Shown in pieces: positions 1-64,000 of a stretch of DNA of 64,000 nt (positions are counted from its first letter, which is position 1; each line of letters starts with the position of its first letter). The notes beneath the pieces were generated by a model. That model did not search any database and had not been told where the DNA came from. It worked only from the letters and a program-made list of their open reading frames with translations. The DNA comes from a virus: positions 1-64,000 of the IMG/VR virus record IMGVR_UViG_3300048032_000927, one strand, 5' to 3'. The translations under genes and the position numbers were made by a program.

Positions 1-2
1 CC

Positions 3-761
3 CAAACCGAAAAAGACGATGTAATTTTTAACAAGAATCATAAACCAGTAAAAACTATGGAAAAAGAAATTCTACAACAAGTAACAGAAACCCTTGAGGC
101 ACAAGCATCTTCCAAGAAATTGTCCGAAGAAGCTATCGCTAATATCACTAAGGTTTTCCATGATGCTATCGTTCAGAAAAATGATCAATGGCAAAAAGAT
201 AAGGAAAACTTGCTCAAGGAAAAAGAAGAGCTCATTGAAGCTTCTAAAGAATCAGCTAAAGAGCTTGAGTCACTAAAAGAAGAATTGGCAAACGTCAATC
301 AGCAAGTTAGTGAATTAAAGTCTGACATCTGTGCCCGCGAAGAAGCCGACAAATTCACTGAAAGAATGAGTGAGCTTGACGACATTTTTGAACTAGAAGA
401 CGAAGATCGCATGATCTTAGCTTCAGAACTCAAAGGTCTTTCTTCGGAAGAATCTTATGCTGAATACAAAGAAAAGCTCGCAGTTGTATGGAAACATAAA
501 ACTAAAGCTTTCAAAGAAGAGCAAGAAAAGATCATCGCCGAAAAGATTGAGGCTGAAGTACAAAAACGTCTTTCCGATCTTTCTGAAAAAGAAGAATCAT
601 CCGAAGCTAGCGAAGAAGAAGCTGAAGAAGTTATTGAAAGCGTGGAAGCTGAAGAAGCTGACGTAGCCAATAACGATGCCGCCGCTGCTCAAGAAGAACT
701 TTCTTTAAGGGATAAATTTAAACAAGCTTTTACAAAAGAAAGCGTAAACATAAAATACTAA
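3..761 (+). CDS. Scaffold/prohead-core-like coiled-coil protein (5' end probably outside window)
   Basis: The product is highly charged, Glu/Lys-rich and almost entirely predicted helix or coiled coil, with an acidic stretch near residues 190-225 counted from the ATG at 57. It lies two genes upstream of the major capsid protein, the usual position of a prohead scaffold or core protein, and no catalytic motif is visible. The ATG at 57 has no Shine-Dalgarno sequence, and the same frame stays open back to base 3 (18 further codons), so the real start is probably left of the window and the listed coding region is partial. The scaffold role is inferred from position and composition. It could also be the C-terminal part of a protease-scaffold fusion. 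Confidence 0.6.
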   Translation, partial: QTEKDDVIFNKNHKPVKTMEKEILQQVTETLEAQASSKKLSEEAIANITKVFHDAIVQKNDQWQKDKENLLKEKEELIEASKESAKELESLKEELANVNQQVSELKSDICAREEADKFTERMSELDDIFELEDEDRMILASELKGLSSEESYAEYKEKLAVVWKHKTKAFKEEQEKIIAEKIEAEVQKRLSDLSEKEESSEASEEEAEEVIESVEAEEADVANNDAAAAQEELSLRDKFKQAFTKESVNIKY

Positions 762-776
762 TAAGAGGATACTAAA

Positions 777-1430
777 ATGGCTAATAGACTACTACCATTC
801 AGACAATATAACGAACACGACGTTGTCAATCTGTTTTCGCTTGACACTTCAAGTTACACATTCACTAACATGACTCACGCTGGCAACGGCGGATGGGATG
901 CGGGTGTTATCGTAAAAGTAAGCAACGGAGATGCGACACAAGCTCCTGTTGAAGTAACTGGCGCTGCCAACTCACTTCAGAGCTATCTCGGTAAAACCGA
1001 TTACCCCCATGTTGGAGGTAATTTCTACCCAGAAGTTCCTTTGAAAGTTGATGTTGCAGACGGCTCAGACATTCCTTTGGGAATTTCTCTTCGTCAAACT
1101 ATCGCTTTTGATGAAAACGGCGAAAAACTTCTTTACTACAAACAAAAACTTCTTGAACTTCAAGGCGTACTTCCTGGTGAAGCAGTACCTGTTTTAACTA
1201 AAGGTATCATTACTGTGGGTGCTAGCGCTGTAGCCGGAACACCAACTCCAGGAGGAAAAGTTTATGTTGGAGCTGGCCCTAATGCTGGAAAATTTACAAC
1301 TAATAGCTCAAATTCTCAAGTTGGAACATGCCTTGCAGTTGGAGATCGTAGTGATGTAAAAACTAACGACGATTACTTCGCTGGAGACGGTTCAACCGGA
1401 GCATATTACATCATCAAGATTGACCTTTAA
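777..1430 (+). CDS. Putative capsid decoration / head-associated protein
   Basis: This 217-residue beta-rich protein is rich in Gly, Thr, Val and Ala and has no membrane segment or signal peptide. It sits between the scaffold-like gene and the major capsid gene, a common place for capsid stabilising (decoration) proteins. A good Shine-Dalgarno (AAGAGGA) lies about 7 bases before the ATG. The C-terminal half (about residues 130-217) has short alternating strands and turns like the compact beta barrels of decoration proteins, but I cannot assign a specific family. It could instead be a head fibre base. Its spacing of under 30 bp to both neighbours indicates one late transcription unit. Confidence 0.45.
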   Translation: MANRLLPFRQYNEHDVVNLFSLDTSSYTFTNMTHAGNGGWDAGVIVKVSNGDATQAPVEVTGAANSLQSYLGKTDYPHVGGNFYPEVPLKVDVADGSDIPLGISLRQTIAFDENGEKLLYYKQKLLELQGVLPGEAVPVLTKGIITVGASAVAGTPTPGGKVYVGAGPNAGKFTTNSSNSQVGTCLAVGDRSDVKTNDDYFAGDGSTGAYYIIKIDL

Positions 1431-1458
1431 TTTTAATAAAAGAGAGGACATTAATAAC

Positions 1459-2526
1459 ATGAATATTACACTTAAAAGAACAGAAGAACAAGTCGAGCTC
1501 GTTAAGGCTATGGCCTCTCGCAATCGCGATGTTGCCTACGAAGCACAACAAGCATTGGCTGAATTTATCGGACCAGTTTTGGCTGAAGTAGTCAATCAAG
1601 CTCCTACGTTGAGCAACTTGTTCACTAACTTCTCATTCAACGACATGGACAGTCCTAGTATCCCTTTGGATCTTTACTACGACGTTACTGCTCCAGATTA
1701 CGTAAAGGTTTATAGCACATCAGTTCCTGGTGGTCTTCCAACCAATACTGTAACTCCTACCGCTTCCGAAATGAAATTCACCACTTATCGTCTCGATAGT
1801 GCTGTTGACTTCGATAAGCGTTATGCAGCAAAATCCCGTCTTGATGTTGTTGGTAAATCCTTCACTCGTATCGCTCAAGAGATTCTTCTTCGTCAAGAAG
1901 CTACTTCTGCGAATTTGATCATGGGTGCATTATCATCTGCTGAAACAAACGGAGCCGGTCATACAATCTCCGCCAACGGTAGTGATTTAATCCTTGACGA
2001 TTTTAATAAGCTTTTAACTAAGGCTAAAAGAATCAATACCGCATGGACCGGTGGAACTCCAGAAGGTCGCATTAAAGGTGTTACTGATCTTATCATGAGC
2101 CCTGAGGCTGTTCAAGGTCTTCGCGCAATGGCTTACAATCCCATCAATACGAAGCAAGCTACCTCTGGAACAACTTCGATTCCTGCTACCGACGAATTGC
2201 GTAACGCAATTTATCAAAACGCTGGTATTCCTGAGTTCTACGGAATTTCCATCATGGAAATCAATGAGCTTGGCGCAAACCAAAAGTTCACAAATGTTTG
2301 GAATGGTATTGCTGGTAACAGCGACACCGATTTAGTTATCGGTCTTGATCGCTCTCGTGAATCCTTGTTCCGTGCAGTTGCTCTTGACTCCGAAACCGGA
2401 GCTGAGTTCTCGCTTCTTGCTGATGATCAATACAGTGTTCGCCAGCAAAAGATTGGGTACTATGGATCACTTGAAGAAGGCCGCATGATCCTTGATGATC
2501 GCGTTCTTACTGGAATTACTTTGTAA
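1459..2526 (+). CDS. Major capsid protein (HK97-like fold, putative)
   Basis: The product is 355 residues from the ATG at 1459, which is preceded by AGAGAGGA. An in-frame TTG at 1420 overlaps the previous gene and is less likely. The protein has a helical, charged N-terminal segment (about residues 1-45). A mixed alpha/beta body follows, with a Ser/Pro/Thr-rich loop near residues 65-110, a long helix rich in Arg/Gln near 140-165 and a C-terminal beta section. These are general features of HK97-fold capsid proteins. Position after scaffold and decoration genes, codon use richer in C and G than its neighbours (a sign of high expression) and a strong terminator directly downstream all support the assignment. 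No sequence-family match could be run. Confidence 0.7.
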   Translation: MNITLKRTEEQVELVKAMASRNRDVAYEAQQALAEFIGPVLAEVVNQAPTLSNLFTNFSFNDMDSPSIPLDLYYDVTAPDYVKVYSTSVPGGLPTNTVTPTASEMKFTTYRLDSAVDFDKRYAAKSRLDVVGKSFTRIAQEILLRQEATSANLIMGALSSAETNGAGHTISANGSDLILDDFNKLLTKAKRINTAWTGGTPEGRIKGVTDLIMSPEAVQGLRAMAYNPINTKQATSGTTSIPATDELRNAIYQNAGIPEFYGISIMEINELGANQKFTNVWNGIAGNSDTDLVIGLDRSRESLFRAVALDSETGAEFSLLADDQYSVRQQKIGYYGSLEEGRMILDDRVLTGITL

Positions 2527-2550
2527 TTCGGGTGCCTTCAACATATTTGC

Positions 2551-2580
2551 AAAAAGTCCACCCATAGCGGTGGACTTTTT
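2551..2580 (+). terminator. Rho-independent terminator after the major capsid gene
   Basis: A perfect 12-bp stem (AAAAAGTCCACC / GGTGGACTTTTT) encloses a 6-base loop and ends in a run of T. It starts 24 bp after the capsid stop codon and separates the highly expressed head genes from the neck genes. Confidence 0.9.
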
Positions 2581-2629
2581 GTTTACAAAGGTTATTATAT
2601 AATTGAACAATTAGGAAAAAGGAAATATT

Positions 2630-3010
2630 ATGGCTAGAAAAAAAACTACAAAAAAATCAAAACCCATGGAGTACAGTGATGGCAAAGATCATTTGCAGGA
2701 AGCTGTAAAAGAAGCTCAAAGCTTAGAAGATATTCTAGGTATCAAGGAAAAAAATCCATTTGGCACAAGTGAAGCATCCAAATTCGAGCAATCAATAGAA
2801 ACAATGCAACTGACTGAATTGCAAGAGCTTGCAGTGAACGCAGGGGTATTCCCTTCAGGCACTAAGCTTACTTTAAAGAATAAACTTAAAAAAGCCTTTC
2901 AACAGTACAATCATGGTGGATCCTCTAAAATAGTTCAGGTAACAAGGCCAATTGTTGATCCTGAGTCTGAGCAAGGTAAAGCTTTGCTCAAAGTAATAAG
3001 GGAACAATAA
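2630..3010 (+). CDS. Small SAP-like / Rho-N-like domain protein
   Basis: This 126-residue basic protein has a Lys-rich N terminus (KKTTKKSK), a charged helical middle and, at about residues 60-95, a short helix-extended loop-helix resembling SAP or Rho N-terminal motifs (TELQELAVNAG followed by LTLKNKLKKAF). Such motifs often bind nucleic acid. The gene begins a new unit after the capsid terminator. An AT-rich TATATAAT stretch lies 27 bp upstream and a Shine-Dalgarno (AAGGA) precedes the ATG. Its stop codon directly abuts the ATG of the next gene, so the two are probably translated together. The role is unknown; a head-completion or packaging accessory is possible from position. Confidence 0.5.
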   Translation: MARKKTTKKSKPMEYSDGKDHLQEAVKEAQSLEDILGIKEKNPFGTSEASKFEQSIETMQLTELQELAVNAGVFPSGTKLTLKNKLKKAFQQYNHGGSSKIVQVTRPIVDPESEQGKALLKVIREQ

Positions 3011-3778
3011 ATGAGCGTGAATCAAATTGGTCAACTTGCAAGCGGATTGCTTGAATACGAATTTGATTATATAACAGGATCAAGTAATCGATCCTCTGAG
3101 CTAACAACCATATCTGGCTCTCTGAGCGGAAAACTCGGAGAGCTTAACGTGGTTCTCAACCAATCTTTCACGTTTACAGGTGACGATGGCAATCCCTATC
3201 CTAGATTGGGCCAGGAAGAAGGAGATATCCTTCAATTGCTCTACATGAGGGATTATAACTCAAAACAAGCGCAAAAGCTTTTAAGGGGTATCTACGACGC
3301 TAATGTGGACGATTCTATAGTTAATGCTAATGGAGACTGGATAGAATTATCTGAAGGAGACACAACGATACGCAGAAGCCCTACAGCCCTCGCGAACTCT
3401 CCGTCAGCAAGAATGTCTGCAAGTAAAGAGTTTAAAGAAATGGCGAAAGAAGCTGATGCTCAAATTAAAGATTTAGTTTATCGATATAATATGTACGGAG
3501 CTGAACCAGTTCAGGTCGCGGGCAATGATGCGCCAGATTTAGAATTTACAAAAGATTGTGTTTATATGATCAGCTTATATGGAGAGAACGGATCTCAAAG
3601 CGTTGTATCTCCAGAACCTCCTTACAAAGAAGGGCAGCATATAACAATAACTGGAACTCCTTTTTCTGGGTATACTTTTAGCGGATGGGAACCTTTGTCT
3701 CCGACTAGTTTAAATATCAGCAATAATAGTTTTACTATGCCTGCTGAGAATGTATCGATATCTGGAATATACATTTAA
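3011..3778 (+). CDS. Putative neck/head-completion protein with C-terminal InlB-like beta repeat
   Basis: This 255-residue protein has two parts. Residues 1-185 are a mixed helical domain of unknown family, rich in Ser and Asn, compatible with a neck or connector component. Residues about 190-255 form a beta repeat of the divergent InlB B-repeat / bacterial Ig-like type, with the pattern P-x-Y-x-E-G-x-x-I-T-I-T-G-T-P, then G-Y-x-F-x-G-W and F-T-M-P-A. Similar repeats occur in the protein at 11045. Such domains typically decorate virion surfaces and bind carbohydrate. The gene starts immediately after the previous stop codon and ends tail to tail with the minus-strand gene at 3775, sharing the bases of both stop codons. 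Confidence 0.5.
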   Translation: MSVNQIGQLASGLLEYEFDYITGSSNRSSELTTISGSLSGKLGELNVVLNQSFTFTGDDGNPYPRLGQEEGDILQLLYMRDYNSKQAQKLLRGIYDANVDDSIVNANGDWIELSEGDTTIRRSPTALANSPSARMSASKEFKEMAKEADAQIKDLVYRYNMYGAEPVQVAGNDAPDLEFTKDCVYMISLYGENGSQSVVSPEPPYKEGQHITITGTPFSGYTFSGWEPLSPTSLNISNNSFTMPAENVSISGIYI

Positions 3779-4758
3779 GGTCCTTGTAGATCAATAAGAT
3801 CTTTCATTGACAAGCTTCCACCTTTTTCTTTGGCAGCTTCGTGCAAACTTTTTCCTCCAGAGGACGCAACCCCTAGATCTTCTAAATCTTCTTTCGTTGC
3901 TCCCATAATACTGGAACCACCTGTTGTGTTCTCGGCTAATCTTTGTTTGGCCTCATCTCGCTTCTCAGAGGAGTTTGCATAGTCTAATAATGCATCAGGG
4001 TCTTGCTTTGTTTTATCTGGAATATCTGAATGTTGTTCAAAGATATTTTTGAATATTCTAGTGTATAGTATCAAGCTTAATTGAAAATTTGTTAATGCTA
4101 GTATTGGTTTGCCAAAAAAGTCTCTTGAGCTTTCAGAAAATGAATAATATATTTTGTAGAAGTCTTGAATCACAAGATGTTTGATGCTGGATTCTTTAAA
4201 TCTATCATGAAATTCGTTGTAGATTTTAACGAGTTTTGATACTTCTTTTGTGGTTACGTATTCAAATTCTTCTTGAGTATAAAGAGGGATTTTTAATTCA
4301 GGGTCTTTGAAAAAGCTATTAAACATATAGAAATCATTTGCTCGATTAAGTGCGTATGTTTCACAGCAATTCGATGAAAGATTGCGTTTTTTACTTTTTA
4401 GATCATCGAGTTTTTCTTCTGCCTCTTTGATTTGTTTATTCATTTGCTCTATTGCGCTCTTTAAATAAACATTCTTTTTGTTTTTATTTAAGCTTTCTAC
4501 ATAAAATTCTTGCTGCTCAATTTCTGCATCATCTTGCTTGCTCCACATACCTTCTTTCTCAAGGTTTTCAAAGATTTCTGCTTCAGTGGGCAACCCTTTA
4601 CTTTGGGCTTTTTCGTAGTAAACCTGATAGACGTCGTCAAAATCAACGATATCATTAATAGATTGATGCTTTATGTAATGTTTTTTCTCGCCAAGAAAGT
4701 AAGGAGAAAAGCCTTGGACAATCTCTTTAAGGACTTTTCTATAACCCTTGTCGTCCAC
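3775..4758 (-). CDS. Tail assembly chaperone-like coiled-coil protein (downstream partner)
   Basis: This 327-residue protein has an N-terminal segment with KKHYIKHQSINDI and GLPTEAEIFENL, a coiled coil at about residues 80-130 (LNKNKKN to LKSKKRNLSS), a helical body and a Gly/Ser-rich, low-complexity tail from about residue 275. The likely start is a GTG with no Shine-Dalgarno. It lies in the same frame as the upstream 254-residue gene, separated only by one UAG and one codon (TGT). It is therefore probably made by translational coupling or stop readthrough. A role as the second member of a gpG/gpT-like chaperone pair is inferred from pairing and from nearby tail genes, not from a recognised domain. 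Confidence 0.45.
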   Translation of the reverse strand: MDDKGYRKVLKEIVQGFSPYFLGEKKHYIKHQSINDIVDFDDVYQVYYEKAQSKGLPTEAEIFENLEKEGMWSKQDDAEIEQQEFYVESLNKNKKNVYLKSAIEQMNKQIKEAEEKLDDLKSKKRNLSSNCCETYALNRANDFYMFNSFFKDPELKIPLYTQEEFEYVTTKEVSKLVKIYNEFHDRFKESSIKHLVIQDFYKIYYSFSESSRDFFGKPILALTNFQLSLILYTRIFKNIFEQHSDIPDKTKQDPDALLDYANSSEKRDEAKQRLAENTTGGSSIMGATKEDLEDLGVASSGGKSLHEAAKEKGGSLSMKDLIDLQGP

Positions 4759-4761
4759 ACA

Positions 4762-5526
4762 CTACAAGGTGCCGGAATCTATATCTTTTTCGAGGTCTTG
4801 AAAATCTTGCTCTGAAGCATTTTGGCTGAAATACCAAAAACTAATGAAAGTCATTAATTTTTCCTTGGCAAGATCATAAACTTCATCATCAGACTCGTCT
4901 AATTGATAGTATGCATCTTCCTTTTCTTCTGCAGTTTCTCCAGAGAACAAAGGCTGCTCATCGTCTTCTCCAGATTTAATATAGGAAAGATTCAACATAT
5001 ACCAAAGGATTGTTTTATTTTGAGCCTTTGTGTCGGCGGTATGATTAAATACGCTTTGATAGCTAGTTTCAAGATCAACAATTTCTTTACGAATTGCTGC
5101 AAAATTATCAGTAAGTTTCTCTTCTCTTGCTTTCTCTTCATCTGACTTATTTTTCTTGGAAGTTAAGCGGGCAAGATTATTCTGAACTTCTGCGAGTTCT
5201 CTGTACAGTCTTACTAGGCTCTGAGAATCTTCTTCAGAAAGAAGTCCGCCGCTATCACTATATTTTTTAGCGAGCATAGCTTTGGTCAAAATTCCACGCT
5301 TTATGCATTTACTCATTTCAACACTGAACTCCATGTCAGCATCTTCAACTTGGCGCCTTGATGGTTCGTGAATGATAATTTCGTGAGGGATTTCTTTCTT
5401 GACTTTTTTAGTGGTAGTAATTTTTTCTACTTCACCTGTTTCCTCGTTCTTTTTTTCAACAGTAGAGTCTTCGTCTACTTCACGTTCAGTTTTAACTGTA
5501 AACTTGTAAATAATTTTTTTATTCAT
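4762..5526 (-). CDS. Tail assembly chaperone-like protein (upstream partner)
   Basis: This 254-residue acidic protein begins with a beta segment (KIIYKFTVKTE), has a Lys/Glu/Thr-rich low-complexity insert (residues 25-50), then IIIHEPSRRQVEDADMEFS and a helical body with a coiled coil near residues 105-150. The arrangement of a small N-terminal beta domain followed by helices is typical of tail tape-measure chaperones. The 15 nt in front of the start (GGTATAAGGTAAAAA) are identical to those in front of the tape measure gene at 12083, which supports linked expression. It stands on the opposite strand from all surrounding structural genes. The chaperone role is an inference. Confidence 0.45.
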   Translation of the reverse strand: MNKKIIYKFTVKTEREVDEDSTVEKKNEETGEVEKITTTKKVKKEIPHEIIIHEPSRRQVEDADMEFSVEMSKCIKRGILTKAMLAKKYSDSGGLLSEEDSQSLVRLYRELAEVQNNLARLTSKKNKSDEEKAREEKLTDNFAAIRKEIVDLETSYQSVFNHTADTKAQNKTILWYMLNLSYIKSGEDDEQPLFSGETAEEKEDAYYQLDESDDEVYDLAKEKLMTFISFWYFSQNASEQDFQDLEKDIDSGTL

Positions 5527-5529
5527 GTA

Positions 5530-5544
5530 TTTTTACCTTATACC
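5530..5544 (-). promoter_or_regulatory. 15-nt leader element shared with the tape measure gene
   Basis: On the minus strand this reads GGTATAAGGTAAAAA, 3 nt before the ATG at 5526. The same 15 nt lie directly before the tape measure ATG at 12083. It combines a possible -10-like TATAAG with an AAGG ribosome-binding core. Which of these it acts as cannot be decided from sequence. Confidence 0.5.
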
Positions 5545-5562
5545 TTTGTTGTTATAATAACC

Positions 5563-5847
5563 TTAAAACTTAAAACTTATAGTAAAATTTTCAAAACTAC
5601 TTTCTGCATCTCTAATGCTTTCATTCCCCATATCTAGTATTTTTTTACGTAGATATTGTAGTTTGTATTGATCGAAATAGTCAGCCTGCTCGATAAGGGC
5701 TTCGTATTCTGAGGGCAAAGCATCTTTGAGTTTCTTGAAATTAATCAAGTGATCTTTATGGAGATCTTCTATTAGAATCAAAAAAGATTTAAATAGAACT
5801 TTAGTATTTTTACTGTATAGATTGCTAACTAATTCTTTGTCGTTCAC
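5563..5847 (-). CDS. Hypothetical small helical protein, first gene of minus-strand island
   Basis: This 94-residue, predominantly helical protein is rich in Lys, Leu, Asp and Tyr, with no recognised motif or membrane segment. It starts with GTG at 5847 and is the promoter-proximal gene of the three-gene minus-strand island. A -35/-10 pair lies just upstream with the -10 ending 6 nt from the start codon. About 36 bp separate it from the next gene. Its role may be linked to tail assembly through its operon partners. I cannot name a family. Confidence 0.55.
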   Translation of the reverse strand: MNDKELVSNLYSKNTKVLFKSFLILIEDLHKDHLINFKKLKDALPSEYEALIEQADYFDQYKLQYLRKKILDMGNESIRDAESSFENFTISFKF

Positions 5848-5853
5848 TGTTTT

Positions 5854-5882
5854 ATATTAAATTCAAGTGTATTGTTTTTCAA
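5854..5882 (-). promoter_or_regulatory. Sigma70-like promoter for the minus-strand chaperone-like island
   Basis: On the minus strand, TTGAAA (5882-5877) and TAATAT (5859-5854) are separated by 17 bp. The GTG start at 5847 lies only 6 nt past the -10, so the transcript would begin at or next to the start codon. Confidence 0.55.
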
Positions 5883-5902
5883 TCATTTAGCTCCACAAGG
5901 TG

Positions 5903-5908
5903 TATAAC
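5903..5908 (+). promoter_or_regulatory. Possible -10-only (late-type) promoter upstream of 5914
   Basis: TATAAC in the context GGTGTATAACAT lies 5 nt before the ATG. No matching -35 is present at 16-18 bp. The arrangement resembles late promoters read by phage-encoded sigma factors, which lack a -35 box. The assignment is an inference. Confidence 0.35.
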
Positions 5909-5913
5909 ATATT

Positions 5914-6363
5914 ATGTCGTCTTATTTAAACTCTCAGCAAAAAGCCGCATACGAAGCTGTAATGCAGAATATGCACGATACATTCGCCCGAACAATTTAC
6001 GCATACAAAGATTCAAAGAAAGTTATCGTAAGTACAGATCCCAATTTTAATTTCTTGTATAATAATTCAAAGGGCGTAAGCACTACTTTGCGGCAAACAC
6101 AATTTAAATCATTATCTGCAAGGGTTTTATATATGGACAAGCAGAACGAGATAACTTTTGATTCACAAGTAAACAGCCAAATCAAAGTAAGTCACGATAT
6201 TGGCGAAGTAAGAATAAAGTTGGATACCGAGGGTTATGAATATTTCAAAGACGCAAAAAGAGTAGAAATTGATGGCCGCCTTATGTTCAAAGTAACCGAT
6301 GTTAAGAAACACGGATTGTTTCGCCCGAAGTTCTTTACATACTATCTCCAGCCCACGGACTAA
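5914..6363 (+). CDS. Putative neck / head-tail connector protein
   Basis: This 149-residue protein has an N-terminal helix (NSQQKAAYEAVMQNMHDTFART) followed by a beta-rich domain (about residues 35-149), with no cysteine cluster, signal or membrane segment. Small proteins of this shape commonly join the capsid portal to the tail, and the gene sits between the head genes and the tail-tube genes. It begins a plus-strand unit divergent from the minus-strand island. The ATG lacks a Shine-Dalgarno sequence but follows a TATAAC box by 5 nt. The next gene starts 1 nt after the stop codon. The family is not recognised, so the function rests on position. Confidence 0.5.
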   Translation: MSSYLNSQQKAAYEAVMQNMHDTFARTIYAYKDSKKVIVSTDPNFNFLYNNSKGVSTTLRQTQFKSLSARVLYMDKQNEITFDSQVNSQIKVSHDIGEVRIKLDTEGYEYFKDAKRVEIDGRLMFKVTDVKKHGLFRPKFFTYYLQPTD

Positions 6364-6364
6364 T

Positions 6365-7003
6365 ATGCCCATCAGATATACAGTCAACGCCAAAGGTTTA
6401 CAGCAAGATTTAATTAAATCATTGTCATTAAAAAATAGCTCTACAGCAATAAAAAATAGTTTAAAATTAAATACTGGAGAATTATTGTCAAAAAAAATTG
6501 AAAGATTAAAAGATGAAATGATTAAAGATTTTTTAAATTTACCTGTAACTAGAGAAATACTAGCAGGACCGACCAGCTCAAATATTAGCGGTACTTTGGG
6601 TGGTTATGGAAACTTGTTTTCGTTTATAGGTTTTCAAAAGGGTGCAAATCCAATAGACCCAATCATCAATCTGCTGAATCAGACAACTTACGATATATCA
6701 AGAGTGTCTCCTCGTGGGCAAATTAAATTAACAATTGTTATGCCTTCGAGTAATGATATTTTTAACGTCACGCCTGTACCCTGGGCCCCTGGATTAAGTT
6801 GGGCACAAAGAATAGAGACAGGAATGTCGGGACTTGGAAACTATTTAAATAAGTCTTCATCCTCAAGTAGATCTGGATCAGGTGTACAATCAGGAAATAA
6901 AGCAAGATCAGGAAAATTCTTAAATACAAAATATATTAGTCATTTTTTAAAAAAGTGGCAAAGGGTATTCCTGAAAATAGAAAAGAAAATTAGTTTAGCA
7001 TAA
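6365..7003 (+). CDS. Putative tail completion / neck protein
   Basis: The product is 212 residues from the ATG at 6365. An earlier in-frame ATG lies inside the upstream gene and is unlikely. The N-terminal part is helical (LQQDLIKSLSLKNSS, ELLSKKIERLKDEMIKDFL). The middle is a Gly/Ser/Pro-containing beta region, a Ser/Gly-rich linker spans about residues 160-185, and the end is a basic amphipathic helix (FLKKWQRVFLKIEKKI). The helix-rich N terminus followed by a beta domain is compatible with HK97 gp10-like tail completion proteins, but this is not a confident match. The stop overlaps the next ATG (TAATG), implying translational coupling. Confidence 0.45.
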   Translation: MPIRYTVNAKGLQQDLIKSLSLKNSSTAIKNSLKLNTGELLSKKIERLKDEMIKDFLNLPVTREILAGPTSSNISGTLGGYGNLFSFIGFQKGANPIDPIINLLNQTTYDISRVSPRGQIKLTIVMPSSNDIFNVTPVPWAPGLSWAQRIETGMSGLGNYLNKSSSSSRSGSGVQSGNKARSGKFLNTKYISHFLKKWQRVFLKIEKKISLA

Positions 7004-7911
7004 TGAAGCCGCAATTCCAGCACGAAGCAAATACAAGTTTTGCACTATGGTTTGATTATCATTTAATCAATAACGAAGAAGCCTTTTCTAACAAAAACGG
7101 AAACTTTTATTATTTACCAGACGAAAGATTGCCAAATTATCCAGATGATCCTAATGGTTTTGTGTCGTACAATAGCGAGTACAAGCAGTGGGTTTATGAT
7201 TCTGATGTTAATGGCGCGAGTATTCCAAGTGGAGTATACATAGATACCGGAGACGGAAACTATAATTTTTGCCCCAGAGGGCAGAGTGGACTGAGCCTTG
7301 ATTTTGAAAACGGAAGGGTTCTGTTGAGCGGCGCCTACTTTCCAACAAATTATAACACTTTAAATATTCGGGGCGATTTTGCGGTAAAAGATATAAATGT
7401 ATATCTAGCAGACGACACCGAGGAAAATTTAGTTATTCAAAATAAGTATAATGTAAACAGCAGAACTACCCCAGAATATGGACAAGGAGTAGGATTACCT
7501 CCCTACCAGCAAGTTGCTCCTGCCGCTTTTATATCGATGGAAACATCACAAAATCAGCCATTTGCTCTTGGTGGAGAAGACTTAACAACATTAAATTATA
7601 GAATAGTGTTTTTTGCTGAAGACTTATATCAACTAGATGGATTAATGTCTATATGCACGGATGCTTACAACATAGGAATTAAAAATATTGGATACGATCA
7701 TCATCCATTAAATGAATATGGAGACCTTAAGACGGGGCGTTTTAGTTATAAAGATACCGTAAGAAATACGCAAGTCTTGCAGCCCTTGCTTTTTATAGAA
7801 GAAGCTAGAGGATCAAAAATAAGCGATAGATTGAGCAACGGAACAAACCCAGATTTATATCTAGGATTCGTAGATTTCCAGGTCAGTCAATCAAGATTTC
7901 CACGAGCTTAA
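7003..7911 (+). CDS. Virion structural protein, possible tail terminator or neck component
   Basis: This 302-residue beta-rich protein is high in aromatic residues and Asn/Asp/Gly, with no catalytic motif. Residues 1-90 are irregular and rich in Tyr/Pro/Asp. Residues 95-302 form a regular beta/alpha domain. It is translationally coupled to the preceding gene and lies 76 bp before the first tail-tube-like gene. The order (connector, completion protein, this gene, tube) fits a tail terminator, which is only an inference. The C terminus is short and basic. Confidence 0.45.
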   Translation: MKPQFQHEANTSFALWFDYHLINNEEAFSNKNGNFYYLPDERLPNYPDDPNGFVSYNSEYKQWVYDSDVNGASIPSGVYIDTGDGNYNFCPRGQSGLSLDFENGRVLLSGAYFPTNYNTLNIRGDFAVKDINVYLADDTEENLVIQNKYNVNSRTTPEYGQGVGLPPYQQVAPAAFISMETSQNQPFALGGEDLTTLNYRIVFFAEDLYQLDGLMSICTDAYNIGIKNIGYDHHPLNEYGDLKTGRFSYKDTVRNTQVLQPLLFIEEARGSKISDRLSNGTNPDLYLGFVDFQVSQSRFPRA

Positions 7912-7987
7912 AAAAAATATTTCCCAATCATAAAAACATAATGTAATTTTATACAAACAATTATTTTCACAAATAGGAGAAAAAATT

Positions 7988-9565
7988 ATGCCTGTACATA
8001 GAAATAGAATCATTTATCAATCAGAAGCTCTTTTCGTGAGCCCTGACTCAACTGGAGCGCACTTCACTGGCGCCAAACTTAGCGCAGATAATCTGGCGGC
8101 TCATGGTACAATCGGAACGGAAGTATTAAGTAATATTGGACCTGGGCCATTTGGTTTAGTAACGCCGCCATTAGGTAGTGGCCAGGCTTTTGGTACTAAC
8201 GCTGGTCAAACCGCTCCCGCTAAAAATCAAAAAGGAAACATTTTAGGATGGCAGGCATCTGACACACTAGCTAACTGGCCAGACTGGAATCCAGAAGGAT
8301 CTGACGCAAGTTTTGCTCAAGGTCACGGAAGCATCATCAAGCAGCTAAAGCGTATTCAAACCGCTAACTATGGATTTACCGTCAATAGGCAGGATGTTAA
8401 TCAGTTTGGACACCTCGGGAGACTTGACTCCTTGATTATCGAAGCTCCAACAGTTAATCTTGATTTTAGCTACTACTTGCTCGACGGATACAATGAGCGT
8501 ATGCTTGAGTTTGTAACTAATGGTCAAATCAATTCATTGAGTGGCGCACTTGCTCCAGAACTTTATCAAGCAGGTAACAACTTCTTTATCTTGACCGTTC
8601 CTGAGGCTAGAGACGCAGTTAATGGAGATGTTGCACTAGAAAACGAAAGTCGTGAGAATCAAAAAAGTGTTATCGCTCTTGGAAATGGTTTCATTACTGA
8701 TTACACGGTTGATATTTCTGTAGGAGCAATTCCAACAGCAAGTGTTACTGTCGAAGGCATGAATATTCGCAGTGATTTTGGTACAACCGGAAGCGATAAT
8801 CCTGGCATTGATATCAATGACGGAAGTCTTATTAGTAAAGCTTGGAAAGTTGATGCAGACGGAGTAAGATCTGCTTACGATGGAGGATGCACAGGTCTTT
8901 ATTCCTTGCCTGCCTCTAACAGTGGTTATACTGGTTGTGATGACATTTCTGCGCTTCGTCCAGGAGATGTTGTTGTGAATATGAGTAACAGCGCCATGAT
9001 ATCAAAGCAAACTTCCGGAACCAATGCGTCCACCAATACATTGCAAGGAAGCGCTCATATTCAGTCTGTTTCTATTAACATCCCAATGGCTCGTACTACA
9101 TTACAGCGTTTAGGAAATACTTTTGGATTCTCTAAGGCTGTTGACGTTCCTGTTAATGTATCAATGACCGTTAGTGCTGTACTCGCAGACCTTAAGGAAA
9201 GCAACCTTATCGATTTAATGTGTACATGCGAAGGTGTCGAAGTTGGTGTTGATTTATATCAACCAGAATGTGGAGCATGTGAACTAAAGCAAGGTGACCC
9301 AGCTATGAGATATACCTTGAAAGGCGCACGTCTTGAATCTGAAAACTTCACAAGCACTATTGGCGACAACAAGACAGTAGAAGTTACATTTACCGCTCAA
9401 GTTGGCGGACCAGATGATCCTACAAATGGATTATTCATCTCAGGAGCTGAAGCCTCACAAGCTGATGCGGTTGGAATGCCACCAGCATGGACCGGGCTTC
9501 CAGGAGCAATGGGTAAAGAATTGCCTTCTGATCCAGTTAGCGGCTTCCTTGGGTATCGCGCATAA
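7988..9565 (+). CDS. Major tail tube protein (putative)
   Basis: This 525-residue beta-rich protein has a strong Shine-Dalgarno (TAGGAGA) and codon use richer in C and G than its neighbours, and is followed by a strong terminator, all signs of high expression. It shares a pattern with the next gene: a segment with R-Q-x-[VI], then G-[HG], [APT]-P-x-[VI]-[ND]-[LI]-[DN], then [LT]-D-G-Y-[NE]-E, and a C-terminal N-G-L-F-[IV]-S-G. A strand block GFITDYTVDISVGAIPTASV recurs in divergent form in the proteins at 24379 and 25389. Together these suggest a tail-tube family. Cysteines cluster at about residues 415-435 (CTCEG, CGACEL), possibly structural disulfides or metal binding. Confidence 0.6.
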   Translation: MPVHRNRIIYQSEALFVSPDSTGAHFTGAKLSADNLAAHGTIGTEVLSNIGPGPFGLVTPPLGSGQAFGTNAGQTAPAKNQKGNILGWQASDTLANWPDWNPEGSDASFAQGHGSIIKQLKRIQTANYGFTVNRQDVNQFGHLGRLDSLIIEAPTVNLDFSYYLLDGYNERMLEFVTNGQINSLSGALAPELYQAGNNFFILTVPEARDAVNGDVALENESRENQKSVIALGNGFITDYTVDISVGAIPTASVTVEGMNIRSDFGTTGSDNPGIDINDGSLISKAWKVDADGVRSAYDGGCTGLYSLPASNSGYTGCDDISALRPGDVVVNMSNSAMISKQTSGTNASTNTLQGSAHIQSVSINIPMARTTLQRLGNTFGFSKAVDVPVNVSMTVSAVLADLKESNLIDLMCTCEGVEVGVDLYQPECGACELKQGDPAMRYTLKGARLESENFTSTIGDNKTVEVTFTAQVGGPDDPTNGLFISGAEASQADAVGMPPAWTGLPGAMGKELPSDPVSGFLGYRA

Positions 9566-9587
9566 TAAATTAGAAATAATTTAATTT

Positions 9588-9619
9588 AATACACCACAGT
9601 CGCAAGGCTGTGGTGTATT
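9588..9619 (+). terminator. Terminator-like hairpin between the two tail-tube-like genes
   Basis: A perfect 12-bp stem (AATACACCACAG / CTGTGGTGTATT) encloses an 8-base loop. It lies 22 bp after the tube gene and ends only 7 nt before the ATG of the next gene. It may terminate part of the transcripts and also limit ribosome access to the downstream start. Confidence 0.8.
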
Positions 9620-9626
9620 TATATAT

Positions 9627-11048
9627 ATGGGAAAGTCGCGAAATGTAATACAGTATAACTCAGTTGGACTATTCCTTACTGATGCCCCTGCCGCAAACCC
9701 AGAGACTGACAAAGTAAAATTTTTTAATCGTGTACAAAGTGTTGGCATATCCATCGATGTACAGAGACAAAACATAAAACATATTGGCGGCGAAGATTTT
9801 TTAGCCCGAAAGATAGTTCAAGCGCCTGATATTAATATAAATGTCGGATATTTATTGACCGACGGATACGAAGAGAATCTACTCGGATTAAATGTGGCAC
9901 CAGCACCTATCGTAGTGTCACCAAAGTACGGCGTAATAGATAATGATGAAATTCACGAGGGTACAATCTATAAAGATCTCAAAGAAGACAAGAACATGTT
10001 TATGGTTGTTGGTGATGAAGGATTTGATCTAACAGGATACGCAAAACGCCCGCAAGGATATTCTGGAACAGATGCAATTGGTATAGGTAATTGTTTTCTA
10101 ACTAATTATAATGTTAGTGCAAGCGTTGGTGGATTCGCTGAAGCATCAGTGCAAATGGTAGCATCAGATATTAATTATGCATGTATGGGTTCTGGTGAGG
10201 GTGGGTATTCATGGACCCAGCCAATCGAAGAGATATTTGGTTTATTAAGGCAGGTAGACGCATTCGATGAAGACTTTGTGTTGTTGGAGGATGGATCAAT
10301 TATTGGTCTTGGAGAAGAGTTTGGGGAAGTTAATTATGGCGGAGCCATCACTCCTTCTTTAGATTTAGCTAATAAAGGTGCCGTGATCACTGGAACTGGA
10401 TTCGTATTCAATCCAGACATGTACAATTCTGCCACTACAGCGATACATCAAGGGGGTATTAATGTTACGGTTAGAAACCTAGATATGGGCGGGCCTATAT
10501 TAAATGGAATAAATCAAGGAACATGCAACAAGGGAACCGCCAATATACAAAGCTTTGATATATCTGTTCCTTTTGATAGAGAGGATCTTCGCGGATTCGA
10601 GTCTAATAATGTATATGGCCGCAAATTAAAAAAACCGCAAATTGGAACAATAAGTTTTTCATTGTTAGCTAACGCATTTACAAGCGGAAGATTTCAGGAA
10701 TTGTTGTGCAATGATAATGACTATGAGATAGCCATTGATTTAACTAGCCAATGCAAGCTAACTTGTAGATCTAGCGACCCAAAAGACAAGTACATGAAAT
10801 TCACTGTAAATAACGCTAGATTTCAAGGTTACAGTTTTAATGAACAAGTTGGATCTTTCGCTACGGTTGATTGTTCTTTTTCTTTTGGAATGAGTTCTAA
10901 TAATGGACTCTTTGTTAGCGGGTGCTTTGAGAACGAAAGGCACAAAAAATGTGTACCATCTACTATGATGGCACCAAGAAACTTAGAGGTTGATAACGTT
11001 ACCCCGCTAGAAGATCCTATTCGTAACCTACAAATTACAGGCGCATGA
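9627..11048 (+). CDS. Tail-tube-like paralogue (minor tube / tail protein)
   Basis: This 473-residue protein is related by visible patterns to the 525-residue tube protein: RQNIKHIGG, QAPDININVGYLLTDGYEEN, GIGNCFLTNYNVSASVGG and C-terminal NGLFVSGC in the same order. It also has a comparable Cys pair region (CKLTCRSS). The level of expression should be lower because a terminator-like hairpin precedes it and no clear Shine-Dalgarno is present (start context TATATATATGG). It overlaps the next gene by ATGA. It may form a special ring at the tube end or decorate the tube. Its role beyond tail structure is unknown. Confidence 0.55.
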   Translation: MGKSRNVIQYNSVGLFLTDAPAANPETDKVKFFNRVQSVGISIDVQRQNIKHIGGEDFLARKIVQAPDININVGYLLTDGYEENLLGLNVAPAPIVVSPKYGVIDNDEIHEGTIYKDLKEDKNMFMVVGDEGFDLTGYAKRPQGYSGTDAIGIGNCFLTNYNVSASVGGFAEASVQMVASDINYACMGSGEGGYSWTQPIEEIFGLLRQVDAFDEDFVLLEDGSIIGLGEEFGEVNYGGAITPSLDLANKGAVITGTGFVFNPDMYNSATTAIHQGGINVTVRNLDMGGPILNGINQGTCNKGTANIQSFDISVPFDREDLRGFESNNVYGRKLKKPQIGTISFSLLANAFTSGRFQELLCNDNDYEIAIDLTSQCKLTCRSSDPKDKYMKFTVNNARFQGYSFNEQVGSFATVDCSFSFGMSSNNGLFVSGCFENERHKKCVPSTMMAPRNLEVDNVTPLEDPIRNLQITGA

Positions 11049-12019
11049 AAAAGAAAGCGAGATTATTGATTACTTGGGATCCACCCTTGCACCTTGAAAA
11101 CATTGATTCGATTGTGTTATTGAAAAAGAAATACGGAATTGATTGCGATGAAGTTTTGGAAAGTGGAGAATTATTGTTTGAAACAAAAAACATTTTAGAA
11201 GATAGCTATATTGACGAGTTTGATGATTTTGGGACTTTTAGATACGCGGCTTTTGCAAAAAATGCTTACGGTTATACTCCCTGCACCACCAACTATTACA
11301 CCATAGCTGCTTCGGTGCTTTGGTTTCAGTATTGCGGAGGAGACTTAGTACAGCTTTATGATTTGCAATATAGTTATCAGCCCGCACTTCAATTATGGGA
11401 AGAAATAAATGGGGATTATGTCTTAAGAGATGCTCCTTACGGATCTTCGGATGAATATGCAAAATATTTTGAATTGAATAATGATGGTGATTTGATACCT
11501 ACCGCTTTCCATAACGAAATAATCAACGACTTTGAAGTTGAGGGAAAAGACCAATACTCTTACGATTGCTCGCACATGGGTGTAGTATTAACGACTAATG
11601 CAATAAATGGAACAGCTTCTGGAGCAGGATCTTACGAATATAGAGAGATTGTTCAGCTTAACTGTTTGGCTGGCCCTCAGTACGACTTTAAAAAATGGAC
11701 AACTAATGCAGGAATAATAAGTGATAAATATTCTCAGATTACTACGATTGAGGTAACTGGAAGTGGGTATGCAACAGCAATATTTGAGCTAAAAAGAATG
11801 ACGATCCAGCTGATAGGCAATAATGTAACTCTTCAGGGAGCGGGTACATATGAACATGGTACCACTATAACAATTAGCGCTACTCCTGATTCGGGTTATC
11901 GTTTCGTCAGATGGATGGGCAATAATATACAGAACACCTTAAGTGCCACAACTACTTTATATGTAGATTATTTAGATGGAGATCAAACAATTGCAGCGAT
12001 TATTGAAAGTATCCCGTAA
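11045..12019 (+). CDS. Tail-associated protein with FN3-like and InlB-like repeats
   Basis: This 324-residue protein has a fibronectin-III-like N-terminal domain (residues about 1-90, with ITWDPP and FRYAAFAKNAYGYT). It has a middle region rich in Tyr/Gln. Two C-terminal divergent InlB B-repeats follow at about residues 175-250 and 250-324, recognised by the G-T-x-x-G-x-G-x-Y pattern, then Y-D-F-K-K-W or Y-R-F-V-R-W. These modules usually serve adhesion and are common as decorations on tail tubes. The start overlaps the preceding stop (ATGA), so it is coupled to the tube-like paralogue. No enzyme motif is seen. Confidence 0.6.
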   Translation: MKKKARLLITWDPPLHLENIDSIVLLKKKYGIDCDEVLESGELLFETKNILEDSYIDEFDDFGTFRYAAFAKNAYGYTPCTTNYYTIAASVLWFQYCGGDLVQLYDLQYSYQPALQLWEEINGDYVLRDAPYGSSDEYAKYFELNNDGDLIPTAFHNEIINDFEVEGKDQYSYDCSHMGVVLTTNAINGTASGAGSYEYREIVQLNCLAGPQYDFKKWTTNAGIISDKYSQITTIEVTGSGYATAIFELKRMTIQLIGNNVTLQGAGTYEHGTTITISATPDSGYRFVRWMGNNIQNTLSATTTLYVDYLDGDQTIAAIIESIP

Positions 12020-12067
12020 CTATCGTAGTATTATGTGTAAGATAAAATAAGGTTTTAATCACTCTTC

Positions 12068-12082
12068 GGTATAAGGTAAAAA
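12068..12082 (+). promoter_or_regulatory. 15-nt leader element (GGTATAAGGTAAAAA) of the tape measure gene
   Basis: The element is identical to the leader of the minus-strand gene at 5526. TATAAG ends 7 nt before the ATG, and AAGG could act as a Shine-Dalgarno core. No -35 box lies at normal spacing. Confidence 0.5.
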
Positions 12083-15000
12083 ATGGCAGGAATTAGGGCA
12101 GATGTTTCATTAAATGTAAACACAGCGAATGTTAAGCGTAGTCTTGACAAGGCTACTAATGAAATTAATAAAGTTGTCGGCAAGATAAGCGGCAAACCAG
12201 TAAGCTTTAATGTTAACGGAAAAAGCTTTACTCAGCCCCTGGGTAGGATTACAGCCTCCGCCAATGAGTTCACAAAATCGCTTGAGGCATCAAATGCTCG
12301 TGTTATCGCTTTCGGCGCTTCTGTTGGTATAATAAATGGAGTAAGTGATGCATTCAGGAATCTCGTACTCGAAACAATAAGGTTTGAAAAAGTACTAAGC
12401 GATATCAATGTAGTGCTAGGACTAAGCAACGAATCTATTCAGAGATTCGGTGAAGGCATCTTTGATGTCGCAATGAACACCGCTCAATCATTTAATGTGG
12501 CGGCTGATGCAGCCCTCGAGTTTTCTAGGCAAGGTCTAAGCACGGAAGAAGTGCTAAAAAGAACCAACGACGCATTAATACTTACCAGATTGACTAGTTT
12601 AAATGCAGCTGATGCGGTAGCGGGGCTTACGGCTGCCGTCAATGCGTTTGGGGACGCTGGATTGACCACAACCGATATTATTGATAAATTAGCTGCTGTA
12701 GACGTAAAATTTGCTGTTAGCTCCGAAGATTTGATTAATGGCTTACAAAGAGCTGGTGCTGTTGCCATAGATGCAGGAGTGGAGTTGGATAGCTTGGTTG
12801 GCTTAGTGGCCGCACTCCAACAAACAACGGCTCGTGGTGGTGCTGTTATTGGTAATAGTTTGAAGACCATATTTACAAGGATACAGCGGCCAGAATCGAT
12901 CCGGCAAATTGAGGATCTTGGAGTTGCTGTAAGAAACATCCAGGGCGAAGTTTTATCTGCAGATAAAATACTTTTGAATATGGCAAAGAGTTTCAATACT
13001 CTTACTCAAGCTCAACAATCTAATGTTGTGCAATTTTCCGCAGGTATATTTCAGGCTAACGTCTTTAGATCTATTCTTAGAGATTTAGCTAAAGAGCAAA
13101 GCTTGCATGCGCAAGCCACCGAAGTTTCCGCTAACGCATCCGGAGAGGCCGCTAAAAAGAATGAAATCCTGAATCAAACACTTGCAGCATTAGCATCTCA
13201 AGCTGGAACGGGAATACGAGAATTAGCAGGCATTATAGGCGAGCTTGCAGTAAAGCCTGAAATTGGAGGATTTTTAGAGTTTTTAGTTGGCCAAATTGAA
13301 GGCATCAAAAAGATGCTTGGAGGAGGAGAAGATGAAGGAAGCGCTTTCGCTAAAGGGTTAGTCCGGGGAATAGGGAATGTCTTAACTGGTCCTGCTGCGA
13401 TAGCTTTTGGAGCAGTGTTCATAAAGATGTTCCTGAATATAGCTAAGTTTGCCAGCACTTCACTAAAAGATGTTCTTGGTATTGTTAGCCAGAAAGATAG
13501 AATCAGGCAAATGGAGGAGTCAATCGTTCAAGCTTTATCAGCCAATAAAAACCTTCAGGAATCCTTAAATAATCTAGAGGGAGATAGGCTTGCTCAAGAG
13601 AAGTTCATTCTTGGAATTATTGAGGCACAAACAAGCGCCATGAGAGAGCAACAATTGCTGGCCAGTCGTTTAGCAAAACCTTTAATGAGAAAAGGCGTAA
13701 CCCCCGACTTGACAATAAAAGCTTCCGGGGGTTTAATACCTGAATCTGTAAAAAGCAAAGAAAAGCAAGGCGCAAGAAAGGGTGGTTATGCCCCAGGGTC
13801 AATAGACTCAATGAACATTCCGGGGCTTGGCCCAGTTGTTTATAATAAAGCGGAAACCGTTAAACAATTTCCTGGTATGAAGCAGCCTGCGATTATGCCT
13901 CCAAAACAAAGCAGGGCTGGAGGTGCTTACAAAAGCACTTTTAAAGAAAAACATGGCTTCGATCCTTACGCAAGCCATGGTTTTGTTCCTAATTTCGCGA
14001 TGAAAAGAGGGTCTACTCTCGTCATGGACAAAGCGAAGTTAAAAGTTTTTGGAACAGATGTAGATATAGGACGTGCGGTTAATAAAAAATATCAAGAAAT
14101 ACAAGAACATTTTCAAGCAAAAATTCCAATAAATATTGAAGCTGGACTGCAGCAGATAATAACCTCATCAACTAAAGATAAAAAACAGCCAACAGGCAGA
14201 GAGTCTTTATTCGAAAGTTTCAGCGCCTTATCGGGAGCAGGAATAAAATCAATAGAGCGACCTTTTGATATACGAAACATTGGTGCCGCTAAGTCAAGAG
14301 GCTCAAAACCAAAAGGACTCTCTCCATCTGAATTTAGTGAAAAGAAGGTAATGGGTCTACTCAAGAGAGAGCAAAGCGTTGATAAGGTAGATAAAAAAGA
14401 AGGTTATAGGCTAACGCATGATCCACAAACAAATAAAGGTCTTCCTGATTATCCTGTAGATATCATCTCATACGGCGAAAATTACCCAACCCACGAAGTT
14501 AAGAGTGGTAGTTTCAATCCAGCTAATCTCATATTCAAAAGCTTACGAATGGCTTCTGATCGAGAGTTGCCAAACTGGATGCAACAAAATAAAATAAGCG
14601 GCGGCAAAAAACTACAAGAAAGAAAACTTAAAAAAGCTGAAACCTTATCAAAGAGATTAGATTTATACGATCCCAAGCAAAAGAAAAGTGCCAAAGAAGA
14701 AGGGTTTGAATTTAGTCAAGATTTTGCGGATCAATGGGGATTAAGCCAGGGGTTTGTTCCTAATTTCAAAAAAGATTGGCGACAATTATACTCAAATACG
14801 TTAACAGGATACAAGCAGGGAAAAATAAAATCTCGAGAAGATCTTATGGGTTATTTAGGGGTTAGCCTAAGCGGCCTATCTCAACTAGTTAGCGCTTCAA
14901 GTAATTCAAATAATAAAGCGATCAGGGAACAGTTGTCCGAAGTTCAACTTGATAAATTAAGGGAGATTAATGCATCTGTTTCTGATAAGAACCAGAAAGA

Positions 15001-18000
15001 CTGGAGGAGCCTGTACTCGACTACAATATCAGCCCGAAATCAGGGAAAGATAAATTCCAGAGAAGAACTAGCGAAATCCCTTGGTGTAAGTGCAGTCGGT
15101 CTATCTCAACTAGTTAGCGCTTCAAGTAATTCAAATAATAAAGCGATCAGGGAACAGTTGTCCGAAGTTCAACTTGATAAATTAAGGGAGATAAGTAATT
15201 CTCTCTTAACTGATAAATCAGGAACATTATCCCAAACAAGATTAAAAGGTGATTTATTTGAGAAAGCTATTTCAATTCTTTCTGGGCAACCTTTCAAAAA
15301 AGGCGCAGACGCATTAGACTTTTCAAGAGCACGGGCAAGACCTGTATTAATGGATTCAAAAATTCGCGAACAAATAGATTTAGGCCAAGATGTTCGATAT
15401 GGCGATGCAGAGTCAGGAAGCGGGCACAAAGTCCATATCATGAGGGATAAAGTTATTCGCGAGTTGGAAGAAGGCGGCCAATTATATAATCTCATCCAAA
15501 AAAATGGCGATATTAATTTACCAGGAAAAACGTTCACAGATATTGTTGCTAACGGATCCGACGCTAAACCAAAAGAATCATCTACCATAAAATTAGGTGA
15601 GTTATTAAATACTGGTCGAACAACAGCTGGAACAAAAAATGCGATAGAAAAATCTTTAACAAAAAAATACAAAGGTAAAATAACTCCTGCGCAAAGACAA
15701 AAAGAATACCAAAGAAATGTTAAGTTCGATTATTATGTTGATGATGTTAATTTGGAAAACCTAAAGGTTGACAAAAGAACCAAGCTAGGAAAAGAATTGG
15801 GAGATATAGATAAACAATTTCTTGCAGTATCCGCTCAGACACAGAGTGACGGATTGGTTCCAAATTTCGCATCTCTTAGATCACCTATTAAATTTGATGT
15901 TGGCGATGAAAAAAGCTACGGAAAGTCCTATGTTGCAAGAACAGCGAAATCGGGGAAACTTTTTCTACTAGAGCAAGGCCACAAACATTTCTCTGAATAT
16001 ATGGAGTCTCAGGGTAAACCTACGCCAAAAATGACTAGAGGTGTTATTGGGGGCAGAGAAGGATATTGGGTGAACCAGCACGAAGATGATATACTAGAAT
16101 GGAGTAAAAAGCCAAACATAGAATACATTCGAAAAGAAAAAGAGGTTAAAGAGCAAAGAGAGCAGGAATCAAAAGACTATATGCAGAAGCTTAAGTATGG
16201 ATCTTTTGAGCCTATAAAAAATGCAATGCCATTAAATTTCGGGGGAGATTCGGTCAGATACCAAAGAACATCTGGTTTCGGAAAAGAGCTTATAAATAAA
16301 CTTGGGCCAGACTATAAATACATTTCAGTAAACACTAGAAAAGTAGAAGATTACGCTAAAGCTAATAATATAACCAAGCAACTTCGTTCTGGTTCTACGG
16401 TACCCAATTCCAAATCAGCCTTGCTTAAAATGGTTGACTTACCTAAGTCTAAAATTCAAGAGCTAGATTTTGTTAGGCCAAGAAAAAGAACTGAAGACGA
16501 AAAAAAAGAGGAACTAAGAGAAATTAGTCCAACAAGCCCTATCAAATGGGATGTTCGTCAAAATCCGGGAACAAAAAAGAAAGATTACTCTCTTAAGGGT
16601 AGCGACGACACCTTTAGGCACTTTAGTAATTTCTTAGAAAGAAAAGGTGTTCCCAAGAGAAGTATTCAAAATATTCAAAACGCTATACAGCAGAAAAGAG
16701 AAACTATAAAAGGCCTCGAAGAAGGAGCAAGAAAAAAAAGTCAATCCAGATCAGATAACACTGCATTTCATGAAGCAGCACTAGCGTCTGAAAATATAGA
16801 AAAAAACTTTAGTATACCAACTGATAAATTATACATTAAAAACTTATCTAATTTAATCAAAGAATTTAATAGTACAGTTTATACTGGTTTTAGTGATGGA
16901 TATGTTCCTGATTATGGTGCTGTAGAAATGAATAAAGGATATGTGCCTAATTTTATTGGTTTTAATGTACCGAAGAAGTCGCATCAATTAATTGAAACAT
17001 TTAATCAAATAACTGAAAAGAATAAACTTATTCCTACCGTTGATTCTTTGATGGAGCAAGGCGTGGATCGAGAGACTGCAATTCAGCAAACAAAAGACGA
17101 TCAATTTGGACAAAAGAAATCGATGTTTAAGATTTTGAACACGATGAAGTCCGAAGGTGTTAAGCAGCTATTTTTTGGTCAAGGCGGTAAGATATTTCCT
17201 CATCAATCTGCTGGCACTATACCATTTACAATCGAGAAGATTAAGGATGTAATTAATAACACTGGATACAAGACTGATTTCAAAGCGGATGGATTTGTGC
17301 CCAACTATGCAGTTACTTTATCAGATGATAATTATTATAGCCAGAAAAACGTACAACATGGTATAACTCAACTTTATAAAAAGAGTGGTGGACGACAAAA
17401 ATTAGCCCCGAAAGAATTAGAGTTTGCGTCTGAAAGATATATATCGGCAGTTCAAGACAGTGGAAAAACTTATCCTGGCGGAAACTTTAACGTCGGTGGT
17501 AAGAAGTTCAACTTTAATGAAGTCAGTATGTCATTAATGAAGCATGGTCAGTTTTATCAACCCAAAGAAGGTGAAGCTGTAGATTTATCGGAAGGGTTTG
17601 CTGGAGGCTATGTTCCTAATTTTGCCGACTCTCAAAAGATCCGAAATGGAGCTATTTACCACAGCAAAACAAACAACAAAGCTGTTAGAGTAAAAAGAGC
17701 AGATCAAGCAGAGCGTATTGCATACATTAAGCATCACACTCAGGATCACATGTTTGACCCCGAAGTTCCGTTTTCTGATTTAACGCCTGCCACTAAAAAA
17801 CAAGTTCAGGAATATCTTGGTAGGTCACCAACTAAAGCTAAGGGTTTCGTTCCTAATTTTGCCGACACTACTCTTTATAGAGGTCAGGGCCGCCCAACTT
17901 TGGACACGCCAGACATACTGAGTAATCTTCCGAGTTTTAGTGGCGCTGAAACGCCAGAAGATGTTGTCGGTATTATTCAAAATTTTGTTAAATCTCATGT

Positions 18001-21000
18001 CAGCGGCGAATTGTCGGGACAAAGAAATAAACCTAATCCCGCCAAAAAAGCATCTGGTGCAGTTTCTTTTTCTACAAATGATACAATAGCTAGAGAATTT
18101 TCCGGACTAGGCACAATTAGAAGAAAAGCCACAAATCCAGACGGTAAAGTCTTTGAAAAGAAGGTTCCTCAGAAAAATATATTCAATAAGCGAAAATTAC
18201 TTAAAATTTTAAGTAGAGGCGCCGACCTCGAGAATAATGTTTATCCGAAGGTACAGGAATTTAAGCAGGCAATTTCATCAGGGGCGATACAAAACTGGGC
18301 CCAGGAAAACGGCGGAATTTTCTTAAACGTTTCAGGCGCATATAATGACAAAGAAGCTTACGGAAAAATGGGCAAGATGGAATATGGAAGATTTGAGCAT
18401 AAATTCTTGGGCAAAAGAATGCCTTCAATTGTACCTCCGAAAGAAATTGGTTTTAATAAAAATAAAACATTTGAAATCACCCCAAGAGAAGAAGAGGTTA
18501 TGCAGGTATTTGATGATGGCCTTGTTCCTAACTTCGCAGACCCTCAAAAGATTCGAAATGGCGCCATATATAATAGTAAAACCAATAACAAAGCCGTAAG
18601 AGTTGTTCGGGCAAATCAAGCAGAAAGAATAGCGTATATCAAGCATCATTCTCAGGATCACATGTTTGACCCCGAAGTTCCGTTTTCCGATCTAACGCCC
18701 GCGACAAAGAAACAAGTTCAGGAATATTTAGGCAAGAAACCTAAGGCTAAAGCAAAAGGCTTTGTTCCTAATTATGCATTGACAGGAAAAGAATATGCTA
18801 AGTTTTCAGTTAGTTTGTCTGATTTTGTAAGAAATAATTCTATTACGCCGCCGATAAAATCTCTAAGTAGCCGTGAAATATTTAAAATTCCCCGCAGAAA
18901 TGCAGAGGTTGCAGAACAAACTATTCAAAATATCAGGCAATTTATTTCATCTAATGAATTTGGGGATCTTGACGAAGATATCAGAAGACAGGTCAAGAAA
19001 GATTATAATAGAATTGCACCGAGAGGATTATCAAACCCATTTAGACCATTCGCCAAATATTCTCAAAAAGAATTTAGCGGAAGCATGGATGTAGGGCGCC
19101 CAACATTAAGAAGGGCTGTTGCTAAGGGATTTGTTCCTAATTTCGCAAGCCCGCTAAAAGAAGCTATAAAAAGAGAAAAAGCTGCAGGGGTTCCTGTTTC
19201 AAGTATTCGCGTAGAAAAAAGCCCGCAACTTAAAAGCTCCAAAAATCCAATGGGATTAGCGGTTACTAACACCAGGGATGAGCCTCTTGGTGTTGGCCAA
19301 GGGATTAGACGCGCAAGAAGTATGGGTATTGACCCTAAAAAACATGGGGCCTCAAAAGGGTTAGTGCCTAACTTTGCGGCTGGCATAAAGAATATACAAT
19401 TCAAAGAAGGCGTTCCAGATGCTGTAAAAAAAGCATACAATGAAAGCGCAAAGCATTTAAATAGTTTTAATAAAAACATCGAAACAGCTAGTGATGCATC
19501 CGGCAAAAGGGCTGAAGCAGATAGTAACGCTAGTAATAAAACCGATGATTTTTCAAGCGGAGGCTTGATGAAGCTTTTTGTTTTTCAGTCATTACTGAGT
19601 ACGGCTAATGGGTTCTTGCAGGAATTTGCAGAGAGTGGCGGTGAAACGGCTAAAACATTTGCTCAAATTGGTCAAGCTGGATCTAATTTAATTTCAACTT
19701 TACTGACTACGAAGGAGGTCGGCAACCAATTGATGGAAATGGCTAACATCAAGCCTTCTCAATCTGTGGGGCTAGGTGGGCTAATCCGAGGGGGTGGAGC
19801 TAGGCGTGGGGCAACTAAAGAAATAGCAGGAGGCCTTAAAGCAGCCATAGATTTCAAGGGGGTAAAAAACGCAACTGGAGCAATTTCTAGTTTTGGAAAA
19901 GGATTGTCAATGGCAGGCAAAGGTTTACTGAGATTCACACCAATAGTTGGACAATTACTTCTTTTGGGTACCGGATTAAACGAGGTAATGAAAATGATTA
20001 CGGGTAAGGGTTTGTTTGATTTACTGAAAAGTGACGCAGATAAAGCTGCTGATAAATTAAAAGAATTGGCTGAGGCTGCAGATAAGACAGAAAACGCTCT
20101 TAATGGAGCAAATAAACTACAGAGCACTCAAGAGAAAATCACAGAATTAAAAATTTTAGGTGACTCAAGAAGCCTCAAGCAAGAAAAAGAACTCTGGTCT
20201 TTAAAAACACAAGAAATAAAAAACAGAAATGAGTTAAAGAAATCTATATCAGAAGTTGATACGTCGTATATTCAAAACGAAAGTTTAATACAAAAAATCA
20301 ATCAAGTCAAGGCAGGGGAAATAACAAAAACTGAAGACGTTATTAAGGTTTTAACAGAATACTCTTTCGCCCAACAAGGTCAGATGGGAATCCAAGCTAG
20401 TTCCGAAAGATTCTTTAAGAGTATAGAAGACGTAAAAAGAACTCAAAAAGAAAAGATTGTTACGCCAAAAATGCTTAGCGGAATTCAAGTTGGAGAAACG
20501 GTTGAAAATACAGGTAGAAATATTTTATCAGAAGAATTTAAAAATAAAATAAATGAATCCGCCGCAGATATCGCACAGTCAATTTTAATGCTTAGCCCTA
20601 AACAGCAAGAGTCTGCGAAAAAATCTCTAAAAGAAGGGGAAGTCGGAAAAATTAGAGGGCTGGAAGGATTTGATGAATTAGGTAAAGTAGAGAAAAAATT
20701 TATATCTAGAAAAATATTAGAGTTTACAAAGAAAAAAGGCGCAGAAGGAGAAAAAAATGATGAGGAAGCTAAAGCAGAGGCTGGAGCAAGAGATGAACTG
20801 ATCAAAAGACTATTCTTAATTAAGCAAGGCAGGCAACAAGAAGCTTTAAATCTAAAATTAAGCAACAAGCGGAATGAATTATACCGCAGCCAAAACGCTT
20901 TTCTTCATGGTATACTCTCCGAGTATGAAGGCATTAACGTTGCCGCTAAAATTGAAGCCGATGCAGCCAGAAAAACCGCAAAAATAAGATCTGATTATAA

Positions 21001-24000
21001 CGAAAAACTGTTAGGCGTTAATCAAAAATTAATTCAAGGCACAGAAGGGATACTTGAAGGCGTGATTGGCGAAGGAGGCGCAAGCGCAAGTAGAGTCTTT
21101 GGTGCGGCTGGTGACCCTAATTCTAGCCCCGTACAATTCACTGAAAAGAGCGGTAAAGATTTAGGGCTAAATCAGGAGAAAGTTAAATTAGCTAATAAAA
21201 TTCTACAAGAATCCTCAAAGCAGGCAAGTGCTGCCTCTCAATCAAGGAAATTTTTCGAGGAATTAAATAAAGCAAAAGATGAAGAGTTATACATTGCTAC
21301 GGCTAAGTTGTTTTTTGATCAAGAAAACTTGCAAATCAGTCAAAAGGAGAAAAACAAACTTCAAGAGCTTATTAATACTCGAGATAAGACGCGAGCAATA
21401 CTTGAGCAAGACAACGAAATAGCTTTAGAAAATGTAAATCAAGAAAGAACAAGAAGTTTAATTTCAAAGAAAACAACAGAGGGTGCAATTGCATTGCAAG
21501 AAATTCTAAGTCAAGGAATACCTTATGCTCAAACAGCTATAACTGCAATGGAAGGTAATGCTGCCACGCTCAAGGTTTTAAATAATTTCAGAGGCGCTGA
21601 AATAGAAACAATACTGCAAAGTGCAGCATTACAAGCTGAAGCCACACAATTGCAAAAAGAAAAAAATAGAAATGACCTTATAGCTGTTACTAAGTCTGCC
21701 GCGCAGGCTAAAGCTCAAGCCGAAGTATTTTCCAAAACAGAACAATATGCTCAAATTATTCAAAAAAGACTTGAGCAGGAGATATCTCAATCCGAGATAG
21801 CTGCAAGAGATGCTCAATTAAAAAATGAATTCTATAATATTGAAAGTAATAGGCTTGCTTTAGTTAAAAGTCAATTACAATCTGAAATAGATAATTTAAA
21901 TACTGATAACTTAATTAAGCAATCTAGATTGGAGTTGTTAACTCAGTATGGAAAAATTAATGAATTGGTGGCTGGGCAGATTCAACAAAGCAGATTGCAA
22001 GCGACTACTGATTTAGCTACATCTATTGAAACGGCGCAACAAACAGGAACACCTGAGTCAATGGTTGATGTAGCCGAAAAGATGTCTGCCCTTAATAGAG
22101 AGATGAACACGGGCAGTAGAGCTATGGACGCTCTTAGAGAAAGGCTCGCAGAGGCGCAAGTCAATGCCGCGAACCTCGGGGCAGATTTAGTAAACATTGG
22201 ATTCGATCAAGCAAAGAGTGGATTAAAGCAATTATTTAAAGATATTGGAAGTGGTGCAAAGAGCGCAAGTGAGGCGTGGGAAAGCTTCGGACTGAATATA
22301 GCAGACAGCCTTCTCGATAGAATCATGGAGCATAATATAGACAAAATGATGTCTAATCTATCAGTTGCTTTTACTGGGCAGGATTTACTGGCAGACGCAA
22401 ATCAGAGGCTTGCTGCTACCATACCAACACTTAAGACATCAAATGATACGCTCAACACAACAACTGGAGCATTAAACACAAGCATGGGAACCTTGAATAC
22501 ATCTGTTCAAGGATTAACCACAGCGATAGGAAGCATCAACTTAAATCCTGGTCAGCCTACAGTCGATGTAACTATTCCATCAACTCCAGCTCAAGGTCCA
22601 GCCGCATCCGCCCCGGTAGAAAAGTTTTTGGGAGGCAAAATACAAGCGTTCAATAAAGGAGGCTTTGTTAAAGGTGAACCGGGGATTGACAGGGTTCCAG
22701 CTATGCTGACAGCAGGCGAGTATGTTTTAAACAAAGAACAAGTAAACGAAGTTCAAAAACAAGGGCCATCAACGACTGTATCGAAACCAGATCAGTTTTT
22801 CATGGAAAGCCCGAAGCAAATTTCGAAAAACATTGCCCCGAAAAAGACATTCGAAGATAATATCACAGGTAAGCTCAAACTATTCAAGGGTGGCGTAGTC
22901 CAAATGTTTCAGGATGGCGGTTTAGCTAATAAAAAAATAGACAAGGGAGTTTTTGATGTAGAGAAAAGAATTATTGATAAAAAGCAGGTTCAAGAAATAC
23001 AAAATAAAGAGGTTTTAAATGTCAAGCAAAGCCCAGTACAAGAACTATCCATTAACACTGCAAAGATATCAAATATGGTTTCACCTGAAAAAGCTTTAAA
23101 GGGCAGTAAGGAACTCGGGGATATTAAAAAATTTTACGGCGGGAAAATACAAAAATTTGAAGAAGGAGGAATCGCTAAAAGGGTTAAAGCTGGAGCCAAA
23201 GGAGCTGCACAATTTGCAGTAATGACTGGGGTTAGTAGTGTTCTATCAAAAAAGTTAAATAAAAAGCAAGATAATCCACCACCAAAATTTGATATGCGTA
23301 AGCTTGAGAACTTGGATTTAGGTTCTGATGTTAATATCAAAAGAGGCGACCCAAGATTAAGTGCTAGATTTATTGCGGAAGATCCAGTGATGCAGGAGTA
23401 CAGGGATCATTTGCTTGAACTAGCTACTTATAGGGCTCAAAAAACCAACGAAAAATTTAGAGAAAAACAAGGTACTCTTGCTTCTGTTATGGGAGCGGTC
23501 ATGAGTTTTGCTGTCTCACAATTAGTTTCCGCCGCCGCTAAACCATTGCAAAAAAGCATACAAAAAGGTAAAAACTTTATGGGTAAAACCATGGGTCAGC
23601 ATAAAGATGCCTACAAGAATGCAATGAGTATACCTGGCGGTAAAGACTTAAATTACAGCCAAGTTAGTAAATCAATAAAATCAGGAAAGCCTATCGATAT
23701 TGGTGGAAAAGAATATACCTATCAAAATGGATCATGGCTTAATCCAGTAAAGAAACAAGGCGGAGGCTCGATACCAGCAATGCTTACAGCAGGGGAAGGC
23801 TTCGTCCCGGCTCCTATTGCAAGAAGGATTGGCTACGGTAATTTAAATAAAATGAACCAAACGGGATCCCTTCCTATAATCAATGGACCAGCAGGCATTG
23901 ATAAGGTTGGACCAGTTGGATTAAATGAAGGAGATTTTATAATCAAAAAATCATCAACGGATAAACTACTAAGAGAGAATCCGAATATGATGAAATTCGC

Positions 24001-24379
24001 ATTACAAAACCCAGAAGGTTTCAAGAAGGGAGAAAGAGGATACTATGAAGGTGGGGTAGTAGGTACAGCGACACGCGCTGCGCCTGTTGCATCAAAAACA
24101 TACAAACCTCAATCTGCGCCAGAGCAAAGAAACCGCATAAGTTCATTGATTGAAGAAGTAGATCAAACTAAAGCTCAAGAAAGCGCACAATCCACAAGTA
24201 ATTCAGTAACTAATAATATCAATGTTAATGTAAGCATTGATAAATCTGGCAATGAGTCAGTATCAACAGAACAAACGGGATCTAGCCTGGAGCAGGAAAA
24301 AGATCTAAGCATGAAGATCAAGGCAAAAGTTCTGGAAGTTATCAGGGATGAAAAGAGAATTGGCGGAGAGCTTAGTTAA
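12083..24379 (+). CDS. Giant tape measure protein with embedded enzyme-like modules
   Basis: The product has 4,098 residues. Residues about 35-330 carry the TP901-type tape measure core (phage minor tail family). Hydrophobic segments lie near 430-460 and about 2,620-2,640. Residues 633-2432 hold twelve G-[FYL]-V-P-[ND]-[FY] motifs at 633, 890, 1257, 1606, 1619, 1737, 1842, 1921, 2146, 2226, 2349 and 2426. They separate unlike blocks: a PD-(D/E)XK-like module (D793, E805-x-K807), a tandem repeat (about 895-1040), a second PD-(D/E)XK-like module (E1060, D1079, D1091-x-K1093) and an ADP-ribosyltransferase-like block (R1933, S1997-T1998, E2136/E2138). Coiled coils follow to about residue 3,400. 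The C terminus carries several IDRVPAMLTAGEYVLNK-type repeats known from tape measures. The protein sets tail length and is normally ejected with the DNA. Enzyme roles are inferred from motifs only. Confidence 0.9.
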   Translation: MAGIRADVSLNVNTANVKRSLDKATNEINKVVGKISGKPVSFNVNGKSFTQPLGRITASANEFTKSLEASNARVIAFGASVGIINGVSDAFRNLVLETIRFEKVLSDINVVLGLSNESIQRFGEGIFDVAMNTAQSFNVAADAALEFSRQGLSTEEVLKRTNDALILTRLTSLNAADAVAGLTAAVNAFGDAGLTTTDIIDKLAAVDVKFAVSSEDLINGLQRAGAVAIDAGVELDSLVGLVAALQQTTARGGAVIGNSLKTIFTRIQRPESIRQIEDLGVAVRNIQGEVLSADKILLNMAKSFNTLTQAQQSNVVQFSAGIFQANVFRSILRDLAKEQSLHAQATEVSANASGEAAKKNEILNQTLAALASQAGTGIRELAGIIGELAVKPEIGGFLEFLVGQIEGIKKMLGGGEDEGSAFAKGLVRGIGNVLTGPAAIAFGAVFIKMFLNIAKFASTSLKDVLGIVSQKDRIRQMEESIVQALSANKNLQESLNNLEGDRLAQEKFILGIIEAQTSAMREQQLLASRLAKPLMRKGVTPDLTIKASGGLIPESVKSKEKQGARKGGYAPGSIDSMNIPGLGPVVYNKAETVKQFPGMKQPAIMPPKQSRAGGAYKSTFKEKHGFDPYASHGFVPNFAMKRGSTLVMDKAKLKVFGTDVDIGRAVNKKYQEIQEHFQAKIPINIEAGLQQIITSSTKDKKQPTGRESLFESFSALSGAGIKSIERPFDIRNIGAAKSRGSKPKGLSPSEFSEKKVMGLLKREQSVDKVDKKEGYRLTHDPQTNKGLPDYPVDIISYGENYPTHEVKSGSFNPANLIFKSLRMASDRELPNWMQQNKISGGKKLQERKLKKAETLSKRLDLYDPKQKKSAKEEGFEFSQDFADQWGLSQGFVPNFKKDWRQLYSNTLTGYKQGKIKSREDLMGYLGVSLSGLSQLVSASSNSNNKAIREQLSEVQLDKLREINASVSDKNQKDWRSLYSTTISARNQGKINSREELAKSLGVSAVGLSQLVSASSNSNNKAIREQLSEVQLDKLREISNSLLTDKSGTLSQTRLKGDLFEKAISILSGQPFKKGADALDFSRARARPVLMDSKIREQIDLGQDVRYGDAESGSGHKVHIMRDKVIRELEEGGQLYNLIQKNGDINLPGKTFTDIVANGSDAKPKESSTIKLGELLNTGRTTAGTKNAIEKSLTKKYKGKITPAQRQKEYQRNVKFDYYVDDVNLENLKVDKRTKLGKELGDIDKQFLAVSAQTQSDGLVPNFASLRSPIKFDVGDEKSYGKSYVARTAKSGKLFLLEQGHKHFSEYMESQGKPTPKMTRGVIGGREGYWVNQHEDDILEWSKKPNIEYIRKEKEVKEQREQESKDYMQKLKYGSFEPIKNAMPLNFGGDSVRYQRTSGFGKELINKLGPDYKYISVNTRKVEDYAKANNITKQLRSGSTVPNSKSALLKMVDLPKSKIQELDFVRPRKRTEDEKKEELREISPTSPIKWDVRQNPGTKKKDYSLKGSDDTFRHFSNFLERKGVPKRSIQNIQNAIQQKRETIKGLEEGARKKSQSRSDNTAFHEAALASENIEKNFSIPTDKLYIKNLSNLIKEFNSTVYTGFSDGYVPDYGAVEMNKGYVPNFIGFNVPKKSHQLIETFNQITEKNKLIPTVDSLMEQGVDRETAIQQTKDDQFGQKKSMFKILNTMKSEGVKQLFFGQGGKIFPHQSAGTIPFTIEKIKDVINNTGYKTDFKADGFVPNYAVTLSDDNYYSQKNVQHGITQLYKKSGGRQKLAPKELEFASERYISAVQDSGKTYPGGNFNVGGKKFNFNEVSMSLMKHGQFYQPKEGEAVDLSEGFAGGYVPNFADSQKIRNGAIYHSKTNNKAVRVKRADQAERIAYIKHHTQDHMFDPEVPFSDLTPATKKQVQEYLGRSPTKAKGFVPNFADTTLYRGQGRPTLDTPDILSNLPSFSGAETPEDVVGIIQNFVKSHVSGELSGQRNKPNPAKKASGAVSFSTNDTIAREFSGLGTIRRKATNPDGKVFEKKVPQKNIFNKRKLLKILSRGADLENNVYPKVQEFKQAISSGAIQNWAQENGGIFLNVSGAYNDKEAYGKMGKMEYGRFEHKFLGKRMPSIVPPKEIGFNKNKTFEITPREEEVMQVFDDGLVPNFADPQKIRNGAIYNSKTNNKAVRVVRANQAERIAYIKHHSQDHMFDPEVPFSDLTPATKKQVQEYLGKKPKAKAKGFVPNYALTGKEYAKFSVSLSDFVRNNSITPPIKSLSSREIFKIPRRNAEVAEQTIQNIRQFISSNEFGDLDEDIRRQVKKDYNRIAPRGLSNPFRPFAKYSQKEFSGSMDVGRPTLRRAVAKGFVPNFASPLKEAIKREKAAGVPVSSIRVEKSPQLKSSKNPMGLAVTNTRDEPLGVGQGIRRARSMGIDPKKHGASKGLVPNFAAGIKNIQFKEGVPDAVKKAYNESAKHLNSFNKNIETASDASGKRAEADSNASNKTDDFSSGGLMKLFVFQSLLSTANGFLQEFAESGGETAKTFAQIGQAGSNLISTLLTTKEVGNQLMEMANIKPSQSVGLGGLIRGGGARRGATKEIAGGLKAAIDFKGVKNATGAISSFGKGLSMAGKGLLRFTPIVGQLLLLGTGLNEVMKMITGKGLFDLLKSDADKAADKLKELAEAADKTENALNGANKLQSTQEKITELKILGDSRSLKQEKELWSLKTQEIKNRNELKKSISEVDTSYIQNESLIQKINQVKAGEITKTEDVIKVLTEYSFAQQGQMGIQASSERFFKSIEDVKRTQKEKIVTPKMLSGIQVGETVENTGRNILSEEFKNKINESAADIAQSILMLSPKQQESAKKSLKEGEVGKIRGLEGFDELGKVEKKFISRKILEFTKKKGAEGEKNDEEAKAEAGARDELIKRLFLIKQGRQQEALNLKLSNKRNELYRSQNAFLHGILSEYEGINVAAKIEADAARKTAKIRSDYNEKLLGVNQKLIQGTEGILEGVIGEGGASASRVFGAAGDPNSSPVQFTEKSGKDLGLNQEKVKLANKILQESSKQASAASQSRKFFEELNKAKDEELYIATAKLFFDQENLQISQKEKNKLQELINTRDKTRAILEQDNEIALENVNQERTRSLISKKTTEGAIALQEILSQGIPYAQTAITAMEGNAATLKVLNNFRGAEIETILQSAALQAEATQLQKEKNRNDLIAVTKSAAQAKAQAEVFSKTEQYAQIIQKRLEQEISQSEIAARDAQLKNEFYNIESNRLALVKSQLQSEIDNLNTDNLIKQSRLELLTQYGKINELVAGQIQQSRLQATTDLATSIETAQQTGTPESMVDVAEKMSALNREMNTGSRAMDALRERLAEAQVNAANLGADLVNIGFDQAKSGLKQLFKDIGSGAKSASEAWESFGLNIADSLLDRIMEHNIDKMMSNLSVAFTGQDLLADANQRLAATIPTLKTSNDTLNTTTGALNTSMGTLNTSVQGLTTAIGSINLNPGQPTVDVTIPSTPAQGPAASAPVEKFLGGKIQAFNKGGFVKGEPGIDRVPAMLTAGEYVLNKEQVNEVQKQGPSTTVSKPDQFFMESPKQISKNIAPKKTFEDNITGKLKLFKGGVVQMFQDGGLANKKIDKGVFDVEKRIIDKKQVQEIQNKEVLNVKQSPVQELSINTAKISNMVSPEKALKGSKELGDIKKFYGGKIQKFEEGGIAKRVKAGAKGAAQFAVMTGVSSVLSKKLNKKQDNPPPKFDMRKLENLDLGSDVNIKRGDPRLSARFIAEDPVMQEYRDHLLELATYRAQKTNEKFREKQGTLASVMGAVMSFAVSQLVSAAAKPLQKSIQKGKNFMGKTMGQHKDAYKNAMSIPGGKDLNYSQVSKSIKSGKPIDIGGKEYTYQNGSWLNPVKKQGGGSIPAMLTAGEGFVPAPIARRIGYGNLNKMNQTGSLPIINGPAGIDKVGPVGLNEGDFIIKKSSTDKLLRENPNMMKFALQNPEGFKKGERGYYEGGVVGTATRAAPVASKTYKPQSAPEQRNRISSLIEEVDQTKAQESAQSTSNSVTNNINVNVSIDKSGNESVSTEQTGSSLEQEKDLSMKIKAKVLEVIRDEKRIGGELS
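14876..14967 (+). repeat. 92-bp exact direct repeat, copy 1 (inside tape measure gene)
   Basis: It is identical base for base with 15101-15192, offset 225 bp (75 codons), and forms the most conserved part of a tandem duplicated protein segment (SQLVSASSNSNNKAIREQLS and following). Confidence 0.9.
15101..15192 (+). repeat. 92-bp exact direct repeat, copy 2 (inside tape measure gene)
   Basis: This is the second copy of the repeat at 14876-14967. Codons flanking the exact block are diverged at both nucleotide and protein level, so the identity points to recent duplication or gene conversion. Confidence 0.9.
17628..17842 (+). repeat. Duplicated protein module copy 1, before the ADP-ribosyltransferase-like block
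   Basis: This codes about 70 residues running from QKIRNGAIY through HMFDPEVPFSDL to VQEYLG and ends at a VPNF motif. It recurs at 18541-18757 with most residues identical but many silent base changes. Confidence 0.85.
18541..18757 (+). repeat. Duplicated protein module copy 2, after the ADP-ribosyltransferase-like block
   Basis: This is the second copy of the module at 17628-17842. The two copies bracket the block with the R-S-E motifs, and each is followed by a VPNF/VPNY motif. Confidence 0.85.
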
Positions 24380-25392
24380 TGAAGCAGACTCACTTAGGAT
24401 ACGAGCAAAAGTTTTATTTGAATGGCACCCAACTTTCGGGTGTTCAGAGCGTTAATGGATCTTATGGAATACAAGAGCAGCCAATTAATATTTTAGGATG
24501 GGGTCATGTTGGCGGAAAGTATTATCCAAACCCTGACTATATCCTAGATCAACAGAATGGTTTTATATTGAATGAAGAGGGCTTCAAAATGGTTGCCGAC
24601 AATCCATGTGTTGATGTTGATAAAATTTATCCAGACAGTTTGGCGGTTTTAAGTGCTCCACTAGAAGGTTCTTTTTCTATAAATTCTGCACTTGTTAGCC
24701 GAGATATGCTCATCGATTTCACTGGAGATAATCCTTTTACCGGAAGCATTCATTATGCGAGTAATTATTTCGGGTTTGAAAGCGGTTACATAACGGACCA
24801 TTCTGTAAGCTGTGCGATTGGTCAATTACCGACCACATCTACTAATATTCGAGTTTTTGGAGATATTGGAGGTGCCCCAGACTTCATAAGGACAGAAGAT
24901 GATTCTAACGTCAACCAAGAAACTGAATACGGAATGGTTACAGAAGACTCAAGAAAAGAAGGCTTATATAATGCATCTGGCAAAAACCCTTTTCCTGAAA
25001 TAGTGATACCAAGTCAAGGATCAATAAGCGTGGAATGCTTTGGTGCAGAAACAGACAGGGTTACGGCATTCACTCACTCGATTAATGTGCCCATTGACCC
25101 AATATATATAGTTGGCTCATCTAGAGCTATACAGGTTGATGTATCTTGGCCCATCACAACCACAACTTCAGTATCTTTAGATGTTGATGAATACGAATAT
25201 CATTCGTTAAGAGAATATTTGGTATCCCCAAACCTTGAAGATGTTAAAATAAAAATAAATGACTGCTTTGGCAGGCCAGTGCATCATTACATAGTATCAT
25301 CAGCGAGATTAGTGGGTGAGTCGATGTCAGCATCATCAGAGGGCAGAATGACTGTAAATTTAGAGTACAAATCTTATCATAATAAGAGATGA
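24379..25392 (+). CDS. Distal tail protein, tail-tube-like fold
   Basis: This 337-residue beta-rich protein directly follows the tape measure gene (TAATG overlap), where distal tail proteins lie. The segment with SGYITDHSVSCAIGQLPTTS and a following IRVFGDIGG matches, in divergent form, the strand block of the two tube-like proteins (GFITDYTVDISVGAIPTAS). It therefore probably caps or adapts the tube to the tip. No catalytic residues are evident. It overlaps the next gene by ATGA. The exact counterpart (for example a Dit-like hub) cannot be fixed by eye. Confidence 0.55.
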   Translation: MKQTHLGYEQKFYLNGTQLSGVQSVNGSYGIQEQPINILGWGHVGGKYYPNPDYILDQQNGFILNEEGFKMVADNPCVDVDKIYPDSLAVLSAPLEGSFSINSALVSRDMLIDFTGDNPFTGSIHYASNYFGFESGYITDHSVSCAIGQLPTTSTNIRVFGDIGGAPDFIRTEDDSNVNQETEYGMVTEDSRKEGLYNASGKNPFPEIVIPSQGSISVECFGAETDRVTAFTHSINVPIDPIYIVGSSRAIQVDVSWPITTTTSVSLDVDEYEYHSLREYLVSPNLEDVKIKINDCFGRPVHHYIVSSARLVGESMSASSEGRMTVNLEYKSYHNKR

Positions 25393-26597
25393 AGAAGCCT
25401 TTTTTTAGATATGAAGACGTGCCACTAATATTGGCTCGGGGGGATGAAAGAGCTGCTGCAATCTTTGCGAACAGCGCGAGTATATCTGTAGATCAATCAT
25501 TATCGGTGAAGAAAACTGTTGATGATTATAATATATCTTTCGCTTTGCAAACTGGGGATGTGTATTTTCCAGAGGCTCAAGAATCGGGATTCCTTATGGG
25601 GCCTGTTGATGGGCCGGCAATAAAAGCTCAAGAATCAATAGAGGTAATAAAAAGTGGCTCAAGAATATCATACCCAAATGGAGCTTCTTTGTATTTAACC
25701 GAAGATCTATTACCTGGAGATTATTATGTTAATGTTCGCTCTACCGGCGAAACTTTATTAAGGAAAGATGAAGACGTTCCATATGGAGAAGTTGAGGTTT
25801 TAAGAAATTATGCGGCAAATGATATAGCAAGAGGGACACTAAACATCAGTTACTACATGAACACGGGAAATCTAGAATCTTTTTCTGATGTAACTGGATT
25901 GATGGATTTGCAAAGCTATCCACATACTGATGAAGGAAAGATAACAGGCTCCTTGGGAGATTATATGTTTTATGACGCATATATTAAAGAAGTTAGCTTT
26001 TCGGCGCAACCTTTTCAGCCAATTCAAACAAATGTAACTCTTGACATATACGGGGCACTTGATGTAAAGGAGGGCCTTTCCGAAGAAATTATAGAGAATT
26101 ATGGATGTTATGGGTATATTCTTCCTCCACAAAAAAATATACCACATGCAATGAATACTAAAATAGTTGGGTCAGAATCTGCAGGGATGAAGTATCCACT
26201 TAGTTTTAGTTATAAAATAACTGCAGAACGAAAACCTGAGGTATATTTACCCATAAGTGGCAGATATGATACTGGAGGAGAAATTCCAGATAGAGTCACA
26301 AAAGAAGATATAGAGGTCGTTATAGAACTTGCAGGAGAGAGACTCGATCCGCATTTAAAACTTGACGGTCAAAGAGCTGATGTATCAATAAAATTATCAG
26401 ATTTAGGTTTTGATCCAGAATATACGGATAATAACGCTGGGTCAATGAAGGAATTTAAATTATTAAGAGATCCAAACGATAGGCAACCATACGCAACACC
26501 TTATCAAGCTTATGGTGTCATCGAATCAAATAAATTAACAATATCTGATCAAGGCTATCTACAGGGATCTGTGACAATAAGGCAATCTTATAGATAA
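25389..26597 (+). CDS. Distal tail protein, second tail-tube-like paralogue
   Basis: This 402-residue beta-rich protein shows the tail-tube-like strand block in weaker form (MFYDAYIKEVSFSAQPFQP followed by TNVTLDIYG). A C-terminal region has ITAERKPEVYLPISGRYD and many charged strands. It starts within the previous stop (ATGA) and ends overlapping the next start (TAATG), so it belongs to the coupled tail-tip operon. It likely builds part of the baseplate or hub. The specific role is unknown. Confidence 0.5.
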   Translation: MKKPFFRYEDVPLILARGDERAAAIFANSASISVDQSLSVKKTVDDYNISFALQTGDVYFPEAQESGFLMGPVDGPAIKAQESIEVIKSGSRISYPNGASLYLTEDLLPGDYYVNVRSTGETLLRKDEDVPYGEVEVLRNYAANDIARGTLNISYYMNTGNLESFSDVTGLMDLQSYPHTDEGKITGSLGDYMFYDAYIKEVSFSAQPFQPIQTNVTLDIYGALDVKEGLSEEIIENYGCYGYILPPQKNIPHAMNTKIVGSESAGMKYPLSFSYKITAERKPEVYLPISGRYDTGGEIPDRVTKEDIEVVIELAGERLDPHLKLDGQRADVSIKLSDLGFDPEYTDNNAGSMKEFKLLRDPNDRQPYATPYQAYGVIESNKLTISDQGYLQGSVTIRQSYR

Positions 26598-29500
26598 TGG
26601 ACATATCAGCAAAAGACTGGCAGACGGGAATATCGTATAAAAAAGACGATATCGTAAGGATAGATAATCTCTCCACGCCAAACTATGTTGATATAAATGC
26701 TGAGCGAGCAATAGGAGAAATCTTATTAAATCTTACTGATGATCAGGAAAATTTCTTACAAACAGACGCAAATGAATTTATTGGTGTTGATGTAGGAGAT
26801 TTATACAAAGGAGATGTTTCGCCGCAAGTTTTAATTAGCTCAAGCAAAGAAACGAAATACGGATTTTTATTTAAAGTTGATCCAAGTATTGGGTATTCAG
26901 CCCAAGCAATGATAAAAAAGAATACAGAGGAATCTGATTTAAATGATGCTTATACAACTTATTTATTTACCGAAGAGGGGCAAATTAATAAAGAAACTTC
27001 AATTGGTGTTGGAGTAGGAATAAAATTTTACGATAAAAGTTTGAACGGCTTATCGGTGGCTGATGAAAGAAAAACAAATCGAGCAATGGCTTCATCTGAG
27101 CTTAATCATCTCGAATGGTATAACGCTCAACTCGATATAGCCTCAGAAGATATTCCTCAGCAAGCTGCTTATGGTATAGCTTTTGTTTTTGTATATGGAC
27201 ACAAGTCTGGCGGTTTTGATTTTAAACAAATTAAAGCATCTCCACTTAGTCAATATTTTTATTGCACAGAAGATAATATTTCATCTTTAGATTCAGTACC
27301 TCCTCAAAGTGGATATTGGACTCAAGAGTTTCATTGGCGTCCTTCGTATAATACGCGGGCTGCGTTTTCAGCAATCAACGAGTACATGAAACTTGGTGAC
27401 GGAAACGACTATATTACTAATAGTAGTATCAATTCTTTGCCTCTTGAATTAAGTTTAAATTTTAATAATAGAACGGATAAGCAATCTAAGGCTATTATAC
27501 ATTTTTTACAAGAAAAGCATTTTCCTTATGATTCTATATTTTCACTTAGTTATAATGCTAACAAGTTGTTGTCTGAGGAGACTGGTTCATTTAGATTCAA
27601 ATATACTTATCCATACAGAAAAGATTTAAAGTTTACTTGTACTAATTTTTCGCATAATATTGCGTCCAGAAACAATAATAATATCGCAGCAACATTCGTT
27701 TGCAACACTGAGAGTACATTAAAAAGTGTTGATAGTCACGAAGGGTTCAATATGCGAACAGATGCATTATTGCCTGTTTACATCGACCAAGATACTGAAT
27801 TTAAAAAAGGAGAAAAAATAACACTAAACACTTTCTCTCTTGAAGAGCCTGCGGCATCTGAGCTTGAGGGTGCATTAAGCATCGAAGGATCTGACTTTGA
27901 GAATGGCGTACCCAGGTCAGCTATTGTTAAGTTTACTGAAGCGCAAAATTTAGATACTCAAGATTGTGTTTACATTACTGCCCCCGAAAATTCTATATAC
28001 AACGTAGGCAAAGTAAAGGTTACCGAGGTAACCAGTGATACTGAATTTAAAGTTGGCCCAATACTGGAAGAAGGTGATACTGAAAAAGTTCAAAATTACC
28101 AGCAGATACAATATTTGTTTATCAAGCAGTTAGATAGATGTCCTGAGGACTGCTTAAACTCAAGGCCTTTATTTCCTGATGGGGCCTCAATTATTAATCC
28201 TGAAATTATAGATCCACAATCAGGTGAAGCTAGAAAAAGAATCGTATTCTTAAAGAATTACCGCCGACTCATATTAGAGTCTCCGATTACTCAGTCAACT
28301 TCGTCGGTAACATTTACCCCTGTAGAGAATTTTACTCTTCGCGCCGAAGAAGATTTCAAGCTTATTATTCCTGCAGTTACAGGGCGTAGTAGTATATATA
28401 TTGAAGACCCCGAAGGTATTCCTAAATATCCATGGTTGAAGGTTCGCGCTTTCGAGCATAAGCCGTCTTTTGCGTTTAGTGTCAATCAGGCTCCAGAGCA
28501 TATAAGTACAGATTTTCTGGATAGCTATGTAAAGAAATATAAAAAAGGGATAAATCAAAATTTGTTTACTTTGAATCTTGTGTTTGATCTAAAGACTGAC
28601 AGGGAAGCTGCTGAGATATTACAATTTCTAGAAAGTCACTTAGGTTACAAAAAATTTAGGTATGATCTACCAAGGCCATATATCAAAGACCTTGACTATA
28701 TAACAACTCCTAATAGACAACTCAATTCAATTTTTTACTGTCCAGCTTGGGAGCATACAGTTGTTTATAAAAACAACCACACTATTACGGCTACATTTGT
28801 AGAATCCGTCACCTCTCATCCTGAAGACCTTAGGGATGTTTACGGTTTATACGGAAGAGATGAAGAAGGTCCTTGTTTTGCAGCTAAATTAGCAAATCCA
28901 ATTACAGAGCATTATTTATGTACATTTTCCTCAAACTTACAAATGGCGGAAGGGTCAGGATTTAGCTTGGACGCTGACGGCAACAAACGTTTAGGGGCAA
29001 AAAATAAAGCAGTAGATTTAGTGTTTATCGTTGATATGACTGGTAGTATGCAGTCCACTTTGACCACAGGCGGAACTACTGTGACGAAACAACAAGCCGC
29101 TATTGACACTATACTCAAAATGATAGTCGCTCATGATGATTATGTAATGCCCGGGACTTATAGTTACGGCGGAGAGTTTGAGGCTCCAGCGATTTCTTTT
29201 CAAGATATTTCGGGCGATTCCAATGTTCCGCCCTGGCCCGTTGATGCAAGTCAAAAAAGTTTGATTGATATTAATGCTGGCGATGTAAATAGTAATCTCA
29301 AAGAAAAAGGTTATCGAGTAAACAATCTAGAGAGATTTAAAATCAAAGTAGACCAGAAAAGAGTGAATATTGGTTTCATCTTGATGGCTGACCAATCACA
29401 AACAGTGATCGATTTAAGTGAGATCCCCGATGCTTTTGATAAAGATATTGTTTACGATTCGGTTATTAAAGTCAAGGATAATAGGATACCTTACGGAGAT

Positions 29501-31807
29501 GGAGAGTATTTTTCAAAAGTAATAAGTAAAGCACTTGCTCAGATGTACAATACTCCAAGGGCTGAATATGTTACTGATAGAATCATTATTATTCTAAGTG
29601 ACGGAGAAACTTATACTGGGGATACCAGCGGGGGTCGTGGCAGTAAATACAGCCCCTCTGCCTTGCAAATGTGTGCAGCTCTAAGAAAAAATGGCGCACT
29701 TGCAAAAAGAAGACCAACTGATAGTGTTTTGGGCCAGTATGGACATGGAGGAAATACTCCGGCCTCAAAAATGCAAGAGTATCAATATCAAGAAAAAGAT
29801 GGTAAATCCAGGTTGATAAATCCAGATTTAGGCAGCTCTAATCCATCGTGGTATTCAGAAGACTTACCTACTATTGTTATGTTTGCGGGAATTGGCTCAC
29901 CTAGTTCTGGTGTTTCTAGCTTGGCAAAAAATTATGTTTACGACTACGATGGTGCTTCTCCGTATACAGCGGCACCAACAAAGACTCCTCAGTTTTATTT
30001 TCCGATCACCGATGGAGGTGTTCAATCGAAAGAATTAGAAAGATTGATGGATTTAATCAAGACTGTAGAAATCTTGACTAGCGATTCTGGGTTCAACAAT
30101 TTATTCTCATTAACCCTGCACAATTGCGGGCCGCATGAAGTAGAGATACTGAATACTCTTATAAATATAAAATCACAAGCAGGACCGCTACAATGGACTA
30201 CAGAACTTTTGCGCCAAGGAATACCAAAGGGCGGTGACATAAAAGAGCTAGAGTTATTGGAATCTAGTGAAACCTCTAGTAATGTTACAAGGGGTAAGGG
30301 CGGTCAATATTATAATGACCCAAATAATCAAAGTTTGTTTCAAGAAGCGGGAGGTGGGTCAAATATATTGTGGGAATCTTTCAACACAAAATACGAAGTA
30401 TACAGACAAGGAAAAATACACGAGATTGATGGTGGCTGGAATCCGTTGAAGGAGAGTTTTAGCCTGATTACTGATAGTGGTGAAAATCTTGTGTTAGATT
30501 CAGGTGAGGAAATAATAACCGATCCTGAAGCCGCCGGCCCAATAAAAACCAGAGGAGTATTAAATACGGGAGTTGCATTCAAAGGCATGCCTGTCAGAGT
30601 TTTTAGAGCAGAATCGGGGTTAGAAATAGTTGATTATAACATAGGTAACGTAAATCAGTCAAATAATTTCAAGGGTGATTATTCTCATTTGCCAAAATTA
30701 AAACCAAATGAATCACTAGATTTATTCTTCGGTCTTCGAGTTGGTAGGCTTAGTGACATCAGTGAAGAGGTTCAGTTTGTGGTACATACAGACGACGGAA
30801 CTCTCAATAAAACAGATTGCTATGGAAATATAAACTTCAACATAGGATCAACAAAGAAACTAGAGTATCAAAAACCGACTCAGGAGCCATTAAAAAGAAT
30901 AGTTAGTGATTTGGTTCATTTTAGTGATGGAGCTATAGGGGCAGCAATGTCCATGGCTCCAGAGCTAGAAATAAAGCAATTAACAACCAATGGGAGTGTT
31001 GGTAGATATTATAGTGCCTCCGGAAGAAGTAGATCTGGTAATGTATTTAGAGTTACTCAAAAGAATCCAATAACATCAAGAGCAATAGATGTCTCTATAG
31101 GAAAACAAAGAAATGCTCCCGCACAAGCGACATCGTATCCCTCGGGATTTCCTGTAAACTCTACTTTATTGGCTGATGGTTTTGTTATAGCTAATTCCGA
31201 AAAACAAATAATTGACCTATATAAAAAAGAAGGTATAGGAATAAGTTTAAAGGACACTGATGGTGGAGCTGAGTTTAGTTATAGGTCATCAGAGTATTCA
31301 AGATACTTCATGATGAAAGACAGTGATTATATAGCAGCTAGATTCGTAAAGAAATTGAACCGATGGGGTTATGGGGCTATCAATCTTAAAGCAAATAAAA
31401 TACCAACAGGCCCTTCGCTTAAATCAGGCTATTCCCCGGAAGAAGCAGAAAAAGGGTTTATGCCTGAAGATGTATCTAATATGTTGGGTAGCGGAGAATA
31501 TAAAAGCGCAACATCAAGTTTAAAAAATGTAACAGAAACTCTTGACTCGATACTAATTAAGGAAGATGCATTATTAACGATGTATGACCAACCTGATTTC
31601 GCTGGTAATGTAGTTCTTAAAGAAACGGGTCCGTTATTAGTTTATTCTAAAAACGCATCAGAGTACATTAATTCAATTGATACTGAAGCTTTAAAAGACA
31701 CAGGTATAGTAGATGAAAACGGAAATCTTATTAGGTCTAAGATTAAATCAGTAGATAATCTTAATGCATACCTTAACGGATCATTCAAAATAGAATACAT
31801 ACGATGA
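26597..31807 (+). CDS. Large tail-tip protein with von Willebrand A domain and crystallin-like C terminus
   Basis: The product has 1,736 residues. Two related gpM-like / minor-tail-like blocks lie at about residues 242-375 and 618-735; each has an aromatic FHWRPSYN or PSFAFSVNQ start, a HFLQEKHF / QFLESHLG helix and an AATFVCN / TATFVES end. A von Willebrand factor A domain follows at about 800-1150, with the metal site D813-x-T815-x-S817 and D1002 in IIIILSDGET. Residues about 1655-1736 form a beta/gamma-crystallin-like module (LTMYDQPDFAGNVVLKETGP) also present at the end of the next protein. vWA domains bind ligands through a metal ion, so adhesion to the host or assembly of tip parts is plausible. 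Confidence 0.7.
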   Translation: MDISAKDWQTGISYKKDDIVRIDNLSTPNYVDINAERAIGEILLNLTDDQENFLQTDANEFIGVDVGDLYKGDVSPQVLISSSKETKYGFLFKVDPSIGYSAQAMIKKNTEESDLNDAYTTYLFTEEGQINKETSIGVGVGIKFYDKSLNGLSVADERKTNRAMASSELNHLEWYNAQLDIASEDIPQQAAYGIAFVFVYGHKSGGFDFKQIKASPLSQYFYCTEDNISSLDSVPPQSGYWTQEFHWRPSYNTRAAFSAINEYMKLGDGNDYITNSSINSLPLELSLNFNNRTDKQSKAIIHFLQEKHFPYDSIFSLSYNANKLLSEETGSFRFKYTYPYRKDLKFTCTNFSHNIASRNNNNIAATFVCNTESTLKSVDSHEGFNMRTDALLPVYIDQDTEFKKGEKITLNTFSLEEPAASELEGALSIEGSDFENGVPRSAIVKFTEAQNLDTQDCVYITAPENSIYNVGKVKVTEVTSDTEFKVGPILEEGDTEKVQNYQQIQYLFIKQLDRCPEDCLNSRPLFPDGASIINPEIIDPQSGEARKRIVFLKNYRRLILESPITQSTSSVTFTPVENFTLRAEEDFKLIIPAVTGRSSIYIEDPEGIPKYPWLKVRAFEHKPSFAFSVNQAPEHISTDFLDSYVKKYKKGINQNLFTLNLVFDLKTDREAAEILQFLESHLGYKKFRYDLPRPYIKDLDYITTPNRQLNSIFYCPAWEHTVVYKNNHTITATFVESVTSHPEDLRDVYGLYGRDEEGPCFAAKLANPITEHYLCTFSSNLQMAEGSGFSLDADGNKRLGAKNKAVDLVFIVDMTGSMQSTLTTGGTTVTKQQAAIDTILKMIVAHDDYVMPGTYSYGGEFEAPAISFQDISGDSNVPPWPVDASQKSLIDINAGDVNSNLKEKGYRVNNLERFKIKVDQKRVNIGFILMADQSQTVIDLSEIPDAFDKDIVYDSVIKVKDNRIPYGDGEYFSKVISKALAQMYNTPRAEYVTDRIIIILSDGETYTGDTSGGRGSKYSPSALQMCAALRKNGALAKRRPTDSVLGQYGHGGNTPASKMQEYQYQEKDGKSRLINPDLGSSNPSWYSEDLPTIVMFAGIGSPSSGVSSLAKNYVYDYDGASPYTAAPTKTPQFYFPITDGGVQSKELERLMDLIKTVEILTSDSGFNNLFSLTLHNCGPHEVEILNTLINIKSQAGPLQWTTELLRQGIPKGGDIKELELLESSETSSNVTRGKGGQYYNDPNNQSLFQEAGGGSNILWESFNTKYEVYRQGKIHEIDGGWNPLKESFSLITDSGENLVLDSGEEIITDPEAAGPIKTRGVLNTGVAFKGMPVRVFRAESGLEIVDYNIGNVNQSNNFKGDYSHLPKLKPNESLDLFFGLRVGRLSDISEEVQFVVHTDDGTLNKTDCYGNINFNIGSTKKLEYQKPTQEPLKRIVSDLVHFSDGAIGAAMSMAPELEIKQLTTNGSVGRYYSASGRSRSGNVFRVTQKNPITSRAIDVSIGKQRNAPAQATSYPSGFPVNSTLLADGFVIANSEKQIIDLYKKEGIGISLKDTDGGAEFSYRSSEYSRYFMMKDSDYIAARFVKKLNRWGYGAINLKANKIPTGPSLKSGYSPEEAEKGFMPEDVSNMLGSGEYKSATSSLKNVTETLDSILIKEDALLTMYDQPDFAGNVVLKETGPLLVYSKNASEYINSIDTEALKDTGIVDENGNLIRSKIKSVDNLNAYLNGSFKIEYIR

Positions 31808-33393
31808 GCTTTATAACAGAAGAGTCAGGTATATGTCTTGGTCACAGTGGCGAAGTTGCGTATCCTTTTTGCGGCGAACTTGTAAGAGAGGGAGAATTAA
31901 AATATATCCTAGAAGAAGGCGGCAAAGTATTATTAACTGATACTCCATGTGGTGGCCCGATACCTGAATTTGATTGTAATTTTGACAGAAAAGTTGTTGA
32001 CACTGGAAAGTTCATCACTTTAACGAATGTCTGTACGTTACCTATTACAGTGACAGGTTTCACTATGTCTGATCCAGCTAGATTTTCCTTGTTTGAATAT
32101 CCACTACATAAGGGAACGCAAATTTATACCTCAGGAAATACCGCCGACCTTCCTTTTACTTTACAGCCAAATGAATTTAAAAGAATAAACACATATTTTC
32201 ATCCTCTTATATCAGAGTTAACGAATGGAACGCCCGGAACTTTTGATAATCGAGTCGGCGATTCTTTTGAATCAAGGGTAGAAATTTATCCAGGATTCCC
32301 TATACAAAATTGTACAAATGATCCAAATAGCTGTGACGCATACTTTACTTTAAGTGGAGAGTTTGTGTGCGAAGAGCCTGACAAAGATTGGATGTATAAT
32401 AATGAGAATTTTATAACCCCGAACTTATCTGATTTAGGTGGGATAGATGCTGATTATTGCATACCAATCACAGATCCAATAGAAATGGTTAAGGATGGCG
32501 GGCTTCATATTGAAAATACATTTTCGGGGCTAAGAGATACAGCTATTGCTTACGGAAAAGTACTGGATGATGGTGGCAGGCTTCACGAGAAATATCAAGA
32601 TATCGGAATGGCTGGATCGCTTGCAGGTTTCGGGGCAATATGCCAAGGCTTGATTGACTCCAATAACCATAACAATATAAATAATTTGTTTGGGGCTACA
32701 TTAACCAACCATTCATATACCTATAATGATGGCGAGAATGAATACCCGCTAAATATTAGCTATACTCCAAATAATACAGCAGTTAAGTCGTTTAATGATA
32801 TACCTCATACAGGGATGCTCTTTAATGTGTTTTCAGAAGACCCATCAAGGGAAACTTATTACAGTACGGTATTTATAAATGTCGGCGCAAAAGATGCACA
32901 AAGACAATTAAATAGAATGTTTACTGCGCAAAAAGGAGAGTATACTTTGGAAGATTTCTGTACTCCAGAAAAGTTTGAGAATAAAAATATTTCAACTGAT
33001 TTAGTTTATATTAGTGATGGATTTATAGGTCATGCAGAGGCGTGGCTACCCTCAGTAGCTGCAATATTCAATAAAGGAGTATATACTAAAGAGGATATAG
33101 AGCCAGAAGTCAGTAGGGACTTTGAATCAATATTGATACGGGAAAATGTAAAACTGACAATGTATTCAAAAGAAAACTTAAGCGGAGATGTACTACTAGA
33201 AAAGGAAGGTCCAGTCATATTCTATATAGCAGGGCGTTTCAACGCGGATGATATAAGCGAACAAATCTTAATTGATCAAGGTTTAACCGAGGGGCTTCTC
33301 GATAATGATGGTTTATTTATAGACAGTAAGTTGGAGTTTTTTGACTGGAATCGTTCGCAATTAAATTCTTTCAAAATAGAATATTTAGGATGA
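31804..33393 (+). CDS. Tail-tip accessory protein with Ig-like and crystallin-like domains
   Basis: This 529-residue protein has at residues about 50-190 a beta sandwich with features of ASPM/SPD-2/Hydin-type Ig domains (GKFITLTNVCTLPITVTGF, then FTLQPNEFKRINTYFHP). The middle is of unknown family. Residues about 445-529 match the crystallin-like C terminus of the preceding protein (LTMYSKENLSGDVLLEKEGP and a terminal SFKIEYLG). Cysteines are frequent in the N-terminal half. ATGA overlaps couple it to both neighbours. The shared C terminus suggests the two proteins dock to the same partner or bind calcium, which is not testable here. Confidence 0.55.
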   Translation: MSFITEESGICLGHSGEVAYPFCGELVREGELKYILEEGGKVLLTDTPCGGPIPEFDCNFDRKVVDTGKFITLTNVCTLPITVTGFTMSDPARFSLFEYPLHKGTQIYTSGNTADLPFTLQPNEFKRINTYFHPLISELTNGTPGTFDNRVGDSFESRVEIYPGFPIQNCTNDPNSCDAYFTLSGEFVCEEPDKDWMYNNENFITPNLSDLGGIDADYCIPITDPIEMVKDGGLHIENTFSGLRDTAIAYGKVLDDGGRLHEKYQDIGMAGSLAGFGAICQGLIDSNNHNNINNLFGATLTNHSYTYNDGENEYPLNISYTPNNTAVKSFNDIPHTGMLFNVFSEDPSRETYYSTVFINVGAKDAQRQLNRMFTAQKGEYTLEDFCTPEKFENKNISTDLVYISDGFIGHAEAWLPSVAAIFNKGVYTKEDIEPEVSRDFESILIRENVKLTMYSKENLSGDVLLEKEGPVIFYIAGRFNADDISEQILIDQGLTEGLLDNDGLFIDSKLEFFDWNRSQLNSFKIEYLG

Positions 33394-34940
33394 TAAACAT
33401 TTATAATATATCTTCTGGTGATTCAGATTCTAATAATGATTACATTAATATTCATGCGTCTATGGATGCGTCAGAAACTTCTTTTGTAAGTGTTTATAAT
33501 GTGGATGGAACTGGTGTCATTCAATATAATACAAGGTCTGATTATTTATGGAAAGTAGAAAGAAAAAAATACTTTTCGGAAAGTAATGTAAATTTAAAGT
33601 CATCTCAATCTAGTAAATTAGGATATCCTGAATATTTTTCATGGGCTCCTGGTGGTAATATTTCGGTACTATCCAATGATGAAAGAATTGAAAATAACGA
33701 ATATTTACCTTTAACGCAAAAAAATGATATATCTGACGCTGATATTGAAAAGTCCAATATATTAGTGTTGTCTGATTATTATGATGATCCTTGGGTGCCA
33801 AGCGGCGCAGTTGTTGTAGATCAGGTTTATTCAACTAAAATCGGCGCTGATAGTTCTGTGGGTGATCCGCCTTTTGTTAGTTTGACTACTGGAGAATCGA
33901 CTCAACCGGTATCAGGGTTTATGGATACACTACAGCCTATACTTGGACTTAGTGAAGCTGAAAAAGAGGCGGTTAAACAAAACACTAAACAAATTTGTAA
34001 ATTTCAATTAAGTTCCTCTAGTTTAGAAGGCTCTGTATTCTCTTTTAATATTGTTAAAAATTTTCTTGGCAATGATTATTTTGGAGTTGGTAGTGAGAAC
34101 TTGCCGATTCAGTTTGGTAGAATAAAACTAAACAAAACCGACAATCTATCTACTCTAAGAGAATGGAACAGTATCTTTACTATCAATGACGATTGTAATG
34201 TTGACTCAATCTTCAGAGACGGAACAAATAGAGATACGGTGTTTTACTCAGAGCTCGAACAATACATAAATGATAACTGGTCAGGCAGATTAAAGGATCA
34301 TCTTTGGGGTAAATACATTAATGACGAAACATGCCCTTTAAGCACGAGAGATCCAAGCAAATTAAAGAGACACATATTGTATTGTTATTATTATTTTGGC
34401 GTTTCTGATGATATTTACAATTTAGCATTAAAAGCTTATCCTGATTACAAAGCTCAGGTCGGTATTCAAACAGTTATGCGTTGGCACATAGGACTTGGTG
34501 GAAAAAGTAAGTATTCGAAAAACAGAAGATTTATTACGGAAGAGTATTCTTATTTGCCCGCAATATCTGAATATAAAACTGTAAGCAAAGTTATGGGCTT
34601 GCCGCCCCGAACATTATACATTTATAGTGTTGCAAATAACCGAAATATCGCTAACGTAATAGGAGATGCGCCTGTAGAAGTACAAACCGTTGACCTTGAT
34701 TTTGAGGCATTACTGCAAGCCAGATCTATGTTATGGTGGGAGGGCGTTGATTCTTATTTACAAATGCGGGAGCAATCACTCGAGACATCCTTTCCATCTG
34801 TGGAATTATTTGAAGAAGTTGATGATAATAACTATATGCCAAGAGAGTCTAGTTTTGAATCAGATGCAGGTAACAAGCAATATTTCGAGCCAACAGGAAG
34901 CGATATTACAATAACCGAAGATACTGAAATCTATGATTAA
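33390..34940 (+). CDS. Tail-tip protein of unknown family
   Basis: This 516-residue protein has an acidic, Ser/Asp/Asn-rich N-terminal half and a more regular helical C-terminal half containing SRDPSKLK-like basic patches, MRWHIGLGGKSKYSKNRR and LLQARSMLWWEGVDSYLQ. No motif I recognise. It is coupled by an ATGA overlap to the preceding gene and overlaps the gpL-like gene by 8 bp, so it is part of the tail-tip operon. Its place directly before gpL suggests an M-like or hub accessory role. Confidence 0.45.
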   Translation: MINIYNISSGDSDSNNDYINIHASMDASETSFVSVYNVDGTGVIQYNTRSDYLWKVERKKYFSESNVNLKSSQSSKLGYPEYFSWAPGGNISVLSNDERIENNEYLPLTQKNDISDADIEKSNILVLSDYYDDPWVPSGAVVVDQVYSTKIGADSSVGDPPFVSLTTGESTQPVSGFMDTLQPILGLSEAEKEAVKQNTKQICKFQLSSSSLEGSVFSFNIVKNFLGNDYFGVGSENLPIQFGRIKLNKTDNLSTLREWNSIFTINDDCNVDSIFRDGTNRDTVFYSELEQYINDNWSGRLKDHLWGKYINDETCPLSTRDPSKLKRHILYCYYYFGVSDDIYNLALKAYPDYKAQVGIQTVMRWHIGLGGKSKYSKNRRFITEEYSYLPAISEYKTVSKVMGLPPRTLYIYSVANNRNIANVIGDAPVEVQTVDLDFEALLQARSMLWWEGVDSYLQMREQSLETSFPSVELFEEVDDNNYMPRESSFESDAGNKQYFEPTGSDITITEDTEIYD

Positions 34941-35964
34941 AAAAGAACATGTGCAAACTCTTTTTGAGCTGGACCCTTCGGCTATAATATCTTTGTACCA
35001 GATAGATCTAAAGGAAAAAGGAAAGTATTTGTTTCATGCTGGAGAAAATGGATATAAAAATAAAATAATATTTAACTCTCAAGCTTACGATTTTTTTCCT
35101 ATTCAAGCGGAAGGCTTCGAGATTAAAGGCGATGGCAGGCTTCCTAGGCCAACACTCACATTATCTAATCATGGCGGAGTGATATCAATGCGCTTGAATT
35201 ATTTCAAAGACTTTATTAATTACAAGGTTACAAGAATCAAAACGTTTGTTAAATATTTAGACAACGCAAACTTTCCGAACAATTTAAACCCACACTCAGA
35301 GCCGGATCCTGATGCAGCATTCGAGCAGGATGTTTTCTTTATTAATCAGAAGACCAAAGAAGATGATAACATTGTAGAGTTTGAGTTGGTTTCATTATTG
35401 GAGTTACAAAACGCAAACACTCCAAATAGAACAGTATATTCAAACCACTGCCCCTGGCAATATAGGGGTGACATAGGATGCGGGTACAAAGGAAAGCCTA
35501 TAGCTGACGAAAAAAATGTAAGATTTGTTCCCAGTGGCTACAATGGAGCAATGGTTGGTGAAGAAGTTTACTTTGGCTCTGAATTTGGATCAACAGAATT
35601 TGCACCTTTGAACTCTAATGAATCTTATAATGATTGGAATGTAAATTCTACATACAATAAAGGAGACGTTGTTAAGATTGTACCATTCGATTACGATTCA
35701 TCTTTAAATCCAGTCGCAATTTACGTATGCATCAAAGACGCAGTAAAGTCAAACCCTATATTTGATAGAGAAAGTTGGCGGCTAGATGAATGTGACAGAA
35801 CTTTATGTGGTTGCAGGCTTAGATTTTCAGATCCAGCCACAGGCGCAGGAGGAGGATTGCGTATATCTGATAACGCAAATAGCCAAGATGCTTTTTGGAC
35901 AGAATCAGAAGAGGGTTTACCGTTTGGAGGATTTCCTGGAGTTGATCCTTATGACTTCAAGTAA
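34933..35964 (+). CDS. Minor tail protein L homologue (Fe-S tail tip protein)
   Basis: This 343-residue protein has the gpL-type layout: an N-terminal beta domain (EHVQTLFELDPSA, FNSQAYDFFPIQAEGFEIKG, GRLPRPTLTLSN) and a C-terminal Cys region. Cysteines in NHCPWQYRGDIGCGYKG and ECDRTLCGCRLRF correspond in order and approximate spacing to the four cysteines of lambda gpL that bind an iron-sulfur cluster. An insertion of about 75 residues separates the two Cys pairs and carries a possible carbohydrate-binding segment (YNDWNVNSTYNKGDVV, like chitin-binding type 3 domains). The protein joins the tail tip to the central fibre. It overlaps both neighbours. Confidence 0.85.
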   Translation: MIKKEHVQTLFELDPSAIISLYQIDLKEKGKYLFHAGENGYKNKIIFNSQAYDFFPIQAEGFEIKGDGRLPRPTLTLSNHGGVISMRLNYFKDFINYKVTRIKTFVKYLDNANFPNNLNPHSEPDPDAAFEQDVFFINQKTKEDDNIVEFELVSLLELQNANTPNRTVYSNHCPWQYRGDIGCGYKGKPIADEKNVRFVPSGYNGAMVGEEVYFGSEFGSTEFAPLNSNESYNDWNVNSTYNKGDVVKIVPFDYDSSLNPVAIYVCIKDAVKSNPIFDRESWRLDECDRTLCGCRLRFSDPATGAGGGLRISDNANSQDAFWTESEEGLPFGGFPGVDPYDFK

Positions 35965-36676
35965 TTTCTGCGACAAAATTATAACTCACGCCAAATCTAA
36001 TAATCAAGAAGAGGTTTGTGGATTAATTGTTTTAAATCAAGATTTAACTATTTCAGTTGAGCCGATGATCAATGAACATTCAAGCCCAGACAAATGTTTC
36101 TCAATGTCGGCGGCCAAATTCATCAATTTTAAAATAAACAAAACGATATTAGGTGTTTATCATTCTCACCCTAATCACAATGAAGAACCATCAGAGCACG
36201 ATATTAATACTTGTGAAGAATTAGGTATACCTTATTTGATTTACAGCTTAGTTACTGATAAATTTTTTCTTTATTGCCCCGAATCTTATGAGCCTGAAGA
36301 TCTTATAGGAAGACCTTACGTCGAAGGATTCTACGAATGCACCTCTATCTTCCGCGACTACTTTCACCTAAAACTAAACAAAAACATATCAACCTATAAT
36401 AAAAACTACTGGCTACCAAAAGAAGATAAAAAAGCTAATGATTTATTGTACAATGTATTAGATAAGTATTTTAATAAAGTCAGCGACCAAGATATTAAAA
36501 AGCATGATATATTAGTGTTTCAATTAAAAGAATCTAAAAGATGTCATGTCGGGGTCTATTTAGGTAATGATTATTTCATTCATCAGCCATCAAAAGCACT
36601 ATCATGCAATCAAATGCTAGACGAAAGATGGCAAAGCAAAATAAAAGAAACCTACCGCCACCATTCTTTGGTGTAA
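35951..36676 (+). CDS. gpK-like tail assembly protein: JAMM peptidase plus NlpC/P60
   Basis: The product is 241 residues from the ATG at 35951; a longer frame starting at 35786 lies entirely inside gpL and is unlikely. The N-terminal JAMM/Mov34 metallopeptidase carries E at EEVCGL and the metal motif HSHPNHNEEPSEHD (H-x-H, S-x-x-D). The C-terminal NlpC/P60-type domain has Cys in FYECTSIFRDY and His in RCHVGVYLG, followed by HQPSK. This domain order is that of lambda gpK, which is needed at the tail tip and may cut peptidoglycan during entry. It overlaps gpL by 14 bp. All expected catalytic residues appear present. Confidence 0.85.
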   Translation: MTSSNFCDKIITHAKSNNQEEVCGLIVLNQDLTISVEPMINEHSSPDKCFSMSAAKFINFKINKTILGVYHSHPNHNEEPSEHDINTCEELGIPYLIYSLVTDKFFLYCPESYEPEDLIGRPYVEGFYECTSIFRDYFHLKLNKNISTYNKNYWLPKEDKKANDLLYNVLDKYFNKVSDQDIKKHDILVFQLKESKRCHVGVYLGNDYFIHQPSKALSCNQMLDERWQSKIKETYRHHSLV

Positions 36677-36693
36677 ATATACAAGGCAAAAGG

Positions 36694-39600
36694 ATGAAAA
36701 AAATTTATTTACATGGAGCTTTAGGTAAGCGTTTTGGCAAAGAGTGGAGCCTTGACGTTAGTTCCGCATCTGAAGCCATATCTGCCCTTTTTGCTAATGA
36801 GCCAAAAATCGCGAAATATATAAACAAAAAATATCAAGAAGGGATATCATATGGAGTAAAAAAAGGCGACAACAAAAATTTTCTACAAAAAGAAGATTAT
36901 ACCTTAAATACAAATAAGGATTTACATGTTTTTCCTGTACCTGAAGGTTCTGCAGATTTTGCTATTAATTTAGCTATTATGGCAGTGACTACTGCTGCAA
37001 GCATGATGATCCAGAAAAAAATGGCAGAGGCTATGAGAAGAGATGATTCTACTTTGGTAGCACAAACTCAGTCATTTATTTATTCCGGTGGAGATAATAG
37101 ATTTCAGCAAGGATCAAACATTCCTGTTGGTTATGGAAGAATGAAAATCGGAAGCAATGTTATATCTTCTTGCGTAGTTAATTATGATTTTAACTCTAAT
37201 AAACAAAAAATATTTAAATTTGAAAACGGAATACCTGGGCTAGTTCCTGCATATCACAAATACTATGACAATTCATTAGGGCCATTAGGCTCTTCTTTCG
37301 ATAATAATACATTTGATGGAAAAAGCAGCTTTAAAAATGCAAGCCCCAAAGCTAAATATATAAAAAGTTTGGAATTTCTGAGCCAACTTGGTTCAAACGA
37401 TGGAATATATGGGTCTTATCCTCCAAGTCAACAAGCTGAGACTAATAAATGGGTAGGTAATGCTTTTGGGGGTTATTATAGTTATAAGGCGAATTTCGCG
37501 AAAGGTATAGATAAGACAAAACTGCCGAATTTTAAAGAAGGGCAATGGTTCCCTAATCCTTTAGGGTCAAATATACAAGGCTTTCCTTATGGTTTAAAGG
37601 AAGATTCTGCAAATAAAAGTTCGTACATATGCACTCAAAGTGTTCCTATTAGAGATGGGCAGTTGGAGGAAAGAATATTTTACCCTATAATATTTAGCGA
37701 AGAAACTATTAAAGATCTAAAAAACGGATCTTATGCAGGAGCTCCTTTCCCTATACAAGTAGGAGAAAGATGGATTGGCGGAAGCAAGGCAAACGGAATT
37801 GGTTGGTTTAAATTAGAATCTACATCGATCTATAAAGCTATAGATCTAATATCTGAGGGGCCTATCGAAGGATTCTGCAATAAAAACGGAACCAGTTTTA
37901 ATTTTGACAAAGAATTTAAATTAAACCCAAACCCTTCTCCGAATGACCCAGACTTTTTAAGAAATGAAAAAGATGATTACCTACAAGGTGTTTTTTTAGA
38001 TGATTTACAAGTAAAAGAAGTAAATTACTCAGCGGGAGAAGATTCTTACAATATAAGCGAATTTGATATTGATTTGGGAATGGATTCTAAGGGGATTATT
38101 GGTGGTGAATCGCAAGGTCTTCTCGATAACCAATATTTATTGACAGCAAATACAAAAGAAATAAATTCACCTCTTTATGGACCAAGAGCTATAAATTACG
38201 CTAATGTAAATTTGTCGTCTATAGAAACCAAGGACTTTATAAAAAATAAAGCGTACTCTAATAATGCAAGGGTAGCGCATTCTCAAAACGGAGAAGAGTA
38301 TACGTATGTTGTAAAAAAATCTTTATCAGATAAGTTAGAGCAAAATAATGAATATAAGGCAGGGGGTGGTGATATATATTACCTAGGTGAAGAAAATCAA
38401 GCAGAGTTTTATACGCCATTAGAAGGATTTAAGAATTTTGAAATATTTAGCGGAGAGGGCGCAAACTATATAGAGGGAGGGCAATCAGAGTATTACGAGC
38501 CAGGGGATTTAATTAAGGGAAGAACATTTGGTGGAGATACTCGTTATTATGAAATGGGTAATAATGCTGATCATTTTTTAGGCGTATTTGATTCATCAAA
38601 AACCTACACAAATCAAGTGGGTAAAATATTAATGCTAGATCAATCTTCAAGCGCAGACATAAATACCATTTCACAAATTGTAAAAATTACAGGTAATTAT
38701 ACTCCTGGTGATACTATATCAAGTTTCACTGAGTCATTGACGGCGGAATACGAAGATGAAAAAGGGGAGGTGCATATAGTGGTCAATGACCCTTGGTTTG
38801 TAGCTACGTACACTCAAACACCAGGAGTACCAAAGAATGTTTTTGGCGCAGAAATCGACATAACTCCAAGCTCCCCTAAATCTCAGGAATTAAATTTATG
38901 GGAAAAAATAATCATTAATGATCCGAAAAATATCACTAATGAAAATGGAGAAGACAAAAAAAACTTAAATTTATTTCAAAAACTAGAAAAAGGCGTAAAA
39001 ACAAATGCAATTGATCCAGCTGAAGAGAATTTTATAGCGCATAAAATTATCAATTTAAATGTAGAAGAAGTTTTTGTTAGCCTACAAATAGATGAGTTAT
39101 CTTACATATATGAGGGTGATTTTCTGGAGGCTGAATATAAATTAGGTGAAATGATGGGTGCAATAATGGGCGGATTAGTTGGGCTAGGTATAGCCGGATC
39201 AGTACAGAACCCTTTTGACTCAATTAGTGGGGCTGCATTTATGGGGCTAAGTGCATTGCTTGGGGCTATAGTTGGTTTTGTAGGTGCAAAATCTGCTAAA
39301 TTTAGCATAGGCACTAAAATGGAGAATAGTGGAGAAATTTGGCCCAATAGAGCTAAGTTTAGAATTAAATATGGCAATGAGGGTGAAGCTCTCTATTCTA
39401 CTGATGTTTATATTTATGGAATAGCAACTTCCGCGTACAGAAAAGACATTAAGGTGTATTTACCGAAAAACCCTCACCAAAAGGACCGAGAAATAAAAGT
39501 GTATAAACTAAATAGAGAAAGGAACTTTGTTAAAGAAGGTGAAATGTCAGCAAGGTATAAAGAACGATTCTCTTTAGCTAGCATTACCGAAGTATCTCAT

Positions 39601-41856
39601 GTTAATTTAAGTTATCCAAATTCGGTAATTATAGGCACTAGAATAAATGCAAGAGATTACTCTAAGATGCCAACGAGAACTTTTCATTTGAAGCTCAAGA
39701 AAGTCGCGATTCCATCTAATTACGATCCTGTTACAAGAAAATATTCTGGTAATTGGGATGGACTTTTTAAGGGGCAAAAAAATAAAAATGATTCTATACC
39801 AGAGAGCGCGTTACACTGGACAGATAACCCAGCTTGGTGTCTTTATGATTTGATATCAAATAAAAGATACGGGGTTGGTAAATTTGGAATTAAGCCCGAA
39901 CATGTTGATCGGTGGACATTATATAGGATAGCAAAATATTGTGATGATTATGTTCCCACTGGATATAGCCCCAAATATACAAAAAGATCTTTTAATGCAA
40001 ACGGATCAAAAGCAATTAAGATTGATGGTGGCGCCAACTATGACTCAGTTGACTTTAGTGGGGAATTTAATTATCCGGGAAAAAAGATAGCCATTTTTTA
40101 CGAAGACAATACATACGAATCAATTACTATTGATAATGTGGATTCTTCCGAAAAAATTGTATATCTAGAAAATGATCCCGTTCAAAAATCAGGAGCCTGC
40201 GCTGTCTCGATAGACTATCCAATCGTGGAGCCAAGATACACTATGAACGCATTCATCATGGATCAGCAAAATGCATTTAAATTGATTAATGAATTCGCAT
40301 CTATATTTAGAGCATTTGCTTATTGGTCTGGTGGAGCAATTAACTTCTTTCAGGATGAAAAAAGAGATTCTGTAATGTTATTTACGAATAACAATATTTC
40401 TGATCAAGGATTTAGTTACTCTAGCACCCCAAAAACAAGTCGAACTAACGCTTGTAAAATAAAATACTTAGACAGGTACAATATGTATCGACCTAAAATA
40501 GAGTACTCAGAAGATAAAGAAGCAATAAAAGACAACAATATTATAGAGCAAACAGTTGACGGTTTTGGAATTACTTCTCAAGCGCAAGCAAAAAGAGCTG
40601 CCGACTTTGTCGTTAAAACCGCAAACTCAGAAACAGAACTCATATCTTTTGATACTAGCTCGATTGGATCTTATTTAAAACCGGGCGATATAGTAGAAGT
40701 TTTAGATCAAAAAAGAAATTTAGGTAAATTTTCAGGAAAAGTATTAAATTTAAACATAGCTGATGACGGTAAATCTGCAGAAATAGATATAGATTATCCA
40801 ATTAGAACTATCATAGATCCATTAAACAAAGAAACATGGAAAAAAATAACCTTATACCTGCCAGAACAAAACCAAAGCATATCATCGTTAGACGAAGCCG
40901 GACAAGTAACCGATCAGGATATATTAAATATAAGAGCGCCCCAAATTCAAGAATATCTAATATCTGAGATAACTGAAAATGATACAAAACTAATACTCAC
41001 AAATAATACTTACAGTTACATCGATGGAGAATTCACATGGACAAAAGCAATAAGTAATGCTAAAGAGAGAGGTGGCATACTCGCAACCATAGAGAATGAG
41101 CAAGATCAAAAATTCGCTAATTTTGTATTGCCGCAAAATAAAAAAGCCTGGATAGCTGGTTTTAAAAATGATAACAATGAATATGCTTGGTTCAATTCAG
41201 AGGCATGCGAAGATGGAGGATCCGCTTTAAATTATCAAAACTGGGCAAGCGGGCAACCTGATACCAGTGAAGATTACATATATATACAAGGTTCCACTGA
41301 TAATTCTCATGGAAATTGGCTAACAGATAATCATGCAGATTTAAAAGGTTATATTTTAGATAAACCAAGTGATAGTCCACTATTTGATTTAAGGGATTCT
41401 GAAGGGGTTTCTTTCATAATGGAAGATAATGTTCATTTCGCGAATAAGAAAAAATACAAGATATTGAGTATCGAAGAATCAGGACAGGGAACTTTCAAGG
41501 TTCAAGGATTAGAATATGACGAAGAAAAGTTTGATAATATAGAGAAAGATATATCGATTAAGCCTCCAGAGTCACCAGTGATATTTACAGAACAGCCATT
41601 AGACGCGCCATCTAATGTAACATTGCAAATTCTAAGTGAAGATGTAGATCAAGAAGTTTCTTATGGATTAAGAGCGATATGGGATGAAGTCGCAGGCGCA
41701 GTTAGCTATAGAGTTCAGTTCTTTAGTGGTAATGTTTTATTGGCAAGTTTTGAGATACCAAGCAAAAACCAATCGTCTATGCAATATGATTTCAGGGACC
41801 CAAGGATTACAGAAAATGGATCTTACTACGCCAGAATATATACAAGAGGAAGATAA
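36694..41856 (+). CDS. Central tail fibre / host specificity protein (fused gpI-gpJ type) with C-type lectin-like and FN3 domains
   Basis: The product is 1,720 residues from the ATG at 36694 (AAGG 7 nt upstream); an ATG at 36604 overlaps gpK and is less likely. The start (MKKIYLHGALGKRFG) and a hydrophobic stretch near residues 85-110 resemble lambda gpI. The rest is gpJ-like, with ISEGPIEGF near residue 385 and NPAWCLYDLISNKRYGVGKFG near 1045. A glycine-rich hydrophobic region lies at about 815-870. A C-type lectin-like domain spans about 1437-1560 (FTWTKAISNAKERGGILATI, WIAGF, NWASGQPDTSEDY). A fibronectin-III-like domain ends the protein from about 1638. It forms the tip that contacts the receptor. 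Confidence 0.85.
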   Translation: MKKIYLHGALGKRFGKEWSLDVSSASEAISALFANEPKIAKYINKKYQEGISYGVKKGDNKNFLQKEDYTLNTNKDLHVFPVPEGSADFAINLAIMAVTTAASMMIQKKMAEAMRRDDSTLVAQTQSFIYSGGDNRFQQGSNIPVGYGRMKIGSNVISSCVVNYDFNSNKQKIFKFENGIPGLVPAYHKYYDNSLGPLGSSFDNNTFDGKSSFKNASPKAKYIKSLEFLSQLGSNDGIYGSYPPSQQAETNKWVGNAFGGYYSYKANFAKGIDKTKLPNFKEGQWFPNPLGSNIQGFPYGLKEDSANKSSYICTQSVPIRDGQLEERIFYPIIFSEETIKDLKNGSYAGAPFPIQVGERWIGGSKANGIGWFKLESTSIYKAIDLISEGPIEGFCNKNGTSFNFDKEFKLNPNPSPNDPDFLRNEKDDYLQGVFLDDLQVKEVNYSAGEDSYNISEFDIDLGMDSKGIIGGESQGLLDNQYLLTANTKEINSPLYGPRAINYANVNLSSIETKDFIKNKAYSNNARVAHSQNGEEYTYVVKKSLSDKLEQNNEYKAGGGDIYYLGEENQAEFYTPLEGFKNFEIFSGEGANYIEGGQSEYYEPGDLIKGRTFGGDTRYYEMGNNADHFLGVFDSSKTYTNQVGKILMLDQSSSADINTISQIVKITGNYTPGDTISSFTESLTAEYEDEKGEVHIVVNDPWFVATYTQTPGVPKNVFGAEIDITPSSPKSQELNLWEKIIINDPKNITNENGEDKKNLNLFQKLEKGVKTNAIDPAEENFIAHKIINLNVEEVFVSLQIDELSYIYEGDFLEAEYKLGEMMGAIMGGLVGLGIAGSVQNPFDSISGAAFMGLSALLGAIVGFVGAKSAKFSIGTKMENSGEIWPNRAKFRIKYGNEGEALYSTDVYIYGIATSAYRKDIKVYLPKNPHQKDREIKVYKLNRERNFVKEGEMSARYKERFSLASITEVSHVNLSYPNSVIIGTRINARDYSKMPTRTFHLKLKKVAIPSNYDPVTRKYSGNWDGLFKGQKNKNDSIPESALHWTDNPAWCLYDLISNKRYGVGKFGIKPEHVDRWTLYRIAKYCDDYVPTGYSPKYTKRSFNANGSKAIKIDGGANYDSVDFSGEFNYPGKKIAIFYEDNTYESITIDNVDSSEKIVYLENDPVQKSGACAVSIDYPIVEPRYTMNAFIMDQQNAFKLINEFASIFRAFAYWSGGAINFFQDEKRDSVMLFTNNNISDQGFSYSSTPKTSRTNACKIKYLDRYNMYRPKIEYSEDKEAIKDNNIIEQTVDGFGITSQAQAKRAADFVVKTANSETELISFDTSSIGSYLKPGDIVEVLDQKRNLGKFSGKVLNLNIADDGKSAEIDIDYPIRTIIDPLNKETWKKITLYLPEQNQSISSLDEAGQVTDQDILNIRAPQIQEYLISEITENDTKLILTNNTYSYIDGEFTWTKAISNAKERGGILATIENEQDQKFANFVLPQNKKAWIAGFKNDNNEYAWFNSEACEDGGSALNYQNWASGQPDTSEDYIYIQGSTDNSHGNWLTDNHADLKGYILDKPSDSPLFDLRDSEGVSFIMEDNVHFANKKKYKILSIEESGQGTFKVQGLEYDEEKFDNIEKDISIKPPESPVIFTEQPLDAPSNVTLQILSEDVDQEVSYGLRAIWDEVAGAVSYRVQFFSGNVLLASFEIPSKNQSSMQYDFRDPRITENGSYYARIYTRGR

Positions 41857-44420
41857 TGTCGTTTTCAGATTCACAACCAGTAAAAATAGCTTTATCTAAT
41901 CCTGTAGATAAGTTCGGGAAAACATATCAGATTTCTAATATATTTTTAGCTGATTCTTCTTATGAACAAGAAATTAATAATGTACCTGAAGCTTATACTT
42001 TATTATCCAATTTTCATCAAAATTTAGATGGCAGGCAAATTAATTTAAAGTGGGAGATAATCGACCCACGAGATGGACACACGATAAAAACAACAGAAGA
42101 AGTATCAAAAAACCCATATATTAGTGGTTTAGATATTACTGTTTACCAAAACTCAGGAGAACTTCGCGGAAAAGATGTTATAAACAACAGAACTAAGGTA
42201 TTTGAAACAGGAGTAAAAGATGTTAAGTTCAATTATTCTATTCCTGAAGATACTGATATTAGAAATTATTCTGTTGATGTTAAATTGACTGATGTTTTTC
42301 AGAATCAAAACAATGGATTATTTACAACAAGGAATCTAGAGCCAGATTTTGATATTTATAGTACCTCTTTTAATAGTGGATTTTATGAAATAGGTTACAG
42401 CGGGAGAATAGATACCAATAATAATGACATATCCAATGGGTTAGAATATATCAAGGTATACAATTTTACAGGATTAAATAGTGGTACAAGCGGAATTTTT
42501 TCTCAAGATCAAGATTTCTTAGATACAAGCGTAAATTATGTAACGGGTGAATACGGCTCAGCAAGAATAGAGTTATCACCTGGAGATAATAATTATGTAA
42601 TGGTTCTTGGTGTAGATGGATTTGGCACGGGGCATCATAAAGGGATTTATACATACAGGCAATACGTCACAGGAGAGGGTTTTAGTGGGATCAGCGGAAA
42701 TGCAGAAGAACCTAGGTTACTAAGATATGATCCTGAAGTCACTAACCTACAAGACGAAAGAATATCTGGTGGCGACGCATTATATTTTTCTTTTGATGGT
42801 AACTACAATACAGGAAGTAGTTTGCTGAAAACCTGCTATGGCATAAGTGGAACAGGCGCAAGCTCGCGAGCTGTACGAGGGTACAATGATCCTATATTTT
42901 TAGCTAGCGGAATATTCTATGGAGAAGATGATGGTTATGGAATACCAAATACTGGGCAAGAATTACTCTATGACAATTCATTATATTGGCAAAGTGGATT
43001 TTATACTGGAGAGTTTTACCAAGACGCTACCGTTAGTGGTGTAGATTTTACTGGCTCCGGGACTTTTGGCAGTGGGGCTGGATATCTATGGCTCGCAGAT
43101 TGCCCTAAGTATAGTGGTTATGAGTTCGTAACGGGAGATTCTTTTGAGGGAGGTATTTTTCATTATGGATACTATAATCCTGATGCTCAAGGGTTTGGGT
43201 GCGCATCAAGGAAAGAAGCTTTATCAGGAACTTATGAAATCAGTGGAATATATTCAATGCCTGTAAATGAGCCTAATAGCTATGAAATTGAATATCACAC
43301 TGGACCTAGGTTTAACAAAACATACGAACAGGCAGCTTCTTATTTAAACGCAATAGGTAAAATGCCTGCAGTTATACTCAATCAATCTCAATTAAGCAAA
43401 ATCCAAAGCATGAACGCAGGAAAAGGATGGGTGGGGTTGAGAAGAAAAAAAGTAGGAGTATTACAAAATGTATTCTCTGAAGAATTTATAAATCAAGCGT
43501 TTTTTAATGGCACAGAATTTACCGAGGAAGAAAGTCGTCCAGTACAGGCAGTTAATTCGTTAAATCAACTTGAAACCTCAATGATCGTAATTAATGACGT
43601 AGGAGATCATTGGGCGTGGGTAAACAGTAGTGGAACTCATATATATAAATACGCAGGATCAGGTTACGAAAAAATACGAGAAGCAAGCCTATCAATAGAC
43701 ATCACAAGAAACAGAGATGATCAAGTTTTGTTTAGCACTGGGTATACCGGAAACATTAAACCAATAGGGTTTAATGAAATAACTTTTGAGCTTAGTGAAG
43801 GAATTATCAATTTTGAATATAATTTTGTTGATAATTATTATCAGGATCAGCCAGAAAGTGAGCTTTACCAAGAAAACTACAACATAGTAGGATTGGATTT
43901 ATTCACTGGATACGAGCCTAACTTTGTGGCTAACGAGAATAGTTTCATGGATAGATATGATATCCAATATAATGACGCTATTGAGCCTAGCGGGATAATC
44001 GTAGATACCACTAAAATGCAGACAGGTATATCTGTAGATTTTAGTCAAACATTGACTAGGCCGCCAAGTTATTATAAAATGCTTCCTTACGATACAGTTG
44101 GGTCTGGAGTATTAGCTGATGCTAATGAAAAAGCTGGAGGCATAGAAATAAAACCAGCAATAACAGATCAAGTATCAATACTAAGTTTAGATAGTGCAAA
44201 ACAATCAAATTCTAATTGCGTAAATCTTGAATTTCAATATAATCATTTAACCCCGCCAATTGTTACTTTTGGATTAAGTTATACAGGTACTAAAGATGCA
44301 ATGTCTTATTTAGGAGCAATGATTAAAGGAACTCCAACTGTTTCAAATGTAGAATTTATACTAACAGAAGTTCCGCCTGACACAGGCTACTGCTTGTATG
44401 TGCATAGCTCTAATAGCTAA
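41856..44420 (+). CDS. Tail fibre / receptor-binding candidate with degenerate C-type lectin-like domain
   Basis: This 854-residue protein starts on the gpJ stop codon (TAATG). It is rich in Gly, Ser, Tyr, Asn and Thr with many short beta repeats (SGxFYGE, TGEF, SGxGTFGSG at about residues 340-430), typical of fibres. At about residues 480-610 a divergent C-type lectin-like domain is suggested by YEQAASYLNAIGKMPAVI, GKGWVGLRRK and DHWAWVNSSG. The C-terminal region (about 780-854) is a compact beta domain. Directly downstream of gpJ, a side fibre or receptor-binding function is likely. It ends tail to tail with the minus-strand gene at 44410, overlapping it by 11 bp. Confidence 0.6.
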   Translation: MSFSDSQPVKIALSNPVDKFGKTYQISNIFLADSSYEQEINNVPEAYTLLSNFHQNLDGRQINLKWEIIDPRDGHTIKTTEEVSKNPYISGLDITVYQNSGELRGKDVINNRTKVFETGVKDVKFNYSIPEDTDIRNYSVDVKLTDVFQNQNNGLFTTRNLEPDFDIYSTSFNSGFYEIGYSGRIDTNNNDISNGLEYIKVYNFTGLNSGTSGIFSQDQDFLDTSVNYVTGEYGSARIELSPGDNNYVMVLGVDGFGTGHHKGIYTYRQYVTGEGFSGISGNAEEPRLLRYDPEVTNLQDERISGGDALYFSFDGNYNTGSSLLKTCYGISGTGASSRAVRGYNDPIFLASGIFYGEDDGYGIPNTGQELLYDNSLYWQSGFYTGEFYQDATVSGVDFTGSGTFGSGAGYLWLADCPKYSGYEFVTGDSFEGGIFHYGYYNPDAQGFGCASRKEALSGTYEISGIYSMPVNEPNSYEIEYHTGPRFNKTYEQAASYLNAIGKMPAVILNQSQLSKIQSMNAGKGWVGLRRKKVGVLQNVFSEEFINQAFFNGTEFTEEESRPVQAVNSLNQLETSMIVINDVGDHWAWVNSSGTHIYKYAGSGYEKIREASLSIDITRNRDDQVLFSTGYTGNIKPIGFNEITFELSEGIINFEYNFVDNYYQDQPESELYQENYNIVGLDLFTGYEPNFVANENSFMDRYDIQYNDAIEPSGIIVDTTKMQTGISVDFSQTLTRPPSYYKMLPYDTVGSGVLADANEKAGGIEIKPAITDQVSILSLDSAKQSNSNCVNLEFQYNHLTPPIVTFGLSYTGTKDAMSYLGAMIKGTPTVSNVEFILTEVPPDTGYCLYVHSSNS

Positions 44421-45195
44421 TTAATCCTAGCATAACCCTTGTTTCTTTCGGCGGAATATCATCCCAAGTTTCAGCGTTTTTAATCGCTTCATTTTGGTAG
44501 ATTCCTTCGATTTTATCTTGCCACCAAACTTTTATATGATTTTTTCTAAATTCTTCAAAAGAATCGCAGTCTAGAACCTCTTTAGCTTTATTTTGTAATA
44601 ATGATGTTGGGCTCAATGGATTGCCTTTTGATTTAGACTTAGGCGCAATAGATTGGGATGAATCAGATTTATCAATTTCATCGTCACCAACAATATGCAC
44701 TTGTAGGAAATTCCTGACACATCTTACAAAAGCTCTATTGCATGCTATTGTTTCAAGGAACTTAGTTGCAAAGCTGCTGGTATTATTTAATGTAGCATTA
44801 GCCATGTCTTGAAAAACAACAGGTTCTCCGAATGTTTCGTAATTTGGTAGGAACTTCATTTGACAAGTTACAGCCACATGATCTTCTTCACATTTTATAA
44901 CATCATAAGATACATCGGAGAACCCTCTTAGTTTGGCTAGTTCTTTAATGCCGCTAAGTTTTATAAGCAGTTGATGATCCGCTAATCCTTCTATTGATCT
45001 AGGAGTGTCTTTACCTCTCATTTGGAACCAGCTTCTATTAGGAAAAAGATGCTCTTCTCCTACCATGGCCCTCCAGTTTATTGATCCATCTTCATTGAAT
45101 TCATATTCAACGTTTTTAAGTAAACCATTCTCATCCCTTACGAAAAGATTGGGGCCAGTTGAATTATCTATTTCAGTCTTTTTTGTCTTCGGCAT
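44410..45195 (-). CDS. Unknown protein, possible single-strand annealing/recombination type
   Basis: This 261-residue protein has a basic N terminus, a central alpha/beta domain (about residues 60-165) and a Ser/Lys-rich linker (about 172-195) before a helical tail. The central segment with KLRGFSDVSYDVI, a following VTCQMKF and then TKFLETIACNRAFVRCVRNFL has an A-x-N-R-A-x-x-R-x-x-R pattern like Rad52/Sak-type annealing proteins. I cannot confirm this by eye. Being the last gene of the operon that also carries SSB gives mild support. The gene start overlaps the end of the upstream gene by 23 bp. Confidence 0.4.
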   Translation of the reverse strand: MPKTKKTEIDNSTGPNLFVRDENGLLKNVEYEFNEDGSINWRAMVGEEHLFPNRSWFQMRGKDTPRSIEGLADHQLLIKLSGIKELAKLRGFSDVSYDVIKCEEDHVAVTCQMKFLPNYETFGEPVVFQDMANATLNNTSSFATKFLETIACNRAFVRCVRNFLQVHIVGDDEIDKSDSSQSIAPKSKSKGNPLSPTSLLQNKAKEVLDCDSFEEFRKNHIKVWWQDKIEGIYQNEAIKNAETWDDIPPKETRVMLGLISY

Positions 45196-46357
45196 AATTG
45201 TATATGTTTAAGTGTTCTACTTCTTCCCAAAATTCATCTGAATCTATAGCTTTTTGATGGTCTTCTGTTTTTTCTATTCCTGATTTCCATGCTGCTTTGC
45301 TGTAGTATTCTTTATTATTTGAGATCAATGTTTTATTACTATGATAGAACGTATTATCACACAATTCCGAAATAAAGTCAAGATCTTTTTTATTAGGGGT
45401 AGAATACTCTTCGACAACTAAATCAAAGAACTCCATTCTAATATCTGAAATTAGATCTTTATATTTACAAATTAAATTATATTTTAAACCTATTTGTGTT
45501 AAAAAGTCTAGGTAATCTTTTTTGATTGTGCCTTTATCCATGAATATTGTCATTCCTGCAATGTTTTTTCTGTTTTCATAGATAACGTTGGGATCAATTT
45601 TGTCGTCAATCATGAGGTTGACTTTATATTTCATCCAATGCTCAAGAGACTCAGGAAGAAGCTCGTAATCGCATCTGAGATTGATAACGGTTTCAGGCTT
45701 AAAGTCAGCGGCTGGAACAAAGTCAGGCACAACTTCTGTAACTTTATTATTATAATATTTGCCGATGTTTATTGTTTCATAAGAGTCTAGATTAAAATCA
45801 ATATTTAAAACAGACAAAATGTATTTAGCTATATCTTCTGGCGCAATTTCATTGATTCTTTTAATTGCCTCATTAGGATTAAACGAAGGCTTAATTTCAG
45901 AAAAGTCCGGGGTTAGCTTTATAGACTTGGATTGTTTATTCCAAACTTGCGCCGAACATTCAGGGTAAGAGTTTCCGTATAGAATGATTGAGTTGATATC
46001 AAAAGCGCTTGCGATGTGAGATATAAAAGTGTCTGGGCCAAAGTGCAACTTAGAATTTTTAATTATATATGCCATTTGTTTTAGGCTAACCCCTAATATA
46101 GAGCAGTCAACACATTTCAAAGGTAAATCTTCTGCACCCCCAACCTGTACAACATCAATATTATTTTCTTTTAATTTATGTCTTATAAGTTCAAAAACAA
46201 TAACCCAATGATCATAATTTTTAGATGTAAACTTTTTGTTATCAGTATTGATTGTGATATAATTGTCACTCGGTACAGGATAGAAGTGTTCAGATATAAC
46301 TGGTTGCCCTATTTTTACTCCTAGGCATTTGGCGTATTCTTCGATAGCGTGACTCAT
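45173..46357 (-). CDS. C-terminal half of a glycosyltransferase-9-like fold plus unknown domain
   Basis: This 394-residue protein begins in the middle of a GT9 (ADP-heptose transferase-like) fold: residues 1-175 include HWVIVFELIRHKLKENN, VVQVGGAED and the donor-site block LHFGPDTFISHIASAFD followed by SIILYGN. The N-terminal half of such a fold is at the end of the upstream 640-residue protein, with which it overlaps by 4 bp (ATGA). Residues about 195-394 are of unknown family. The two products probably assemble, or a -1 frameshift joins them. The acceptor is unknown. Confidence 0.55.
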   Translation of the reverse strand: MSHAIEEYAKCLGVKIGQPVISEHFYPVPSDNYITINTDNKKFTSKNYDHWVIVFELIRHKLKENNIDVVQVGGAEDLPLKCVDCSILGVSLKQMAYIIKNSKLHFGPDTFISHIASAFDINSIILYGNSYPECSAQVWNKQSKSIKLTPDFSEIKPSFNPNEAIKRINEIAPEDIAKYILSVLNIDFNLDSYETINIGKYYNNKVTEVVPDFVPAADFKPETVINLRCDYELLPESLEHWMKYKVNLMIDDKIDPNVIYENRKNIAGMTIFMDKGTIKKDYLDFLTQIGLKYNLICKYKDLISDIRMEFFDLVVEEYSTPNKKDLDFISELCDNTFYHSNKTLISNNKEYYSKAAWKSGIEKTEDHQKAIDSDEFWEEVEHLNIYNYAEDKKD

Positions 46358-48276
46358 GATTGATTATAAAGTTCTAAGGCTGTTACATCTTTTCCATTGT
46401 GAACGTAATTCACGCTCTTTTGCGTAGAGACTGTCGGCATATAAGCGACTTGAAAATAACCCGTATGATCTGACTTACCCTCTAGAAAAAACAAACTATC
46501 CATACTAGGCGAATAAGGTATCAATTGATGAACAGCAGGATTATCTTCAATCAAACTATAAAAATCAGGATTAGTGATTACATATAAATTATGATCAGGA
46601 TAAAGTTGTTTAAGGTTTTCGAGTAAAGAATTAACCAAAATAACATCTGATGCGGCCATTGGAATAACTACAGCTATTCTTTTATCAGGGCCTTCATTAT
46701 CTAAATATTCTTCGATTGCATTAGTTTGATTAACTTCGTCATTATTTTTTTGAGCAACCTGCTTGAAGTATTTTAATACATCTTCCCTGCTTCTTCCTTT
46801 CGATATTTCATTCATCCAATATTTGTGGCCATCATCACTAGTTGGATCACATTCAACATTTAAAATGTTTGTATATAAATCAACCAGCCAATCTGAATCA
46901 GACTCTATATGAGGAGGGTTATAATCAGGGTTTTTAAGTTTTTCGGAAAAGTCAAAATCCCAATCTACCTCTGGCAGATCATCTATGAATTTTTCAAGTT
47001 TCCCACCAACCACTTTCGGTGAATAATTATTCAGAACAAACTGTCTAGCTCTCCTCCCGAACTCTTTCTTTTTTGAGTCTTTCATTTTGTAAACTTTATT
47101 TAATTGTTTACAGATACTAGAAGGGAATGTACTTGCTTTTATAAATTGTGTTCCTGGTTCGCGATATTCCGCCCATTCCAGAGGGAAGCCGCCGCTCTCG
47201 CTTGTTACGTGTTCTTCTCCACAGCTATAATTTGTCACAAGAGTAATAAGCTCGGTTAGTTTAGCCTCCTGAATAGGTATCTCTTGTCCGCCGCTAGTAA
47301 AAGGGTGACAATATACATCCATCAGGTTATAGATTTCATTGAGTTGATTCTCGGAAACACCTGCGGTAACATTTGTGGTATTTACAGTTTTTGAACTTTT
47401 ACAAAACTTGCAGTCAAGTTCTTGACCAGCAAAAGGTTTAACCTCGAAGCTCTTGCATTTCTTGCAGAAATAAGTAGTCAAAATATCAGAGGGATTAATG
47501 TTTTTTTCTTTTATTAATCTCTTGATGTCCCATCCTTCTGCCCAATTCGTATGCAATAGTAATTTCGTGTCAAGAGAAGGGTTCTGCTTTTTAAACTGAA
47601 CAAATCCATCGAGTAAGTTTGGTACGCTTTTCCTTAATTGATTGCGAAAAACAAAACCAATGACAAAACAATCTTGAGCTATACCGTAGGCATTTCTAGA
47701 TGTTAACTTAAATTCATCTGAAAGTTTGAAGAAGTTTTGATCTTCAACTATTCCATGCATAGTCTTCACATGGGCATGCCCGAGTTTACCCATTTCTCTT
47801 TCAGCGAAACCGGCCCAAGTAAAATAATTTTTTATATGAGGCGCAGCTTCTACAGCTAACGGTAATATTGGTTCAGAGTCCAAAGTTGTCCAGACTGCAC
47901 AATGCATTTTATTCCACCATTTCCTCTCCCAATATTTATTAAAAGCCCAAATATCTTCGGCGCCAATATAAATGTCGGGTTGAATTTCTTTGATTAGTTC
48001 ATCAATCATTTCAGAACCATAACCTGCAGCTCTTGCGAGACCTTGGTCTTGATTGATTTTTTGCATTCTAGCTTTATCGTCAGGAAGCGTTCCAAAGCAT
48101 TTCCATGGTAATTTAGATAAGGAAGGATGTGACTTCGAGAAACCGTTACATGCTTCAATTATTTCATACTTACCTGTCTTATACAAATAGCTTAAAACAT
48201 TTTTGCAATTTTTGCCAAACCCAGTAAATGCTTTACTATGGTTACTGTGAAATAATATTTTTTTCTTCTTAGGCAT
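46354..48276 (-). CDS. Multidomain glycosyltransferase: GT4-like with zinc ribbon, DUF4214-like, and GT9 N-terminal half
   Basis: This 640-residue protein has a GT-B, GT4-like glycosyltransferase at residues about 1-430 (VIGFVFRNQLRKSVP, HPFTSGGQEIPIQEAKL). Inserted in it at 271-292 is a zinc-ribbon-like pair (C271-x-x-C274, C289-x-x-C292). At about 462-510 is a DUF4214-like helical module (WLVDLYTNILNVECD, GHKYWMNEISKGRSREDV). From about 530 is an N-terminal GT9 half (RIAVVIPMAASDVILVNSLL, then DNPAVHQLIPY), completed by the next gene. The ATGA overlap couples the two. It likely transfers sugars to phage or host glycans. Confidence 0.65.
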   Translation of the reverse strand: MPKKKKILFHSNHSKAFTGFGKNCKNVLSYLYKTGKYEIIEACNGFSKSHPSLSKLPWKCFGTLPDDKARMQKINQDQGLARAAGYGSEMIDELIKEIQPDIYIGAEDIWAFNKYWERKWWNKMHCAVWTTLDSEPILPLAVEAAPHIKNYFTWAGFAEREMGKLGHAHVKTMHGIVEDQNFFKLSDEFKLTSRNAYGIAQDCFVIGFVFRNQLRKSVPNLLDGFVQFKKQNPSLDTKLLLHTNWAEGWDIKRLIKEKNINPSDILTTYFCKKCKSFEVKPFAGQELDCKFCKSSKTVNTTNVTAGVSENQLNEIYNLMDVYCHPFTSGGQEIPIQEAKLTELITLVTNYSCGEEHVTSESGGFPLEWAEYREPGTQFIKASTFPSSICKQLNKVYKMKDSKKKEFGRRARQFVLNNYSPKVVGGKLEKFIDDLPEVDWDFDFSEKLKNPDYNPPHIESDSDWLVDLYTNILNVECDPTSDDGHKYWMNEISKGRSREDVLKYFKQVAQKNNDEVNQTNAIEEYLDNEGPDKRIAVVIPMAASDVILVNSLLENLKQLYPDHNLYVITNPDFYSLIEDNPAVHQLIPYSPSMDSLFFLEGKSDHTGYFQVAYMPTVSTQKSVNYVHNGKDVTALELYNQS

Positions 48277-48799
48277 CGAAGGGTTCTGTATAGGACTTAT
48301 TGAATCTGTGTTGATAGATTTTATTTAATAGTAACTTTAGAAATGAAACTACGCATTCGCATTCTCCCGGTTCAAGGGAAAGCTTGAAACTATTACCTCC
48401 CGACTTAGATATCGTCATACCAAAAGCTGGAACTGTTTGTTTTGATTCTGAGAATTCTTTAGTTTTAGGATTATAACTTTTGATCGTAGCTACTTTATCC
48501 CAAGGTGTGAATTTGATAGTGGTTTTGTTGTCATTGCTTTGATGGTATGTGCTCCATTCGTATCGTTTTTCAATGCAGTTGATAATTGCGCCACACTCAA
48601 ACTCATTAAATTTTACTGTAACAGTTTTTTCTGGATTATTTGAGTTACCCTGAAAGGTTCCTGAGCCGTTATTCCATGAATATTGAGATATTCCGTTTAC
48701 GAACAAAACAGGTTCACCGCTTTTTTTATCGTTACCGACTGAAAATGAAAAGCCGAAGCCTGAGTTACTTTTATTTGGTTTGTATATTTGAATACTCAT
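48269..48799 (-). CDS. Hypothetical protein, beta-rich
   Basis: The product is 176 residues from the ATG at 48799; an in-frame TTG at 48808 overlaps the upstream gene by 8 bp and would add three residues. Residues 1-90 are short beta strands with Gly/Asn/Ser turns, the middle is a basic strand region and the end is a Cys-containing helix (ECVVSFLKLLLNKIYQHRF). It could be a small nucleic-acid or virion-associated protein, but no family is recognised. It overlaps the next gene by 8 bp, so is co-transcribed with it. Confidence 0.5.
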   Translation of the reverse strand: MSIQIYKPNKSNSGFGFSFSVGNDKKSGEPVLFVNGISQYSWNNGSGTFQGNSNNPEKTVTVKFNEFECGAIINCIEKRYEWSTYHQSNDNKTTIKFTPWDKVATIKSYNPKTKEFSESKQTVPAFGMTISKSGGNSFKLSLEPGECECVVSFLKLLLNKIYQHRFNKSYTEPFDA

Positions 48800-48800
48800 A

Positions 48801-49187
48801 TTAATCAAAGTCTATTTTTACGTTCTTACTCTCATATGTTTGCTTTACTTGATCAGGATGTTTGGCGCCATTTCTTTCTTTGGAGTAATTGTTATAGTAT
48901 TTTTGTTTCAATGGATCAACGCCTCCATTTTCACTTGCTCTTTTAGCTGAAAGTTCGGCACTGCGATCCAAAAGATCGCCCATAGTTCCTTTGCCATTCG
49001 ATGTTTTGTTTACGAAATCTGCATTGCTCCATGGATCAATTGAGGCTTCAGTATTTAACTGCGGTGAAGAGTATAATCTTTTCCATTCCAAACCATTTTC
49101 ATCTATATATTTTTTTTCATCATTCATCCCGAAGAAAGCTTCTACAACTTCTTCTGTTTTAGGATTCTGGAATAAATAAATAGGCAT
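48801..49187 (-). CDS. FmdB-like N-terminal domain protein without the zinc cysteines
   Basis: This 128-residue protein starts MPIYLFQNPKTEEVVEAFFGMND, which resembles the N terminus of FmdB-type small zinc-ribbon regulators (MPxYxFxC) but lacks the Cys pairs. Similar short proteins are common in large phages. The rest is hydrophilic with KR-rich helices. A near-consensus promoter lies directly upstream with its -10 ending 8 nt before the ATG, so this gene starts a transcription unit reaching toward 44410. A regulatory role is possible but unproven. Confidence 0.5.
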   Translation of the reverse strand: MPIYLFQNPKTEEVVEAFFGMNDEKKYIDENGLEWKRLYSSPQLNTEASIDPWSNADFVNKTSNGKGTMGDLLDRSAELSAKRASENGGVDPLKQKYYNNYSKERNGAKHPDQVKQTYESKNVKIDFD

Positions 49188-49195
49188 TGTCTCAG

Positions 49196-49224
49196 ATTAT
49201 ATCACGCAAACACCTAAAAGTCAA
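49196..49224 (-). promoter_or_regulatory. Near-consensus sigma70 promoter for 49187 and downstream minus-strand genes
   Basis: On the minus strand, TTGACT (49224-49219) and TATAAT (49201-49196) are separated by 17 bp. The ATG at 49187 lies 8 nt past the -10, leaving almost no 5' leader. Confidence 0.75.
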
Positions 49225-49521
49225 TTACTTTTTATCTAATTTATTGGCGCCCAATTGTATTAGATCTAATAAGGAATCGAAAAACCAACAAAGCGCAGCC
49301 GAAGCAAAAGGAAAAGTAAAATAATAAACCTCCTGCTCTATATTATAAAACAATCCACCGATAAAAAGACCACACCAGAAACCAAGACATAAACTACAAT
49401 TAAATAATTCTTTAATTATTGAGAATTTATTGCATATAAAATTTCTTGGTTTGTTTAATATAGATCCATATCTAAGAATCCACATTAAACCAAGGCATGA
49501 GACTAATTTAAGAGTTATCAA
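49225..49521 (-). CDS. Small integral membrane protein (DUF1360-like)
   Basis: This 98-residue protein has three hydrophobic segments (about residues 3-18, 42-60 and 66-88) and a motif CSLCLGFWCG like the C-x-x-C-x-G-F-W-x-G of DUF1360 membrane proteins found in phages and spore-forming bacteria. The start is uncertain: TTG at 49521 overlaps the upstream gene by 14 bp, and ATG at 49485 would give 86 residues but cut the first hydrophobic segment. The function is unknown. Its stop codon abuts the -35 box of the next promoter. Confidence 0.55.
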   Translation of the reverse strand: MITLKLVSCLGLMWILRYGSILNKPRNFICNKFSIIKELFNCSLCLGFWCGLFIGGLFYNIEQEVYYFTFPFASAALCWFFDSLLDLIQLGANKLDKK

Positions 49522-49696
49522 GCTCTTCTAACGCTTCTTGTATAACAGTTAGTTGTTCTTTCGAAAGTAAAACTTGACCCCCGAAATCATCAGTTAAGGA
49601 ATACATTTCCTCTTGATCTTCAGATTTTTTGAGCGCAGGGCAGCGACCTTTTCCACAGCATAATAATACGGAATTTCCTTCTCTTTTTACATTCAT
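49508..49696 (-). CDS. Small Cys-containing hypothetical protein
   Basis: This 62-residue protein has a small Cys cluster near the N terminus (LLCCGKGRCPAL, three Cys within residues 13-19) and an acidic C-terminal helix. It may bind a metal ion. It overlaps the upstream glycosyltransferase gene by 4 bp (ATGA), supporting real translation despite its size. Confidence 0.55.
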   Translation of the reverse strand: MNVKREGNSVLLCCGKGRCPALKKSEDQEEMYSLTDDFGGQVLLSKEQLTVIQEALEELDNS

Positions 49697-50778
49697 GATT
49701 TTATTAGTTTTAGTATTTGGTTTACAGTGTTTGAGTAAGTAAATGTTTCTTTTAATTTAACGCCTTCTTCATTTCTTTTTTGATATCTATTCAAGGATTC
49801 ATCTATGGCACTGTAAAAGCTTTCGTTTGAAAAGCAGTTTAGTTTGCCTTGATTGAATTCCTGACCTTTTTGAAAGAATACGTTATCATAAATTTCTTCT
49901 TGAGATGAGGGTTCTATCAAGATGGAGTTTTCTTTTGTTGCCCAATCTTTATGGGATGTTGAGTTTAAAACTATACTCCATTTACCGAGACAGGTGGAAT
50001 TAAATGCAGGTAGGTTCCATCCTTCGGCTCCACTTAAACCGCTAAGATTAATGTCGATAGAGTTGTAGAGCTCATTCATTTCTTGGTTTGTCTTGAGGTA
50101 AGGTAGGAAATTTATATTAGTATACCGTTTTCCTTTCAAGGCTTGAGCAATTAAACCCTTCATTTGGTCTTCCTTGAAGAAAGGATTTGTTATGCAGCAA
50201 GTTAATTGATAGTCATTATTGTTGCCGTATTTTTCAGCCCAAAGATTAATAATAGCGGCGGTATGTTTTCTTTTTTCAAATTTACCGACTAAGCCAAAGT
50301 GAACCTTGTTTTCTAAATAAGTCTTTCCGGTCTCTTCGAAATCCTCATCAAAGCCAATTGGTATATATTCAGTATTCTCGCATCCGGAGTCTTTGAAGCA
50401 GTCTTGAGCATGAGTGCTACTAAAAATAGTCTTTTCATTTAGCTTAGTTAAGCTTATTTCTGCAGTAGTAGGCTCATCACATTCATAAAAAGTATAAAGA
50501 AAACTTCTTGAGCCAACAGAAGATTCTGAGCCATTCAGGTGCCACATTCTTAATGATGGATTATTTTTATCTAAGTTTTTAAATCTAGATTCATAAGAGT
50601 CAAGAACCCACTTTTTGAAATCCTCAGAGATTTTATCGTAAGCATCAAAGTCTAGCTTATTCCCTATTGGGAAGAAACAGATTTTTTGATCTAATTTATG
50701 AAGCTCTCTTAACATATTGATAGATACGTTGCCAAAGCTAAGTGAGTTTATCGGTCCGCTAAAATTTAAGTATTCCAT
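49693..50778 (-). CDS. Glycosyltransferase, GT-B fold (GT4-like)
   Basis: The product is 361 residues from the ATG at 50778, 1 nt after the SSB stop. A TTG at 50805 lies inside SSB and is less likely. The C-terminal Rossmann half starts at about residue 160 (VHFGLVGKFEKRKHTAAIINLW), followed by an E-x-x-x-L-Y-N-S-x-D segment (QEMNELYNSIDINLSGLSG) and EGWNLPAFNSTCLGKW, where the E-x7-E of GT4 is partly changed. It is co-transcribed with SSB and the sigma factor. Donor and acceptor are unknown. Confidence 0.7.
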   Translation of the reverse strand: MEYLNFSGPINSLSFGNVSINMLRELHKLDQKICFFPIGNKLDFDAYDKISEDFKKWVLDSYESRFKNLDKNNPSLRMWHLNGSESSVGSRSFLYTFYECDEPTTAEISLTKLNEKTIFSSTHAQDCFKDSGCENTEYIPIGFDEDFEETGKTYLENKVHFGLVGKFEKRKHTAAIINLWAEKYGNNNDYQLTCCITNPFFKEDQMKGLIAQALKGKRYTNINFLPYLKTNQEMNELYNSIDINLSGLSGAEGWNLPAFNSTCLGKWSIVLNSTSHKDWATKENSILIEPSSQEEIYDNVFFQKGQEFNQGKLNCFSNESFYSAIDESLNRYQKRNEEGVKLKETFTYSNTVNQILKLIKS

Positions 50779-50779
50779 A

Positions 50780-51163
50780 TTAAAAGGGCATATCTGCCTC
50801 GTCAATTATTTCTTTTATACTATCTGAAGGTTTTGGGTTTTCAATTTTTTTATCTTCTTCTCTTTTGCCGTTAGGTAGGAACCTTACGAGATCTGCGCCG
50901 ATGTAAAATTTTTGACGCTTGGTTCCGTTTTTATCTTCCCATTTGTTTACCTTAACTTTACCCTCTACGTAAACACAGGATCCTTTTGAGAGATATTTCG
51001 CGCAATTATCTGCAACCTTATTCCAGCACTCAATATCCATGAATATAACTTCATCTTTGGATGAGTTGATTGCTATCGGGAAACTACATTTATTGTAGTC
51101 TCCTAATTCTTTCATTTCTGGAGATCTTGTTAAATTTCCTATTCCGATGAATTTATTGATCAT
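50780..51163 (-). CDS. ssb: Single-stranded DNA-binding protein
   Basis: This 127-residue protein has a full bacterial-type OB fold (MINKFIGIGNLTRSPEMK, then FMDIECWNKVADNCAKYLSKG, then VYVEGKVKVNKWEDKNG, then FYIGADLVRFL) at residues 1-95, a short linker and an acidic tip DEADMPF. That tip matches the C-terminal peptide of bacterial SSB that recruits replication and repair partners. It protects ssDNA during replication and recombination. It overlaps the sigma factor gene by 4 bp, so the two are made together. Confidence 0.92.
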   Translation of the reverse strand: MINKFIGIGNLTRSPEMKELGDYNKCSFPIAINSSKDEVIFMDIECWNKVADNCAKYLSKGSCVYVEGKVKVNKWEDKNGTKRQKFYIGADLVRFLPNGKREEDKKIENPKPSDSIKEIIDEADMPF

Positions 51164-51768
51164 ATGTCTCTACTTAGTTCTTTCTTGATTTTAGTTATAG
51201 CTTTATTGTGAATATTTATGCAGCCTTGTATGCTTAGGTCTAGGCTGTCTCCGATTTGTTTCCAAGGAGTCACTTTATTAGTCCCGGGATCCATGTATCT
51301 CATTTTGAATATTCTTGATATTCTTGGATCAGGATCTTTTGAGGCGATAGACATAACTTTGTCTAGGAATTCTTTGGTGATTGATTTTTCGTTTTCATTT
51401 TCTTCCTCAGGTATATCTTTCATCTCTGGCTTGTCTATCTCTATTTCCTTGGAGGATTTATTTTTTGTTTTATTATAAAGGTTTAAACACATCCATCTCG
51501 TTTCATTCCCCAAGTATGTTGAGAATTTAGTGTTTTTTGATTCATCGTATTTCAGAGCGGCTTGATAAATGTAATAATTTTTATCGGAAATAAGCTCTGA
51601 CTTGTAAGTCGGCGTTGAGCTGGTGACACTTGGCGTATAGTTATGAACCATGGTCATGTATATTCCGCTATGCCGCGAAACTAACTCCATCAGGCATTCA
51701 CCTGAATTGCTTTCTTGCCTTAAGCTATCAATAAGCTCTGCATCTGACATGTCTTCGATATTTTTCAT
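51160..51768 (-). CDS. Phage sigma-70 family RNA polymerase sigma factor
   Basis: This 202-residue protein has sigma region 2 features at about residues 65-95 (AALKYDESKNTKFSTYLGNETRWMCLN) and a region 4-like helix-turn-helix at about 165-198 (TPWKQIGDSLDLSIQGCINI, then HNKAITKIKKEL). An acidic linker (EEENENEK) lies between. The short size and lack of region 1.1 or 3 fit phage or ECF-type sigma factors that redirect host polymerase, here most likely to late genes. A good -35/-10 pair lies upstream, so it is probably expressed by host polymerase first. It leads the operon with SSB. Confidence 0.85.
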   Translation of the reverse strand: MKNIEDMSDAELIDSLRQESNSGECLMELVSRHSGIYMTMVHNYTPSVTSSTPTYKSELISDKNYYIYQAALKYDESKNTKFSTYLGNETRWMCLNLYNKTKNKSSKEIEIDKPEMKDIPEEENENEKSITKEFLDKVMSIASKDPDPRISRIFKMRYMDPGTNKVTPWKQIGDSLDLSIQGCINIHNKAITKIKKELSRDI

Positions 51769-51783
51769 AATTGAATTTTCTCC

Positions 51784-51813
51784 ATGTTAACATAACATCT
51801 ATAGTAATGTCAA
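51784..51813 (-). promoter_or_regulatory. Sigma70-like promoter of the sigma factor-SSB operon
   Basis: On the minus strand, TTGACA (51813-51808) and TAACAT (51789-51784) are separated by 18 bp. The -10 overlaps the perfect palindrome ATGTTAACAT (51784-51793), a possible operator. GGAG lies 15 nt before the ATG at 51768. Confidence 0.7.
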
Positions 51814-51831
51814 CATTATTATTAGGTTTAC

Positions 51832-51863
51832 GTGAGAATACATAAGATATACGTAAGATATAT
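51832..51863. repeat. Three tandem ~11-bp repeats in the divergent control region
   Basis: The units GTGAGAATAC, ATAAGATATAC and GTAAGATATAT follow each other without spacers, one per helical turn. They lie upstream of both divergent operons, as expected for an operator array. Confidence 0.6.
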
Positions 51864-51894
51864 CCTTAAACTAAAGTTTAAGGAATAATATTAT
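51864..51894 (+). promoter_or_regulatory. Palindrome and possible promoter of the plus-strand sugar cluster
   Basis: A perfect inverted repeat CCTTAAAC-TAAA-GTTTAAGG (51864-51883) overlaps a possible -35 (TTAAAC, 51866-51871), with TATTAT (51889-51894) at 17 bp. A regulator bound to the palindrome would cover the -35. Confidence 0.5.
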
Positions 51895-51910
51895 AACAGA
51901 TTTTTAAAAA

Positions 51911-52783
51911 ATGTCAACAAAAAAATTTAAAATTATTCTCATAAGTGATTTTAACTGCGATCAAAGTCCCGGCGGGGCGCAAGTAAGCAACGACCTAATT
52001 ATACAAGAGGGCTTAAAAAGAGGGCACGATATTAGACTTCATAACTATGATAGCTCGCCAGTGAATTTCTTGAGCAGCTATGACATTGTGATTAGCTCCA
52101 ACCTGGAGGTTATATATCAGGCGAGTAAAAATATTTTTGATTTCATCATTGACCACCCAAATCATGTTAGACTAGAACACGATTCATGTCTTTATTTGTC
52201 AACAGATGATAGAGTTAAGCTGTTTGAATCATCTAAGTTGAACTTCTTTCTCTCACAATACCATCTTGATTTTTTTATTTCAATGTATGGCGATATTTTT
52301 GGAGAAACAAAAATCGTAAGTGACCCCATAGATACAGATCTGTTCAATAAAAATAAATCAATTGAAAAGACGTATGATATAATTTATTGCGGACTAATAC
52401 ATGAGCTTAAGGGAATTAACAAACTACTTGAGTTTTCAAATAAAAATCCCAACAGACAGATAGATGTTTTTGGTTGGGGTAGGGCAAATATAAAATCAAT
52501 TTTCGAAAATTATCCTAATATCAATTTTAACGGTAAAATCAAACACAGCGAGATGCCAAAAGTATTTCAATCCTGCCAATCGGTTTTTCACAGTCCTATA
52601 GTTAATGAGCCTTTCTGTAGAATGGTTGCCGAATCTATATTGTGCGGAGTTGAAAGTATTATAGGTTCTCCAGAAAGAATTGGATCATATCTTGAGTATA
52701 AAAGATTGGGGCTTGATAAATTTAGAGATAATTGCGCAAATGCTCTAACTAATTTTTGGGAATCGCTGGAGAGTATAACATGA
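51911..52783 (+). CDS. Glycosyltransferase, GT-B fold (GT4-like)
   Basis: This 290-residue protein has an N-terminal start KIILISDFNCDQSPGGAQVSN (Gly-Gly loop of GT4 enzymes), VSDPIDTDLFNKN before the second Rossmann half, YDIIYCGLIHELKGINKLLEF, and EPFCRMVAESILCGVESI as the E-x7-E donor-binding motif (E-x7-E intact). It is shorter than most GT4 enzymes (usually 350-400 residues), and the N-terminal domain is reduced. First gene of the sugar cluster; the ATGA overlap with the next gene couples translation. It has no Shine-Dalgarno sequence. Confidence 0.8.
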   Translation: MSTKKFKIILISDFNCDQSPGGAQVSNDLIIQEGLKRGHDIRLHNYDSSPVNFLSSYDIVISSNLEVIYQASKNIFDFIIDHPNHVRLEHDSCLYLSTDDRVKLFESSKLNFFLSQYHLDFFISMYGDIFGETKIVSDPIDTDLFNKNKSIEKTYDIIYCGLIHELKGINKLLEFSNKNPNRQIDVFGWGRANIKSIFENYPNINFNGKIKHSEMPKVFQSCQSVFHSPIVNEPFCRMVAESILCGVESIIGSPERIGSYLEYKRLGLDKFRDNCANALTNFWESLESIT

Positions 52784-53463
52784 TTACGGTTATATGTTCG
52801 GTCTATAACTCGGAAGAGTACCTGCCTAAATACTTAACTTATGTTAACGAACAATTTCTTAAGTGTTTTGAAATTATTTTTGTAGATGCAAACTCTAACG
52901 ATAGATCTTTACAATTGATTGAAGATTTTAAATTCAGAGATAACATATCAGTGAAGGTAATTAAAGAAAAATCAAGAGTTACAATATACGAAGCATGGAA
53001 CATAGCCATCAAAAATGCTTCGGGCGAATATATTGTCAATTGGAATACAGATGACATACTTTTCCAGTCTTCACTCCAAACATACAAATCGTATACAGAA
53101 AAACATCCAGACATAGATTTATTTTACGGACCGTGTTTTCTCTGCAAGTCTCAAGAAATCTCATCAATATTTAACATATACAATTGGCCTGAATATAGTC
53201 ACCGAACCCTACTTCAAAGATGCATTTGCGGTCCCTTTCCATTGGTCAGAAAATCTGCTATCGAGGACGTGAATTATTTTAGTGAAAAATATGTATCAAG
53301 CGGAGACTATGAAATGTGGCTTAAATTATCGAAAAACAATTATAAGTTTCAAAAAATACCCGAAACAATAGGGTGCTTTATGGATCGGCCTAATTCTGTC
53401 TCTCAGCAAAAAATACAGTTGGCGCAACAAGAAGATCGAGAAATACAAAATAAATATGCCTAG
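52780..53463 (+). CDS. Glycosyltransferase family 2 (GT-A fold)
   Basis: The product is 227 residues from the ATG at 52780, within ATGA of the previous stop. It has the GT2 signature MITVICSVYNSEEYL, FEIIFVDANSNDRS, EAWNIAIKNASGEYIVNWNTDD (a D-D metal-binding site in the usual position) and GPFPLVRKSAI with SGDYEMWLKL near the catalytic acid. It uses a nucleotide sugar and a divalent metal and acts in the cytosol. The sugar is unknown. It overlaps the next gene by 8 bp. Confidence 0.85.
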   Translation: MITVICSVYNSEEYLPKYLTYVNEQFLKCFEIIFVDANSNDRSLQLIEDFKFRDNISVKVIKEKSRVTIYEAWNIAIKNASGEYIVNWNTDDILFQSSLQTYKSYTEKHPDIDLFYGPCFLCKSQEISSIFNIYNWPEYSHRTLLQRCICGPFPLVRKSAIEDVNYFSEKYVSSGDYEMWLKLSKNNYKFQKIPETIGCFMDRPNSVSQQKIQLAQQEDREIQNKYA

Positions 53464-54172
53464 ACCATTCGAAGCCTGCAATTATATTGATATAAATGGA
53501 ATTGACTACATGTATCTCAATGACGATTCCCCAGATCTCGCTTATCAATCAAGCGAAATAAGTTTTGTAGCACAACCGATAGCCGATAAAATCACAAACA
53601 AGCGTCATAATGTAATAACCGTCCCCCTTATGATGACGGATGAATGGGAGATAATAAAAGAAAACCCTGCGTTAATACCAAAACTTAGATCAAATAAAAA
53701 AATACACACATTTAATTTTGTCGGTCAGTGCAATTATATGGGTAGGCACATATTTAAATCACTAAATTTATCTAATTACGATTTCGAGGAAACACAAACA
53801 GTCTACAACCTCAAAAAACCAGAAAAAAAACAAAAATTAATCCACTTCCTAAATCGAATATCAGAATCTAAGTTCGTATTTTGCCCAAGAGGAATTGGAT
53901 CCAGTTCTTTTCGAGCATACCAATCGATGATGTCTGGGTCTATTCCGATCATAACAGGAATGAATGATTATCCATTTGAAGATGAAGTAGACTGGGATGA
54001 AATATCAATCAGAGGTAGCTTGGAAAATATTAAATTATTAATTGATACTGCTTTAAATATGCAAGATTTTGAATACAATAAAATGAAGAAAAAATGCACT
54101 TGGTTTTGGGACAATTACTGCAAGCACGATATGTTATATAATTTTTTAGCGCAAAAAGTAAATGAGCAATAG
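53456..54172 (+). CDS. Exostosin-like glycosyltransferase (GT47-type)
   Basis: This 238-residue protein has a C-terminal motif SKFVFCPRGIGSSSFRAYQS followed by MSGSIPIIT, characteristic of exostosin-family transferases. The N-terminal half has KIHTFNFVGQCNYMGRH. It is small compared with eukaryotic members but typical of viral and bacterial ones. It overlaps both neighbours by 8 and 11 bp, so it is translated as part of the cluster. The gene at 54943 carries a related C-terminal motif. Confidence 0.7.
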   Translation: MPRPFEACNYIDINGIDYMYLNDDSPDLAYQSSEISFVAQPIADKITNKRHNVITVPLMMTDEWEIIKENPALIPKLRSNKKIHTFNFVGQCNYMGRHIFKSLNLSNYDFEETQTVYNLKKPEKKQKLIHFLNRISESKFVFCPRGIGSSSFRAYQSMMSGSIPIITGMNDYPFEDEVDWDEISIRGSLENIKLLIDTALNMQDFEYNKMKKKCTWFWDNYCKHDMLYNFLAQKVNEQ

Positions 54173-54950
54173 CTTAATAATTAATGGTTCTCGCGCTGGA
54201 TTCTTTTCTATGTTTAGAGGTACAGTGGGTACACTATTAATATGCGAACAACAAGCATTAACACCATTCATTGATTGGAAAAATACTCTATATAACGATA
54301 GCCCAAACGATAATGCATGGGAATATTATTTTGAAAATATATCTGATCTTGATCCTGAAAATTATACTACAGCAAGATGTCACAACATTCTCCCAAGAGA
54401 ATACAACACTAGACTAACCATGAACAGGTTAATAAATAAATATGTCAAAATCAAGTCTGATATAAATAAAAAAATCGAAATTATAGTCAAAGAATTAGGA
54501 AAAAATCCGCTTGGTGTTCATATAAGGATGACTGATAAAATAAACTGCACTTCTCATGGCGAGCCTGAAAGCGGAAAACCAATTTCAATTGATTTATACA
54601 AAAAGCATATTGATAAAAATTTACAAGAACATGGCTCTAAATTTTTTCTAGCAACTGACGATGAGTCTGCGGCTGAAGAAATTAAAACTGAATATGGCGA
54701 AAATGTCATAACCACTAATTCAATTAGATCAACAGGCACAAAAAGCATTCACCATCACTTGGCTGGAAATAACAGAATAAAGGGTGAGCAAGTTTTAATT
54801 GACTGCCTTGTATTAAGTAGATGCAAACATATCATTAAAGGTATTAGTAATGTTGCTTTATGCGCCATGTTCTGGAATCTAGACTTGACATGCGATAATC
54901 TCAATTCTATATACAACGGCGACTCGAGAGAAGATTTTGTGCATGAATAA
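54162..54950 (+). CDS. Fucosyltransferase-like glycosyltransferase (GT23/GT65-type)
   Basis: This 262-residue protein has LGVHIRMTDKIN, matching the H-x-R-x-T-D-K motif of alpha-1,6-fucosyltransferases (GT23 and NodZ). It also has FFLATDDESAAEEIKTEYG and a C-terminal segment with CLVLSRCKHIIKGISNVALC, where the enzyme family binds GDP-fucose. GDP-mannose dehydratase and GDP-fucose synthase lie in the same cluster, so a GDP-L-fucose donor is plausible. The N terminus (SRAGFFSMFRGTVGTLL) resembles the donor loop of this superfamily. It overlaps the next gene by 8 bp. Confidence 0.65.
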   Translation: MSNSLIINGSRAGFFSMFRGTVGTLLICEQQALTPFIDWKNTLYNDSPNDNAWEYYFENISDLDPENYTTARCHNILPREYNTRLTMNRLINKYVKIKSDINKKIEIIVKELGKNPLGVHIRMTDKINCTSHGEPESGKPISIDLYKKHIDKNLQEHGSKFFLATDDESAAEEIKTEYGENVITTNSIRSTGTKSIHHHLAGNNRIKGEQVLIDCLVLSRCKHIIKGISNVALCAMFWNLDLTCDNLNSIYNGDSREDFVHE

Positions 54951-55794
54951 GATTAGTAGTGAGCCGTTTTTGAGTGGATATACTTATCGTTCACTAGCAA
55001 GTCAGGCAATATGTGACAATGGCGATACTCGTTACATGAAATCTACATGTAATGGTATAAATCCTAATGAAGTTATTGAAAACGAACTCTTATATGTAAC
55101 CGGAAATCAAACCAAAAGATTTTTTATAGAAATCGCGCCAAAAATTAAAAACAAGTTTTCGGTTATCACAGCTCAAACGGACCCAGGGGTTGATGCTTCT
55201 TATGTCAAATTACTCCCAGATAATTTAGTTACTTGGTGGTCAATTAATGTTCACGTAGATCACTCAAAAATTAAACCAATTCCACTAGGCTTACAAAATT
55301 TGCACTGGCGGTATAATGGAAATATTCAAAGTGACCCAGAAACTTATAAGAAATACCAACCTAACCCTAAAGAAAAAAAAATACTAGGCTCCTTTTCGGT
55401 TCAGAACAACCATCATGAAAGAAGTACATGTTTAAACGCAGCAAAAAAAATCAACTGTGACTTCAGAATGTTCAAATCCGAAGATAGAAAAAATGAAAGT
55501 TACGTTGATGATTATTTTAATACAGTGTCAAGATATAAATTTGTGCTGTGTCCTTGGGGTGCAGGAATTGACACCCATAGATTATGGGAAACCTTGTATT
55601 TAGGTTCAATACCCATCACCAGACGTCACAGAGTTTATCGTGATTTTGAGGATTTTCCTATATTATTTCTGGACGATTGGCTAGAACTTATTGAAATAGA
55701 TTTTGAATCAACGTACAATTACTACAAAGAGAAATTACAAACAGAAAATAGAATTTATTTTGAATACTGGAATAATAAAATTATTTCAACATAA
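54943..55794 (+). CDS. Exostosin-like glycosyltransferase, second copy
   Basis: The product is 283 residues from the ATG at 54943; a TTG at 54937 is an alternative. It carries SRYKFVLCPWGAGIDTHRLW followed by TLYLGSIPIT and FLDDW, the donor-binding core of exostosin-like transferases, and resembles the protein at 53456 in this part only. N-terminal residues 1-120 are of unknown fold. A weak hairpin (AGAAG/CTTCT) follows the stop and could end or attenuate the transcript. Confidence 0.65.
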   Translation: MNKISSEPFLSGYTYRSLASQAICDNGDTRYMKSTCNGINPNEVIENELLYVTGNQTKRFFIEIAPKIKNKFSVITAQTDPGVDASYVKLLPDNLVTWWSINVHVDHSKIKPIPLGLQNLHWRYNGNIQSDPETYKKYQPNPKEKKILGSFSVQNNHHERSTCLNAAKKINCDFRMFKSEDRKNESYVDDYFNTVSRYKFVLCPWGAGIDTHRLWETLYLGSIPITRRHRVYRDFEDFPILFLDDWLELIEIDFESTYNYYKEKLQTENRIYFEYWNNKIIST

Positions 55795-55823
55795 AGAAGA
55801 GAAGGCTTCTGTTAATTAGTGAA

Positions 55824-55829
55824 TATAAT
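55824..55829 (+). promoter_or_regulatory. Possible -10 box (TATAAT) upstream of 55838
   Basis: TATAAT ends 8 nt before the ATG at 55838, in a 43-bp intergenic gap within an otherwise overlapping gene cluster. No good -35 is seen at normal spacing. Confidence 0.4.
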
Positions 55830-55837
55830 TATATGAT

Positions 55838-56518
55838 ATGAAAATAGGGTTTGTAGTTACAACACATTATAGTGATATTTGTCCAACTGGTATGGATAGT
55901 ATTATTACTTACATAGATAGTTTCGTAAAGATAAGGAAGAATAATTATTTTCTCTACGTGATAGATAATACATCTGTAAAAAAAATAACACACCCTGAAA
56001 TGGAATTTTCTTGGTTTAATTATGAATATATTGAAGATCAAAAAATAAGTGGCTTAACAGGTGCTTGGAACAAAGGGATTAAAAAAGCAATTGATGACAG
56101 TTGTGATATTATTTTAAATACTAATAACGATTTAATTTTAAATGAATCAACACATTCGTTAATTGAGATAATATCAACGCATGAGCATTCTGATAAATCC
56201 TTATACGGTCCAGTTACAACTAGAGATGGTGTTTCTACTGATCATCAAGCTAGAAACGGTGTTGGTGATAGACTTATTGAAACATCAGATCATTACGCAT
56301 TAAACGGATTTTTTAATGCTTTTACAAAAGAATTTTTTAATAATTTTAATATAGAGGGTAATCTCTACAGTACCGATATAAAAGAAATGTGGTGTGGTCA
56401 AGAAGTGGAATTATATAACAGAGGTAAAACAAATGGTATGAAAAGTTTCATTGTAGAACATTGTTTTGTAGAACATATTAAACATAGGTCTTGGATATCA
56501 GCAAAAAATAAATTATAA
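55838..56518 (+). CDS. Glycosyltransferase family 2-like protein
   Basis: This 226-residue protein starts KIGFVVTTHYSD and has YFLYVIDNTS, LTGAWNKGIKKAIDDSCDIILNTNND (D-x-D-like NTNND metal site) and a C-terminal region with EVELYNRGKTNGMKSFIVEH. These fit a small GT-A transferase. It begins a compositionally different, C-poor block that continues to 58130. The stop overlaps the next ATG (TAATG). It may have been acquired together with the following epimerase and methyltransferase. Confidence 0.7.
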   Translation: MKIGFVVTTHYSDICPTGMDSIITYIDSFVKIRKNNYFLYVIDNTSVKKITHPEMEFSWFNYEYIEDQKISGLTGAWNKGIKKAIDDSCDIILNTNNDLILNESTHSLIEIISTHEHSDKSLYGPVTTRDGVSTDHQARNGVGDRLIETSDHYALNGFFNAFTKEFFNNFNIEGNLYSTDIKEMWCGQEVELYNRGKTNGMKSFIVEHCFVEHIKHRSWISAKNKL

Positions 56519-57513
56519 TGAAAAATATATTAATAACAGGAGTTGCTGGTTTAATAGGCAGTAGGTTAGCAGATTGGATAATAGATAATACTGACTATAA
56601 TGTAATTGGTGTCGATAATCTGAGTGGAGGTTACGTTGATAATGTACATGAGGGTGTTAAGTTCTATCAGATGGATGTGAAAGATTCGGCGATTGGAGAT
56701 ATTTTTAAAGAATATAAACCTATATATGTTTTCCACTTTGCAGCATATGCTGCAGAAGGTTTAAGTCCATTCATTAGATGTTTTAATTATGAAAATAATT
56801 TAGTAGCAACTACAAATATCGTCAATAATTGTATTAATTATGATACTAAAAGATTGATATTTACATCTACTATGGCAGTATACGGTAAAGGAAATCCACC
56901 GTTTAATGAATCTGATCAACCAAATCCAATAGACCCATACGGTGTTGCTAAATTTGCTTGTGAATCAGATATACAAATCGCTGGTGAACAACATGGGTTA
57001 GACTGGTGCATTATTCGACCACATAATGTTTATGGTATTAAACAAAACATATGGGATAAATATAGAAATGTTTTAGGAATATGGATGTACCAGCACATGA
57101 ATGATATTAGTATGACTATCTTTGGGGACGGTGAACAAAAACGAGCGTTTAGTTTTATCGATGATTGTTTAGAACCTTTATGGAAATCAGCAGTTAAGAA
57201 AGAAGCTAGTAAAGAAATTATAAATTTAGGTTCTAGTAAATTCTATACCATTAACGAAGCCAATAGAATCTTAAAGAGCGTGATTGGTGGTGGTAGTACT
57301 AAATATGAGAAAAAAAGACATGAAGTAAAAAATGCGCACCCAACATGGGAAAAATCAATGAGGATATTAGATTATCGAGACAAGATTTCGTTAAAAGATG
57401 GTTTAAATCTTATGTGGGAATGGGCGAAATCTCAACCGGATAGAGAAAGATTTGTTTGGAATAAATACGAAATAGAAAGAGGTATCTACGATTTTTGGAA
57501 AATAAAAAAATAA
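56518..57513 (+). CDS. NAD-dependent epimerase/dehydratase (UDP-glucose 4-epimerase-like)
   Basis: This 331-residue extended SDR has an N-terminal GVAGLIGS nucleotide-binding loop, VFHFAAYAAEG, a catalytic Ser/Thr region FTSTMAVYG and Y-x-x-x-K in DPYGVAKFACE, followed by RPHNVYG. The C-terminal substrate domain ends in an unusual Trp/Arg-rich helix. The reaction is probably 4-epimerisation or dehydration of a nucleotide-hexose. It is not obviously one of the gmd/fcl pair. TAATG coupled to the preceding gene. Confidence 0.8.
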   Translation: MKNILITGVAGLIGSRLADWIIDNTDYNVIGVDNLSGGYVDNVHEGVKFYQMDVKDSAIGDIFKEYKPIYVFHFAAYAAEGLSPFIRCFNYENNLVATTNIVNNCINYDTKRLIFTSTMAVYGKGNPPFNESDQPNPIDPYGVAKFACESDIQIAGEQHGLDWCIIRPHNVYGIKQNIWDKYRNVLGIWMYQHMNDISMTIFGDGEQKRAFSFIDDCLEPLWKSAVKKEASKEIINLGSSKFYTINEANRILKSVIGGGSTKYEKKRHEVKNAHPTWEKSMRILDYRDKISLKDGLNLMWEWAKSQPDRERFVWNKYEIERGIYDFWKIKK

Positions 57514-57530
57514 AACAAAGTTTAAAAATT

Positions 57531-58130
57531 ATGGAAAGAAGTGATATAATAAACAAGTATGTTGAAAATTATGGTTATGAGACATATTTAGAGGTTGGAT
57601 TACAAAGTGGTAGTAATAGAGATAAGATCAAAGTTAACCCTAAAAATAAAACCACTGTTGACCCTGATATTACATCTAATAACCCTACACACAGAATGAC
57701 ATCAGATGAGTTTTTTATGGGTAATAATAAAACATTTGATGCAATTTTTATTGATGGGTTACATTATTCCGATCAGGTATTAAGAGATATTTTAAATGGG
57801 TTAGAGATTCTTAATGAAGGGGGTACAATTTTTTGTCATGATATGTTACCTGAGAATGAAGATATGGCTAAAGTACCTAGAATTACAAGTACATGGACAG
57901 GTGACTGTTGGAAGGCTTGGTTTAAATTATTAGGTACTAGGGATGATTTAGAGATGTTCATTGTTGATACTGATTTAGGTGTTGGTGTTATAAGAAGAGG
58001 TAAAAATATACCTTTAAAAGAATTAAATATACCTATGGAGAATATGCAGTGGAGTCTATTCGCTGAACACTCAATAAAAAATACTATCAATAAAATTAGT
58101 ACTTCTGAATTTATTGAAAAATGGAAATGA
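57531..58130 (+). CDS. Class I SAM-dependent methyltransferase
   Basis: The product is 199 residues from the ATG at 57531; a TTG at 57495 overlaps the previous gene. It has the methyltransferase motif I variant YETYLEVGLQSGSN, DAIFIDGLHYSDQVLRDI (motif of Methyltransf_24-type enzymes) and GGTIFCHDMLPEN. These are common in capsule and O-antigen clusters, where they methylate sugars. The C-terminal 60 residues are unknown. It overlaps the next gene by a few bases. Confidence 0.75.
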   Translation: MERSDIINKYVENYGYETYLEVGLQSGSNRDKIKVNPKNKTTVDPDITSNNPTHRMTSDEFFMGNNKTFDAIFIDGLHYSDQVLRDILNGLEILNEGGTIFCHDMLPENEDMAKVPRITSTWTGDCWKAWFKLLGTRDDLEMFIVDTDLGVGVIRRGKNIPLKELNIPMENMQWSLFAEHSIKNTINKISTSEFIEKWK

Positions 58131-58828
58131 AACTAATAACAATATTCAATTTTCCCAATCAAAATAATTACAACAATCTTTGTCAATGGTGGATTAGTCA
58201 ATGCCTAAAAAATTCGGAATTAGATATTGAAATTTGGTATAGAGACAGCATTGATCACCTTAAAATTTTAGATAAAAGAATCAGGTGCATTAAAAAAGAT
58301 GAAGTCAAAATATCTAGTCTATTAAAATCAAACTTAATCTCAGATAAAGCTCAACATAATATTGGATTCAAGCTTTACAATCTTTGTCAAGAGTCCGATC
58401 CCTTTATATTTATAGACGCCGACGCTATTTTATTTAAAGATATTACCCCATTAATCAACGCCTCTAAAGATAAGCCTTTTATAGCTATAAACCACCAAGA
58501 TATACCCGGACACACTTCTCATATACCTTATAAGTTCTTAAATAGCGGGGTCCAGATTTGCAGTGACTCCAGTGTATTAGATTTTAATGAAATTGTTAAA
58601 GCCCAAAATCTTCATGATTATTTTATTGTTCCCGGCACGGATCAATCAATGCTTTGGACGTACTTTAACCATATTAAATATAATTATACGCACAAAGATA
58701 TTGGTCGCGAATGGAATAACTGCGCAGGATTAAAGAGTGGCGAAAGTGACATTTGCATAAACCATTATTGGTACAACTTTAAACCATGGAATATTAAATG
58801 TAAATTCTGGGAATCTTTTTTATCATAG
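58127..58828 (+). CDS. GT-A glycosyltransferase-like protein (GT8-type D-x-D)
   Basis: The product is 233 residues from the ATG at 58127 (ATGA with the upstream stop); the ATG at 58121 is equally possible. FIFIDADAILFKDITPL gives the D-x-D metal site, FLNSGVQIC is the conserved acceptor-side loop and GTDQSMLWTYF has the D-Q pair seen in GT8-type and nucleotide-diphospho-sugar transferases. The C terminus has CINHYWYNFKPW. The likely role is transfer of hexose or glucuronate-type sugars. The next gene starts 5 bp downstream. Confidence 0.7.
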   Translation: MKLITIFNFPNQNNYNNLCQWWISQCLKNSELDIEIWYRDSIDHLKILDKRIRCIKKDEVKISSLLKSNLISDKAQHNIGFKLYNLCQESDPFIFIDADAILFKDITPLINASKDKPFIAINHQDIPGHTSHIPYKFLNSGVQICSDSSVLDFNEIVKAQNLHDYFIVPGTDQSMLWTYFNHIKYNYTHKDIGREWNNCAGLKSGESDICINHYWYNFKPWNIKCKFWESFLS

Positions 58829-58833
58829 CATAA

Positions 58834-59865
58834 ATGAAAAAAATAATTATTACAGGAGTCACAGGTCAGGACGGCAGTCATATGGCTGACTATTTATTAA
58901 AAAATACTAATTTTAAAATCTACGGAGCAGTTCGTCGTCTTAGTGTTAAGAATCACGAGAACATTTTACATTTAGAAAATGAGCCGCGCTTTGAGTTAAT
59001 AAATATGGACCTTAACGACGCTCATAGCATGAGAGATGTCATCATAGATCTTCAGCCTGATTATTTTATTAATTTCGCCGCCCAATCTTTTGTTGCCGGT
59101 AGCTGGGATTACCCAATCCAAACATGGGACACCGATGCAGATGCAGTTCTGCATATACTAGAATCAATCAGAAGATTTTCGCCAGCTTGTCGTTTTTATA
59201 ATGCAGGATCCTCCGAAGAATTTGGCGATGTTATTTATAGCCCCCAAAATGAAGAGCATCCATTACGACCACAATCTCCTTATGGCGCAGCAAAATGCGC
59301 GGCTCGTCATATTGTGAGGGTCTACAGAGAATCTTACGGTTTGTTTGCGATTCAAGGTTGGCTATTTAATCACGAGGGCACAAGAAGAGGTCTCGATTTT
59401 GTTACAAGGAAAATCAGCAACGGTGTCGCAAAAATTAAACATGCAATTGAAAGCGGTCAAGAAATTCCTACCCTGCAGCTCGGCAATATTGACGCTCAAC
59501 GAGATTGGACTGACGCAGAAGATTTTATGGAAGGAGTTTGGATGATGCTGAACAGAGACAAGCCCAAAAACTATGTTCTCGCTAGCGGCAAGATGTATAC
59601 TGTTCGTGAGTTTTTGAATGAAAGTTTAAAATGTGCTGATATTAAATTTATAGCAAAAGGCTCCGAAGAAAACGAAGAATATTATACCGAAGACGGCAAA
59701 CTAATCTTTAAGGTTAATTCAAAATTTTATAGGCCCGCTGAAGTTCATGAGCTTTGCGGAGATTGCTCTCTGGCAGAGCAGGAGATGGGCTGGACTCGTA
59801 AAACTGACTTCTACGGTTTGGTTAAAAAAATGTACGATAACGATTACAAGCTTCTCTCAAAGTGA
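58834..59865 (+). CDS. gmd: GDP-mannose 4,6-dehydratase
   Basis: This 343-residue enzyme converts GDP-D-mannose to GDP-4-keto-6-deoxymannose. It has GVTGQDGSHMADYLL (NAD(P) loop), FINFAAQSFV, NAGSSEEFGD with the catalytic Ser/Glu, SPYGAAKCAARHIVR (Y-x-x-x-K), NHEGTRRGLDFVTRKIS and GNIDAQRDWTDAEDFMEGVW, and the C-terminal FYRPAEVHELCGD. Length and motifs match the family with no obvious defect. It directly precedes the fucose synthase gene, with a GTGA overlap. Confidence 0.95.
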   Translation: MKKIIITGVTGQDGSHMADYLLKNTNFKIYGAVRRLSVKNHENILHLENEPRFELINMDLNDAHSMRDVIIDLQPDYFINFAAQSFVAGSWDYPIQTWDTDADAVLHILESIRRFSPACRFYNAGSSEEFGDVIYSPQNEEHPLRPQSPYGAAKCAARHIVRVYRESYGLFAIQGWLFNHEGTRRGLDFVTRKISNGVAKIKHAIESGQEIPTLQLGNIDAQRDWTDAEDFMEGVWMMLNRDKPKNYVLASGKMYTVREFLNESLKCADIKFIAKGSEENEEYYTEDGKLIFKVNSKFYRPAEVHELCGDCSLAEQEMGWTRKTDFYGLVKKMYDNDYKLLSK

Positions 59866-60806
59866 AAGAAAGTAAAGTCTTTGTGGCCGGCCATAGAGGA
59901 ATGGTCGGCTCTGCAGTATTAGATAATCTAAAATCAAAAGGCTACAATAACATAGTAACAAAGACTAGAAATGAAGTAGATTTAACTAGTCAGCAAGATG
60001 TTGATGAATTATTTGGTAATGAAAGCATCGATTATGTTATTTTATGTGCTGCTAAAGTTGGTGGTATATTAGCTAACAATACTTACAGGGGCGATTTCAT
60101 ATATGAAAATTTACAAATAGCCTCAAACATTATCAAGTCATCGCAAGTTCATGGTGTATCAAAATTAATCAACCTTGGATCTTCATGCATTTACCCAAGA
60201 GATGCAAAAATACCCATTAAGGAAGAATCGCTACTTACTGGTATACTAGAAAAAACAAATGAGCCTTACGCTATCGCTAAAATAGCGGCGCTTAAAATGT
60301 GCGAAGCATTCAATACTCAATACGGTAGTAATTTTTATTCACTTATGCCGTGCAATCTTTACGGTCCCCGAGATAATTTTGACCTTAAAACATCCCATGT
60401 TCTTCCGGCGTTTATTAATAAAGTTCATGCCGCAAAACTTTCGGGGCAAAAAGAAATAGAGGTCTGGGGTAGTGGCAAACCGTTAAGAGAATTTCTTTAC
60501 GTAGATGATTTAGCTAGCGCAGTAATATATTGCTTAGAGAATATTGAAGCTAAAGATATATACGAGCAAGGAATATCTCACATTAACTGTGGGTCTGAAG
60601 ACGAGGTTTCGATTTCTGAACTCATGTATATCATACAAGACGCCGTTAATTATAACGGTAAGATTGTCTTTGATAAAACGAAACCCGACGGAACCTTTCG
60701 GAAGAAAATGGATAACACAAGAATACAAAACCTAGGGTATAAAAATACTACATCATTAGCAGATGGAATAAAAAAAACATATTCTTGGTTTAAAAATAAT
60801 TTTTAA
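59862..60806 (+). CDS. fcl: GDP-L-fucose synthase
   Basis: The product is 314 residues, starting with GTG in a GTGA overlap. It has GHRGMVGSAV (NADPH loop), LGSSCIYPRDAKIPIKEESL, the catalytic Y-x-x-x-K in NEPYAIAKIAALKM, and NLYGPRDNFDLKTSHVLPAF followed by VWGSGKPLREFLYVDDLA. It performs the epimerase and reductase step that follows gmd and yields GDP-L-fucose. The family's Cys near the active site (SCIYP) is present. It probably supplies the fucosyltransferase-like protein at 54162. Confidence 0.95.
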   Translation: MKESKVFVAGHRGMVGSAVLDNLKSKGYNNIVTKTRNEVDLTSQQDVDELFGNESIDYVILCAAKVGGILANNTYRGDFIYENLQIASNIIKSSQVHGVSKLINLGSSCIYPRDAKIPIKEESLLTGILEKTNEPYAIAKIAALKMCEAFNTQYGSNFYSLMPCNLYGPRDNFDLKTSHVLPAFINKVHAAKLSGQKEIEVWGSGKPLREFLYVDDLASAVIYCLENIEAKDIYEQGISHINCGSEDEVSISELMYIIQDAVNYNGKIVFDKTKPDGTFRKKMDNTRIQNLGYKNTTSLADGIKKTYSWFKNNF

Positions 60807-60826
60807 CAATTATAATCTAATTAATC

Positions 60827-61084
60827 ATGGCTACTAAAAGTAAAAAGCAAGAAAAAGCAGAAGCGACTGACGCTGAAGTTCAAAACGAAAACGCCGGAAA
60901 AACTTCTATAGTTTTTGACGATAAAGAATACTTCCTTGAAGATATGACTCAAGAGCAGCAAGCTATCATCAGTCATATTAGCGACCTAGAAGGAAAGATT
61001 CAAAAGGCGCAATTCGACTTAAATCAGCATAACGTTGGTAAACAAGCGTTTGTTGACATGCTAAAAAAAGCTCTAGAAGCTTAA
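60827..61084 (+). CDS. Small DUF6447-like protein
   Basis: This 85-residue protein has a Lys/Glu-rich N terminus, then SIVFDDKEYFLEDMTQEQQA and a C-terminal helix with IQKAQFDLNQHNVGKQAF. This order (short beta hairpin, then a heptad-like helix) resembles DUF6447 proteins widespread in cyanophages and related marine phages. The function is unknown. A TATAAT lies 10 nt before the ATG. It interrupts the sugar genes and may have a separate expression programme. Confidence 0.6.
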   Translation: MATKSKKQEKAEATDAEVQNENAGKTSIVFDDKEYFLEDMTQEQQAIISHISDLEGKIQKAQFDLNQHNVGKQAFVDMLKKALEA

Positions 61085-61103
61085 TTTTGTCTTTTTTTAC
61101 GTG

Positions 61104-61109
61104 TATAAT
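61104..61109 (+). promoter_or_regulatory. Possible -10-only promoter upstream of 61115
   Basis: TATAAT in the context GTGTATAATT ends 5 nt before the ATG at 61115. A convincing -35 is absent. Confidence 0.4.
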
Positions 61110-61114
61110 TCTGT

Positions 61115-62026
61115 ATGCGTAAAATAAAATCTCTAGTTACTGGTGGGGCTGGCTTCATAGGCAGTCATCTTGTTGAACGCCTGCTCAAAGCAGGGCACGA
61201 AGTCGTAGTGGTTGACGATGAGTCTTCTACTGCTAATTCAAATTTTAACTGGAGAGACGATACCGAGAATCATAAAGTTGACATTTGTGATTTCGATAAA
61301 CTTGAACCTTTATTTAAAGGAGTAGATTTAGTTTTTCATTTAGCTGCAAGATCAAGAATACAGATTTGCGTCCAAGACCCTTCTGACGCAGTTAAAAATA
61401 ATTCTCTCGGGACCGTTAATGTTTTGCAGTCTGCGAGATTAAACAAATGCAAGCGAGTAATGTTCGCAGGAACCTCCTCTTGCTATGGTTTAGCGAATCC
61501 TATTCCATTAACAGAGGATATGCCAAATGATTGTTTAAATCCATATTCAGTCAGTAAAGCTAATTGTGAAGAATTATGCAAAATGTATACAAAGCTTTTT
61601 GGGCTTGAAACTGTACTCTTTAGATTTTTTAATGTTTATGGCGAGCGCCAACCCTTAAGCGGAGACTACGCTCCTGTTGTTGGTTTATTCTTTAGGCAAA
61701 AAGAAGCTGGCGAATCGATGACTGTAGTTGGAGACGGCCTTCAAACTAGAGATTACACATATGTAAAAGATATAGCTGAAGCGATGTATCTGGCGGGCGA
61801 GTCTAAAAATAAAGAAATCATCGGAGAGCTTTTTAATCTAGGTACAGGCAGAAATCATTCTGTGTTAGATATAGTTAAACTAGTGGAAGGCGAATATATA
61901 CACATAGATGCAAGGCCGGGTGAAGCGCGAGAAACCTTAGCTGATAATACAAAGGCAAAGGCTATGCTTAATTGGAGCCCTACTCAGATATTTGAAGATT
62001 GGGTAAAAAATAACAGGCCTCAATGA
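61115..62026 (+). CDS. NAD-dependent epimerase/dehydratase
   Basis: This 303-residue extended SDR has LVTGGAGFIGSHLVERLL, DLVFHLAARSRI, a catalytic Ser/Thr region AGTSSCYG, Y-x-x-x-K in NPYSVSKANCE, RFFNVYGERQP and GDGLQTRDYTYVKDIAEAM. These fit UDP-glucose/UDP-glucuronate 4-epimerase-like enzymes. The pairing with a UDP-sugar dehydrogenase immediately downstream (ATGA overlap) suggests UDP-glucuronate to UDP-galacturonate conversion, which is an inference. There is no Shine-Dalgarno. Confidence 0.85.
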   Translation: MRKIKSLVTGGAGFIGSHLVERLLKAGHEVVVVDDESSTANSNFNWRDDTENHKVDICDFDKLEPLFKGVDLVFHLAARSRIQICVQDPSDAVKNNSLGTVNVLQSARLNKCKRVMFAGTSSCYGLANPIPLTEDMPNDCLNPYSVSKANCEELCKMYTKLFGLETVLFRFFNVYGERQPLSGDYAPVVGLFFRQKEAGESMTVVGDGLQTRDYTYVKDIAEAMYLAGESKNKEIIGELFNLGTGRNHSVLDIVKLVEGEYIHIDARPGEARETLADNTKAKAMLNWSPTQIFEDWVKNNRPQ

Positions 62027-62853
62027 AAATCGGCGTAATCGGTAACGGGTTTGTTGGTTCCGCAATTGCGAACGGATTCATTAATTATGACACAAAAGTC
62101 TTTGACAAGAATCCGGACATCTCAAAAAACTCGCTAGAAGAAGTATTATCTCAGGATTTTGTTTTCGTTTCTGTGCCGACTCCAATGAAGGATGCTATGG
62201 GTGCAGATTGCAATCTTTCAATAATAGAGTCTTGCTTTAATGAGGTAGAATCCTTGGGTTCAAACGCTGTTTTTATCATCAAATCTACTGTTCCAATAGG
62301 TACGACCAAATCCTTGCAGCGTAAACATAAAAACTTAAAGATAATACATTCGCCTGAATTCCTAACTGCTAAATTTGCTAAAGAAGATTTCATTAATGCT
62401 GATAGGCATATCATTGGATATACAAACAAGAAATCAATCGGCGAAAAAGCGATTAAACTTTTCAACAAAGCATTCCCAAATATACAAACAGTATTAATGA
62501 AAAGCGATGAATCTGAATCTGTTAAATATATTGCGAATTGTTTCTTTGCCACCAAGGTTAGTTTTTTTAATGAAGTATATTGTTTAATCGAAAAGCTTGG
62601 CCTTGACTGGCATTCAATTATTAACGGAGTTATCAGCGACAAAAGAATAGGTCAATCGCACTTTCAAGTTCCTGGCCATGATGGAGACAAGGGTTTCGGC
62701 GGAACTTGTTTCCCCAAGGATATCAATGCCTTAATTAAAACTTTTGAAAAAAATGGATTAGACCCTAAATTATTAACGGCGGCTTGGGATGTAAACCTCA
62801 ATGTAAGAAGTGACTTAGATTGGGCTAGATCAGAATCTGCGGTCAAAAAATAG
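62023..62853 (+). CDS. Short UDP-glucose/GDP-mannose dehydrogenase-like protein
   Basis: This 276-residue protein has the NAD-binding start KIGVIGNGFVGSAIANGF, FVSVPTPMK, IIKSTVPIGTT, HSPEFLTAKFA and the central-domain catalytic motif GFGGTCFPKDINAL with Cys229. It stops about 47 residues after this Cys and so lacks the C-terminal UDP-binding domain of full enzymes (usually about 390-450 residues). It may still oxidise a nucleotide sugar in altered form or need a partner. No frameshift remnant of the missing domain is visible in the following 120 bp. Confidence 0.8.
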   Translation: MKIGVIGNGFVGSAIANGFINYDTKVFDKNPDISKNSLEEVLSQDFVFVSVPTPMKDAMGADCNLSIIESCFNEVESLGSNAVFIIKSTVPIGTTKSLQRKHKNLKIIHSPEFLTAKFAKEDFINADRHIIGYTNKKSIGEKAIKLFNKAFPNIQTVLMKSDESESVKYIANCFFATKVSFFNEVYCLIEKLGLDWHSIINGVISDKRIGQSHFQVPGHDGDKGFGGTCFPKDINALIKTFEKNGLDPKLLTAAWDVNLNVRSDLDWARSESAVKK

Positions 62854-62938
62854 ATTGTTAATAACTCAGCAAGGATTGTTCTTGCAATACACAATTTTCT
62901 ATGTTATCATAGGAAAATCAGTCAAATATTTATTTTTT

Positions 62939-62967
62939 TTGAAATCCCAAATACCCCTGTGTAAAAT
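62939..62967 (+). promoter_or_regulatory. Near-consensus sigma70 promoter of the ribonucleotide reductase gene
   Basis: TTGAAA (62939-62944) and TAAAAT (62962-62967) are separated by 17 bp. The ATG at 62974 lies 6 nt past the -10, so transcription would start at the start codon. Confidence 0.75.
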
Positions 62968-62973
62968 AGCTTC

Positions 62974-64000
62974 ATGGACATAAAAGTTAAGAAAAGAAAT
63001 GGTCGCCTAGAAAACTTCGAAGTAGATAAAATCAACGCAAGCGCCCAAAGAGCATGCGAAGAAATAGAGGACGTTTCAGCGAGTGAAATAGTTCTCGACG
63101 CCCAACTTCAACTATTCGATAAAATTACCACAAAAGAGATAGATCAAGCTCTTATTTTGTCGGCCAGAGAGAAAATCGAAAAAGAACCAAACTATTCTTT
63201 CGCTGCAGCAAGGCTTTTATTGAATTGTCTATACAAGGAGGTTTTCAAAGAAGGCGTTGATTCTGACGCATTCAGACTACAATACAGAAAAAGCTTTATA
63301 CAAAACATTAAAAAACTAGTTAAACAAAATAGACTAGATAAAAGACTACTAGATTTTGATTTAAATAAATTATCAGAAGCAATAAAAATCAGGAGAGATA
63401 AAGATTTCAAATACTTAGGTATACAAATATTATTTGATAGATATCTCCTTAGATCTGAAGATAAAATCATGGAAACTCCTCAGGCTTTCTGGATGAGGGT
63501 TGCGATGGGATTATCTATTAATGAAGAAAATAAAGAAGAAAAAGCTATAGAGTTCTACAATCTCTTTAGTCAGTTCTTATACACTCCCTCTACCCCTACC
63601 CTTTTTAACAGTGGAACTACTCACTCACAGCTTAGTTCTTGCTACCTTAATACTTTTGATGATAGTATTGACGGCATTTTTGACGGCGCTTGGCAAGAAG
63701 CTCGAAAATCAAAGTACGCCGGTGGCCTTGGCCTTGATGTTACCCCTTTTCGTTCTACAGGTTCTCATATTCAAGGAACTAACGGTATATCTAGCGGCTT
63801 GGTGCCTTGGCTTAAAATATACAACGATTTACTGGTAGCAGTTAATCAGGGCGGGAAGAGGCCCGGAGCAGGGTGCGCTTACTTAGAGCCTTGGCATTTA
63901 GACTTTGAAGATTTCTTGAACTTACGCAGAAATACCGGAGACGATAGGTTGCGCTGTCATGATATGAATACAGCCGCTTGGATTCCTGACGAGTTCATGC
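62974..64000 (+). CDS. nrdA: Ribonucleoside-diphosphate reductase class I alpha subunit (3' end outside window)
   Basis: The first 342 codons are visible. Residues 1-90 form an ATP-cone regulatory domain (KVKKRNGRLENFEVDKI, YSFAAARLLLNCLY). The start of the catalytic barrel follows: STPTLFNSGTTHSQLSSCYL with Cys223, corresponding in position to the redox-active C225 of E. coli NrdA, then KYAGGLGLDVTPFRSTGSHI, GGKRPGAGCAYLEPWHLDFE and LRRNTGDDRLRCHDMN. The radical-site cysteine and C-terminal part lie beyond the window. The enzyme makes deoxyribonucleotides for phage DNA synthesis. A partner nrdB would be expected further on. Confidence 0.93.
   Translation, partial: MDIKVKKRNGRLENFEVDKINASAQRACEEIEDVSASEIVLDAQLQLFDKITTKEIDQALILSAREKIEKEPNYSFAAARLLLNCLYKEVFKEGVDSDAFRLQYRKSFIQNIKKLVKQNRLDKRLLDFDLNKLSEAIKIRRDKDFKYLGIQILFDRYLLRSEDKIMETPQAFWMRVAMGLSINEENKEEKAIEFYNLFSQFLYTPSTPTLFNSGTTHSQLSSCYLNTFDDSIDGIFDGAWQEARKSKYAGGLGLDVTPFRSTGSHIQGTNGISSGLVPWLKIYNDLLVAVNQGGKRPGAGCAYLEPWHLDFEDFLNLRRNTGDDRLRCHDMNTAAWIPDEFM

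What the first reader, a model, noticed from the sequence alone, without database searches (positions are those of the whole stretch)
13979..19378. Twelve VPNF-type motifs divide the centre of the tape measure protein into modules
Between residues 633 and 2432, the short motif G-[FYL]-V-P-[ND]-[FY], usually followed by A, recurs twelve times at irregular spacing. It separates blocks with no similarity to each other, some resembling enzymes. Such a regular separator suggests protease sites, docking sites or joining points for modular cargo. Tape measure proteins are ejected through the tail, so this could be a cargo-delivery architecture. I know of no described function for this motif.
Basis: partly seen in the sequence, partly recalled or inferred. 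Interest (0 to 1): 0.85.

Follow-up and report, generated by a model that had tools for sequence, protein, structure and literature searches.

The report
Swappable cargo modules in phage ruler
The giant protein that sets this marine phage's tail length carries a string of exchangeable, often nuclease-like or other enzyme-like modules, each starting with the same short motif and swapped whole between related phages, so phages may use the tail ruler to carry a customisable set of enzymes into the cell.

Summary
The tape measure protein (TMP, 4098 aa, 12083-24379) has exactly twelve G[FYL]VP[ND][FY] motifs at 13979-19375, none expected by chance. One detail is wrong: blocks 7 and 9 are 89% identical copies.

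TMP homologues fetched by the N-terminal core alone, blind to the motif, all carry the same array. The blocks are whole cassettes. In close relatives (90-99% DNA identity) one cassette is gained, lost or replaced, with junctions at the motif. 51% of homology breakpoints lie within 5 aa of a motif in both proteins (0.3% when motif positions are shifted). Motif codons follow background usage, so selection acts on the peptide. The extended motif is [SAN]-x-G-[FLY]-[VI]-P-N-[FY]-A.

I found 107 cassette families. Relatives include clear staphylococcal-nuclease and GNAT domains, and HAD and P-loop signatures. The window's cassettes show PD-(D/E)XK-like and ADP-ribosyltransferase-like residue patterns, but neither fold was confirmed. 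Most cassettes tested are under purifying selection. Six cultured-phage TMPs lack the motif, and no paper found describes it.

Best reading: a tail-carried array of interchangeable effector cassettes, with the motif as module-start junction. Modularity is shown. Delivery, activity and what reads the motif (docking or cleavage) are inferred.

The parts
12083..24379 (+). Tape measure protein, 4098 aa, carrying the array
   Evidence: PF10145 E=6.7e-25 at residues 121-316; PHROG tape measure families to 1.8e-49
12083..13978 (+). Conserved N-terminal core (res 1-632) upstream of the array
   Evidence: 57-77% identical in its first 506 residues in 21 IMG/VR homologues; 0 motifs
13979..14749 (+). Cassette 1 (res 633-889), family F00/B002: PD-(D/E)XK-like residue pattern (E121...D161...E173-x-K175), the usual first cassette
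   Evidence: A2/A10 alignments; AF2 model pLDDT 81, pTM 0.77 with low-confidence motifs; no significant fold match
14750..15850 (+). Cassette 2 (res 890-1256), family F04/B004: two tandem ~70-aa repeats (HTH-like) plus a GxxFE...DF...D module
   Evidence: PF07022 E=1.4e-4 above cut-off; alignment A4
15851..16897 (+). Cassette 3 (res 1257-1605), family B019 (4 members)
16898..16936 (+). 13-residue spacer between motifs 4 and 5 (GYVPDYGAVEMNK)
16937..17290 (+). Cassette 5 (res 1619-1736), singleton family B056
17291..17605 (+). Cassette 6 (res 1737-1841), family F09/B015
   Evidence: A7; same block motif-to-motif in L006, L010, L013, L024
17606..17842 (+). Cassette 7 (res 1842-1920), family F08/B014
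   Evidence: A6; 89% identical to cassette 9
17843..18517 (+). Cassette 8 (res 1921-2145), family F05/B005: ADP-ribosyltransferase-like R-S-E pattern (YRG ... SFST ... E-x-E)
   Evidence: A3; RG plus ExE[VI] in 14 of 15 distinct members; 11 left / 10 right neighbour families; no fold confirmation
18518..18757 (+). Cassette 9 (res 2146-2225), second copy of F08/B014
18758..19126 (+). Cassette 10 (res 2226-2348), family B010
   Evidence: 10 members
19127..19357 (+). Closing block F03/B000 (res 2349-2425), most conserved and most widespread block
   Evidence: A5, NPxGLAVTNTRDEP nearly invariant; 143 IMG/VR loci
13979..13996 (+). Motif 1 GFVPNF (res 633)
14750..14767 (+). Motif 2 GFVPNF (res 890)
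15851..15868 (+). Motif 3 GLVPNF (res 1257)
16898..16915 (+). Motif 4 GYVPDY (res 1606)
16937..16954 (+). Motif 5 GYVPNF (res 1619)
17291..17308 (+). Motif 6 GFVPNY (res 1737)
17606..17623 (+). Motif 7 GYVPNF (res 1842)
17843..17860 (+). Motif 8 GFVPNF (res 1921)
18518..18535 (+). Motif 9 GLVPNF (res 2146)
18758..18775 (+). Motif 10 GFVPNY (res 2226)
19127..19144 (+). Motif 11 GFVPNF (res 2349)
19358..19375 (+). Motif 12 GLVPNF (res 2426), start of the C-terminal core
19358..24379 (+). C-terminal core of the TMP (res 2426-4098), including VPAMLTAGEY-type elements
   Evidence: homologous over its length in L004, L005, L009; the 300 aa after the last motif cluster across 16 TMPs
35786..36676 (+). 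Lambda-gpK-like tail protein with JAB and NlpC/P60 domains; candidate, untested, processing enzyme
   Evidence: PF14464 E=1.3e-15, PF00877 E=3.7e-11

Best explanation
The centre of this tape measure protein is an array of interchangeable cassettes between a conserved N-terminal core and a conserved C-terminal core. Every cassette begins with the same peptide, [SAN]-x-G-[FLY]-[VI]-P-N-[FY]-A. Cassettes are gained, lost, duplicated and exchanged whole between phages, with breakpoints at this peptide. Many are enzyme-like: nuclease-like, ADP-ribosyltransferase-like, HAD phosphatase-like, P-loop, GNAT acetyltransferase. The most likely working is that the TMP, which leaves the virion through the tail at infection, carries these modules towards or into the cell as early-acting effectors. 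The motif would be the standard linker/recognition element that lets any module be added without disturbing its neighbours, read either as a docking point for a tail or assembly partner or as a cleavage site that frees modules. SHOWN here: the array, the motif, its protein-level conservation, cassette exchange at the motif, purifying selection on most cassettes tested, and real enzyme domains (SNase, GNAT) in relatives' cassettes. INFERRED: delivery into the cell, catalytic activity, and what reads the motif.
For: Twelve motifs, 0 in shuffles. Homologues found with the N-core only, blind to the motif, all carry multiple copies. Motif-to-motif blocks are shared at different positions: WIN 1921-2145 = L010 1333-1556; WIN 633-889 = L011 1225-1479. 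51% of 298 homology starts lie within 5 aa of a motif in BOTH proteins, versus 0.3% mean and 3% maximum in 500 shifts. Natural insertion: L016 and L018 are 98.5% and 96.8% DNA-identical on the two sides of one extra 152-aa HAD-signature cassette, with junctions inside the motif. L014 to L015: one 334-aa cassette replaced by a 203-aa SNase cassette, with 99% identity resuming exactly at the next motif. 107 cassette families and 89 architectures. Motif codons match background usage over 589 instances. SNase cassette: PDB thermonuclease E=1.3e-10, Pfam above cut-off, D/R/D/E/R residues kept. GNAT above cut-off. HAD DxDxT...TAR...K...DD. dN/dS about 0.04-0.45 in most cassette pairs. Confident stand-alone fold for cassette 1, motifs at low confidence. 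Among L029-L032 the array varies 938-1755 aa while the rest stays 2713-2754 aa.
Against: No virion, ejection or activity data exist. Fold searches for cassette 1 gave no significant match, and the ART cassette model was poor, so the window's own enzyme calls rest on residue patterns. B004 and one B021 pair show dN/dS near 0.7-1.2, which is relaxed or diversifying. Whether folded ~25-kDa modules fit in a tail lumen is unresolved. The breakpoint statistics use related sequences and are not independent trials. The wider motif set was partly collected by the motif itself.
Confidence: 0.66

Rival explanations
1. The motif is primarily a protease recognition site: TMP is cut at each motif during maturation or ejection, releasing separate mature proteins from a polyprotein.
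For: Strict eight- to ten-residue consensus with invariant G, P, N and a small residue at -2 looks like a recognition sequence; motifs sit at low-confidence module edges in the one good model; a JAB + NlpC/P60 tail protein is encoded nearby.
Against: No S78, ClpP or S49 protease in the 115-kb record (the record may be incomplete and S77 gave no control signal). Cleavage into a dozen pieces would unlink the N- and C-cores of a length ruler unless it happens at or after ejection.
Confidence: 0.22
2. The motif is an assembly/docking element (for tail-assembly chaperone or tube lumen) and the modules are mainly spacers that lengthen the ruler; enzyme resemblance is incidental or inherited from co-opted domains.
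For: TMP is the length ruler by established biology; the motif is peptide-conserved and independent of neighbouring sequence.
Against: In near-identical phages the array differs by up to 817 aa with no compensation elsewhere; catalytic patterns are conserved in SNase, HAD, PD-(D/E)XK-like and ART-like cassettes; irregular spacing does not suit a regular chaperone coat.
Confidence: 0.17
3. The motif is a DNA-level recombination hotspot or homing target, and the modules are selfish nucleases invading the TMP gene.
For: Nuclease-like signatures are common in the array (147 of 191 ORF records); HEGs interrupting TMP genes are described (PMC10448857); junctions lie within the motif DNA.
Against: Codon choice at the motif follows genome background; modules stay in frame within one ORF and begin with G and end variably, unlike inteins; non-nuclease modules (HAD, GNAT, ART-like) behave the same way.
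Confidence: 0.1
4. Ordinary TMP with decayed or neutral insertions; motif copies spread by duplication and have no function.
For: Some modules (B004, B021) evolve fast; two F08 copies are near-identical duplicates.
Against: The motif stays invariant where the attached blocks are only 20-30% identical; most cassettes have dN/dS well below 0.5.
Confidence: 0.04

Closest known systems
Polyvalent proteins of phages and conjugative elements (Iyer et al. 2017, PMC5512222)
   Same: Many unrelated enzymatic domains (ART, nucleases, ParB-like; GNAT per PMC7824862) strung in one polypeptide proposed to be injected with the DNA.
   Different: Here the carrier is the tail tape measure protein (that paper does not mention tape measure), and modules are separated by one dedicated, repeated junction peptide.
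Polymorphic toxin systems (PMC3482391)
   Same: A constant carrier with variable domains exchanged by recombination.
   Different: Those vary one C-terminal toxin; here several internal cassettes sit between two constant cores, each starting with the motif. Adjacent immunity genes were not examined.
Sle1/Tme tape-measure-derived effectors of contractile injection systems (PMC13277306)
   Same: TMP-like carrier with interchangeable functional domains packed in a tail tube.
   Different: Single C-terminal domain in a bacterial contractile system; no internal array and no motif of this kind found in the passages read.
TMPs with peptidoglycan-hydrolase domains (e.g. Bacillus phage Stills, annotated LysM + lysozyme; TM4, cited in PMC13277306)
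   Same: Enzymatic domains built into a TMP with a related N-terminal TMP core.
   Different: Cell-wall enzymes for entry; no cassette array known to me, and 0 VPNF motifs in six cultured TMPs tested.

Membership tests
Tail tape measure protein (PF10145 PhageMin_Tail) | N-terminal PhageMin_Tail domain | tested here: met
   E=6.7e-25, 88.6 bits against cut-off 33.2; also in ten of ten distant multi-motif ORFs
Tail tape measure protein (PF10145 PhageMin_Tail) | Lies in a siphovirus tail module | tested here: met
   Lambda M-, L-, K- and J-like genes downstream
Polyvalent proteins | Several biochemically unrelated enzymatic domains in one polypeptide | tested here: inconclusive
   SNase, GNAT shown and HAD, P-loop, ART-like patterns seen in relatives; the window's own domains only at residue-pattern level
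Polyvalent proteins | Injected into the host with the genome | not testable with these tools
   TMP ejection is established biology; fate of the modules unknown
Polymorphic toxin systems | Variable toxin at the C-terminus of a constant carrier | tested here: not met
   Variable cassettes are internal; the C-core is conserved after them
PD-(D/E)XK nucleases (cassette 1) | E ... D ... (D/E)xK catalytic pattern | tested here: met
   E, D and ExK conserved in A2/A10; D-x-[IVF]...ExK in 28 of 32 distinct members
PD-(D/E)XK nucleases (cassette 1) | Restriction-endonuclease-like fold | tested here: not met
   Confident model (pLDDT 81) without a significant Foldseek match in PDB or BFVD; not filed as a member
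ADP-ribosyltransferases (cassette 8) | R - S-x-S/T - E-x-E pattern | tested here: met
   A3; RG and ExE[VI] in 14 of 15 distinct members
ADP-ribosyltransferases (cassette 8) | Profile or fold match to known ARTs | tested here: inconclusive
   No PDB profile or Pfam hit; model too poor, mean pLDDT 47
Staphylococcal nuclease (cassette family B009, relatives only) | Profile match and catalytic residues | tested here: met
   Thermonuclease E=1.3e-10; PF00565 above cut-off in 3 members; D/R/D/E/R aligned
Inteins / homing insertions | C/S/T at the start and HN at the end of the insert | tested here: not met
   Blocks start with G and end variably

The most novel reading that the evidence does not exclude
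A previously undescribed, widespread tail-borne effector system: tape measure proteins of uncultured phages act as customisable carriers of several effectors at once, whose modules are plugged in through a dedicated VPNF junction peptide recognised by a specific partner (a docking protein or a protease) that positions or releases each effector in the infected cell.
Probability: 0.45. Interest if true: 0.92.

Novelty: new variant of a known kind. Interest (0 to 1): 0.82.

Why it matters
If right, tape measure proteins are not only rulers and DNA conduits but a general, evolvable platform for carrying many early-acting enzymes, and the VPNF motif offers a sequence handle for finding such cargo in uncultured phages. 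It raises directly testable questions: what reads the motif, how folded modules pass a narrow tube, and what the enzymes do to host or rival DNA. It could also explain why some phage tape measure proteins are far longer than a ruler would need.

Tried and rejected
Pfam, PHROGs, PADLOC and PDB profile scans of the window's own cassettes gave almost nothing, except an HTH hit in cassette 2. Foldseek of the cassette-1 model against PDB and BFVD: no significant match. Structure prediction across three cassettes with a shallow alignment was poor and is not used for conclusions. Search for cultured phages with the blocks: none in INPHARED; whole-TMP searches hit only the N-terminal TMP core in the rows listed. 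Prophage search in 301 Flavobacteriaceae genomes with the closing block: none, and the tool gave no positive control. DNA-site/recombination-hotspot idea rejected by codon usage. Intein idea rejected by block ends. Head-protease-type families sought in the 115-kb record: none found for three; the S77 search had no control signal. Literature: no paper joins tape measure protein and VPNF, and none of the listed papers with the peptide strings concerns phage. Single-motif ORFs (a DNA-polymerase-like and a terminase-like protein among them, named by eye) are chance matches and were set aside.
Full report
CHECK. The ORF at 12083-24379 encodes a 4098-aa tape measure protein (PF10145 E=6.7e-25; PHROG TMP families) in a lambda-like siphovirus tail module (M-, L-, K-, J-like genes). 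It is part of a 115,245-base virus record. Exactly twelve G[FYL]VP[ND][FY] motifs lie at residues 633-2431. Shuffling gives none, and no other frame in the window has one.

RELATIVES, BLIND TO THE MOTIF. I searched IMG/VR with the N-terminal core only (first 506 residues). The single-sequence scan gave 11 loci and the alignment scan 25, of which 22 are true homologues. All of these TMPs carry several copies of the motif, with I allowed at position 3. The first motif sits near residue 631-656, where the N-core ends (the one exception, L024, is a locus truncated at its N-terminus). One further homologue is in a Flavobacteriaceae MAG contig, which hints at the host group.

CASSETTES. Cutting all 22 relatives plus the window at the motif and clustering gives recurring families whose alignments run from the motif G to the residue before the next motif. 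The usual order is N-core, cassette F00, a variable middle, the 77-aa block F03, then the C-core. The same cassette appears at different places: the window's ART-like block 1921-2145 is L010 1333-1556, and window 633-889 is L011 1225-1479. An unconditioned test (BLAST local alignments of whole TMPs) puts 51% of 298 alignment starts within 5 aa of a motif in both proteins, against a mean of 0.3% and maximum of 3% in 500 circular shifts of motif positions. These pairs share ancestry, so this is an effect size, not a p-value.

NATURAL EXPERIMENTS. Close relatives show single events at DNA level. L016 and L018 are 98.5% identical up to residue 1357, then 96.8% identical after one extra 152-aa HAD-signature cassette in L018; the junctions fall inside the motif. 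L016 and L017 differ by whole cassettes and resume at the motif of F03. In L014 and L015 a 334-aa cassette has been replaced by a 203-aa SNase cassette, with 99% identity resuming at the next motif. Among L029-L032 the array measures 938, 1127, 1279 and 1755 aa while the rest of the protein stays 2713-2754 aa, so the array is probably not part of the ruler.

HOW WIDE. All ten multi-motif ORFs tested carry PF10145. From 191 ORF records (not dereplicated; some contigs were fetched more than once) I get 719 blocks, 505 distinct sequences, 107 families and 89 architectures. The ART-like family has 11 different left and 10 different right neighbours. Because these two sets were gathered with the motif or F03, only the first set is independent evidence for the motif. 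Six cultured-phage TMPs with a related core have none, and no cultured phage in the collection has the blocks.

THE MOTIF. Over 571 unique contexts, and over junctions weighted by 106 left-hand families, the consensus is [SAN]-x-G-[FLY]-[VI]-P-N-[FY]-A. Third-position usage over 589 motif instances is close to the background of the same genes, so the peptide and not the DNA is conserved. In block families at 20-30% identity the motif G, P and N remain invariant.

WHAT THE CASSETTES ARE. Best supported, in relatives: a staphylococcal-nuclease cassette (profile to PDB thermonuclease E=1.3e-10, PF00565 above cut-off in three members, catalytic D/R/D/E/R conserved) and a GNAT acetyltransferase (above cut-off). 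By signature: HAD phosphatase motifs I-IV and P-loop (GPSGSGKT). In the window: cassette 1 with E...D...ExK (28 of 32 distinct members), cassette 2 with an HTH and a GxxFE...D pattern, and cassette 8 with an R-S-E ART pattern (14 of 15). No profile or fold match supports the window's own enzyme calls, so I do not file them as family members. The AF2 model of cassette 1 is confident (mean pLDDT 81.4, pTM 0.77), with the ten-residue stretches holding the motifs at about 59 and 32, as expected of a separate domain joined by flexible motif-bearing linkers. The multi-cassette model was poor. Most cassette pairs evolve under purifying selection (dN/dS about 0.04-0.45), with B004 and one B021 pair as exceptions.

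MECHANISM. Established TMP biology (packed in the tail, leaves at infection) plus an exchangeable repertoire of DNA-, NAD- and phosphate-directed enzyme types points to cargo: early effectors against host or competing DNA or host factors. The motif most likely acts as a standard recognition linker. Docking and cleavage are both open. The 115-kb record has no recognised S78, ClpP or S49 protease, but has a K-like JAB + NlpC/P60 tail protein.

COMPARISON. Polyvalent proteins (PMC5512222) are the closest in content; that paper does not mention tape measure proteins. The TMP-derived CIS effector Sle1 (PMC13277306) is the closest in carrier. Polymorphic toxins (PMC3482391) are the closest in exchange mode. 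HEG invasion of TMP genes (PMC10448857) is a different phenomenon. I found no description of the motif. The combination is new as far as these searches reach; each ingredient has precedent, so I rate it a new variant of a known kind with high interest.

Noticed in passing
13733-13978 and 19127-19357: A degenerate copy of the closing block F03 seems to sit at the end of the N-core (GGLIPES...GPVVYNKAETV), so the array may be bracketed by two related elements; in relatives, complete F03-type copies occur at both ends and both resemble the VPAMLTAGEYVLN element of the C-core.
   Followed up: partly
L108, L065-L106 (TMPs of about 2000-2400 aa): Many TMPs look like a minimal form: N-core, F03-type block, one cargo block (B001, GxxFE...D...DxK pattern), short F03, C-core.
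   Followed up: partly
14750-15300: Block 2 opens with two tandem ~70-aa repeats with an HTH-like signal (PF07022 E=1.4e-4).
   Followed up: no
3011-3778 and 11045-12019: Two genes upstream of the TMP end in InlB B-repeat domains (PF18998).
   Followed up: no
26597-31807: 1736-aa protein joining a lambda M-like minor tail domain to a VWA-like region.
   Followed up: no
46354-48276 (-): Glycosyltransferase-like gene (phrog_2170, E=3.6e-16) within a run of minus-strand genes after the tail module.
   Followed up: no
L048:2344-3660: A 439-aa cassette (B044) contains an apparent internal duplication beginning with a near-motif (GFMPNFA).
   Followed up: no
L045:8927-9478 and L021:13286-14479: Cassettes with an ART/PARP-like HGT pattern and a ParB-like GNHR pattern, seen by eye only; Pfam found nothing.
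   Followed up: partly
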